The position numbers and the translations under genes were made by a program. Positions 1 to 35,522 of a stretch of DNA of 35,522 bases are shown here, in pieces. The notes below the pieces were generated by a model, which saw only the letters and a list, made by a program, of their open reading frames with translations, ran no database searches and was not told the origin of the DNA. The first letter of the stretch is position 1. Every line of letters begins with the position of its first letter. The DNA is from a virus. The stretch spans positions 1 to 35,522 of IMG/VR virus record IMGVR_UViG_3300034190_003502; one strand, written 5' to 3'.

Positions 1-893
1 TCGGGAAGTTCAATGCGAGTCGAGACTTTCTTGAACACGCCATGCTTCACTGCAATCTCTGTCAAACCATAATAAGGTGAAAGACCAGACTCATAGTTCA
101 ACAAAGTTTCTGCCATAGAGTTTTCTTTGGTAACCCGTGACTTCTGCAACTTGCACTTGATGATGTTACCGACCACATCCGTTCCGTCCTTGACTTTCTT
201 CTTAGACAGGAACACGATTGTGCCTGCGTTGTATTTCAGACCAGAGCCACCGGACATTTCTTTCATCGGCACATAAGACCCGACAACATCGTAGGTGTGG
301 TTTGTAATCAGCAGCGGAATGCCAGCCGATCCACACTTGACGGTAAGCGTTCGGAAAGTTGCCTTCAACGCTTGTGCTTTGGTCATGTCACGAACATTCT
401 TACCACTCGCAGTGTCTTCCATTTCTTTGATGGTGGACAGGTTGCCGAGTGAATCAAGAATCACAAGAATAGGCTTCTTGTCTTTTTCTGCACGATAGGT
501 ATCGGCAACTTGAATCATCTGATGCCTAAACTCCTCGATAGTTGAAACGGGGAAGACTGCAACACGGGCAGCATCGATACCACGCTCTTCAAACATTTGT
601 GAGGTGATCGCTTGCTCTGAATCAAAGTAAAGCACGACACCCTCTGGGTTGTCATCAAGAAAAGTTTTCAGAATGTTGAAACAGAAGAAAGTTTTACCAG
701 TCGCCTGTTCACCAGCCAGTGCCGTAATCTTGTTGTTCGGAATCCCGCCATACAAAGATCCAGACAGCAGTGCGTTCAGTGTGTATGAACCCGTACTGAT
801 GAATCCTTTGATATCAGAAACCAAACCACTGTCAACAGAAGTAGCGTCTTCATTACCAGATACCTCAACCAAATTGTTCAAAAAGTTATTCAT
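1..893 (-). CDS. uvsX: UvsX RecA-like recombinase, 3' end cut by window edge
   Basis: This is a RecA/UvsX-family strand-exchange recombinase for recombination-dependent replication and repair. The ATG at 893-891 begins 297 visible residues, and the reading frame runs off the left edge, so the C-terminus is missing. Visible motifs are a Walker A (GEQATGKT, residues 61-68), the DSE with the probable catalytic glutamate (91-93), a Walker B strand ([10 protein letters not shown], 141-150) and a DNA-binding-loop-like stretch ([11 protein letters not shown], 211-221). The start overlaps the stop of the upstream small gene as TAATG, which suggests translational coupling. Gene order gp43 then uvsX, with a few small genes between, matches T4-like phages. 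Assignment is from motifs and context and is firm. Confidence 0.95.
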
Positions 894-1072
894 TAATCAT
901 TGCTCCATTTCTCAATCAACTCGTCAATATCTTTCAGTTTTGTGATCACTTCACTATGATCATCCGTCGAGGCGGATTTTGTTTTCAAAACTAGTTTTTC
1001 AATACGCTCTGTATCATAGCGAAGACACTTCAATGCTTCAAGAATAAGTTCGGAAGTTTTCCGTTGTTCCAT
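893..1072 (-). CDS. Small helical protein of unknown function upstream of uvsX
   Basis: This 59-residue protein has a charged, heptad-like helical composition (for example [11 protein letters not shown] near the C-terminus), consistent with a short coiled coil. I do not recognise a family. I chose the ATG at 1072 because AAGGAAAA lies about 10 nt upstream; an in-frame ATG at 1117 would add 15 residues deep inside the upstream gene. The first 43 nt overlap the end of the HNH gene in another frame, and its stop overlaps the uvsX start as TAATG. This position suggests a protein co-translated with UvsX, perhaps an accessory factor, but that is only inference. Confidence 0.6.
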
Positions 1073-1641
1073 GACTTGTTTTCCTTTTCTTTTTTTGCTG
1101 CCTTGACATAATGACAATTTTCTCTCGGTGTCACATATGCCAAGTTGCTTATATGATTGTTTGTTGGGTTATCGTCCAAGTGATCAATAATAACCATTTC
1201 ATTAATAATTTGTTTTGCTTCCTCTGGTGTATTATCCCACACTTCTTTTTCCAAAACTGGATACTGATCATGGGGTTTGAACGAATTCATCACCAACTTA
1301 TGAACCGTTGACGTAATTTTAATTCTATTGCAAGTCCCTCTGCTGTAATCATAATCTTCAAACAAATCTTTATCAATAGCAAAGTCAACTTTCAAACATT
1401 GGATGTCAACAAATCCTCCTGATTTAATATAATCGTATGGGAAAGGAAAATTATTTTGTATACCTTTAAGACCCATTGGCAATGCCGGAAAAGGTCTTCT
1501 ATTAAGAAGTTTTCCACTCGGTCCCTTGACTCGTCCCCACGAAGAAACAAAGTAATTTGGAATCACTTTGTATCTGAAAATCACAGGAGTCCATTGCTCA
1601 ACGTCCGTGTAATCAGGATTTTTTATATGTGACATTTCCAT
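1030..1641 (-). CDS. HNH homing-type endonuclease with NUMOD4 motif
   Basis: This 203-residue protein has the architecture of free-standing phage HNH endonucleases. Residues about 17-48 fit a NUMOD4 DNA-binding motif (W-T-P-V ... Y-F-V-S-S-W-G-R-V-K, then GKLLNRR). The nuclease core lies around 113-178: VHKLVMNSF, then IIDHLDDNPTNNHISNLAYV, then TPRENCHY. This supplies the expected His (154), Asn (161/162/166) and His (163) pattern. GAGG sits about 9 nt before the ATG at 1641. It overlaps the preceding DUF4385 gene by 29 nt and the following small gene by 43 nt. It sits between polymerase and recombinase genes, a typical landing place for homing endonucleases in T4-like phages. The cleavage target is unknown. 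Confidence 0.88.
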   Translation of the reverse strand: MEMSHIKNPDYTDVEQWTPVIFRYKVIPNYFVSSWGRVKGPSGKLLNRRPFPALPMGLKGIQNNFPFPYDYIKSGGFVDIQCLKVDFAIDKDLFEDYDYSRGTCNRIKITSTVHKLVMNSFKPHDQYPVLEKEVWDNTPEEAKQIINEMVIIDHLDDNPTNNHISNLAYVTPRENCHYVKAAKKEKENKSWNNGKLPNLFLKH

Positions 1642-2134
1642 GACGATTTTCCTCTAGTTCTCTCCACTCACGAACCATATTTCTATATGTTTTGTTAGTT
1701 CGTGCTGCGTCATACACACGCTTAAAAATGCGTGCCGACTCTGCTTTGTCACAAGTGAAGTGATCCTCTGCTTGTGGTTTGATTCTTCCTCTGTTGTCAT
1801 ATTTTTTACCATCGCGGTGATTGGCATAGCGTCTTGCTCGCGTCCATCCCATCATCAAGAATTTGCGAGCCATGTCCGCACCAACAAAGTCCCCCACGCG
1901 AAGATATTCATCAAACATAGAATATATTTTAGTCGCGGAGTTGAAAGCCACTTCTGGAGTCCTGAATCTCCAGTGTTTACAGATTTCAGATTTGTATGGT
2001 TCAACTAACAATACTCCTTGCTCTCCCCGACCGATGATATACAACTCGGGGTTCTTGCGATAATCAATGTTATCAAAATCTAACGTGTAATCAAATTCAA
2101 TCAAAACAGTGTCGCCCTTCGTTCGTGATCCCAT
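1613..2134 (-). CDS. DUF4385 family protein
   Basis: This 173-residue protein matches what I know of DUF4385, a family common in T4-like cyanophages. Diagnostic stretches are NPELYIIGRGEQGVLLVEPY, KHWRFRTPEVA and DMARKFLMMGWTRARRYANH. Its function is unknown; the conserved Arg/His/Trp residues suggest nucleic-acid or nucleotide binding, but nothing visible proves it. The ATG at 2134 overlaps gp43 by 34 nt. A TTG at 2104, overlapping the gp43 stop, would begin the protein just before the conserved FDYTLDFDN stretch and has GAAGGGC about 10 nt upstream, so the real start may be there. It is probably co-translated with gp43. Confidence 0.85.
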   Translation of the reverse strand: MGSRTKGDTVLIEFDYTLDFDNIDYRKNPELYIIGRGEQGVLLVEPYKSEICKHWRFRTPEVAFNSATKIYSMFDEYLRVGDFVGADMARKFLMMGWTRARRYANHRDGKKYDNRGRIKPQAEDHFTCDKAESARIFKRVYDAARTNKTYRNMVREWRELEENRHGNVTYKKS

Positions 2135-4599
2135 CCTACCTTTTCCAGAATATTTTTCAACGGCTCAAGAAAAGAAACTGCAAACTGTTTGTTGTAGTCG
2201 GCAAAATCACTAAGTTCAAACTCTGATGGAGCAGTACCGGGAAAAGATATCACCGTGTTATGAAAAGGATTTGGTGCTTTTAGATACAAAAACTTTACTT
2301 TGTCTCCCTCATTCACTTTGTAATACTTGTTTTCAAGTTTCATGTTTTGAAGAAAGTGATTGTAGATCAAAGCACCCTTCACAGCAATCGGCGTGCCTTT
2401 TCTGTAAATATTTGTTGTGTCTTGATATGTGTGCAAGTTATTACACCCACGGGGAAATGCAATCTCCTCTGGCGAATATGTGGAAAACTCTTTCTTAAAG
2501 TTTGCAATAAAATCAATCACCTGATCTTCTGTTCCCGTCAGCACCAACTTGATTGCATCTTTCAACTTTTGTCGAACGACTTGTGGTGTCGATGATCGCG
2601 TGGTTTCGATGCCCATAATCTTCATCTTGGGTTCATCGTATTGCACACCCTCAGAGTTATGCACGTTGAGCATATATCGTTTCTTGGCAGTCCAAACTCC
2701 AACATCGGCAATGACTTCTCGCTCCATCACCATCTTGTTGGAATATGCGTTCATTTTTGCTGCGAGGGTTTCGTAGCATTTGTTGATGAACGGCTCAATG
2801 ACCTCCGTGCAGGACTTGTCAAGAAATCGTACGATCTCCTCTTTGGTTTTGTTTTGAGCAGTAGCCCCAACAAGGTTCCCAAGGCGAAGATAAACAGAGT
2901 CGGTATCACTTGCGACAACATAATCATAGTCTCCTGTGTTTAGTGTTTTATTCAAAAAAGCATTTAGTTTGTTTGCGATATATTGAATCGATAGTTGACC
3001 CGAGGTCGTGATCGCCTCCGCCAGATTGATATCAAAGTACCGGAAGTATTGATTGCCCATCGCACCATAGGCTGAGTTCAGTTGAATCTTTCTCACCAGT
3101 TGAAAGTTATGATATTTTGAAATCTCAAAGTCCAGACTTTCATCGTCTGGATTCTGTTGCTTTTTCTTCTGGGCTTCGATCATCAACTTCTTGTAGTGTT
3201 TGCGTTCTGCGTAAAACTTCTCCATCAGTTCCGGCATGAAGCCAAGCCGATCTTTACGGAAGCAAACGCCATTGGCTGCGACCGAGAAGTTTTGCTCTTT
3301 TAGTTTTGTAAGATTCTTTTCACAAAGATCAGTTTCCCCAAGCACACCATCAACATCAATACACGGATTTCTTGGGAACCCATCTGGTTTCATTTTTGTA
3401 TCAGGAGAGATATTGTATTGCATGATAAGATGCGGATACAGACTATTAAGGTCGAAGGACACAACCCAGTCATGCCGACCAGTAATCGGCTCCTTCACAT
3501 ATGCACCAATGATTTGATTCTCTTTCTTGCCGCCATTTTTCTTACGAGGAATCACGATATCTTTCGCACGCAAATGGTGATAGATGATCTGATCCCAAGT
3601 TCGAACCTGAGAAAACACATCGGCAAGATTGACCTTTGCCGTGTACGCCAAGGCAAGTGCCAGTTCAAGAAGACCAAGTTTCTTTTCAAGTTTTTCGATC
3701 AGACGAACATCTTGAACATTGTATTCAACGAATCTCTGAAAGTCGTTAGTGTAAAAGTCTTTGAAGTGATCAAAGCCACTCTCCAACTTTCTTTCCCCAA
3801 GTTCAACAAAAGCGATGTGATCCAACTTGTAAGACTCTTGGTTCACATAAGTAAATTTTTGATACAAGTCAAAGTAGTCAAGGATGGTGATGCCAACCAT
3901 CTCATACGCGATGCGATCACCCGCTTGTGTTTGGATATCTCTCTTACGAACCCAACGCCACGGAGAAAGTTCCTGCGCACGCCGCTCAATAATTCTGTCC
4001 ATGCGACAGAAGAGATATGGGATATCAAAAAACTTTACGTTCCAGCCCGTGACAATATCAGGATCAACCTCTTTCCAGACCTCAAGAAAATCAAGCAAAA
4101 GAGATCTTTCATCATCAAACTTTCGGGCATCAATACTTTCGTCGAGTTCAAACTCACCCAAGCCAAACACATAAGTTTTTCCGTCAACGACCAACGTGAT
4201 CACATTCACTGTTTCGTTTGGATTTGTGACTTGAGGGAAACCATACTCACTGGTGGTTTCGATATCAAGATATGCGACTTTGACAGTTTTCTTATCGTAG
4301 TTTACCTCATCTGGAAACTTGTCACCGATAAACTGGTAAATGTAATCTGTGTTGCCGTAGATCTGGAATCCCGTGACACTTTCATGACGATCAATAAAGT
4401 CTCTACAATCGGACATCAATCCCGGCTTGATTGGCTCGACCGAATGACCGTGAAGAGTGTGATATTTTGATGATTTGTTGGATGAGACAAAAAGAGTGGG
4501 GTGATAATCGATACCACCCTCAACTCTTTTGCCATTCTCATATCCTCGATAGAGGATCTTCTCTCCACGAATATTTACATTTGTGTAGAACCGACTCAT
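2101..4599 (-). CDS. 43: T4-type family B DNA polymerase gp43
   Basis: This 832-residue replicative DNA polymerase has proofreading 3'-5' exonuclease and polymerase domains. Exonuclease motifs are YLDIETT (D112/E114, the same numbering as T4), TGWNVKFFDIPYL (D192) and YNVQD (D297). Polymerase motifs are DLNSLYPHL (D383), KIQLNSAYGAMGN (504-516) and ASDTDSVY (D565/D567). All catalytic acids are present and no intein is seen. It is shorter than T4 gp43 (898 residues), like marine relatives. The C-terminus RRATLF resembles the short hydrophobic tail by which T4-type polymerases bind the sliding clamp. A strong GGAGG lies 12 nt before the ATG. Unlike in T4, about 20 kb of other genes separate it from regA. 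Confidence 0.98.
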   Translation of the reverse strand: MSRFYTNVNIRGEKILYRGYENGKRVEGGIDYHPTLFVSSNKSSKYHTLHGHSVEPIKPGLMSDCRDFIDRHESVTGFQIYGNTDYIYQFIGDKFPDEVNYDKKTVKVAYLDIETTSEYGFPQVTNPNETVNVITLVVDGKTYVFGLGEFELDESIDARKFDDERSLLLDFLEVWKEVDPDIVTGWNVKFFDIPYLFCRMDRIIERRAQELSPWRWVRKRDIQTQAGDRIAYEMVGITILDYFDLYQKFTYVNQESYKLDHIAFVELGERKLESGFDHFKDFYTNDFQRFVEYNVQDVRLIEKLEKKLGLLELALALAYTAKVNLADVFSQVRTWDQIIYHHLRAKDIVIPRKKNGGKKENQIIGAYVKEPITGRHDWVVSFDLNSLYPHLIMQYNISPDTKMKPDGFPRNPCIDVDGVLGETDLCEKNLTKLKEQNFSVAANGVCFRKDRLGFMPELMEKFYAERKHYKKLMIEAQKKKQQNPDDESLDFEISKYHNFQLVRKIQLNSAYGAMGNQYFRYFDINLAEAITTSGQLSIQYIANKLNAFLNKTLNTGDYDYVVASDTDSVYLRLGNLVGATAQNKTKEEIVRFLDKSCTEVIEPFINKCYETLAAKMNAYSNKMVMEREVIADVGVWTAKKRYMLNVHNSEGVQYDEPKMKIMGIETTRSSTPQVVRQKLKDAIKLVLTGTEDQVIDFIANFKKEFSTYSPEEIAFPRGCNNLHTYQDTTNIYRKGTPIAVKGALIYNHFLQNMKLENKYYKVNEGDKVKFLYLKAPNPFHNTVISFPGTAPSEFELSDFADYNKQFAVSFLEPLKNILEKVGWDHERRATLF

Positions 4600-4629
4600 A
4601 CGAGTATTCTACCTCCACATGGGTCAAAG

Positions 4630-4950
4630 TCAATCAGATTCTTTGTCCCCGACATAAGATGAAAGAAGCACCATGTAATTAATAATATCAACACAGGAGT
4701 CATGAAAAGATTCATTTTCAACATGCATGGTTCCAGATTCAATAAAAGAACTCATTCTTGATAATTTATCAACAATCCGAACAAGGAATCCTTGCTCCGT
4801 AGTGCAGACACCCATTGCCTCACAACGAGTAAAGTTTGCGAAAGGCTCAGTGCCACCATTGCCTGCATAATCTTTATTTTTTAATTCCATGAGATTACGG
4901 GCTTCTTGACAAATAGTTTCATGATTTTTTAGCAATTCATCGCGGGTCAT
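4630..4950 (-). CDS. Small all-alpha protein resembling DUF1599/MazG-like nucleotide hydrolases
   Basis: This 106-residue protein carries KNKDYAG (24-30), an internal helix RIVDKLSRM (58-66) and DSCVDIINYMVLLSSY (84-99). The spacing of the KxKDY motif and the C-terminal D-x-x-x-D helix resembles the nucleotide-modification-associated/DUF1599 group of the all-alpha NTP pyrophosphohydrolase superfamily. If correct, it would hydrolyse or handle a (d)NTP during replication. Its start overlaps the end of gmd by 4 nt (ATGA), and a 30-nt gap separates its stop from gp43. It therefore marks the junction between the glycan block and the polymerase gene. Family assignment is from memory of motifs only. 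Confidence 0.65.
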   Translation of the reverse strand: MTRDELLKNHETICQEARNLMELKNKDYAGNGGTEPFANFTRCEAMGVCTTEQGFLVRIVDKLSRMSSFIESGTMHVENESFHDSCVDIINYMVLLSSYVGDKESD

Positions 4951-5993
4951 TTAAGATTCCTTTTTTGTTGTTTCAAGTCACTGTCATACATTTTGTGTGC
5001 CAACTTAGTCACATCAACTTTCGGATACCATCCAAGTTTGATTTCTGCCTTTGAAGAGTCGCCCAAAAGGTAGGGGACTTCATGGGGTCGCATAAAACGA
5101 GGATCAATTTCTAGATACAAATTGTAATCACCCAAGCCAGCGTAGTAAAAAGTTGCTTCCAAAAAGTCTCTGACTGTTGTTGTTTTACCAGTGGCAATCA
5201 CATAATCGTCCGGCTCATCTTGTTGAAGCATCAACCACATTGCCTCAACATAATCACCTGCATATCCCCAATCGCGGTATGCATCAAGATTACCCAATGC
5301 AATCTTTTCTTGAAGACCAAGTTTGATTCTTGCCGCTGCTGTCGTGATTTTTCTTGTCACAAAGGTTTCGCCGCGTCTTTCTGATTCGTGATTGAACAGG
5401 ATTCCACAAGAGCCGTGAACACCATAAGAGTGGCGATAGTTTCTAACCAAGTTGTGTGCGAACAACTTTGCACAAGCGTAAGGTGAAGCGGGTGTCATTC
5501 TTGACGTTTCCGTGTAGCCTGTTTTGGGGCAAGGTGCATCACCATACATCTCTGATGATGATGCCTGATAGAAACGACAGTTTGGAACGAGCGAACGAAT
5601 AGCCTCAAGAATGTGCAGTGTGCCAATTGTGATCCCGTGGATCGTATCTTCGGGGACATCAAAAGAAACCTTCACATGAGACTGAGCCGCAAGATTGTAA
5701 AACTCATCTGGCTGATATTTTGAAATAAGTCTCCACGTTGAAGAGGCATCACTAAGGTCGTGATACTCTAGAATGAAGTTTGGATTTGCAGGGAACAGAT
5801 GATCCACGCGATCAGTATTAATCAAACTCGTCCGTCTTTTCAGACCCACAACGGTATAGCCTTTTCTTAGCAATAACTCTGCAAGGTAAGATCCATCTTG
5901 TCCACAAACACCACTAATGATTGCAGTTTTTTGAAGACCTCTTTCTTTTTTCCACAGTTTCCCGCCAACTTTTCCGTGATTAATTTCAACCAT
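4947..5993 (-). CDS. gmd: GDP-mannose 4,6-dehydratase
   Basis: This 348-residue extended SDR converts GDP-D-mannose to GDP-4-keto-6-deoxy-D-mannose. It shows the NAD(P)-binding motif GVCGQDGSYLAE (28-39), the SSSEMYG signature (145-151), the catalytic YACAK (Y172, K176), and NHESERRGETFVTRKI (201-216), which is specific to GMD-type enzymes. A 20-residue basic extension precedes the usual start of the fold; its ATG overlaps the upstream stop as TAATG. It is the last gene of a four-gene run (GT11, Fcl/ColC-like, ColD-like, Gmd). Its product would feed the two neighbouring enzymes, giving GDP-colitose or GDP-fucose depending on the path taken. Confidence 0.95.
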   Translation of the reverse strand: MVEINHGKVGGKLWKKERGLQKTAIISGVCGQDGSYLAELLLRKGYTVVGLKRRTSLINTDRVDHLFPANPNFILEYHDLSDASSTWRLISKYQPDEFYNLAAQSHVKVSFDVPEDTIHGITIGTLHILEAIRSLVPNCRFYQASSSEMYGDAPCPKTGYTETSRMTPASPYACAKLFAHNLVRNYRHSYGVHGSCGILFNHESERRGETFVTRKITTAAARIKLGLQEKIALGNLDAYRDWGYAGDYVEAMWLMLQQDEPDDYVIATGKTTTVRDFLEATFYYAGLGDYNLYLEIDPRFMRPHEVPYLLGDSSKAEIKLGWYPKVDVTKLAHKMYDSDLKQQKRNLK

Positions 5994-7174
5994 TACTGTT
6001 CACCCCTTTCCCATGCATTTAGTCTTTCAACCAACCAAGTCACATCTCCGACATCAACTGCATGATTGTTTCCAATGTAGAAACCGTTTTGATGAATCAC
6101 CTTTGCATTCTTGTCGTGTCGATATTGATTCACTCGATCCATAAACGGATGTTCATAAAGATTACCCGCGATGATCGGTCGTGTTTCAACACCTTGTGAC
6201 TCAAGATACTTTCTCAGTGCGAGTGTGTCCTCTCGCGTTGACTTGGTGATCACAGGAAAACAGAAACTACTGTTGCCCTCAAGTTTGAAGTCTGTGTAAA
6301 ACTTATCTTTGCTCAGACCGTTCGCAAACACATCGAAGTTTTTTCTACGAGTGTCATTGTGTTTGTCGAGTTGCTTCAATTGCATTTGTCCAAGAACTGC
6401 GTTGAAGTCAGTTGACCTCATGTTGTAACCCGGAACCATGAAGGTAAAGTTTTCATCAACCTTTTGATCTTTATACTTTACCTGCATATATGGGGGCAAC
6501 TCTCTTAGCAATCCGTGTGAGCGAATCAAAAGAAGTTTTTCATAAACTTCCTCATCATCCGTGCAAACCATACCACCCTCAATCGTGGTCATGTGATGAC
6601 CATAGTAAAAGGAAAAGGATGAAGCCCGCCCGAAGTTGCCAATCTTTTTACCACTGAAAGTTGCACCATGAGATTCACAACAGTCTTCAAGAATCGTGAT
6701 ATTGTTTTCATCACAAAGGTGAATGAGTTCATCGCTCATGGAGTTGAAGCCAAGGAGGTGTGCAAGGAAAAGAAACTTGGGTCTTGCTCCAAAGGATCTT
6801 TTGTGTTGATATAAAATTTCCTTGAAACTATCGAGGCAAAGGTTCATGCTTGGGATGGTGACATCACATAGTTGAAGTGCCTGACCTGCCATCATGATTG
6901 GAGAAACGGTGGTTGCCCATGTCGTAGACGGTGCAAGCCAGAGGTGATTCGTATCACTATGCAATTCTTTCATAGCCTGCACGATCAAAAAGTTTGCCGA
7001 TGAGCCAGAGTTACAAAACACAGAATACTTACAGCCTTGCCACTCACTCCATTGCTCTTCGAATCTACGAACTTCATCACCCTGAGAAAAACGATCTGCC
7101 ATCAAAACAAAATCTGAAAGACGTTGCCTCTGGGCAGGTGTAATCGCATTGTTCATTAGTTTCCAAGACTTCAT
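5993..7174 (-). CDS. colD: PLP-dependent sugar 3-dehydratase of ColD type (DegT/StrS fold)
   Basis: This 393-residue protein has the DegT/DnrJ/EryC1/StrS fold: CNSGSSAN (54-61), the PLP-stacking region LEDCCESHGA (162-171) and SSFSFYYGHHMTTIEGGMV (185-203). In aminotransferases such as ArnB the last motif contains the PLP-binding lysine; here that position is His193. The Lys-to-His change is the hallmark of 3-dehydratases such as ColD, which convert GDP-4-keto-6-deoxymannose to the 3,6-dideoxy-4-keto sugar. Neighbours gmd and a fcl/colC homologue, linked by 1-4 nt overlaps, supply a matching pathway. A RfbH-like activity on CDP sugars is less likely given the gmd neighbour. Substrate is inferred, not shown. 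Confidence 0.85.
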   Translation of the reverse strand: MKSWKLMNNAITPAQRQRLSDFVLMADRFSQGDEVRRFEEQWSEWQGCKYSVFCNSGSSANFLIVQAMKELHSDTNHLWLAPSTTWATTVSPIMMAGQALQLCDVTIPSMNLCLDSFKEILYQHKRSFGARPKFLFLAHLLGFNSMSDELIHLCDENNITILEDCCESHGATFSGKKIGNFGRASSFSFYYGHHMTTIEGGMVCTDDEEVYEKLLLIRSHGLLRELPPYMQVKYKDQKVDENFTFMVPGYNMRSTDFNAVLGQMQLKQLDKHNDTRRKNFDVFANGLSKDKFYTDFKLEGNSSFCFPVITKSTREDTLALRKYLESQGVETRPIIAGNLYEHPFMDRVNQYRHDKNAKVIHQNGFYIGNNHAVDVGDVTWLVERLNAWERGEQ

Positions 7175-8100
7175 TTTCTGACATCTCCGTAATTTTTTCT
7201 AAACCATTCAACCGTTTCCTTGATACCACTTTCAAGCGGTGTAAATTCAAAATCTGGCAAAAGGCTTTTGAACTTTGAGTTATCTGATGGCTTTCTGTGC
7301 TGACCTTTTGGCTTTGATGAATCGTACACGATACTTCCACTTAAGTCAAACGCTTTTGTAATAGACTCAACCGCTTCTGCGATTGAATGTTCTTTGTCAG
7401 GTGAAACAATTAGTGCTTCATCATCGTCGTAGTTTTCCAAAGTCCAATCAATAATTTTACCCAAGTCTTTGTTGTAAATAAACTCACGCAGAGCAAGTCC
7501 ATCACCCCAAACTTCAAGATCACCTTCATATTGTTTTGCAATATAGCATTTGTGAATCAAACCGGGAATGACATGTGAACTTTTAAGATTATAGTTGTCA
7601 CCGATACCGTAGACATTACACGGAACGATGTTTACAATTTTCATTCCATATTGATCTCGATAGGAACGTGCATTGATTTCCGTCATACGTTTTGCATAGC
7701 CGTAACCGTAGTTTGACGGATGTGGTTCGCCCATGTGGATTTGATCTGTTGTCAGTGGGTATGTCGCCTTGTCTGGAAAGATGCAGGTGGACAACAAGCA
7801 AACCATTTTTTCAACACCGCACAAACGGGATGCCTCGATAATGTTTAGAGTCATCTGCATGTTTTCGTAGAAAAACTCACCCAACTTGTCCATGTTCTCT
7901 TGGACACCACCGACTCTCGCTGCACAATGAACAACATTTTTAATCTTATTGTCCCTCATGTATTCAAGAGTTTGATCAAAGTTTAGCAAGTCAACTTCGG
8001 ATGATCTGGGTCTGTGCTTTCCTTTTACACAAGAACCAACCAAACCATTACCGCCGGTAATAAAAATACTTTCCTCTGGAATACTCACAGAACCCTCCAA
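7171..8100 (-). CDS. GDP-L-fucose synthase-like epimerase/reductase (Fcl or ColC)
   Basis: This 309-residue SDR resembles GDP-4-keto-6-deoxymannose 3,5-epimerase/4-reductase. It has GGNGLVG (16-22), LLSTCIFPD (102-110) and SNYGYGYAKRM (129-139). The expected catalytic residues are S104, C106, Y133, K137 and H176, each offset by three from the E. coli Fcl numbering I recall. Fcl makes GDP-L-fucose; its homologue ColC performs 5-epimerisation and 4-reduction to GDP-L-colitose. The ColD-like gene directly downstream favours the colitose branch, but sequence alone does not separate the two. It overlaps colD by 4 nt and the upstream GT11 gene by 16 nt. Confidence 0.9.
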   Translation of the reverse strand: MEGSVSIPEESIFITGGNGLVGSCVKGKHRPRSSEVDLLNFDQTLEYMRDNKIKNVVHCAARVGGVQENMDKLGEFFYENMQMTLNIIEASRLCGVEKMVCLLSTCIFPDKATYPLTTDQIHMGEPHPSNYGYGYAKRMTEINARSYRDQYGMKIVNIVPCNVYGIGDNYNLKSSHVIPGLIHKCYIAKQYEGDLEVWGDGLALREFIYNKDLGKIIDWTLENYDDDEALIVSPDKEHSIAEAVESITKAFDLSGSIVYDSSKPKGQHRKPSDNSKFKSLLPDFEFTPLESGIKETVEWFRKNYGDVRK

Positions 8101-8888
8101 TCATCTCGATAAATGCTTTCATAATTTACGATAGAGTTTGGCATGAACCACTCTTTTGGTGCAAATGTTTTTTTCTCTTTGCCAAGATATGATCCCCACC
8201 ATGAAAAAGAACTGTTTGCCATGATAACCTCATCACACATTGACATGAGATACATCTCAAATACCTCATCATCGTTTGGGAAAATCATATTTTTTTCTGG
8301 GAAGTTCGACGCGAACCACTCAGTGGCAAAGTCAACGTCATTACTCATCACAAAAAATGTTTCGGCGTTGGACTCATTTACTGCGTCTTGGTAGTAATTA
8401 GTTTCCACTAGATTGACAAAAACATCCTTGTAGTTGAGGTAGTCCCCTCGCCGCATGTGAATAGAGCAACAGGGTTTAGATAACTCCTCTCCATATTTTT
8501 CTTTGATTCTTTTTTCAGTTTGTGGATCAACAGAAAATAATTCTTTGATTTCACTAGCACAATCTTTAAAATAATGCTCAGACTGCCAATATCCATCAAA
8601 CATAAACTGCTCTAGACCATCGGGGATGTCCATCAATTGAAAGTCAGTTTCGTTTTGTTTGACATGCCTTCCTTCAAAATCGGCAATCATTCCAGAGGTA
8701 TCAAGATTCCTAAAAACAGTTTCAAGGTAAGGACCGCAAACATTGGTTTGTCTTAGTTCAGGAAAAACTGGCTTCAAATTGTTTCTCTTGGCATAAGCAT
8801 ACGCCATAGAAATTTGAAACATTTGATTCGCCAATCCAAAATGATCTGGATAAACTCCTCTTTTCAATCTCCCCACGATTTTTTTCAT
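8085..8888 (-). CDS. GT11 family alpha-1,2-fucosyltransferase-like enzyme (copy A)
   Basis: This 267-residue glycosyltransferase has the GT11 signatures GLANQMFQ (18-25), DGYWQSEHYF (98-107), HMRRGDY (144-150) and ANSSFSWWG (224-232). GT11 enzymes transfer L-fucose from GDP-fucose in alpha-1,2 linkage. A homologue in the colitose-containing E. coli O55 cluster suggests that colitose can also be a donor. It begins the run GT11, Fcl/ColC, ColD, Gmd, so it is the probable user of the sugar made by its neighbours. Its ATG overlaps the dUTPase stop by 4 nt. No signal peptide or transmembrane segment is visible, so it should act in the cytoplasm. Confidence 0.9.
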   Translation of the reverse strand: MKKIVGRLKRGVYPDHFGLANQMFQISMAYAYAKRNNLKPVFPELRQTNVCGPYLETVFRNLDTSGMIADFEGRHVKQNETDFQLMDIPDGLEQFMFDGYWQSEHYFKDCASEIKELFSVDPQTEKRIKEKYGEELSKPCCSIHMRRGDYLNYKDVFVNLVETNYYQDAVNESNAETFFVMSNDVDFATEWFASNFPEKNMIFPNDDEVFEMYLMSMCDEVIMANSSFSWWGSYLGKEKKTFAPKEWFMPNSIVNYESIYRDDWRVL

Positions 8889-9349
8889 TCGACACCTGTG
8901 CTTCCGAAACCACCTTGTCTATTTGTTTTTTCTTTTGGTGCTTCATCAATTTCAGTAAAGTCGGTGGAAAGGTTTTTCACAAGTTCACACTGGGCAACTC
9001 TTTCACCGTCCCGAATGTGAAAGATTTTATCCGTATTGTTGACCATTGGCACAAAAACTTCTTCGACGTAATCAGAGTCGATGATGCCCTCGGAGACAGA
9101 CAAGCCAATCCCTTTTTTAGCAGCCATTCCAGATCGCGTGTGAATACGAACAGAATAACCATGGGGGATGTCCATGATCAATCCTGTGGGAACAAGCACT
9201 CGCTCTCTTGGATTCAATTTTAGTGGTTCATCAACGCAGGCATACAGATCGTAGCAAGCCGATCCCGGTGTCGCTTGATGAGGAAGTTTTGCTTTTTCAA
9301 AAACTTTAAAACACCCAACTTTTTGGGGAAATCTAATCGCTGTGTTCAT
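8885..9349 (-). CDS. dut: Trimeric dUTPase
   Basis: This 154-residue dUTP diphosphatase makes dUMP and pyrophosphate, keeping uracil out of DNA and feeding dTMP synthesis. All five motifs are present: PGSACYDLYA (28-37), RSGMA (72-76), EGIIDSDYVEEV (87-98), GERVAQ (115-120) and the C-terminal NRQGGFGSTG (143-152). Length is normal for the homotrimeric class. It is a nucleotide-metabolism gene placed between the fibre genes and the GT11-colitose run, and it overlaps the GT11 start by 4 nt. It follows a 14-nt gap after the 74-residue protein. Confidence 0.97.
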   Translation of the reverse strand: MNTAIRFPQKVGCFKVFEKAKLPHQATPGSACYDLYACVDEPLKLNPRERVLVPTGLIMDIPHGYSVRIHTRSGMAAKKGIGLSVSEGIIDSDYVEEVFVPMVNNTDKIFHIRDGERVAQCELVKNLSTDFTEIDEAPKEKTNRQGGFGSTGVE

Positions 9350-9363
9350 AATAAAAATAATCC

Positions 9364-9588
9364 TTAAACTTGAAGAGTTTCTTTTGTGTCAGGACTCTTC
9401 TGAATAATTATAGTCTGTGGTTCCTCTAAGTAAACTGTAATCTTTGAGTGATTTGATTTTTGTATTGTTAGATTTTCTTGATCACCACTCACCACGACAT
9501 CAACAGGATCTTCTATCTCCAAAACATTGTTTGAGTTTAGTCCTGTGATCGTGGGATCAACTGGAGTGTCCACACTCAACAAATTCAT
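9364..9588 (-). CDS. Small acidic beta-rich protein, probably virion-associated
   Basis: This 74-residue protein has no family I recognise. Its composition is alternating hydrophobic and polar (VVVSGDQENLTIQKS, KITVYLEEPQTIIIQKS), which suggests a small beta-sheet protein. It is the last gene of a run of structural-looking genes (collagen-like fibre, beta-helix, BppU-N-like protein), and its ATG overlaps the upstream stop by 4 nt. A role as a small fibre or baseplate accessory is inferred only from position and composition. Confidence 0.6.
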   Translation of the reverse strand: MNLLSVDTPVDPTITGLNSNNVLEIEDPVDVVVSGDQENLTIQKSNHSKITVYLEEPQTIIIQKSPDTKETLQV

Positions 9589-10043
9589 CGCGTCACATTT
9601 TCTCTTGCTTGGAAACGACCTTCGATCAACCTCGTAACCGTATCACCCGTGATCAATTCTAAATCATAAAAGTTTCTACCAGACGGAAGATTCGCAGATG
9701 TCACAGGATCAAATTGAATAAAAATACCACCCGATGTTCCGGTCGCACCTGTAGAGGATGCGTTCAGTTTGATGTCACCTGTGCCTCCAACGCCAGAGCC
9801 GATTGTAAACTCTCCGGTGGAACCACCCCCAGTCACTCCGCCACTATGAACCACTCCACTGACTCCGTTCATGGTCGCACCAGTAATAAAAAGGGCAACG
9901 CCAGAGTCGTTTGGACTGCGACGAACTTGCATCCTCGCAGTGTAGTTGTTGAGGTCAATCACCGATCCAGATGAATCTTTATACAAAGCAAAAAGTTTAA
10001 AAGTTGTGCCTTTATCGTGACTGATAGTGTATTCGGTAGCCAT
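9585..10043 (-). CDS. Phage structural protein with BppU-N-like domain
   Basis: This 152-residue protein begins with a stretch like the N-terminal domain of phage baseplate/tail proteins of the BppU/DUF2479 type: GTTFKLFALYKDSSGSVIDL, then NNYTARMQVRRSP (about 28-44). The middle is rich in Gly, Ser and Thr (VVHSGGVTGGGSTGEFTIG), followed by YDLELITGDTVTRLIEGRF. The pattern suggests a small beta-sandwich used as an adaptor between tail proteins. It follows the beta-helix protein by 18 nt and precedes a small beta-rich protein. AGGAGA lies about 7 nt before the ATG. Structural role is inferred; precise position in the virion is unknown. Confidence 0.65.
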   Translation of the reverse strand: MATEYTISHDKGTTFKLFALYKDSSGSVIDLNNYTARMQVRRSPNDSGVALFITGATMNGVSGVVHSGGVTGGGSTGEFTIGSGVGGTGDIKLNASSTGATGTSGGIFIQFDPVTSANLPSGRNFYDLELITGDTVTRLIEGRFQARENVTR

Positions 10044-10061
10044 GTGATTCTCCTACCCTAT

Positions 10062-11225
10062 TTAGGAAACTGAAACAAACTCAAAGTCTTCGTTTTGAAT
10101 CGCACCGAGATTCATACTGCCTGCTCCGGCTTTCTTGTAAAGTGCAGAGTCTCTGCGAATCCGATAGTCTTGGTTTGCATAATCTACAAAATCTGTTGTT
10201 GCAACTGCGGTGACTGTAAAAAGATTTTCGTATTCATCAAGGTTCTGAAAGTTTCCAGATGTTGCATCGCCAATACCAATCTGTGAACCGAGCAGTCTAT
10301 CATCATCGTTTGCATTCGCAGTAACGGCAAAGCCACCAACATCGTAAATAATATTATTTTCCACCAACACACCACCTTGAGTTTGAGCAGCGGCATCAGA
10401 GTCAATACCGTTTCCACCCATACGAGTGATTGTGTTACCGAAGAATGTTCCGTTTCTACCCTCTGATGTTGACAAGTCAGCGATGCCGTTGCCGTGTAGA
10501 TTGTCAATCACGCAGTTTATAATGATTGGTGAAATGGTATCGCACTTGACACCGTTTCCGTTTCCACTACCCGATGTTCCTGATCCGTAGAGTCGGCAGT
10601 TGATGAGCGTGCTGTAATGTGTTCCACCATTATTGACCATATTATCTAACTTAGTTCCACCTGCGACAAACTCACACATTACACATTTTGCACCAAAGTT
10701 GGAGTGAACCCGTGCGTTGTTGTTGCTCGCACTTGCATTTGCACCAAACTTCATAAACAATCCGTGATGAAAGTTGCGAAGAGATTCTGCAAAGGTAGAG
10801 TTGAGAACACCACCCTGATTGTATGATGTGCTTGTGTTTTCTAAATACAAACATTTGTAAACCGTGGATGTTCCAGCAGCATCAAAAATCGTGCCGTTAT
10901 TCGTTCGGATGATTTTTGGATAGTCAGTCGTGTCAAGATGTGACTGTGAATCATCGGACCACTTTGGCTCAAGAAGATTACCGCTTGCATCTGCACCGAC
11001 CCAGAAGTGTGGATTGTCTGCGTTCGGGTCGGTGGATGACGGAACCAACTCTGCGGTTACGGTGTAGGTTCCGGCAAGAAAAATCCAACGAGTGTTTTGT
11101 CTTGTCTCTGCAATGATATCGGATGTCCACGAAGTTCCCGTGATTGCTGCTTTTGCGTTTGCAGCAGATGACCCGTCCTGTAAGCCTGCTCCCGATGGTG
11201 AATAGTAAACGTCAGTGAGTGCCAT
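10062..11225 (-). CDS. Right-handed parallel beta-helix tail-fibre/spike-like protein
   Basis: This 387-residue protein has the composition of a pectate-lyase-like beta-helix. It has repeated short turns rich in Asn and Gly, for example INCRLYGSG, INCVIDNLHGNGIADLS, FFGNTITRMGGNGID and VENNIIYDVGGFAV (about 207-300). The N-terminus (VYYSPSGAGLQDGSSAANA) resembles polysaccharide-binding spike proteins that begin with YVSPSG-like stretches. A catalytic site cannot be named, so it may bind or cleave a surface glycan. It lies between the collagen-like fibre gene (3-nt gap) and a BppU-N-like structural gene, consistent with a receptor-binding or fibre module. Confidence 0.8.
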   Translation of the reverse strand: MALTDVYYSPSGAGLQDGSSAANAKAAITGTSWTSDIIAETRQNTRWIFLAGTYTVTAELVPSSTDPNADNPHFWVGADASGNLLEPKWSDDSQSHLDTTDYPKIIRTNNGTIFDAAGTSTVYKCLYLENTSTSYNQGGVLNSTFAESLRNFHHGLFMKFGANASASNNNARVHSNFGAKCVMCEFVAGGTKLDNMVNNGGTHYSTLINCRLYGSGTSGSGNGNGVKCDTISPIIINCVIDNLHGNGIADLSTSEGRNGTFFGNTITRMGGNGIDSDAAAQTQGGVLVENNIIYDVGGFAVTANANDDDRLLGSQIGIGDATSGNFQNLDEYENLFTVTAVATTDFVDYANQDYRIRRDSALYKKAGAGSMNLGAIQNEDFEFVSVS

Positions 11226-11228
11226 TCA

Positions 11229-12326
11229 TTACCTCGTTTCGTAAGTTACAAACATTTGTGCCTGTGTAGAGCCAGAGGCGTTACTAATAACATCAAAGAA
11301 CAAAAACCCACCAGCCGTGACCGATGTGTTATTGAGTAGGGTGGATGATCCTGTAGTGCCTTCAATTCCTAGCGTTCCACCAGTCAACGAACTTGTGGCT
11401 GGATTCCCAAAATCAGGTCCGGCGATAATTGCACCTGCCGTGAATCCACCAGAGCCATTCACCTTCACATCAATATTTGTAAGTGTTGCGTTATAGGGGA
11501 ACCTATGCAATGAATCTGTTTTTTGTCCGGTTGCAATAGCCGACGAAGCAGAGATTGTAAATGTTGCAACACCATTCGCCACACCCAAGACATCACCAGT
11601 GGCTCCGTTGAAAGATTTTACGGTAAATTTACTAAGTTTTATAAACTCCATAGGAGTATCACCTGCAAATACCGTAAGATTGCTTTCATTGACAAGAAGG
11701 GAGGGGTCCGTAGAATCGCCCCCAGCACCGCCAGCCGCCAATATTGTGGTTGGGAATGAATAAGTTAGTGGTTCAAACGGTCCAGAACCAAAGCCCGATC
11801 CGGGCTTTCCTATCTTAAATGTATTTGTCGTGCTAATGTTGGCAAGACCACCATGTGAAGTAATTCCACCTGACGCAGAGATACCAGCAACTTGTATTGT
11901 GAGATCAGTTGTGCTGACTGCACCAGTAAGACCGTTGAAAGAGTTTACACCTTCAATATTACCAGTGGCTCCATTGAAAGTATTTACACCCTCAACCGCC
12001 CCGGTTGCTCCATTGAAAGATGCAACAAACTCATCAACGGGACCAGTTGCCCCTGTCGCACCAACGGCTCCAGTAGCACCAGTGGCTCCCGTAGATCCAG
12101 TCGATCCTGTCGATCCAGTCGATCCGGTGGCTCCTGTGTCACCAGTAGATCCTGTAGATCCTGTATCACCAGTGGAGCCTGTCGTGCCTGTTGCACCAGT
12201 CAATCCAAGCGGCAAAAGATTAAAGACTGTGCCATTCCACTCCCAAACCTTCGTGCCTACACCAAAGGTGGAGCCGACTGTCGGAGTTGATGCAGTTGTG
12301 CCAGAAGTAGGAAACTTAAAGGACAT
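11229..12326 (-). CDS. Collagen-like tail-fibre protein with FNGxTG repeats
   Basis: This 365-residue protein has a short N-terminal domain ([20 protein letters not shown] ... VWEWNGTVF), typical of marine phage fibres. Then come 19 uninterrupted Gly-X-Y triplets (residues 41-97), 17 with Thr in the Y position (GAT, GST, GDT). Next are three F-N-G-x-T-G repeats (near 104, 118 and 130) and a fourth near residue 240, and a C-terminal beta-rich domain ending MFVTYETR. The collagen stretch should form a trimeric rod and the C-terminus a distal head. The Thr-rich GXT triplets resemble O-glycosylated collagen-like proteins of Bacillus exosporium. A glycosyltransferase gene lies immediately upstream with a 1-nt overlap. 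Confidence 0.88.
12036..12206 (-). repeat. Collagen-like GXT codon repeat
   Basis: Nine-base periodic DNA encodes 19 Gly-X-Y triplets inside the fibre gene (residues 41-97). The near-identical units make the tract prone to slippage and length change, which could vary fibre length. It is coding sequence, not a CRISPR array or an intergenic repeat. Confidence 0.9.
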
Positions 12327-13624
12327 TACCTAACCTTTTTCTTTTTGCCTCTCCTTTTATTTATCTTAACTTCTGCCTCTTTTTGTTTCCTAATTTCAGC
12401 CCTACGCATTTTATCTTCGATTTCAGCCTTCGCTTTCAAGGCTTCGTTTTGCTGATGTTTTTGCTGCTGCTCCTCAAGCCAATTTGCATAGTGTCGGAAA
12501 TTGTTTACGATTCTCTCTTCTTGTTCTTTTGCAAATTTCTTTTCAGAAAGGAGTTTGTTGCTAGCCTCAAGACCAGCCATCATGTCTCCAGCATAAAAAG
12601 CCACAGAGGCAAGTTCGTCCCAACACATCCATCCGTAGATATCAGCGTTCAAGAAAAGAATATCTTGATGGGGATACGGAATCTTCACAGCCTGTTGTGC
12701 AAACATATACGCCAGCCTTGGGTTTCCATTTTCTCTATGGATTCTGGCAAGTTGATACAAAGGTTCAGATCTATGTGGTCGCATGTTCCACGCTTGGAGG
12801 AAGTGGTCTTGAGCCTGCTCCCACGGCTTATTGAGAAGACATTTGCAGATTGCCACTCGATAGACTGAATACCAAACTTCTTCTTCCCATCCACCCATCT
12901 CAGCACGCTTTTGATACCACTCTAGTGCTTTTTCAAATTCCTGTGCGTCAAACCAAGATTGAGCGGCGTAAAAAGTGTAACGATGATTTTCGGGTTCGTA
13001 GTTTTCGTTTTCTGGATTTGTCAAACAATCAATCAAAGTTTCGGCATCTTTTGAATATTTTGCCTTTTGATCGTCCTTGAATTCTTTGGTTCGATTACCC
13101 ATCGTTCTGGCTTCGATATGATAATCGCCACCAATTTTATCGAGTGTAGCCTCACCCAAGCCTTGATCTCGTTTGCCTACGCAGTCTGCGTATTCGTGAA
13201 TAACACCTTTGTATTCCCAGCCAAGACCCGTTTTAAACATTTGATGTCTCCACCAGTTGAAGTCGCCTCGGTGAATCCAAAGTGCATACGCATCATGCTC
13301 TCCAAAATTTTCTGGGTATTTAAAATTACCCTCGACTATATCATCAGCGTCGATGACCCAAGCGTAGTCTGCCTTTCCGTCACAGTTTCTTAGAGACTGA
13401 GTTCTTGACTTACCAAAACCTTGCCATGGAATATCGTGTACCTCACCCGGAATACCTTTCTCTTCAAAGAATTCCTTGATGATTTCTTTTGTTTTGTCGG
13501 TTGATCCGGTGTCAGAGATGTCGTACCGATCAATATACGGAGCCATTGACTCAAGGCATTCACGAATGATATGCTCTTCATCTTTAACAATCATACACAA
13601 AGTTACAGTAGGTCTTTTACTCAT
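12326..13624 (-). CDS. Family 2 glycosyltransferase with TPR-like C-terminal region
   Basis: This 432-residue protein begins with a GT2 domain: [19 protein letters not shown] (8-26), [12 protein letters not shown] (37-48), and a metal-binding DADD (92-95). Helical repeats of TPR character follow around 215-350 ([31 protein letters not shown]). The tail is strongly basic and Lys/Glu rich (about 380-432). Related GT2-TPR proteins glycosylate peptides or polysaccharides. It ends 1 nt into the collagen-like fibre gene, which makes that Thr-rich protein an attractive substrate, but this is inference. A GATAAATA motif lies 39 nt upstream. No membrane segment is seen. Confidence 0.87.
12358..12365 (-). 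promoter_or_regulatory. Candidate late promoter GATAAATA before the collagen-like fibre gene
   Basis: GATAAATA lies 32 nt upstream of the fibre ATG, inside the Lys-rich tail of the GT2 gene. It is a 7-of-8 match to the T4 late consensus, and late expression is expected for a fibre. The Lys-rich coding sequence makes chance AT-rich matches more likely. Confidence 0.4.
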
Positions 13625-13634
13625 AATATTCCTT

Positions 13635-14375
13635 TCAAAGTGACCACAAGTTGTCGCTTAGGTATTTATCTAAAACAATTCGGTCTTTATGACACTCATA
13701 GATTTTTTGAAAATGTTTGATTTGTGGGATTTGTTTGTGTTGCTCATTTTCATTTAGACCGTATCTTTTGAATTTCTCTGCCGATCCGCCTTTTGTGTAC
13801 CAACTTTCGTGATAAGATCTTACCCACTTTCCCATGTCATAAAATGTCATGCCCGTCATAAAGATTTCTTTGACCTCGTACATTAACATAAGAAGAACAC
13901 CGTTGTACCCTGTATTTGGTAGACACGTTTCCTCGCCGCCCTGACTTGCTATGAACTTCCTAAGACCATTTTCTCCCTCAAAAACTTCTGATGAAACTTG
14001 ATGATATGGAACACCAACATCCTTCAAAAAATCACCAGTTTTTTCGTAGAGATCTCCGGGTGTTTGTGCGCAAATCAAACACTCACATTTTTTCATATCA
14101 TAGTAATCGTCTTCTGTGAACGAGTTCATGTCGTGATCGTTATAACTATGCACGATTATATCAGTTCTGCTACCGTAGTCTTTTGCGACATCATCTCCAC
14201 GAAGAATGTCACCAGTTCGAACCACCAAATCATAAGAGTCAATTTTTTCCCCGTAACCAGTGTCAACATTTTGAGGTGCAGGACCGACGTATGCAATTCT
14301 TTTATCTTTCAGAAGACTAGCGAGGTTCTCGTCTTTAACATAGTTTTCTCCAAGTGGTTTTTCAATCCAATCCAT
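13635..14375 (-). CDS. GT29-like (sialyltransferase-family-like) glycosyltransferase
   Basis: This 246-residue protein shows a pattern like the GT29 sialylmotifs. The L-like part is RIAYVGPAPQNVDTG then GEKIDSYDLVVRTGD (26-56). The S-like part is CLPNTGYNGVLLMLMYEVKE then IFMTGMTFYDM (151-181), followed by a candidate catalytic His (H189 in RSYHESWY). GT29 enzymes use CMP-activated sugars. A CMP-sugar synthetase-like gene lies about 4 kb upstream in the same gene run, so a CMP-sugar donor is plausible. No membrane anchor is present, unlike eukaryotic members. It overlaps the cyclase gene by 14 nt. Assignment rests on motif likeness and needs a structure-level comparison. Confidence 0.68.
   Translation of the reverse strand: MDWIEKPLGENYVKDENLASLLKDKRIAYVGPAPQNVDTGYGEKIDSYDLVVRTGDILRGDDVAKDYGSRTDIIVHSYNDHDMNSFTEDDYYDMKKCECLICAQTPGDLYEKTGDFLKDVGVPYHQVSSEVFEGENGLRKFIASQGGEETCLPNTGYNGVLLMLMYEVKEIFMTGMTFYDMGKWVRSYHESWYTKGGSAEKFKRYGLNENEQHKQIPQIKHFQKIYECHKDRIVLDKYLSDNLWSL
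13663..13670 (-). promoter_or_regulatory. Candidate late promoter GATAAATA before the GT2-TPR gene
   Basis: GATAAATA lies 39 nt upstream of the GT2-TPR start, inside the end of the GT29-like gene. It is a 7-of-8 match to the T4 late consensus TATAAATA. It would place this transferase and the fibre genes after it under late expression. Confidence 0.4.
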
Positions 14376-15426
14376 GTTTAATTAGTTCCTTCCACTCAGT
14401 GATGAGATTTTTTACGGTGTCATCTTTAGTCATGTTTTTTACGAACATAACCCCTGCCCTTTCGCAGAAGATAAATCTGTAATCAGTTTTAGTGTTCTTT
14501 TTGTCCTTTTTCAGATAGGTAATCATATCATCAATGCTTAAATTTTCAATACAAAAAGTTTTATAAATTTTAGACATAATCTTATTATACTTTTTGTAAT
14601 CATCCTCACTCATAAAGCCCTGAGTGTATGAGATATAATTAGCACAGTCCATGCCATATGCCACTGCGATCCCATGAGGAATTGCGTTGTTCAACGCACC
14701 CTCTATTGCATGACCAAATGAGTGACCATAATTCAAAATGATTCTTTCTCCCGTGTCAAACTCATCATTCTCAATGAATTTTTCTTTGATTGATAAGCAT
14801 CTTGAGATCAACTTTAAGATTGGTGTCTCACCCGAAAAGCATTTTTTAAATAAAGACAAACTATCATCACCAGCGATCATCACATAATGAAGTAGTTCAC
14901 CAAACCCAGACATTCTTTGTTCTTCTGACAAGGTGTCAAGGAATGTAACATCAATATAAACGGCACTCGGTGGATAAAAATTACCTAAAGTATTTTTGTA
15001 TCCCGCAAAGTTAATAGATGTTTTTGATCCAATGCAACTATCCCCTTGGGACAATAAGGTTGTGGGAATAAATACCCATTCAATCCCACGGAACAAAATC
15101 GAGGAAACAAAAGAGGTGACATCTTGTGTGACACCACCACCCATGGCAACAAGTTTTGTTCGCCTTGTTACACCGAGATCCAAAAGTTTTTCAATAAGTT
15201 CTTTTGCACCATCATATGACTTTTGCCATTCAGACGCGGATAACTTTACAAAATTGACTGCATCAAAAAAGTCTTTTCGTGAGTCGTAAAGATAATCATC
15301 AATTACAAAAATGACCTCTTCATCTCGATACTTCTCAATGACTTTTTTATGATCACAAAAATTAACAAAGTAATCTTTGATTGAAGAGTTGATTTCAATA
15401 TCACTCACAGAGAAATCCTCCATCAA
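14362..15426 (-). CDS. Dehydroquinate-synthase-like sugar phosphate cyclase
   Basis: This 354-residue protein belongs to the AroB/sugar phosphate cyclase superfamily. It has the NAD-binding GGGVTQDVTSF (96-106), then PTTLLSQGDSCIGSKTSIN (121-139) and KNTLGNFYPP (144-153). Metal ligands expected from DHQ synthase are present: E177, H235 and H251. The lysine three residues after the metal-binding Glu in DHQ synthases (AEviK) is His180 here (GELLH), and GVTQDVTSF differs from the usual GVIGDLAGF. These changes and the neighbours argue against shikimate synthesis. More likely it cyclises a sugar phosphate to a keto-cyclitol for a surface sugar. Substrate is unknown. It overlaps the SDR gene by 26 nt. 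Confidence 0.85.
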   Translation of the reverse strand: MMEDFSVSDIEINSSIKDYFVNFCDHKKVIEKYRDEEVIFVIDDYLYDSRKDFFDAVNFVKLSASEWQKSYDGAKELIEKLLDLGVTRRTKLVAMGGGVTQDVTSFVSSILFRGIEWVFIPTTLLSQGDSCIGSKTSINFAGYKNTLGNFYPPSAVYIDVTFLDTLSEEQRMSGFGELLHYVMIAGDDSLSLFKKCFSGETPILKLISRCLSIKEKFIENDEFDTGERIILNYGHSFGHAIEGALNNAIPHGIAVAYGMDCANYISYTQGFMSEDDYKKYNKIMSKIYKTFCIENLSIDDMITYLKKDKKNTKTDYRFIFCERAGVMFVKNMTKDDTVKNLITEWKELIKHGLD

Positions 15427-16105
15427 CGACTATGTTCTGTCCGGTGATGTAGGTATTTTGATCGCCACACAAGAACATGACAGCGTTTGCCATCTCCTCA
15501 GTAGTACCAAGTCTACCCATTGGCACTCTACCTTCAACTTCACAAATGCCCTCTTCACCTAAAACTTTTTGGGTCAAGTCTGTTTTTGTAAATCCGGGTG
15601 AAACTGCATTCACCAAAACACCATGCTTCGCTAGTTCAAGAGAAAGAGTTTTTGTCATGCCGATAAGACAAGACTTTGACATGGTATAAAGAAGTCTATG
15701 CTCTCTTGAAACGACCCCGTAGATAGACGATATGTTCACGATTCGTCCATAGCCTCTTTGACGCATATTTTTCGCAACAATTTGACTAATTTTGAATGGT
15801 GCTTTGACATTCACCGACATGAGTGTTTCATAGTCCTCATCGGTAAATTCATCAAACGGTTTTACGATGTTAATGCCTGCGTTGTTGATGCAAATGTCAA
15901 AGTCCATGTCACGAATTTTTTCATAAAAACGCTCACAAGAATTTTTGTTTGTAAAATCAACCTGAAAAAACTCATTCGACTCACCTGTTGTGCAAGTGCC
16001 AAAAACGTAAGCACCTTTACGTTTCATCATATCGAAAATCTTTTTACCGATGCCTCTTGATGCACCTGTTACCAAGACCGCTTTTCCATTCAAGTTCATC
16101 GCCAC
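15401..16105 (-). CDS. Short-chain dehydrogenase/reductase (FabG-like)
   Basis: This 234-residue classical SDR has the cofactor motif TGASRGIG (13-20), NNAG (74-77), the catalytic Ser in ISSIYG (S126/S127) and YTMSK (Y140, K144). The C-terminus ITGQNIVVDGGF is typical of the family. Length is normal. Overlaps and proximity to the cyclase, HAD, SIS and aminotransferase genes suggest it oxidises or reduces a ring or sugar intermediate of the same pathway, rather than acting in fatty-acid synthesis. Coenzyme preference cannot be read with confidence. It lies 3 nt after the HAD gene. Confidence 0.93.
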   Translation of the reverse strand: MAMNLNGKAVLVTGASRGIGKKIFDMMKRKGAYVFGTCTTGESNEFFQVDFTNKNSCERFYEKIRDMDFDICINNAGINIVKPFDEFTDEDYETLMSVNVKAPFKISQIVAKNMRQRGYGRIVNISSIYGVVSREHRLLYTMSKSCLIGMTKTLSLELAKHGVLVNAVSPGFTKTDLTQKVLGEEGICEVEGRVPMGRLGTTEEMANAVMFLCGDQNTYITGQNIVVDGGFLCE

Positions 16106-16108
16106 CTC

Positions 16109-16420
16109 TTACACACAATTTTCAAAGTAGTTGTCAGCGTTATCGGCTTTATCATCAATATAGACATCTGCGGAAAACTTCACTCCGACTCGGAGATCGT
16201 GATAATGAACGCCCCACGCTTCTAATTGTTTCAATGTGATATCAGTCCAATCTTTACCCCGTGTCGCACCGCTACCTCTAGCGGTATCAATGATAATAGT
16301 ATGACCAGCATCATACAAATCATTCACATGTTTGATTCTTTTCACAAAAGGCTTTGCGTTTTCGTAATCTAAATCTTGTTGGGAACACAAAGTTCCATCG
16401 AGGTCAAAACAATAAATCAC
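16109..16420 (-). CDS. Small HAD-family phosphatase-like protein
   Basis: This 103-residue protein shows HAD motif I, FDLDGTLC (5-12, D6 and D8), a motif II-like IIDTARGS (about 43-50) and a motif IV-like ADVYIDDKADN (about 84-94). No cap domain is present, so it may act on a larger or protein-bound phosphate, or pair with a partner. Small HAD proteins of this kind occur in capsule and LPS gene clusters beside GmhA-like SIS genes, as here; the ATG overlaps the SIS stop by 4 nt. It could dephosphorylate an intermediate in the neighbouring sugar or cyclitol pathway. Substrate is unknown. Confidence 0.83.
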   Translation of the reverse strand: MIYCFDLDGTLCSQQDLDYENAKPFVKRIKHVNDLYDAGHTIIIDTARGSGATRGKDWTDITLKQLEAWGVHYHDLRVGVKFSADVYIDDKADNADNYFENCV

Positions 16421-16983
16421 GCAGTGCCATACTTTCTCACAAGTTCAGCCTTGATAGTTGGACACTTATGACCAAGATTGTAGACCATTTCGTAGAAACA
16501 CATGACAGAAAGAATTTCGTGCGTATGGAAGTAATCAGTCTCAAAGTTAACCTCTGGGATGTTTGGATCGAGGCAGTTTGATTGTGATCCCGAAATCAAA
16601 CCTGCGTTCCAATTATGTCTTTCATTTGCCCAATGCAAAGCAGAGATGACATTCTTAGAGTTTCCCGATCCAGAAAATCCTACCACCATACCCTTTTCGT
16701 TGGGATTAACGTAGTGTTCAAGCCAATTGGTAAAGATGTTTTCATAACCAAAATCGTTTGCGATTGAGGTGAGAAGTGATGGGCTGTCAAGACAATAAAC
16801 TCGTTTGTCTGTCAATCTTGTAATATCAGCGGCGGCGTGACTTGCCACTGCCATGTTGCCACCATTACCAAGGACATACACGGCTTCTGCATCTTTGATG
16901 CCCTGAATAATTTTAGACCACTCTTTAGTAGAAATACCCTTCTTAAATTTTTCTTCAAGATTTTCAAATGGTGCGTTTTTCAT
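16417..16983 (-). CDS. SIS-domain protein related to phosphoheptose isomerase, altered active site
   Basis: This 188-residue protein is of GmhA length and has the phosphosugar-binding loops GNGGNMAVASHAAADI (39-54) and GFSGSGNSKNV (102-112). In GmhA a Glu near the first helix and a His in the C-terminal Q-E-x-H motif do the isomerisation. Here the matching places read D53 and HEIL (155-158), so the usual His appears replaced by Leu. It may therefore be a divergent isomerase or a sugar-phosphate-binding protein rather than a sedoheptulose-7-phosphate isomerase. It is followed by the HAD gene (4-nt overlap) and preceded by the class III aminotransferase. AAGGGAACATGAA lies before the ATG. Confidence 0.85.
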   Translation of the reverse strand: MKNAPFENLEEKFKKGISTKEWSKIIQGIKDAEAVYVLGNGGNMAVASHAAADITRLTDKRVYCLDSPSLLTSIANDFGYENIFTNWLEHYVNPNEKGMVVGFSGSGNSKNVISALHWANERHNWNAGLISGSQSNCLDPNIPEVNFETDYFHTHEILSVMCFYEMVYNLGHKCPTIKAELVRKYGTA

Positions 16984-18146
16984 TTCATGTTCCCTTTCGT
17001 TTGTTGCATGGAAATATTTAGAATTTTCAAAAAGGTGTTGATTTCATTTCTATCAACGGCAAGATTTGGTCTAACCCTCAATGTCCTTTCGCCAGCCATA
17101 TTACAGATGGCTCCGTTGTCTTTAAGTCGTTGTAGTAGTTTACCTCTAAACTCATTACTTTCAACATCAAAAGCGATCATTAGTCCTTTTCCTCTTGCAT
17201 TTTCTACGCCATCAATTGATCGAAGTTCTCCGATCAAAATTTCACCCATGTCCTTTGCATTTTCCAAGAGGTTTCCTCTTCTATACGCTTTCATAATGTA
17301 AGTGCCGCGAAGCATATCAACTAAGTCACCGTCAAAAGTTACACAAAGTCTATGATCCAAGCCAGATGAATATTTTTCTGATGTCATCACACCAGATACC
17401 TGTGTTTTTTTACCAAAGGCAACGATGTCAGGTTTAATATCAAAGTGTTCAAAACACCAAACTTTTCCAGTTGTCCCGAATCCTGTTTGCACCTCATCAT
17501 AAATCACAGGGACATCAAATTCCTTTGACACCTTACTAACGTCCTGCAAAAAATCTTTTGGCAAATGATTATCACCGAAGGTTGATTGAATAGGCTCAAC
17601 CAAGACACCAGCGATGTCACCTCTTGACAACTCTGCCTTGAGTTCTTCAATGGTGCTTACCTTTGCCCAATCAAAGTCAGGAAATCCTGATAATCTTTCT
17701 GCGACAATACCAAAATGACTGGTCGCAAAATTTCCATATCCAGCGGTTCCGTGAAAACTATTATCAATAGCAATCATACGTTGTTTTTTGGTGTGATACA
17801 TCGCAAGTTTACACGCACTCTCAACGGCTAAGGAGCCTGTGCAAGTAAAGTGATACTTATCAAACAATCCCACCCCCGCAAGGTCATGAAAGTGTTGACA
17901 GAAATTTTGTCGAACATCACTATCAAACTCACAGTTTGTTGTTTTGACTGATGCCAAGTATTTCAGTTGTTTGTAAAAAGACTCATCGAACACTGGGTGG
18001 TTATATCCGAGTGGAAGAGAGGAATACATTCCAAAAAAATCTAGAATGTTTTTATTTGTGTTTTTATCAAACAAAAAAGAACCATGACTTTTTTCAAAGT
18101 CTAGGCAAATGTTCCAGAATGTCGCATCATTAAATTTTGTAGACAT
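16980..18146 (-). CDS. Class III PLP aminotransferase
   Basis: This 388-residue fold-type I PLP enzyme has FTCTGSLAVESACKLA (100-115), SFHGTAGYGN (130-139), VEPIQS (183-188), the pyridine-N-binding Asp in IYDEVQTGFG (D217) and the Schiff-base region AFGKKTQVSGV (243-253, K246 or K247). The FGKKTQV form resembles the lysine 6-aminotransferase subgroup more than typical acetylornithine enzymes. In this setting it more likely aminates a keto-sugar or keto-cyclitol made by the neighbouring cyclase and SDR. It overlaps the CMP-sugar synthetase-cupin gene by 17 nt and the SIS gene by 4 nt. The physiological acceptor is unknown. Confidence 0.9.
   Translation of the reverse strand: MSTKFNDATFWNICLDFEKSHGSFLFDKNTNKNILDFFGMYSSLPLGYNHPVFDESFYKQLKYLASVKTTNCEFDSDVRQNFCQHFHDLAGVGLFDKYHFTCTGSLAVESACKLAMYHTKKQRMIAIDNSFHGTAGYGNFATSHFGIVAERLSGFPDFDWAKVSTIEELKAELSRGDIAGVLVEPIQSTFGDNHLPKDFLQDVSKVSKEFDVPVIYDEVQTGFGTTGKVWCFEHFDIKPDIVAFGKKTQVSGVMTSEKYSSGLDHRLCVTFDGDLVDMLRGTYIMKAYRRGNLLENAKDMGEILIGELRSIDGVENARGKGLMIAFDVESNEFRGKLLQRLKDNGAICNMAGERTLRVRPNLAVDRNEINTFLKILNISMQQTKGNMK
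17015..17021 (-). promoter_or_regulatory. Candidate late-type promoter CTAAATA before the SIS gene
   Basis: CTAAATA lies 32 nt upstream of the SIS ATG, inside the 3' end of the aminotransferase gene. It could start an internal transcript covering SIS, HAD, SDR and cyclase. Evidence is motif and spacing only. Confidence 0.3.
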
Positions 18147-19263
18147 GTGCTACATCCGCTCTACTCACTGCAAGACGGGCGGCAGGTTTATCGCCAATAC
18201 AAGTAATTTTGTGCCACTTGTTTTTTGGAATGTAAACAATGTCGCCTTGCTTCACCGTGTGGTCAACACCTTCGATTTCAAAGTTCCATTTACCCTTTAG
18301 AATATACCACCATTCATTCCAAGAGTGATGGTAGTGCCTTCTGTTTCCCTCTCCGGGTTTCTGATGGATGACACAACAACTGTTACTTTCACTATTCACA
18401 ATTCTCTTGATCCAAGATGAATCATCACCCTCTCTTTCAAGAAGTTCAGGAATGTTTGTAATCAGATTATTTTCATCGTCATAGTTTTCATTTTTCACAC
18501 CATCATCTCTAATGATTGTAGGGACATCTCTTTCTTCGTGGATGCCGCTATGAAGTCTTGGGTCATAGTATTCTGGATCAACATAAGACTGCATGTGCCG
18601 ACTACCCATGATTTGCTCCGCGAGGGAAAAGTCATCTACGGTGTCAATGTCAACTGTTGCAAATCCAGAAAGTGTGTAAAACCCTGTTTTCCCACTACCA
18701 CCGTGATATCCAGAGTCATACTCGGAAATATTTTCTTTAAACTTTTCAGACTTCCATGCCATCAAGCCACACGCATATGCCTTTACGGGGGTCAGTGATT
18801 GTGATGGCGGTGTTTTTTCTTTTTGCTTGAAGTTTAGTGGTTTATTTTCATACATGCACTCGATCTGCACATCGGTGGTTGAAATCAGCGTGTCATAATC
18901 ACCGTCGTTCATCATTTCAAAAAATTCAATAATATGTGCTGCCTCGATAAATGGTGACGTTGCCAAAAATTGATACAAAGTATCACACTTTACGTTATTG
19001 ATAAAGTCAAGAACAAAGTCATCATTCGTGGCTTCGTCTGTTGAAAGAGCGTCAGGTCTTTTGTAAAACTTGATACCATAGTCATCAGCGATAGTTTTCA
19101 TGATGTCTGACTCTGAGTTCAAATAGATCTCATCAAAAACGCCAGACCGCTTAACGGCATCGATGATGTAACCGATCAATGGTTTGCCATTGATCAATCT
19201 AAGATTTTTATTGTGGACTCTTTTACTTCCAAGCCTCGCTGGGATCATCGCAACATTTTTCAT
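18130..19263 (-). CDS. CMP-sugar synthetase-like cytidylyltransferase fused to a cupin
   Basis: This 377-residue two-domain protein is unusual. Residues 1 to about 230 match acylneuraminate/KDO cytidylyltransferases: IPARLGSKRVHNKN (7-20), NGKPLIGYIIDAV, then LYQFLATSPFIE. This domain would activate a sugar with CTP. Residues about 290-377 form a cupin with HYHHSWNEWWYILKG (310-324) and GDIVYIPKNKWH (340-351), giving His310, His312/313, Glu317 and His351 as metal ligands. Cupins in sugar loci often epimerise or isomerise. The fusion suggests that modification and activation of one sugar are coupled. It overlaps the GT gene upstream by 4 nt and the aminotransferase downstream by 17 nt. Confidence 0.88.
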   Translation of the reverse strand: MKNVAMIPARLGSKRVHNKNLRLINGKPLIGYIIDAVKRSGVFDEIYLNSESDIMKTIADDYGIKFYKRPDALSTDEATNDDFVLDFINNVKCDTLYQFLATSPFIEAAHIIEFFEMMNDGDYDTLISTTDVQIECMYENKPLNFKQKEKTPPSQSLTPVKAYACGLMAWKSEKFKENISEYDSGYHGGSGKTGFYTLSGFATVDIDTVDDFSLAEQIMGSRHMQSYVDPEYYDPRLHSGIHEERDVPTIIRDDGVKNENYDDENNLITNIPELLEREGDDSSWIKRIVNSESNSCCVIHQKPGEGNRRHYHHSWNEWWYILKGKWNFEIEGVDHTVKQGDIVYIPKNKWHKITCIGDKPAARLAVSRADVAHVYKI

Positions 19264-20519
19264 AAAATATTCTCCAAAGAATTTATAAATCTATTTCGTT
19301 TTTCATAATCAGTCGTATATCTCAACCAGACTGACATTATAGTTGGAACAAACATATTGTCAACATCACAGTAACCAACAGGATGCCACATATGAAGTGC
19401 CTCTGCCTTTTCATCATGACAATATAATGCACCGTTTCCAGCATGATGAACATTTTGTTGTTTTAGATTTGGATTATTTTTTAGTTCAAGTTTACTCCAA
19501 AAAATTGAATCTTCTGGTGCGTAGCCATAAACAATTTGTGGATCAAACCCACCAACCGAAAGCATGTTCTCTCTTCTAATCGCAAGAGATCCACCGGGGG
19601 CTTTTAGATCAGCCATTGGTGGAATATGACTACCACCCTGTGTTTTGGGAACATAATCCAACAAATCCACTTGTTCCCCCTTTGAGTATTGTGTCACAAG
19701 TTTTGTGGTTTTTTTCTCCGACATGTAAATCACACGCCCACCGTAAAATGGTTGATACCAAGTTGGGCTATTTTGGTTTTCGATTCCACTAATGAACTCC
19801 TCGGTCACAAGAAGGTCAACATCGTGATTCACTTGCCATTCAAAATTCATCTCACGAAGAACGTGATTGAAGCATAGTGATTTATTCATGAACATGTCAG
19901 TGTTGTAAATCGGGTGGCGTTTCGGTGTTCTATACGCAGAGAAATTTTTGAAACCTAACTTTTTACTTAATGAAACGGTGCTTTCGTAAATCGGATCGTC
20001 CGAGTTTTCTTGAATATAAAAAGTCAGATTCCAGTCGGGTCTATCTTTGAGTAATCTGTATAAATTTACCAAAAGAGTATTAGCGTGATTTAATCTAATC
20101 TTTTGATTGTCATTTTCCCTGATAGGAACAACAATATTATATTTTCCAGTGACGTTGGTGTTGTAACGATCCGCTTTGATCAAATCATAATTTATTGGTT
20201 TACGACGAAGGCTAAGAACTCTATCAATGTAATTTCTATCATTGACTTCAATGTGTTTGAAAAAAGATAGAGGATCAATGTTTCCCCATAAGATCCCGGT
20301 CAATACACCGAACATCGAAAACTCACGGTCGCCTTTTTCTAATAGCCTACCTTTTGATTTTGAGTACCACCTTTGAGAATCACCAATAATTGGCGCACTA
20401 GAAAGAAAGCGTTGCAAATCCTCTTGATTTGCATTCATAAACATATGGTGCATGAAAGTTTTTAAATGTTCATGTCCCTGCCTGTTTAGAGTCTCAATCT
20501 CATTGAGATTTTGCGTCAT
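19260..20519 (-). CDS. GT-A glycosyltransferase with galactosyltransferase-like C-terminal motif
   Basis: This 419-residue protein has a GT2/GT7-like GT-A domain after about 125 N-terminal residues of unknown role. The domain shows YNIVVPIREND (127-137), the metal-binding HDVDLL (232-237) and a C-terminal acceptor-site motif PGGSLAIRRENMLSVGGFDP followed by YGYAPEDSIFW (308-341). The GGFD...PED pattern is shared with chondroitin-polymerase and beta-galactosyltransferase-like enzymes. The start at 20519 has GAGG 8 nt upstream and overlaps the epimerase gene by 20 nt. It ends 4 nt into the CMP-sugar synthetase gene. Donor and acceptor are unknown. Confidence 0.87.
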   Translation of the reverse strand: MTQNLNEIETLNRQGHEHLKTFMHHMFMNANQEDLQRFLSSAPIIGDSQRWYSKSKGRLLEKGDREFSMFGVLTGILWGNIDPLSFFKHIEVNDRNYIDRVLSLRRKPINYDLIKADRYNTNVTGKYNIVVPIRENDNQKIRLNHANTLLVNLYRLLKDRPDWNLTFYIQENSDDPIYESTVSLSKKLGFKNFSAYRTPKRHPIYNTDMFMNKSLCFNHVLREMNFEWQVNHDVDLLVTEEFISGIENQNSPTWYQPFYGGRVIYMSEKKTTKLVTQYSKGEQVDLLDYVPKTQGGSHIPPMADLKAPGGSLAIRRENMLSVGGFDPQIVYGYAPEDSIFWSKLELKNNPNLKQQNVHHAGNGALYCHDEKAEALHMWHPVGYCDVDNMFVPTIMSVWLRYTTDYEKRNRFINSLENIL

Positions 20520-21411
20520 TCACTGCCTCACTGATCCAATCTTCAAATTTCACCTTTGGCTCCCAACCCAAAAACCTTTTGATTTTTTTATTGTTTGCCC
20601 GTGTAAATCGTGCCTCGCCCAAACGTGGCTCGATCATTATTGTATTATCAGAAATCATTTTTGCAAGTTCGTTTACCGAAAAATTTGTTCCAGTCCCGAC
20701 ATTGAAAACTTGTCCGTATGTCTCTAGTTTTACAGTTGACGCGAGGATGTTTGCACTTACCACATCAGAGACATGAGTAAAGTCTCTCCTTTGTTCACCA
20801 TCGGGGACGATAGTAAGTGGCTCTCCTTTTTTCATTTGTTCTAAAAACAAACCGACCACAGGAGCATACTGCCCACGAAGTGGTTGACGCTCTCCGTAAA
20901 CGTTGAAGTACCTAAAAATCACAGTCTCAAGACCAAACAAATCGGAATACATTTTACACAACTTTTCGCCGGAGACTTTTGAAACAGAGTAAGGATTAAG
21001 ACAATCATCGGGCTGTGTTTCAACTTGAGGAACTTCATTGATTAGTCCATATGCTGATGAGGTGGATGAATACACGACTCGTCTAACACCCATATCTCTT
21101 GCTGCCTGTAAAACTGAGCAGGTTCCATATGAATTGGTTTTCACGGCAAGTAAAGGATTTTTGATCGCTGGTTGTATTCTTGCCTCGGCAGCACAATGAA
21201 AAACGGTATCGACACCTTTAAACAAATGTTTAATTTTGTCATGATCGCAAATGTCGTGCTTGTAATACTTTGCTTTATCATTGTAGTAAAAATAATCATG
21301 AGCATCAGATGATTCATTGTCGATAACAACAACACCATGTCCGGCACTCACTAGTCTGTCAACGATGTTTGACCCAATAAAACCCGCACCACCAGTAACC
21401 AAGTATTTCAT
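20500..21411 (-). CDS. NAD-dependent nucleotide-sugar epimerase/dehydratase
   Basis: This 303-residue extended SDR has TGGAGFIGS (6-14), YSSTSSAYG (114-122), catalytic YSVSK (Y141, K145), RYFNVYGERQ and RRDFTHVSDVV. It looks most like UDP-glucose/UDP-GlcNAc 4-epimerases, though dTDP-glucose dehydratase-like activities cannot be excluded. It would supply an epimerised hexose for one of the surrounding glycosyltransferases. A second, longer GalE-type gene lies at 29748-30764, so the two probably differ in substrate. Its start overlaps the GT2 stop by 4 nt. Confidence 0.9.
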   Translation of the reverse strand: MKYLVTGGAGFIGSNIVDRLVSAGHGVVVIDNESSDAHDYFYYNDKAKYYKHDICDHDKIKHLFKGVDTVFHCAAEARIQPAIKNPLLAVKTNSYGTCSVLQAARDMGVRRVVYSSTSSAYGLINEVPQVETQPDDCLNPYSVSKVSGEKLCKMYSDLFGLETVIFRYFNVYGERQPLRGQYAPVVGLFLEQMKKGEPLTIVPDGEQRRDFTHVSDVVSANILASTVKLETYGQVFNVGTGTNFSVNELAKMISDNTIMIEPRLGEARFTRANNKKIKRFLGWEPKVKFEDWISEAVNDAKSQ

Positions 21412-22235
21412 TGATTCACCTCCTCAAGAGGATATGGAAGGCAGTCTAGTTTAGAGTATCTTTTACTTTGCCTAACTCTGTCGGCAGTTTGCTCTTGTCT
21501 GACCACACCTTTTTGCTCTGTTTGTAAATGATCAACTTTGTCCTCTGCCAAAATATTGGTTCTGTTGTAAACGTACATTACGTCTGGAACGTATTCAAAT
21601 CTATCGCCTGCCATTTCAAGCATCGGGAACATAAAAGCAAAGTCTCCAGCCATGCTATAGTATTCACCATCAGTATCTCTCAAGTCATTGTCATCGATGG
21701 ACAAAAACAATTCTCTTCTAAACGTTCTAAGGTGTGATGCAAGCCATCGATATGATCTAAAATCATTACTTTCCACGATTTCGTCAGGGTATCTGTGAAA
21801 GAATCCTTTTTCGAAAACTCGATATCTGTCCTCACCGTGATACTCACAATATGTCCCGTAAGACATCCACACATCTTCCGTGTAAACCTCATTGAGTCTT
21901 GTAAGTGTATCTGCATCGGGGAGCCAGTCATCAAAATCAAGTGTAACAACAATAGAGTTTGGCTTTGAATTTTTTACACCAAACAAAGTGTTTTCAACTT
22001 GAAATGATCTTTTGGGGCTTCTAAACAACTTGAAATTATCGAGATGCTCGTATTCTTGAAGAGCCTCATATGTTCCATCATCAGTCAGTGCATCAACGGC
22101 AACAATTTCAAAATTTTTGTAATTTTGTGCAAGAACAGATTCAACGGCTCTATTGATCCACTCTTTTGAATTATAACCAACCATCACAATAGAAAAGAAA
22201 TTTTCACTCACTCTCAAACTGCCTTTCATTTTCAA
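21408..22235 (-). CDS. Family 2 glycosyltransferase
   Basis: This 275-residue GT2 enzyme has FSIVMVGYNSKEWINRAVES (14-33), the nucleotide-binding EIVAVDALTDDGTYE and the metal-binding TLDFDDWLPD (98-107). Length suits a single GT-A domain, and no membrane segment is seen. The annotated ATG at 22235 overlaps the GT10 gene by 32 nt. A GTG at 22211, overlapping it by only 8 nt and preceded by AAAGG, is an alternative that removes eight weakly conserved residues. It is part of a run of four adjacent transferases. Donor sugar is unknown. Confidence 0.9.
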   Translation of the reverse strand: MKMKGSLRVSENFFSIVMVGYNSKEWINRAVESVLAQNYKNFEIVAVDALTDDGTYEALQEYEHLDNFKLFRSPKRSFQVENTLFGVKNSKPNSIVVTLDFDDWLPDADTLTRLNEVYTEDVWMSYGTYCEYHGEDRYRVFEKGFFHRYPDEIVESNDFRSYRWLASHLRTFRRELFLSIDDNDLRDTDGEYYSMAGDFAFMFPMLEMAGDRFEYVPDVMYVYNRTNILAEDKVDHLQTEQKGVVRQEQTADRVRQSKRYSKLDCLPYPLEEVNQ

Positions 22236-23055
22236 TCATTTCATGCACAACACGATGTGGCATGTTGTTGTATTTCATAGCACGATCAAAGTTGTCTTTT
22301 ACATGAGGTAGCATTTCTTGGTAGAGATCCTCATTTAGACTATTTAGGATGTCATCAAGAATGTCCCCCTCTTTCAGAAAAAGCATACCATCCGTGTTAA
22401 ACTTGTCGCCGATGCAAGGATCGCCAACATAGATTGGAACTGTTCCCGTTCTATAGCAATCCAAAATCTTTTCAGTGTGCCAGCCGGGAATCACTGCATT
22501 TTCAATCACGATACAAAATCTATGTGAAGCAAGAGCGTCCACTTTGTTGTCGATCTCATTGTATCCGCGACCAAACACATGAAGAGTATCTGTGCCTTTA
22601 TAGTGTTCTGCAATTTGAACTCTTGTTTCCTGCACGGGAGTAAATGCTTTGTTTGATGTTATGAAACACACACTATCTGTTTTATCATAAATTTTTGAAT
22701 CTTCATCACCCACCCAAGACGGAAATGGAGGATCTGTTATGATGGCATTATCAAACTCTGCAAATCTTTTATCCCATGTATAAATTCGTTTAGATTTCAA
22801 TGCATTTTGTTTGATGTGATTAATTAATACACTTTCAAAGTTGACATCAGCATTTTGATCAAACATCATTTCACCATAGTGATTAAGCACCGGCATACTT
22901 TCAGTGAGCCACGCGACAGAATTTTCTGCCTCGGGATTTTCGTTATTCAATAAGATAGATGCGTCGATTAGGATATTACGATCCATTGGATCGTCAGCAT
23001 ATTTTTCAAAAATAGGCAAAAAAGATTGATCGAATCTATTGAATGCTTTAATCAT
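22204..23055 (-). CDS. GT10-like alpha-1,3/1,4-fucosyltransferase family enzyme
   Basis: This 283-residue glycosyltransferase has the GT10 donor-binding block in its C-terminal half. It reads SHRFCIVIENAVIPGWHTEK then ILDCYRTGTVPIYVGDP (177-213), including the diagnostic FxIxxEN...TEK...G(T)xPxYxG pattern. GT10 enzymes use GDP-fucose in bacteria, and colitose-type sugars are conceivable here because the window encodes gmd and fcl/colC homologues. The N-terminal half (1-110) is poorly conserved, as expected for acceptor recognition. It lies between a GT11 gene (4-nt overlap) and a GT2 gene. Confidence 0.85.
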   Translation of the reverse strand: MIKAFNRFDQSFLPIFEKYADDPMDRNILIDASILLNNENPEAENSVAWLTESMPVLNHYGEMMFDQNADVNFESVLINHIKQNALKSKRIYTWDKRFAEFDNAIITDPPFPSWVGDEDSKIYDKTDSVCFITSNKAFTPVQETRVQIAEHYKGTDTLHVFGRGYNEIDNKVDALASHRFCIVIENAVIPGWHTEKILDCYRTGTVPIYVGDPCIGDKFNTDGMLFLKEGDILDDILNSLNEDLYQEMLPHVKDNFDRAMKYNNMPHRVVHEMIENERQFESE

Positions 23056-23819
23056 TTTCTAATCCATCCTTCACAGTATACGTCCTCCCACTCAGTCGGT
23101 CCTTGCTCTCCGGTGAACCATTGCTTTGGTGCAATAGTCTCTCCTTGCCCCAACCATGATCCCCACCAACTGAAACTACTATTGGCGATTACATGAGCAT
23201 TACACATTGTCATCACACACATATCAACATATTCAGATTCACTCTCCACAAAAACAGCGTCTTGAACATTTGAAAACTCATCTTTACACCAATCGATATC
23301 ATCAGAGATAAAAACTGGCGTGTAACCCTCAAAATGATCAAGGGAATTTTTATAATACTCAGCCCCCAAATTAGTATGAATGTGAGAAAGATTAACGTAG
23401 TCGCCTCTCCTTACATGGACAGAAACACAAACATTTTGTGGGAGAATAGCAGCAGCCTTTTCTCTTATTTCTTTCTTGAAAAAGAATTCTTGTCTTATTT
23501 CATTTTCAATGTGCTTAAAGTATTTTTCAGATTGATAGTAACCATGAAGATTTACATTATCGGGAAGATCATAATCAACGGGGATTTCTTCAAGAGTTGT
23601 TTCATGAAGCCCACCCTTTGTGTCCTCACATGATAATTCAAAACAGTCTAAAAGTTGTAGTCTTTCTTTATGAATTGAAAAACCACCGTAAACATTTGAG
23701 TGATTAAAACAAATACCATATTGATAGTCATGTTTTTTAGCGAATCCCATGAGGGCTGCATACTGAAACATTTGGTTGCCCAACCTACCCCAATATCCTA
23801 AAAGCGGAAAGGTAATCAA
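23052..23819 (-). CDS. GT11 family alpha-1,2-fucosyltransferase-like enzyme (copy B)
   Basis: This 255-residue protein has all GT11 marks: GRLGNQMFQYA (11-21), LHGYYQSEKYF (91-101), HVRRGDY (135-141), FISDDIDWCK (170-179) and ANSSFSWWGSWLG (212-224). It is clearly related to the GT11 gene at 8085-8888, but the two differ throughout, so this is not a recent duplication. Two GT11 enzymes and one GT10 enzyme imply that GDP-6-deoxy sugars are transferred to more than one position. It overlaps both neighbours (GT25-like and GT10) by 4 nt. Confidence 0.92.
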   Translation of the reverse strand: MITFPLLGYWGRLGNQMFQYAALMGFAKKHDYQYGICFNHSNVYGGFSIHKERLQLLDCFELSCEDTKGGLHETTLEEIPVDYDLPDNVNLHGYYQSEKYFKHIENEIRQEFFFKKEIREKAAAILPQNVCVSVHVRRGDYVNLSHIHTNLGAEYYKNSLDHFEGYTPVFISDDIDWCKDEFSNVQDAVFVESESEYVDMCVMTMCNAHVIANSSFSWWGSWLGQGETIAPKQWFTGEQGPTEWEDVYCEGWIRK

Positions 23820-24481
23820 TTAATCGTTCCTAGACTAAATGGTTTTTTTGTTCTAAGTGGAGTTTTTGTAAGATGCTCCCACTTGTTTACGGTGTTTTTT
23901 GAATCGGCTTGATAAAAGAATGGAATCTTTGGGGCGTATACCACGCAATGTGGTTGTAGATCATACGCAACGCCCACATCAAACGGTCGATTAATTTCGT
24001 ATATCCATCTCTTACCCACATCGACCATTCCCTGAGCAAACTTTTCGGAAAGGTGTAGAATGGCGTGTGTGGAAAAAACTCTTTGAATTTTTGTCCAACC
24101 GTTTCTTAAATCGATAGCCTCATAGTTTCCGTCACCGTGTGACGTTCCTAAATAAACCGCGTCGGCATCATCGGGGATTGGTAGATTATCTTGAAAGACA
24201 CCAGCGTTGATTTCAACATCATCCTCAAGAATCAGGACTGGCTTACCATCTTTAAGAATAGTTTCCTCTAGAATTTTGAAGTGAGACTCTGCACAATTAC
24301 GGTAGTGTTCCTCGCCACGGACAACACCCTCATGAGGCTCGATACCTGTAACGGCTGAAAATCTCTGATGGTCGGTAAACTCTTTTGCTTCAAAAAGTTC
24401 GACCATTTCTTTTGCTTTTTGTTCGTCTTTATCGACGTTAATCCAACGAGTTCTTACATTACGAATATCCAGTTGCATCAC
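23816..24481 (-). CDS. GT25-like glycosyltransferase
   Basis: This 221-residue protein resembles LPS-type GT25 enzymes. It has an N-terminal RTRWINVDKDEQKAKEM (10-26), the FSAVTG turn (41-46), CAESHFKILEE (63-73) and the metal-binding PVLILEDDVEI (81-91). Family members transfer galactose or glucose to LPS or to collagen hydroxylysine. It is the first transferase of the run after the SNase, separated by 7 nt. No membrane segment is visible. The family link to collagen glucosyl/galactosyltransferases is worth noting because a collagen-like fibre is encoded in the same block, but no direct link is shown. Confidence 0.85.
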   Translation of the reverse strand: MMQLDIRNVRTRWINVDKDEQKAKEMVELFEAKEFTDHQRFSAVTGIEPHEGVVRGEEHYRNCAESHFKILEETILKDGKPVLILEDDVEINAGVFQDNLPIPDDADAVYLGTSHGDGNYEAIDLRNGWTKIQRVFSTHAILHLSEKFAQGMVDVGKRWIYEINRPFDVGVAYDLQPHCVVYAPKIPFFYQADSKNTVNKWEHLTKTPLRTKKPFSLGTIN

Positions 24482-24488
24482 AAACCTT

Positions 24489-24926
24489 TCACGCCAAGTT
24501 TCGAATCTCCCTCAACTCTTGGAAATTCTTATTTTTAGTTCCACCATCATACTTCCACGCATAGCCCTCTGCAATCATTTTTTCATTAATCGATACAGTT
24601 TCATCGCCGATGTAAAGCCAGCCGAGAAGTCTACCGTATTTACCAAAGCCACCATCAAGTTCAGTTCGAATCACCAAGTCATCCTCACCAGAGATAGCAG
24701 AGTCCAGTTGATCTTTGAGCCAGTTTGTGGCATCAATACCCAGTTTCTTTTCTTCAAGATCTCTAGTTCTTTTTTCAGGTGTGTCTACGCCAGCGATACG
24801 AACACGCTCCTTTTTATACAAGTCAAACCCCAAGTCAATCACAACATCAATCGTGTCACCATCAATAACACGGGCTACCTCTGTGACTCTGAAATTGTAA
24901 CACGATTTTCTGCTCGGTGGTTTCAT
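24489..24926 (-). CDS. Staphylococcal-nuclease-like (SNase) endonuclease
   Basis: This 145-residue thermonuclease-family protein has VIDGDTIDV (20-28), RVRIAGVDTPE (41-51), GKYGRLLGWLYI (95-106) and NEKMIAEGYAW. The SNase active-site residues are present: metal-binding D22/D48/T49, catalytic E51, and R43/R99. It should cleave DNA or RNA in a Ca2+-dependent way. No signal peptide is visible, so it would be cytoplasmic, perhaps aiding host nucleic-acid breakdown. SNase genes near regA occur in other T4-like marine phages. Its start overlaps RegA by 4 nt; a CTAAATA motif lies 34 nt upstream inside regA. Confidence 0.93.
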   Translation of the reverse strand: MKPPSRKSCYNFRVTEVARVIDGDTIDVVIDLGFDLYKKERVRIAGVDTPEKRTRDLEEKKLGIDATNWLKDQLDSAISGEDDLVIRTELDGGFGKYGRLLGWLYIGDETVSINEKMIAEGYAWKYDGGTKNKNFQELREIRNLA

Positions 24927-25342
24927 TCTTCTTCCTTTGCTGGCTTTTTACCAATGTGGTATTTAGGGATCAGTTCCCACTCGTTTTTGTTTTTATGGGA
25001 TAGAATTTTGATTCGTCGAAGTGATGTTACAGGATCGTCACATGAGGACGGTTCTACAATTTCACAGAGTCCCCACTCTGAAAGAAGACCCACGATTGCA
25101 TTTCGTCTGCCAACATCCTCTTCGCACATTTTTGATGGAAGACCATCAAGGGCAAAAAGTTCTTTGAAATGTGTGATGTAATATTTTCCTCTTTTATGTA
25201 AAATATGGCAAGACTGATAAAGTTTATTGCCTACTCTAGAGGACACACCGATTCTCGTTAATGTTTCTTTGATTTTTAGGAAGTCTTGAGGGTCAGAAAG
25301 ACGCACCTCGACCAGACTCTCCACTATTTTATCTGTGTCCAT
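24923..25342 (-). CDS. regA: RegA translational repressor
   Basis: This 139-residue homologue of T4 RegA (about 122 residues) represses translation of early mRNAs by binding at ribosome-binding sites. Recognisable stretches are RVGNKLYQSCHILHKRGKYY (36-55), THFKELFALDG and EEDVGRRNAIVGLLSEWGL. The tail is basic (KYHIGKKPAKEEE). It has the T4 position immediately after gp62, with a 47-nt leader that contains a CTAAATA motif and a small hairpin. GGAG precedes the ATG. In T4 RegA represses its own mRNA; the leader here may serve the same purpose, which is inference. Confidence 0.95.
   Translation of the reverse strand: MDTDKIVESLVEVRLSDPQDFLKIKETLTRIGVSSRVGNKLYQSCHILHKRGKYYITHFKELFALDGLPSKMCEEDVGRRNAIVGLLSEWGLCEIVEPSSCDDPVTSLRRIKILSHKNKNEWELIPKYHIGKKPAKEEE
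24960..24966 (-). promoter_or_regulatory. Candidate late-type promoter CTAAATA before the SNase gene
   Basis: CTAAATA lies 34 nt upstream of the SNase ATG, inside the 3' end of regA. The spacing matches the other candidates in this window. It would let the SNase and glycan genes be transcribed late, independently of regA. Confidence 0.3.
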
Positions 25343-25361
25343 TTCAACTCCATAATACTAA

Positions 25362-25382
25362 TGACAGATCACATCGCTGTCA
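25362..25382 (-). promoter_or_regulatory. Inverted repeat in the regA leader
   Basis: The leader between gp62 and regA contains TGACAG, a 9-nt loop and CTGTCA, a perfect 6-bp stem ending 19 nt before the regA ATG. No U-run follows, so it is not a convincing terminator. It could be an RNA hairpin for autoregulation or mRNA stability. A stem of this size can occur by chance, so confidence is limited. Confidence 0.35.
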
Positions 25383-25386
25383 CAAG

Positions 25387-25393
25387 TATTTAG
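25387..25393 (-). promoter_or_regulatory. Candidate late-type promoter CTAAATA before regA
   Basis: CTAAATA lies 45 nt before the regA start, overlapping the gp62 stop codon. It resembles the T4 late promoter TATAAATA and the CTAAATA form I recall from marine T4-like phages. Short AT-rich motifs arise easily, so it is a candidate only. Confidence 0.35.
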
Positions 25394-25767
25394 GAGACAG
25401 TCATTTTCAGAATATTCTCATGGATTTCATCAATTTGTTCGTCTGAAAGAACAGCGATAATCTCCAATGCCTTTTTTGACCCACAATTGTAAAATAATTT
25501 TATTGAATCGAGTCGAGGATCGGTTTCATTTTTTAGCCATTTGCTAAATCGCTTGCGTTTTCGAACAGAGTGTCGAAGATAATCAAACTGCATCTTTTTT
25601 TCTGCATTCGGCAACATATTCATTTCGTTCGCCTGCATGATCGTATCAGGAAAGTATGACAGACAACGATTCACCACAAAAGGGACATACTTTTTTTCAG
25701 CATGTTCATCAACAAGGAGATCGTCCTTGGAGTGATTAATCGCGTTCAAATACTCAGATAGTTTCAT
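25390..25767 (-). CDS. 62: Clamp-loader small subunit gp62
   Basis: This 125-residue protein matches marine T4-like gp62: LSEYLNAINHSKDDLL (3-18), PFVVNRCLSYFPDTIMQANEM (29-49), KKMQFDYLRHSVRKRKRFSKW (57-77) and a C-terminal LSDEQIDEI. With four gp44 subunits it loads the sliding clamp. It is shorter than T4 gp62 (187 residues), as in the relatives I know. It normally follows gp44 directly, but here a UGDH-like and a glycosyltransferase gene intervene. Its start overlaps the UGDH-like gene by 14 nt, which keeps it translationally coupled to the inserted gene. Confidence 0.93.
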   Translation of the reverse strand: MKLSEYLNAINHSKDDLLVDEHAEKKYVPFVVNRCLSYFPDTIMQANEMNMLPNAEKKMQFDYLRHSVRKRKRFSKWLKNETDPRLDSIKLFYNCGSKKALEIIAVLSDEQIDEIHENILKMTVS

Positions 25768-26611
25768 TTGCCTTTACCGCCGAGGCGTTCTTTGCCCAGT
25801 CCCAGTTGTTTCTGTATTGCATATTGTCCTTCCAGACAGATTCCAAAATACTAGGAGACACACCATGATCTTGCAAACTTTTAATCATCGCGTTTACGTC
25901 CTTTGGAAAACATGTGCCACCAAATCCATAGTCTCCGTCAGGACCGGGAACAGCCGTGTGTGATTTGCTGATTCTAGGATCAGACAAGACTCCCTCAAGA
26001 ACACGATTGTAGTCCAAACCCAACTTTTCGCCAAGCATAAAAATCATATTGAAAAAACCAACCTTAGTCGCAAGGAAACAGTTAGCCGTATACTTCACCA
26101 TCTCTGACTCACATGATGTCATGGTATAAACGGGAATGTCGGGAAAAACTCTCAAGAACAGTTCTTTTGCCATTTCGGAATATTTTTCTTCAATGTTATC
26201 TCTAAGATATGGTGATCCAATCACAGTCCTATCAGCGTTCACAAAATCATGCTTTGCATTTGCAGCGGTCAAGAACTCAGGACAGTGAACTAAGTTTCTC
26301 AAACGAAACTTTTTAGCCAGTCTTTTAGTCGTGCCAACCGGAACGGTAGACTTGAGCAGGATTACTTGATCTTTGTTTTGATATAATCTTTCCAAGCACT
26401 CTTCAACAATGCTGGTGTTTGCCTCACCACCAGTTTCACTTACCATCGGTGTGGGCAGGCAAATGAAAAGATATTTACAGTTTGCAACCTCATCAAAACT
26501 GTGTGTGGATGCGTCAGGATTGATATCATAGATCAAGGGTTTTTGATCACGGAAACCATAAGCCACCGCTCCACCAACAAAACCATTTCCAATAATTCCA
26601 ATGTCACTCAT
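25754..26611 (-). CDS. Short UDP-glucose/GDP-mannose dehydrogenase-like protein
   Basis: This 285-residue protein has the NAD-binding GIIGNGFVGGAV (5-16), STVPVGTT (88-95), the central KYTANCFLATKVGFFN (K173, N177) and catalytic GFGGTCFPKD (C234, D238). It would perform the two-step oxidation of a nucleotide hexose to a uronic acid. Usual family length is about 390-450; the C-terminal nucleotide-sugar-binding domain is missing. The stop at 25754 overlaps gp62 cleanly and there is no frameshift debris. A short form may be genuine in phages, or it may use a different substrate. It sits between gp44 and gp62 together with a glycosyltransferase. Confidence 0.87.
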   Translation of the reverse strand: MSDIGIIGNGFVGGAVAYGFRDQKPLIYDINPDASTHSFDEVANCKYLFICLPTPMVSETGGEANTSIVEECLERLYQNKDQVILLKSTVPVGTTKRLAKKFRLRNLVHCPEFLTAANAKHDFVNADRTVIGSPYLRDNIEEKYSEMAKELFLRVFPDIPVYTMTSCESEMVKYTANCFLATKVGFFNMIFMLGEKLGLDYNRVLEGVLSDPRISKSHTAVPGPDGDYGFGGTCFPKDVNAMIKSLQDHGVSPSILESVWKDNMQYRNNWDWAKNASAVKANETI

Positions 26612-27558
26612 TCAACACACTCTCTTTTCATTGACTCGTAGATACTATCATCATAGCCGCCACCAGTCCACATCTTTTTACCTTCATTCACACCAGTAAG
26701 TTCTGAGTAAACTGCTTCGTCAGGACAAGAAACCTCTTCATCAAATAAAAGTTTTGAGTAAAGTGACCATCTTCCCAAAGCCCATTTGAGGTATCCTAAA
26801 TTATGATTTACCAGTGGAGAGGATCTACCTTTTTCGAAAGCAAGACCACTGCCTACGCCAGCAAAATGAACGATTTTGTTTCCGACGTTAAAGTGAACAT
26901 TATTTTCAAATCCGTTGTCTAAAGACCCTTCGTGGGTTGTGCTGCCCCAATCCTTTTCACAAAGATATTTTACTTTTCCTCCTGCGTCAATGATAGAGAA
27001 AGTGACTGGATCAAAAAAGTCAAGAACTTCTCTGCCTGTTGGATCAACTCGTCCGTGACACATTTGTATAAAAAGTGAAAACTCTTGTTCTGGAATCTTT
27101 GTTGAATCCACACCAAAGGCGTAAGTTGAAATGGCATCAGGATGATTAGCATACTGTTTGTGACCACCTAAATTATGTTTATAGGCTCTCATCGGACCTG
27201 CGGCAGCATAACCATTATTTAAATGTTCGACGATTTCATCAATGCAGTTTTGTTTAAACAAAACGTCAGAGTCAAAGTGAATTATCTTTTTACCTGCACC
27301 CCAAAATCGAATGGCAGAGGCAAACGCAAGAGCCGTTCCTGCATGACCATGCTCCCAAAATCTATTGAAGTTTTGATCATCGGTGACATCAATCACCACG
27401 ACCTTTGGATTCTCCAAGACAGATCCCGCCTCTTCGATATCCTTTTTTGACATTACAATATGGATTGTTTCGTCGTGGTGTTGGAAGTATGAATCTAAAA
27501 ATGGGATCAGTAGTCTACCACAATTGAAAGCCTCGGTAAAAACAAAGAGGTCGCTCAT
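26608..27558 (-). CDS. GT-A fold glycosyltransferase-like protein between gp44 and gp62
   Basis: This 316-residue protein has the features of a GT-A transferase: LFVFTEAFNCGRLLIPFLDS (4-23), GKKIIHFDSDVLF with a DxD at 96-98, and downstream aromatic-rich loops (FFDPVTFSIIDAGGKVKYLC). I cannot assign a CAZy family. Its ATG overlaps gp44 by 4 nt and its stop overlaps the UGDH-like start by 4 nt, so it is expressed with the clamp loader. The pair with a nucleotide-sugar dehydrogenase suggests that it might use a UDP-uronic acid. No membrane segment or signal peptide is visible. Confidence 0.75.
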   Translation of the reverse strand: MSDLFVFTEAFNCGRLLIPFLDSYFQHHDETIHIVMSKKDIEEAGSVLENPKVVVIDVTDDQNFNRFWEHGHAGTALAFASAIRFWGAGKKIIHFDSDVLFKQNCIDEIVEHLNNGYAAAGPMRAYKHNLGGHKQYANHPDAISTYAFGVDSTKIPEQEFSLFIQMCHGRVDPTGREVLDFFDPVTFSIIDAGGKVKYLCEKDWGSTTHEGSLDNGFENNVHFNVGNKIVHFAGVGSGLAFEKGRSSPLVNHNLGYLKWALGRWSLYSKLLFDEEVSCPDEAVYSELTGVNEGKKMWTGGGYDDSIYESMKRECVE

Positions 27559-28496
27559 TTAAACATCGCCTCCATCATGATCTCGGTTAGACATGCCATC
27601 ATGTTGATCTCTGAATCAGCGACGAAAGCAGCCTTGTATTGATAGTTTGCCAAAATCAAGATGACCGCAGGGACAGACTGGGGCTTCAAGTAATCACTCA
27701 AGCCGTCATAAATTTTTCGATAGATTTCAGACTCATCATTGTTTGAGTTATCCACTACCCATCGACGCAACTTCGTGAACTCTTTGTTCTTCAAAATTTC
27801 CATCAAGGAATGAACACCCACATCACCAATCTCAGACAAGATGCCCGTATCGATGATTCCAGTCGCAGAATATCTCTGACACTCATTCAAGATTCGTCGC
27901 CAGTCGGGGCTGTGACGCATGATCAGTCTTGCGATAACTCTACCATCATACTCCACATTTTCGTCCGTTAGGATTTTCTCAAGTCTTTGCAAAAACTTGG
28001 AACCCATTTTCATTTGCTCTTCTTTGCTAAACTTGAAGTCAATACAAGTGCATCGGGAGTGTAGAGGCTCAATGATTCTGTTCTTAAAATTACAAGTCAG
28101 GACAAATCTACAGGTTGCAGAAAACTCTTCGATAAACCCACGAAGTGCTGGCTGAAAACTATTTGCGTTGGCATAGTCAAACTCATCAAGGATCACCACC
28201 TTTTTCCCTGCAATCAACGATTGTGTTGAGGCAAAGTCACGAATCCTTGTTCGTAGAGTGTCGATGTTGCCATCCTCCGAGCAGTTGATTTTGATGGAAT
28301 CGATACCCATCTCCTCACACATCGCCAGTGCCGCAGTCGTTTTTCCACAACCCGGACCACCAGATAGCATAAGATTTTGCATCTCACCAGAGTCAACAAT
28401 CGCTTGTAGTGTCTCCTTTAATTCCGGCGGCAAAATACAATCTTTGATTGTTTTTGGGCGATACTTTTCCACCCAAAGATATTGTTCTTTCATCAT
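27555..28496 (-). CDS. 44: Clamp-loader ATPase large subunit gp44
   Basis: This 313-residue AAA+ protein of the RFC/DnaX type has an N-terminal LWVEKYRPKTIKD (7-19), Walker A GGPGCGKTT (46-54), Walker B VVILDEFDYAN (100-110), sensor-1 VLTCNF (132-137) and the SRC arginine-finger motif (147-149). It loads the gp45 clamp onto primer-template junctions with gp62. Length is close to T4 gp44 (319). Its ATG overlaps the gp45 stop by 4 nt. Adjacent downstream are two sugar-related genes rather than gp62. Confidence 0.97.
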   Translation of the reverse strand: MMKEQYLWVEKYRPKTIKDCILPPELKETLQAIVDSGEMQNLMLSGGPGCGKTTAALAMCEEMGIDSIKINCSEDGNIDTLRTRIRDFASTQSLIAGKKVVILDEFDYANANSFQPALRGFIEEFSATCRFVLTCNFKNRIIEPLHSRCTCIDFKFSKEEQMKMGSKFLQRLEKILTDENVEYDGRVIARLIMRHSPDWRRILNECQRYSATGIIDTGILSEIGDVGVHSLMEILKNKEFTKLRRWVVDNSNNDESEIYRKIYDGLSDYLKPQSVPAVILILANYQYKAAFVADSEINMMACLTEIMMEAMFK

Positions 28497-29203
28497 AACA
28501 GTCCATTGTAAACAGAGTCACTGGTCACGGCAAGAATATAATTTGCCTCAATATCGGCGTGATTCATCTGAATCGCCAGAGTTTCATGGAGCAAGATTTC
28601 GTAGTCGCCCGGAAGAATCTTCAAGTTTTCTGATTTGATAAAAATCTTGAAGTTACAATTTTGCAACATTTCTTTCGGAGTCACTTCAATTTCATACTTG
28701 TTGGTCGTGTTTGCCTTCTCCTTATCAAATGCCACGATCTTCACCACGCCCTCGTCATTGGTAAACATGATGTCTGGGAGTTGAAGGACGGCAGAGGCTC
28801 TCAGAAGATCTGTGAGTTCTTGCTGTGGCAGATCAAAGGCAACCTTGACCTCTGGCATGGAGAGTTTAGAGGGGGGTCTACAGCCGTCTACGAGCCTCGT
28901 ATCAGCATAGTGGTATTTACAAGACTGGCGACCGGACGTAATCACACAATGATTTTCACCAAACACCACTTCTGCATCACTCAGGAGCGAATATGTGGAC
29001 AAAAATTGATTCAAATCATAGATTGCAAATTCTGTCGGGAAAGTTTCGTCAACTTTTGCTGTGAACATGATGTTTTTCTGTGGGGAAACTGTCACAAGTT
29101 CATTTCCCGGCATCACATGAACATTTGAGTTGATGCCTGCCATGCTTTTCAGAATGGCAACAGTTTGTTTTGTCAAATTCAATCCTTTATCCGTGATCGT
29201 CAT
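28493..29203 (-). CDS. 45: Sliding clamp gp45
   Basis: This 236-residue T4-type processivity clamp (T4 gp45 is 228) is recognised by length, position directly before gp44, and features such as LNLTKQTVAILKSMAGINSN (8-27), YDLNQFLSTYSLL (about 83-95) and FKIFIKSENLKILPGDYEI. It forms a trimeric ring for gp43, and in T4 also for late transcription together with gp55 and gp33. Its ATG overlaps the preceding 60-residue gene by 17 nt. The late-promoter-like motifs in this window would fit clamp-dependent late transcription. Confidence 0.93.
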   Translation of the reverse strand: MTITDKGLNLTKQTVAILKSMAGINSNVHVMPGNELVTVSPQKNIMFTAKVDETFPTEFAIYDLNQFLSTYSLLSDAEVVFGENHCVITSGRQSCKYHYADTRLVDGCRPPSKLSMPEVKVAFDLPQQELTDLLRASAVLQLPDIMFTNDEGVVKIVAFDKEKANTTNKYEIEVTPKEMLQNCNFKIFIKSENLKILPGDYEILLHETLAIQMNHADIEANYILAVTSDSVYNGLL

Positions 29204-29369
29204 AATATTCCTCTAAGTCTTCGGCTTTGATTTTGCCTGAGTTGATGTTTCGAATCATTTGTTGATCGGTGTTTCTCATTGATCGTTTAGCACTAAATTT
29301 TTCTCCACGATCCCGACCACCAAAGTTTTTACGGTCATTGTTTCTTTTATTGTGCTTCTTCTTTTTCAT
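29187..29369 (-). CDS. Small basic protein with acidic C-terminus, adjacent to gp45
   Basis: This 60-residue protein is strongly basic in its first half (KKKKHNKRNNDRKNFGGRDR) and ends in an acidic, aromatic tail (KAEDLEEYYDDHG). I do not recognise a family. It overlaps the 133-residue gene by 23 nt and gp45 by 17 nt, so it is likely co-translated with the clamp. The two-part charge pattern could fit a nucleic-acid binder with a clamp-binding tail, but this is speculation. Confidence 0.6.
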   Translation of the reverse strand: MKKKKHNKRNNDRKNFGGRDRGEKFSAKRSMRNTDQQMIRNINSGKIKAEDLEEYYDDHG

Positions 29370-29748
29370 CTTTCGCTAACTTTCTAATATTCTCCTTCAA
29401 ATCCTGAAAATCAGGTTGTGTGTCAGTATACACCGATAGGCAAGAGTTCACAAGGGCATCTAGCACACTTACGATACTTTTTCTTTTTTCGGTGGATAGG
29501 AAAGAATATTTTTTTTCTAATTCTTCATTTCCCTCAATCAAGTCATGCATTTCATTGAATGGTTGGGAAAAAGCAGAACAAACCATTTCACATTCTTTTT
29601 CTGTAATATCTCTTTTTTTAATAATTGATTCAAAGTCTGGCATCACAAATTCTTCATCATTTAGAATCCTCTGGTAAGCAGACTCAATATTCTCAGAAAT
29701 TTCTTCAATCAAATCAATGAGATATACTTCTCTTTGTTTTTCATTCAT
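29347..29748 (-). CDS. Acidic helical protein of unknown function
   Basis: This 133-residue protein is acidic and predicted by eye to be mainly alpha-helical (YLIDLIEEISENIESAYQRI; KRKSIVSVLDALVNSCLSVY). I recognise no domain. It lies between the GalE gene (1-nt overlap) and the 60-residue gene. The tight coupling to the gp45 operon suggests a phage core or accessory role that cannot be specified. Confidence 0.65.
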   Translation of the reverse strand: MNEKQREVYLIDLIEEISENIESAYQRILNDEEFVMPDFESIIKKRDITEKECEMVCSAFSQPFNEMHDLIEGNEELEKKYSFLSTEKRKSIVSVLDALVNSCLSVYTDTQPDFQDLKENIRKLAKDEKEEAQ

Positions 29749-30764
29749 TACTTAACCTTTTTGTATGCTTTGTATGCGGTCATTACAATTTCATCAAGAC
29801 TGTAAATAGGTTCCCAGCCTGTGGCTTCCCTAAACCTTGTCGAGTCTGCCAAAAGAATAGGCGGATCTCCTTTTCTTGCTCGCCCGTTCAAAATTTCCAT
29901 CTCAAACTCTGTGATACTTACGGCGGCTTTTACGACATCCCACACTGACGATCCTTTTGATGAACCTAAGTTGTAAGTTCCGATGATCTTCTCCTCTTTC
30001 AAGGCAATCATATGAGCGGATGCAATATCATATGGATGAACATAATCTCTAACACACGAACCATCTTTCGTGTCGTAATTAGTTCCGTACACCTCAAAAT
30101 CATTTTTTTCATCAATCACGCTGGCGAACAATTTTGGAACCAAGTTATGTTTTTTTCTCCATCTAACGTCTTGGATTTTGTTTCCAATATCGTTACCAGC
30201 GACGTTGAAAAATCTAAACGAAACATATCTAAAATTTGGATTCCGAAGCGAGTGCTTTCGAAGAATGGTTTCAACCATCAACTTTGATTCGCCGTACGGG
30301 CTGATAGGTCGGCAGGGTGTTTGCTCAGTCAGTTCAAGAATGTCCGCTTCTTTTGTGGTTCCGTAAACGGCAGCGGATGAAGAGAAGACAAACAAATTGA
30401 TATTGTGTTTTCTCATTCGTTCTAAAAGGATAAGAGTTTTGCCTACGTTGTTTTCATAATATTTCAACGGGTTGTCCATGGACTCTGGAACAGAGATATC
30501 AGCGGCACAATGAACGACGGCTTTGACATCGTTGTTTGTCATGATGCCATCCATATACACATCGTTTGAAATATCAGCGTTATAGACCTTAAGTTTTTTT
30601 CTTCGACTCAAACACTTTTGCAGATGTTTACACGCAGTGTCATCTCTATCAACGACGATCACTTCATGTCCAGAGTCAAGCAAGGAAAGTGTAATATGGC
30701 TACCAATATATCCTGCACCACCAGTAACCAAAACGGTATCACCTTTGTTTAGTTTCATTGCCAC
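29748..30764 (-). CDS. galE: UDP-glucose 4-epimerase (GalE type)
   Basis: This 338-residue extended SDR has VTGGAGYIGSH (13-23), FSSSAAVYG (127-135), catalytic YGESK (Y157, K161), FRFFNVAG and the GalE-typical DGSCVRDYVHPYDIASAH (233-250). Length equals that of bacterial GalE. It interconverts UDP-glucose and UDP-galactose and, in some members, the N-acetyl forms. It stands outside the main glycan block, between the conserved 177-residue gene (10-nt overlap) and two small genes before gp45. It may supply UDP-galactose to the transferases elsewhere in the window. Confidence 0.94.
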   Translation of the reverse strand: MAMKLNKGDTVLVTGGAGYIGSHITLSLLDSGHEVIVVDRDDTACKHLQKCLSRRKKLKVYNADISNDVYMDGIMTNNDVKAVVHCAADISVPESMDNPLKYYENNVGKTLILLERMRKHNINLFVFSSSAAVYGTTKEADILELTEQTPCRPISPYGESKLMVETILRKHSLRNPNFRYVSFRFFNVAGNDIGNKIQDVRWRKKHNLVPKLFASVIDEKNDFEVYGTNYDTKDGSCVRDYVHPYDIASAHMIALKEEKIIGTYNLGSSKGSSVWDVVKAAVSITEFEMEILNGRARKGDPPILLADSTRFREATGWEPIYSLDEIVMTAYKAYKKVK

Positions 30765-31288
30765 CAGTCCGGCACTTCACGGTTTTTCCATTTTGCGAAG
30801 TAAGCCTTTTCTCCTCTGTAGTAGTTTCGATAAGATTCGACAGGACACTCTACCTTATATTGATCCGGCATTGCAATAGCAAACTTTGTTTGTTCTTTCG
30901 AAGCAATATTGATAGGCTCACGATTAAAAAGATATTCAATCAGTGGTTGTGCTTTGTGCGTTTTTTCGTATCGGTGTGTGTATTCTCGACACAATGCCAG
31001 AGCGTGTGTCGCGTGCCATCGATAGTTCATGCGACTTTCCATCGTCCAGCGTGTGCATGGGTGATTGACAAACGATGCTTTCCAAAGTTTATCCTCACGT
31101 TCATCACTCAAACTCCATCGCTTGATTCGCCGTCCATTTTTAGTTTTATCGTAGTATTCGTCGCCGTCAAGAACACGATGGGAAGTGGATAGCATTTGAC
31201 CCGCTTCCAGAATCATTTTGACAACGTGCTTGTCCACCATTTGGTGTGCGGCACGAATGGGATGTTCGTCTACTGCGAAAATGTTCAT
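30755..31288 (-). CDS. Conserved T4-like phage protein of unknown function
   Basis: This 177-residue protein begins NIFAVDEHPIRAAHQMVDKH then VVKMILEAGQMLSTSHRVL, and continues with FVNHPCTRWTMESRMNYRW, then ALALCREYTHRYEKTHKAQP. I recall this His/Cys/Glu-rich pattern from conserved hypothetical proteins of marine T4-like phages. The histidines (H8, H15, H20, H37, H75) and C78 could bind a metal, and the DKHVVKM helix with a downstream NHPC may form an enzyme site. No function is established to my knowledge. It is the first gene after a 30-nt gap that separates it from the cargo-like genes upstream. Confidence 0.75.
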   Translation of the reverse strand: MNIFAVDEHPIRAAHQMVDKHVVKMILEAGQMLSTSHRVLDGDEYYDKTKNGRRIKRWSLSDEREDKLWKASFVNHPCTRWTMESRMNYRWHATHALALCREYTHRYEKTHKAQPLIEYLFNREPINIASKEQTKFAIAMPDQYKVECPVESYRNYYRGEKAYFAKWKNREVPDWWQ

Positions 31289-31318
31289 AGAAGCACTCTA
31301 CCATTCGTTTCCTTCCTG

Positions 31319-31921
31319 TCAAGGGTTTTCCACCCGAACACCTTTAGGATTTCCTAAAATAATCTTAAGAAGTTTTTTACCGCCAATGTTTCTTGTATAC
31401 CACCCTGTATAGTTTGGATATTTACCATCAGGATGTTTACCAATAAACGTAAATGATTTGCCCGGAAGAAGTTTTTGAATACTTTCCTCATCTCCGACAA
31501 ACGGAACATTTTTTCTAGTCATGAGAACATGAGCGAGAGCGTCACTGGCTTCTGCGTAGTTACCGGGAGTTTTCATCAACTTACCAAGTTTATTGATAAG
31601 AAATGCTTTTGCCGGTTCAGACCCATCGGACGCTGCACCAGTAAGTTTGTAGTTTCCTGCTTTAGTCTTACCAAACGTAGTGATGTCTGCGTCTGGGTCT
31701 TTGTCCACATTAGCGGCGAACCAGTCTGTGTGATTATCAGGAAGATCGGTTGACTTTTTAAAGTCTGGATAGCCTCCGATGTTTCTGTATGTTTTATCGA
31801 TCATGTTAAAGATATCATTTGTGATATCGTTGTTTTGTCCAAGCACGTTTGTAGGGATCTTGACAAACTTTCTGTTTGGTAGTGTGATCTCTTCATTTAC
31901 AAACTGTTTAAAAGATTTCAT
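31319..31921 (-). CDS. Candidate capsid-packaged protein with N-terminal targeting motif
   Basis: This 200-residue protein begins MKSFKQFVNE-EITLPNR. The first ten residues match the pattern of T4 internal-protein leaders (MKTYQEFI-type capsid-targeting sequence), which are cut after Glu by the prohead protease at an (I/L)xE-type site; here the site would be VNE. The remainder (FINMI-like helices, KAFLINKLGKLMKTPGNYAE, GKSFTFIGKHPDGKYPNYTG) matches no family I know. If packaged, it would be injected with the DNA and act early in infection. It overlaps the LamG-like gene by 4 nt (ATGA). Confidence 0.65.
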   Translation of the reverse strand: MKSFKQFVNEEITLPNRKFVKIPTNVLGQNNDITNDIFNMIDKTYRNIGGYPDFKKSTDLPDNHTDWFAANVDKDPDADITTFGKTKAGNYKLTGAASDGSEPAKAFLINKLGKLMKTPGNYAEASDALAHVLMTRKNVPFVGDEESIQKLLPGKSFTFIGKHPDGKYPNYTGWYTRNIGGKKLLKIILGNPKGVRVENP

Positions 31922-32880
31922 ACTCTTGGTGGTCCGTATCGATATTTATGAGTGGATGCCAGTTTGTTCTGTCTGCCGTACTTATGTGCAAGATATCCCT
32001 CACAAAGAATCCGAGTAGTCGCATCATCGTTGTTGAAACAAATAGTCTCTGCCATTCTGTGACCACCGTTGTCAGCCCCGTAAATAAATCCAGTCGCTTG
32101 GGCTGACACCAGACCGAAAATATTTCTAGGTCCGGTGTCTGCCATATCTGCGTCATGACCTGTACCTGTGGCGAGAGAAACACCATTGTTGAAGAGTTCG
32201 GCATTACCGCTACCATCTCTGTCATACGCAAACATAAAAGAATCTTCGTCAAAGATTTGAGAATTTCCTGCTTTAGACTCAACCGTGTTTGATAAGGTGC
32301 TGCTTCCGCATTTTGCACTAATCACCAGTGTGCTTGGGTCACTGCTGCCGTTTGAAGAGACTGTGAGTTTATACTCAAAGTTACTCGCTGATGATGAACC
32401 ATTGCCATCGGAGGCGATTGTTAGTTTTGTTCCAGAGTAGGGGACAGACGCACTTTCAGATCTTGTGAGTCTACATACACCAATGATTGTGAATGCACCA
32501 GTGCCGGGGTCGATTCTTGGAGCATTAGAGTCAGAAAAAGACAAACAACCGCCATGTTGTGATCCATTTGACGATCTATAAGTCGGGAAAGTCTTTGCGT
32601 TTTGTGTTCCAAATGATATTCCAGCACTCTGAAACTGACAAGTATTAATGCTAGAAAACTGTTGGTTAGTAGGTGTTCCTGCTTCGTAACCATTGAAACT
32701 TGAGTCAATCCATTTATTCTGTGCGAGGTCTGATGTGGAGGTTGACTCACCGTTGTGTGGACGAATCATCTCTGGTCGCATCCAGTAAACGAGATCGTTG
32801 CCAATGTTTGCCGGTGTCCATAAGCGACTACCGGCAGGTATCGCTTGATTATTTTGTTTTCTAATTGCTGAACTTTTCAT
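31918..32880 (-). CDS. LamG/concanavalin-like structural protein
   Basis: This 320-residue protein has the make-up of a jelly-roll surface protein. It shows FTIIGVCRLTRSESASVPYS (near 130-150), repeated beta-strands rich in Ser/Gly, and a C-terminal EGYLAHKYG ... LASTHKYRYGPPRV (294-320). That ending is the characteristic tail of LamG-like domains in bacterial and phage surface proteins (EGYLAxKxG...LPxxHPY). An N-terminal WTPANI ... LVYWMRP segment fits the same family. It is probably a head-decoration or fibre protein binding carbohydrate. It lies between two proteins with capsid-targeting-like leaders, 1 nt after the ParB-like gene. Confidence 0.78.
   Translation of the reverse strand: MKSSAIRKQNNQAIPAGSRLWTPANIGNDLVYWMRPEMIRPHNGESTSTSDLAQNKWIDSSFNGYEAGTPTNQQFSSINTCQFQSAGISFGTQNAKTFPTYRSSNGSQHGGCLSFSDSNAPRIDPGTGAFTIIGVCRLTRSESASVPYSGTKLTIASDGNGSSSASNFEYKLTVSSNGSSDPSTLVISAKCGSSTLSNTVESKAGNSQIFDEDSFMFAYDRDGSGNAELFNNGVSLATGTGHDADMADTGPRNIFGLVSAQATGFIYGADNGGHRMAETICFNNDDATTRILCEGYLAHKYGRQNKLASTHKYRYGPPRV
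31943..31950 (-). promoter_or_regulatory. Candidate late promoter CATAAATA before the 200-residue cargo-like gene
   Basis: CATAAATA lies 22 nt upstream of the ATG at 31921, inside the end of the LamG-like gene. It is a 7-of-8 match to the T4 late consensus. Late expression would suit a capsid-packaged protein. Confidence 0.35.
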
Positions 32881-32881
32881 T

Positions 32882-33622
32882 TTACACCTTTGCGTATGGG
32901 GGTCTTACGTCAAGACTACCTCGTTTGAGAAGCGTTGCCGCAGTTTTGTCTTCACCTGAGTCTGCATCGATCACAGGCATTTGATTTCTTGGCGGTGCGC
33001 CAGTTGGTGGTTTCTTGGATTGAATAAACTTAAGTCTTTTTGCAAGTTCGGCTTCTCCGCCAATACTTTCCAACCAAGCCACTGCTTTGTTTCTATCGTA
33101 AAATTTAGGATTCATATTTTTACCGCTCATTATCGCATCCATCGCATCTTGAATGGTCGCGTTATAAATGTTGACATCGCCACCTGCTGGCTCACCTCTT
33201 CTTTTATTACCAAATGCATCACCCAACGAGCGAAGCACAGGGACTAGATCACCAATACCAAGATCGACCTCTGTTCCAAAAATCTTTGCCTTTGGCTCGG
33301 CAAAAAGAGTGGCAGCCCAACGATGGTGTCCATCAAGAATATGATCATCGCCAGAAACCATCGAACCTAAGTTTCCACCCTTAACTCCACCGACAGCCAT
33401 ACCGAGCGACTTACCAAGATAGATTGCAGACTGTGATGGTTTGAGTTGATTCGCACTCCAACTTCTAAACTTTGTGTTTACTTTATCATCTGCATCTGAT
33501 CCGTCCATCTCACCCTTTTTCTGAAAGATATTTTTGATCCTTCCGCGAAGTGGATTAGGAAACTCAGAGACATCAATCTCTTTAGCCGCCATTTCTGTAA
33601 CAAAACTTTTGAAAGATTTCAT
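32882..33622 (-). CDS. ParB/sulfiredoxin-like protein with capsid-targeting leader
   Basis: This 246-residue protein starts MKSFKSFVTE-MAAKEID, the same leader type as its neighbours, with a likely cut after Glu10. The body contains a ParB/Srx-fold signature HILDGHHRWAATLF (94-107), in which DGHHR is the nucleotide/phosphate-binding box of ParB-like nucleases and CTPases. Preceding ISxS-like and following basic regions (KRRGEPAGG, KRLKFIQSKKPP) support nucleic-acid contact. It could be a packaged nuclease or DNA-binding protein delivered with the genome. Catalysis is not proven by the sequence. Its ATG overlaps the 77-residue gene by 4 nt. Confidence 0.75.
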   Translation of the reverse strand: MKSFKSFVTEMAAKEIDVSEFPNPLRGRIKNIFQKKGEMDGSDADDKVNTKFRSWSANQLKPSQSAIYLGKSLGMAVGGVKGGNLGSMVSGDDHILDGHHRWAATLFAEPKAKIFGTEVDLGIGDLVPVLRSLGDAFGNKRRGEPAGGDVNIYNATIQDAMDAIMSGKNMNPKFYDRNKAVAWLESIGGEAELAKRLKFIQSKKPPTGAPPRNQMPVIDADSGEDKTAATLLKRGSLDVRPPYAKV

Positions 33623-33852
33623 CCGCCACCCTTTGCTATCATAATTGCTGCCATATAATCATTGGCATCTTTTTCGTTCTTGTAAACTTTCTTTAACTCT
33701 TTTGCGTGTTGTCCACCCGGAGTCATGATACGCTGACGTTTTGTTTTGCCGCCCTTTGTTTTAACAGTTTTGAATTTGTCTGCATAAACACCAAATCCAC
33801 CATCTGGCATTTTACGAACATCCTCATCAATAAACTGCTTGAACGACATCAT
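33619..33852 (-). CDS. Small basic protein with capsid-targeting leader
   Basis: This 77-residue protein begins MMSFKQFIDE-DVRKMPDGG, matching the S-F-x-x-F-I-x-E leader found in its neighbours. The remainder is basic (KFKTVKTKGGKTKRQRIMTP; KELKKVYKNEKDANDYMAAI), which suggests DNA binding or charge packing within the head, like T4 internal proteins. No named family is recognised. Its start overlaps the stop of the large modular gene as TAATG. Confidence 0.65.
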   Translation of the reverse strand: MMSFKQFIDEDVRKMPDGGFGVYADKFKTVKTKGGKTKRQRIMTPGGQHAKELKKVYKNEKDANDYMAAIMIAKGGG

Positions 33853-35522
33853 TACTTTTTACTCCAAGTCCCGCCTTTGCTCTTGTACCACTTAGATGCC
33901 CAAGCGTTGGCATAGGCTGATGGATAAACATCAAACTTTGCTTTTGCTTTTGCAATGGCTTTTTTCCACAGGGCTGGGTTGTTTGGCTTGTTCTCACCCT
34001 CTGAGATAAAGTCTGTGAATGACATGTACGATTCGTTTTTCTTGTCCAAACCTTTTGCTCCTGTTTTCACCATGACTGGTTTTTGTCCTTTTTTAGACTC
34101 CCCACCCTTGGCTTTGTCTCCGGCTTTCTTTTGTGCATCGCGTTTACGTCTGACAAAATCTGCGATGCCTTTTTTTCCAAGTTGCTTTGCTTTTTCGGCA
34201 GAGAGACACGCCGAGTATGCTGCACCTTTCTTTGCATCACCACACTTGCCGATACGTTCACCTGCCGTGTTAAACCTATCCCAACCACCACTTTCTTTGC
34301 CGCCGCCTCCGCCTTTGCCGAACCAGTCGCCAAGTCCAGAGTCTTTGTAGACCTCCTCGTTCACATCTTCTGCGATAATTTTATAGTTCTCTCGTCGAAG
34401 TTGGTTTTTTGCCATGTGCATTCTGACATATTTCTTACTGAAATAGTCGTCCACAATCTCTGTGGCTCTCTTCAAGTCTTTCTTTGCAACCACGAAGGTA
34501 TCCGATGAACCTTTTTGTCTAACATCGGCTGGTTGATTCAAGACTTGAATGCCATTGAGAATCAAATGATCAAGCACCGCCGCACGATTCTTTCTTTGTC
34601 TTGACATCCTCGGACCCGGCTTACCACCACGACCACTTTTACCTCCGTGAGATGTGGTAGCCTGACCGGGAAGGTAGGCTTCCTCTTTCAGTTTAGCCTT
34701 GATACCTGATTTGACACCTTCTGGAACCTTTGCCCACAAGTCTTTGTCTGTGGTCTTTTGTGTTTTACCACCTGTCAAGAAAGAGTTGATTCTTGCGAAA
34801 GCCCACTGTTGTTGAGCGATGCCGGGACGATGACCAGTTCTCCATGCCGCCATGCCTCTATCATAAACTTGTTTCAAGATTCCATAAGACACGCCAGTTT
34901 TCTTTGCTTTGTTTTCAATACCCTTAATTTTTTTCTCTTCAATATATTCTATGAAAGACTCACCAAACGCTTTCTGAAACTTGGCAGTGGCTTTTGATTT
35001 TTGTTGTGATTTCTTTTTATCGATGATAGATGGATCTTCTACGTCATCAACTGGCTTGTAGGCATCGGGATGATCCTTTGGCAATTCCATTCTTTTCTCG
35101 ATTTCTTTTGCTTTTTGTTTTGCCTCTTTGTCGCTCAGTCCGCTCACATACTTTTTAGGAAGACCACTACCCTTGTCTCTCGGGGCTTTTCGTTCTTCTT
35201 GCATCTCTTTCGTTTTCTTTTTCATCTGCTCGATATACTTTCGATACACCGCAGCCTCAGCAGTTTTCTTCATCACCTTGGCTCGTTGCTCCATTGCAAT
35301 CGCAGCCTGAATCTTGTGAGCGTGCGTCCGGTCAGACGCTTTGATTTTTCGAACCGATGCCTCGGCAGTCTCTACATCCTTGAAACCAAGTCCGTGAATT
35401 GTGCCTCTTGGGTCTTCGTCTGTATACAAATCTGAATGAGTATCAGGGTCTTGATTCTTTCGTGTTTTTGGAATCCGCTTTTCTTCTTTCAAAAGTTCCA
35501 GACCATTCTTTTTGCGTAGAGC
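33852..35522 (-). CDS. Modular polyprotein-like capsid cargo candidate, 5' end cut by window edge
   Basis: At least 556 residues are visible and the frame is open to the right edge; an internal TTG at 35492 is not needed as a start. Visible residues fall into modules separated by (I/L)xE sites. About 40-115 is helical with HAHKIQAAIAMEQRAK. About 197-280 has GVSYGILKQVYDRGMAAWRT then GHRPGIAQQQWAFARINSF. About 281-385 has NRAAVLDHLILNGIQVLNQP. About 386-499 resembles DUF5872 (GERIGKCGDAKKG ... FVRRKRDAQKKAG). About 509-556 ends with NPALWKKAIAKAKAKFDVYP then SAYANAWASKWYKSKGGTW. Two copies of the leader motif occur inside: SFIEYIEE (189-196) and SFTDFISE (501-508). Very Lys-rich. Function is inferred. 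Confidence 0.78.
   Translation of the reverse strand, partial: ALRKKNGLELLKEEKRIPKTRKNQDPDTHSDLYTDEDPRGTIHGLGFKDVETAEASVRKIKASDRTHAHKIQAAIAMEQRAKVMKKTAEAAVYRKYIEQMKKKTKEMQEERKAPRDKGSGLPKKYVSGLSDKEAKQKAKEIEKRMELPKDHPDAYKPVDDVEDPSIIDKKKSQQKSKATAKFQKAFGESFIEYIEEKKIKGIENKAKKTGVSYGILKQVYDRGMAAWRTGHRPGIAQQQWAFARINSFLTGGKTQKTTDKDLWAKVPEGVKSGIKAKLKEEAYLPGQATTSHGGKSGRGGKPGPRMSRQRKNRAAVLDHLILNGIQVLNQPADVRQKGSSDTFVVAKKDLKRATEIVDDYFSKKYVRMHMAKNQLRRENYKIIAEDVNEEVYKDSGLGDWFGKGGGGGKESGGWDRFNTAGERIGKCGDAKKGAAYSACLSAEKAKQLGKKGIADFVRRKRDAQKKAGDKAKGGESKKGQKPVMVKTGAKGLDKKNESYMSFTDFISEGENKPNNPALWKKAIAKAKAKFDVYPSAYANAWASKWYKSKGGTWSKK

Follow-up and report, generated by a model that had tools for sequence, protein, structure and literature searches.

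We identified, in a T4-like phage with a conserved sugar-gene set, a seven-gene cassette that we consider, with a probability of about 60%, to direct the biosynthesis and transfer of a CMP-activated carbocyclic sugar. In our best reading, this sugar would be aminated in most phages, would possibly carry a quinate-like carboxylate, and would be capped onto a glycan. The cassette genes are common to dozens of phages and to the surface-sugar loci of many bacterial phyla, and because the members co-occur in both, we regard them as one pathway and not a heap of sugar genes. The window analyzed is the whole 35,522-nucleotide stretch of IMG/VR record IMGVR_UViG_3300034190_003502.

As a preliminary description of this DNA had reported, seven consecutive overlapping or abutting ORFs span positions 13635-19263 of the window; all lie on the minus strand. 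The first in transcription order (18130..19263) encodes a cytidylyltransferase-cupin, in which a PseF/NeuA-like CMP-sugar synthetase domain occupies residues 1-217 and a cupin residues 292-365 or so. It is followed by genes for a class III PLP aminotransferase (16980..18146), a SIS-domain sugar-phosphate protein (16417..16983), a short HAD-type protein (16109..16420), an SDR oxidoreductase (15401..16105), an AroB-like sugar-phosphate cyclase (14362..15426) and a GT29/sialyltransferase-fold glycosyltransferase (13635..14375). Successive genes overlap by 17, 4, 4, 26 and 14 bp, and a 3-bp gap separates the HAD and SDR genes. The cassette had been delimited too narrowly, however, since the operon runs on at both ends. 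Upstream, a 4-bp overlap translationally couples it to a probable glycosyltransferase gene (19260..20519, minus strand), whose product has no Pfam match; downstream, after a 10-bp gap, lies a gene for a glycosyltransferase-like protein (12326..13624, minus strand) matching phrog_13126 at 82.7 bits. Neither is conserved with the module, as both lack a counterpart in all 26 relatives. In profile searches, five of the seven family assignments passed curated cut-offs, while the HAD and GT29 calls fell below them for the window proteins themselves.

The cyclase has DHQ_synthase N- and C-terminal domains, and its fold, Zn ligands and NAD-site motif GGGxxxD place it in the sugar phosphate cyclase superfamily. 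The Zn ligands Glu194, His271 and His287 are conserved as E177, H235 and H251, and D102 of the motif is kept. Its best-scoring curated family is TIGR04425 (AroB-related putative sugar phosphate phospholyase, cyclizing), an NCBIfam hypothetical equivalog without a described reaction or product, which it matches over residues 12-346 at 367 bits, below the cut-off of 400. Against aroB (TIGR01357) it scored 260 bits, with a cut-off of 305. The structural model (pLDDT 92) was closest to DHQS 5hvn (Z 39.6), and DOIS and EEVS structures, its other solved relatives, gave Z scores of 36.5-37.7.

The preliminary description had pointed to active-site divergence from dehydroquinate synthase, namely the segment GGGVTQDVTSF and a His180 in place of a conserved Lys. 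Both are present, and in our alignment the His180 position is Lys in the DHQS, DOIS, EEVS and DDGS references, but the site is nearer to DHQS than was implied. Of the 11 residues that form the DAHP pocket in S. aureus DHQS (PMC6262012), ten are kept, and the sole change is Lys197 to His180 (Lys181 in Sa and Lys197 in An numbering), which maps to one change on the cyclase tree. Residues K214, N232 and H239 are DHQS-like at the Lys250, Asn268 and His275 positions, with no more than one exception at each position among 133 relatives. The Lys250 and His275 equivalents are lost in EEVS and DDGS and the Asn268 equivalent is changed in DOIS, EEVS and DDGS, and the EEVS/DOIS substitutions are absent here. 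By alignment, the pocket is DHQS-like except for His180.

Such a site raises the question of whether the cyclase is simply a shikimate-pathway dehydroquinate synthase that boosts host aromatic synthesis and sits in a sugar island by chance. The ten retained pocket residues, the nearest fold and the presence of all 11 pocket residues in the Lys-type phage relatives speak for this. Yet the cyclase falls short of the aroB cut-off and scores higher with TIGR04425; DHQS references split from all 92 relatives in the tree with support of 100; and Cys131, which together with Gln101 forms the signature that sets the cyclase apart from DHQS, is invariant among the relatives and missing in DHQS. In addition, the identified neighbor gene clusters contain an SDR and no shikimate family, and the operon partners are sugar-nucleotide genes. 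On these scores, clade, residue and neighbors, we rejected a shikimate role, which we consider extremely improbable. Judged from its sequence, the cyclase lies outside DHQS and fits best the uncharacterized family TIGR04425, so that the earlier view of a non-standard enzyme held.

The cytidylyltransferase domain matched CTP_transf_3 (PF02348) at 82.9 bits, against a gathering score of 22.6, with CMP-Neu5Ac synthetase 1qwj as best PDB match. Its Mg-binding acidic pair D205/D207 is invariant in the phage relatives, and this pair and the PF02348 score together assign it to the CMP-sugar synthetases. The cupin part scored 63.3 bits with Cupin_2, and its H310, H312, E317 and H351 do not vary among the phage relatives. 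The aminotransferase, for which lysine epsilon-aminotransferase is nearest (PDB 2jjf, E 8.8e-47), matched PF00202 at 210.8 bits against 30.5. The candidate PLP lysine K246 is invariant across 20 phage copies; score and lysine place the protein in class III. The SDR scored 168 bits with adh_short_C2 (adh_short is also matched), and N99, S127, Y140 and K144 are invariant in 37 phage copies.

The SIS protein passed the SIS_2 cut-off barely (28.3 bits) and has GmhA-like PDB matches. It shares with GmhA the SIS fold and the phosphate-site serines, but scored only 55 bits against the gmhA cut-off of 209, and the catalytic Glu65 and His180 of E. coli GmhA are Asp and Tyr in the window protein and all aligned phage copies. 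We therefore rejected GmhA as its name, and a role as isomerase is uncertain because the catalytic Glu/His pair is lost. The HAD protein, with a DLDGTL motif, matched phrog_1238 at 83 bits and EcbF (TIGR01689) at 28.7 of 162 bits, below cut-off. It had been taken for a pathway member, but none of the 26 His-type phage loci has it (one further case lies next to the cyclase in L143), and we excluded it from the conserved core as optional.

For the last gene, the window protein reached 16.1 bits with PF00777, below the 23-bit gathering score. All 14 scanned relatives, however, matched PF00777 (best 2.3e-13), and the family profile matched ST3Gal1 at 1.6e-9. The top 15 PDB matches of the model were all sialyltransferases (Z 14.0, 3.4 A, 205 residues). 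The relatives and the fold thus back the original GT29-like call.

A protein search of viral contigs with the window cyclase as single query gave no match. We then drew 60 other phage contigs by the cyclase motif alone, using a DNA pattern for GGGxxQD; the cyclase is encoded in all 60 loci. Among the 26 His180-type loci, an SDR is present in 23, SIS and cytidylyltransferase in 20 each, the aminotransferase in 19 and GT29 in 14. The corresponding numbers for the 29 Lys-type loci are 10, 3, 1, 0 and 1, and the difference is significant for SIS, cytidylyltransferase, aminotransferase and GT29 (Fisher 2e-9 to 3e-5). A strict link between His180 and the aminotransferase-bearing module was nevertheless dropped, since the bacterial Lys-type loci L128 and L134 have both aminotransferase and cytidylyltransferase-cupin. 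In the nearest relative (L147; cyclase 62%), the order GT29-CMP-AT3-SIS-SDR-cyclase is contiguous. After redundancy removal, the distances of cyclase, SDR, SIS, aminotransferase and cytidylyltransferase were correlated (r 0.29-0.81, p 0.0005-0.04); for GT29, co-inheritance was weak with near-copies removed (p 0.04-0.13). In named phage genomes, neither the cyclase nor the cytidylyltransferase-cupin had a specific relative, and a search with a GT29 relative gave no match; the best aminotransferase match there was 32% identical, and SIS matches were 28-35% identical over partial length.

These loci also bear on whether unrelated sugar genes have piled up in a plastic phage island. The island does hold many other sugar genes that vary between relatives, but these occur in 0-9 of the 26 loci, against 14-25 for the module genes. 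Moreover, gene order is shuffled between phages while membership is kept, and the core is maintained in bacterial loci, which makes a chance collection very unlikely. In phage loci sampled through the cyclase motif only, the genes therefore recur as one set, and we did not see them scattered among unrelated partners, nor the cyclase turning out to be a true dehydroquinate synthase, the two outcomes named beforehand as fatal to the proposal.

We further examined 80 bacterial cyclase loci, spread over about 20 phyla. Environmental bacteria such as Mucilaginibacter (L095) and Dyadobacter (L090) carry the locus. Across the 80 loci, the cyclase is accompanied by an SDR in 73, by SIS in 67 and by one of two cytidylyltransferase types in 69, the two types never occurring together. 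The proposed search for the same set in bacteria thus recovered the core, but the aminotransferase is present in only 4 of the 80 loci. It is also missing from two phages with long flanks, so amination, expected as a step of the pathway, appears to be optional. Gfo/Idh and D-2-hydroxyacid dehydrogenases accompany the cyclase in 72 of the 80 bacterial loci and are absent from the phage records, suggesting that the phage route is shorter or relies on host enzymes. A heptose route via GmhA, Gfo/Idh and 2-hydroxyacid dehydrogenase was left as a mere idea, as the phages have neither dehydrogenase.

The preliminary description had proposed a route from a phosphosugar through cyclization, redox, amination and CTP activation to transfer. 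One module with a non-standard cyclase stands; HAD is not core, amination is optional and a hexose phosphate is the less likely substrate. Gene content, conservation, co-occurrence, fold and residues are observed directly; we infer the reactions, their order, the carboxylate and the acceptor, with cyclization, amination and CMP transfer deduced from homology. The SIS protein would supply or isomerize a phosphosugar, which the AroB-like enzyme may cyclize, as a keto-sugar phosphate, by DHQS-type chemistry with phosphate loss. The adjacent SDR, a constant cyclase neighbor, would oxidize or reduce the cyclized product, and the aminotransferase, in phages having the gene, would aminate a ketone. 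The cytidylyltransferase-cupin would then add CMP, and the GT29-fold enzyme would transfer the residue to a glycan made by the neighboring glycosyltransferases, which it would probably cap. To our knowledge, no enzyme attaches CMP to a carbocycle.

The DHQS pocket is almost intact, including the Lys250 and Arg264 positions, which we take to be the acid-binding (carboxylate) positions of DHQS, and thus a DAHP-like keto-acid phosphate is a likelier substrate than glucose 6-phosphate or sedoheptulose 7-phosphate. Such a substrate would give a quinate-like product, whose tertiary alcohol adjoining a carboxylate would be a familiar center for a CMP-ulosonate-type enzyme. A neutral carbasugar of the validamycin or aminocyclitol type could instead be formed from hexose or sedoheptulose phosphate and be activated with CMP later. 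The solved DOIS and EEVS relatives, the heptose phosphates suggested by a GmhA-like SIS and the aminotransferase in most phages are consistent with this, but the DHQS-like Lys250, Asn268 and His275 positions, unlike the DOIS/EEVS/DDGS changes, and the lost GmhA catalytic residues make it rather unlikely.

The EEVS/DOIS carbasugar pathways (validamycin ValA, butirosin BtrC) combine cyclase, aminotransferase and nucleotide activation, as the phage cassette does; their active-site residues differ from those of the phage cyclase, and we know of none in which activation uses CMP or GT29 is involved. GT29-fold transferases use CMP-sugars, and the CTP_transf_3 cytidylyltransferase and GT29-fold enzyme resemble those of the CMP-ulosonic acid pathways (Kdo, Neu5Ac, pseudaminic acid). 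In contrast to these pathways, the phage module has cyclase and SDR, the phage records lack a KdsA/DAHP-synthase-type gene (no DAHP_synth_1 gene in 24 records), and the cytidylyltransferase scored 93.5 bits with PseF (TIGR03584), under the cut-off of 205.7. NeuB was found in one of 23 His-type phage records (L143), about 8 kb upstream and beside a second cytidylyltransferase gene; with no match in the other 22, we rejected a NeuB/DAHP-synthase-type PEP condensation inside the module. In keeping with the earlier statement that no phage pathway with this set was known, we found no description of it in open-licence PMC papers.

We tentatively suggest, as a doubtful but possible generalization, that phages and many bacteria share an unrecognized class of activated sugars, namely quinate-like carbocyclic (amino) acids activated with CMP. 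A hydroxylated DAHP analogue would be cyclized by DHQS-type chemistry and sialyltransferase-fold enzymes would transfer the product, so that on surface or virion glycans a carbocycle would stand where sialic acid otherwise does. If the pathway is as we propose, the widespread 'AroB-related' family would gain a role: in about 20 bacterial phyla and dozens of phages, it would serve to make CMP-activated carbocyclic sugars destined for glycans of the cell surface or the virion. Sugar-phosphate-cyclase chemistry would then reach surface glycans, beyond antibiotics and shikimate, and sialyltransferase-fold enzymes would have a new donor. It would also give a reason for the 5-6 kb of biosynthetic genes that these phages carry, and would caution against calling phage AroB homologues shikimate auxiliary metabolic genes.

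The seven module genes lie on the minus strand (13635-19263) as the preliminary description had placed them, overlapping or abutting, and the coupled gene run reaches beyond them on both sides. They belong to a stretch of about 22 kb of sugar genes (4947-26611) in this 35,522-base viral record, located between a T4-type DNA polymerase (2101-4599) and the clamp loader gp44 (27555-28496) and sliding clamp gp45 (28493-29203). The nearest matches of gp44 come from marine Synechococcus myophages, at 54% identity. The island also includes GT10, GT11 and GT2 transferases, a UDP-sugar dehydrogenase, epimerases and a second aminotransferase. Downstream of the module, a collagen-like tail-fibre-type protein (11229-12326) is encoded two genes away with the same orientation; it adjoins a glycosyltransferase-like protein (12326-13624) and is a possible glycan acceptor. 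Elsewhere, the protein encoded at 33852-35492 scored 75.8 bits to DUF5824 and partly matched a phage cytidyltransferase family.

We searched IMG/VR with a motif of the cyclase alone and obtained 60 loci, all encoding the cyclase. The 26 phage loci with a His180-type cyclase contained SDR (23), SIS (20), cytidylyltransferase (20), aminotransferase (19) and GT29 (14), and the 29 Lys-type loci contained SDR (10), HAD (5), SIS (3), cytidylyltransferase (1), GT29 (1) and no aminotransferase, many absences falling at the ends of the stored DNA. HAD, previously listed among the seven genes, was found in 0 of the 26 His180-type loci and is not counted in the conserved set; the remaining sugar genes of the island occurred in 0-9 of them. 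Gene order varies between phages. After removal of near-copies, pairwise distances still correlated among cyclase, SDR, SIS, aminotransferase and cytidylyltransferase (r 0.29-0.81, p 0.0005-0.04), while the GT29 correlation was weak. In the nearest relative (L147, cyclase 62%), GT29, cytidylyltransferase-cupin, aminotransferase, SIS, SDR and cyclase are contiguous. Two phages with more than 8 kb flanking the module on each side (L148, L149) lack the aminotransferase and retain SIS, SDR, cyclase and cytidylyltransferase-cupin, which we therefore take as the minimal set. Just upstream of its cyclase module, phage L143 carries a separate NeuB cluster with its own second cytidylyltransferase (L143:9342-13968), so this phage may make two CMP-sugars.

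The cyclase (15426-14362) scored 367 bits against TIGR04425 (cut-off 400) and 260 bits against aroB (cut-off 305), below both cut-offs; TIGR04425 has a curated model and is uncharacterised. The predicted structure (mean pLDDT 92) matched DHQS best among solved structures (Z 39.6), followed by DOIS and EEVS. Of the 11 pocket residues described for S. aureus DHQS (PMC6262012), 10 are retained, the exception being Lys197 (A. nidulans numbering), replaced by His180. This difference from DHQS, read initially from the sequence alone, holds across the references: the DHQS, DOIS, EEVS and DDGS examined all have Lys there. The cyclase family keeps the DHQS residues at the equivalents of Lys250 and His275, altered in EEVS and DDGS, and of Asn268, altered in DOIS, EEVS and DDGS. 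All 133 relatives have Cys131, which is missing from all references; it was included in one of the two bacterial search patterns and not in the viral one. Because Gln101 lay within the cyclase search pattern, its conservation partly reflects how the relatives were sampled.

In a quick tree of 92 relatives plus references, all references fell on one side of a branch with support of 100, and a single change explained the Lys/His state across the 92 relatives. The cyclase of phage L028 is the sister of the window cyclase (starred, 99), and a larger starred group around the two includes Bacteroidota, Melioribacteraceae and Pelagibacteraceae cyclases. The virus and bacterium labels required nine changes, and therefore the gene has moved repeatedly between viruses and bacteria.

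Other phage loci pair a Lys-type cyclase and SDR with different partners. One set (L004, L008, L009, L018, L027, L035, L036 and others) has a thiamine-diphosphate enzyme and a ROK-type-kinase-like protein, with a NeuB homologue in several loci; its cyclase retains all 11 DHQS pocket residues, and it looks like a different, uncharacterised pathway. A further set (L006, L011, L020, L033, L038, L040, L045, L059) has a second thiamine-diphosphate enzyme group and/or an HpcH/HpaI-aldolase-like protein, the latter on the opposite strand.

The core of the grouping proposed for the module recurred in bacteria. Among the best 80 of at least 480 relatives (L063-L142, about 20 phyla), the cyclase occurred with SDR in 73 loci, SIS in 67, and a Gfo/Idh dehydrogenase and a D-2-hydroxyacid dehydrogenase in 72 each. 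A PseF-like cytidylyltransferase was present in 40 of these 80 and a KdsB-like one in 29, never both, and activation with CMP therefore looks integral to the cyclase pathway. HpcH/HpaI aldolase and methyltransferase were frequent additions in the KdsB-like loci, and YhcH and a PF04199 cyclase in the PseF-like loci. Two exclusive cytidylyltransferase types with different extra enzymes suggest that one core yields two end products. Four of the 80 loci (L072, L074, L128, L134) had both aminotransferase and cytidylyltransferase-cupin, the cytidylyltransferase being split into more than one piece in L072 and L134; one had GT29. The Gfo/Idh and 2-hydroxyacid dehydrogenases exceeded the cut-off in none of 23 phage records, control genomes being positive. 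The keto-acid may come from enzymes of the host, or phages may make a different product.

Regarding the other enzymes, the cytidylyltransferase-cupin combines CTP_transf_3 (82.9 bits) with a cupin domain (63.3 bits) whose HxH..E..H motif is invariant across phage relatives. The nearest known family to the class III aminotransferase is lysine epsilon-aminotransferase, and the SDR retains the Asn-Ser-Tyr-Lys set. The SIS protein is GmhA-like and keeps the phosphate-binding serines, with catalytic Glu65 and His180 of GmhA changed to Asp and Tyr. The GT29-like protein alone fell under the Pfam cut-off for GT29; all 14 members of its family matched PF00777, and the family profile matched ST3Gal1 (1.6e-9). 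The first 15 structure matches of its model (mean pLDDT 80) were sialyltransferases (Z 14.0, 3.4 A over 205 residues).

Homology and co-occurrence point to a route in which SIS would act at a phosphosugar stage, the cyclase would close the ring with loss of phosphate, the SDR would perform a redox step, the aminotransferase would optionally aminate, and CMP would be added before transfer by the GT29-fold enzyme. Because the DHQS pocket used for DAHP is almost intact, we infer that the cyclase substrate bears a carboxylate. Kdo and sialic acid synthetases put CMP at a tertiary hydroxyl beside a carboxylate. A quinate-like product would have the same arrangement, a tertiary hydroxyl adjoining the carboxylate, which would account for the pairing of the cyclase with this CMP-synthetase family. 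We speculate that the Lys-to-His change relieves a constraint, accommodating an additional hydroxyl. No description of the pathway was found in the open-licence papers searched. We count the module pathway as a variant of nucleotide-activated sugar biosynthesis.
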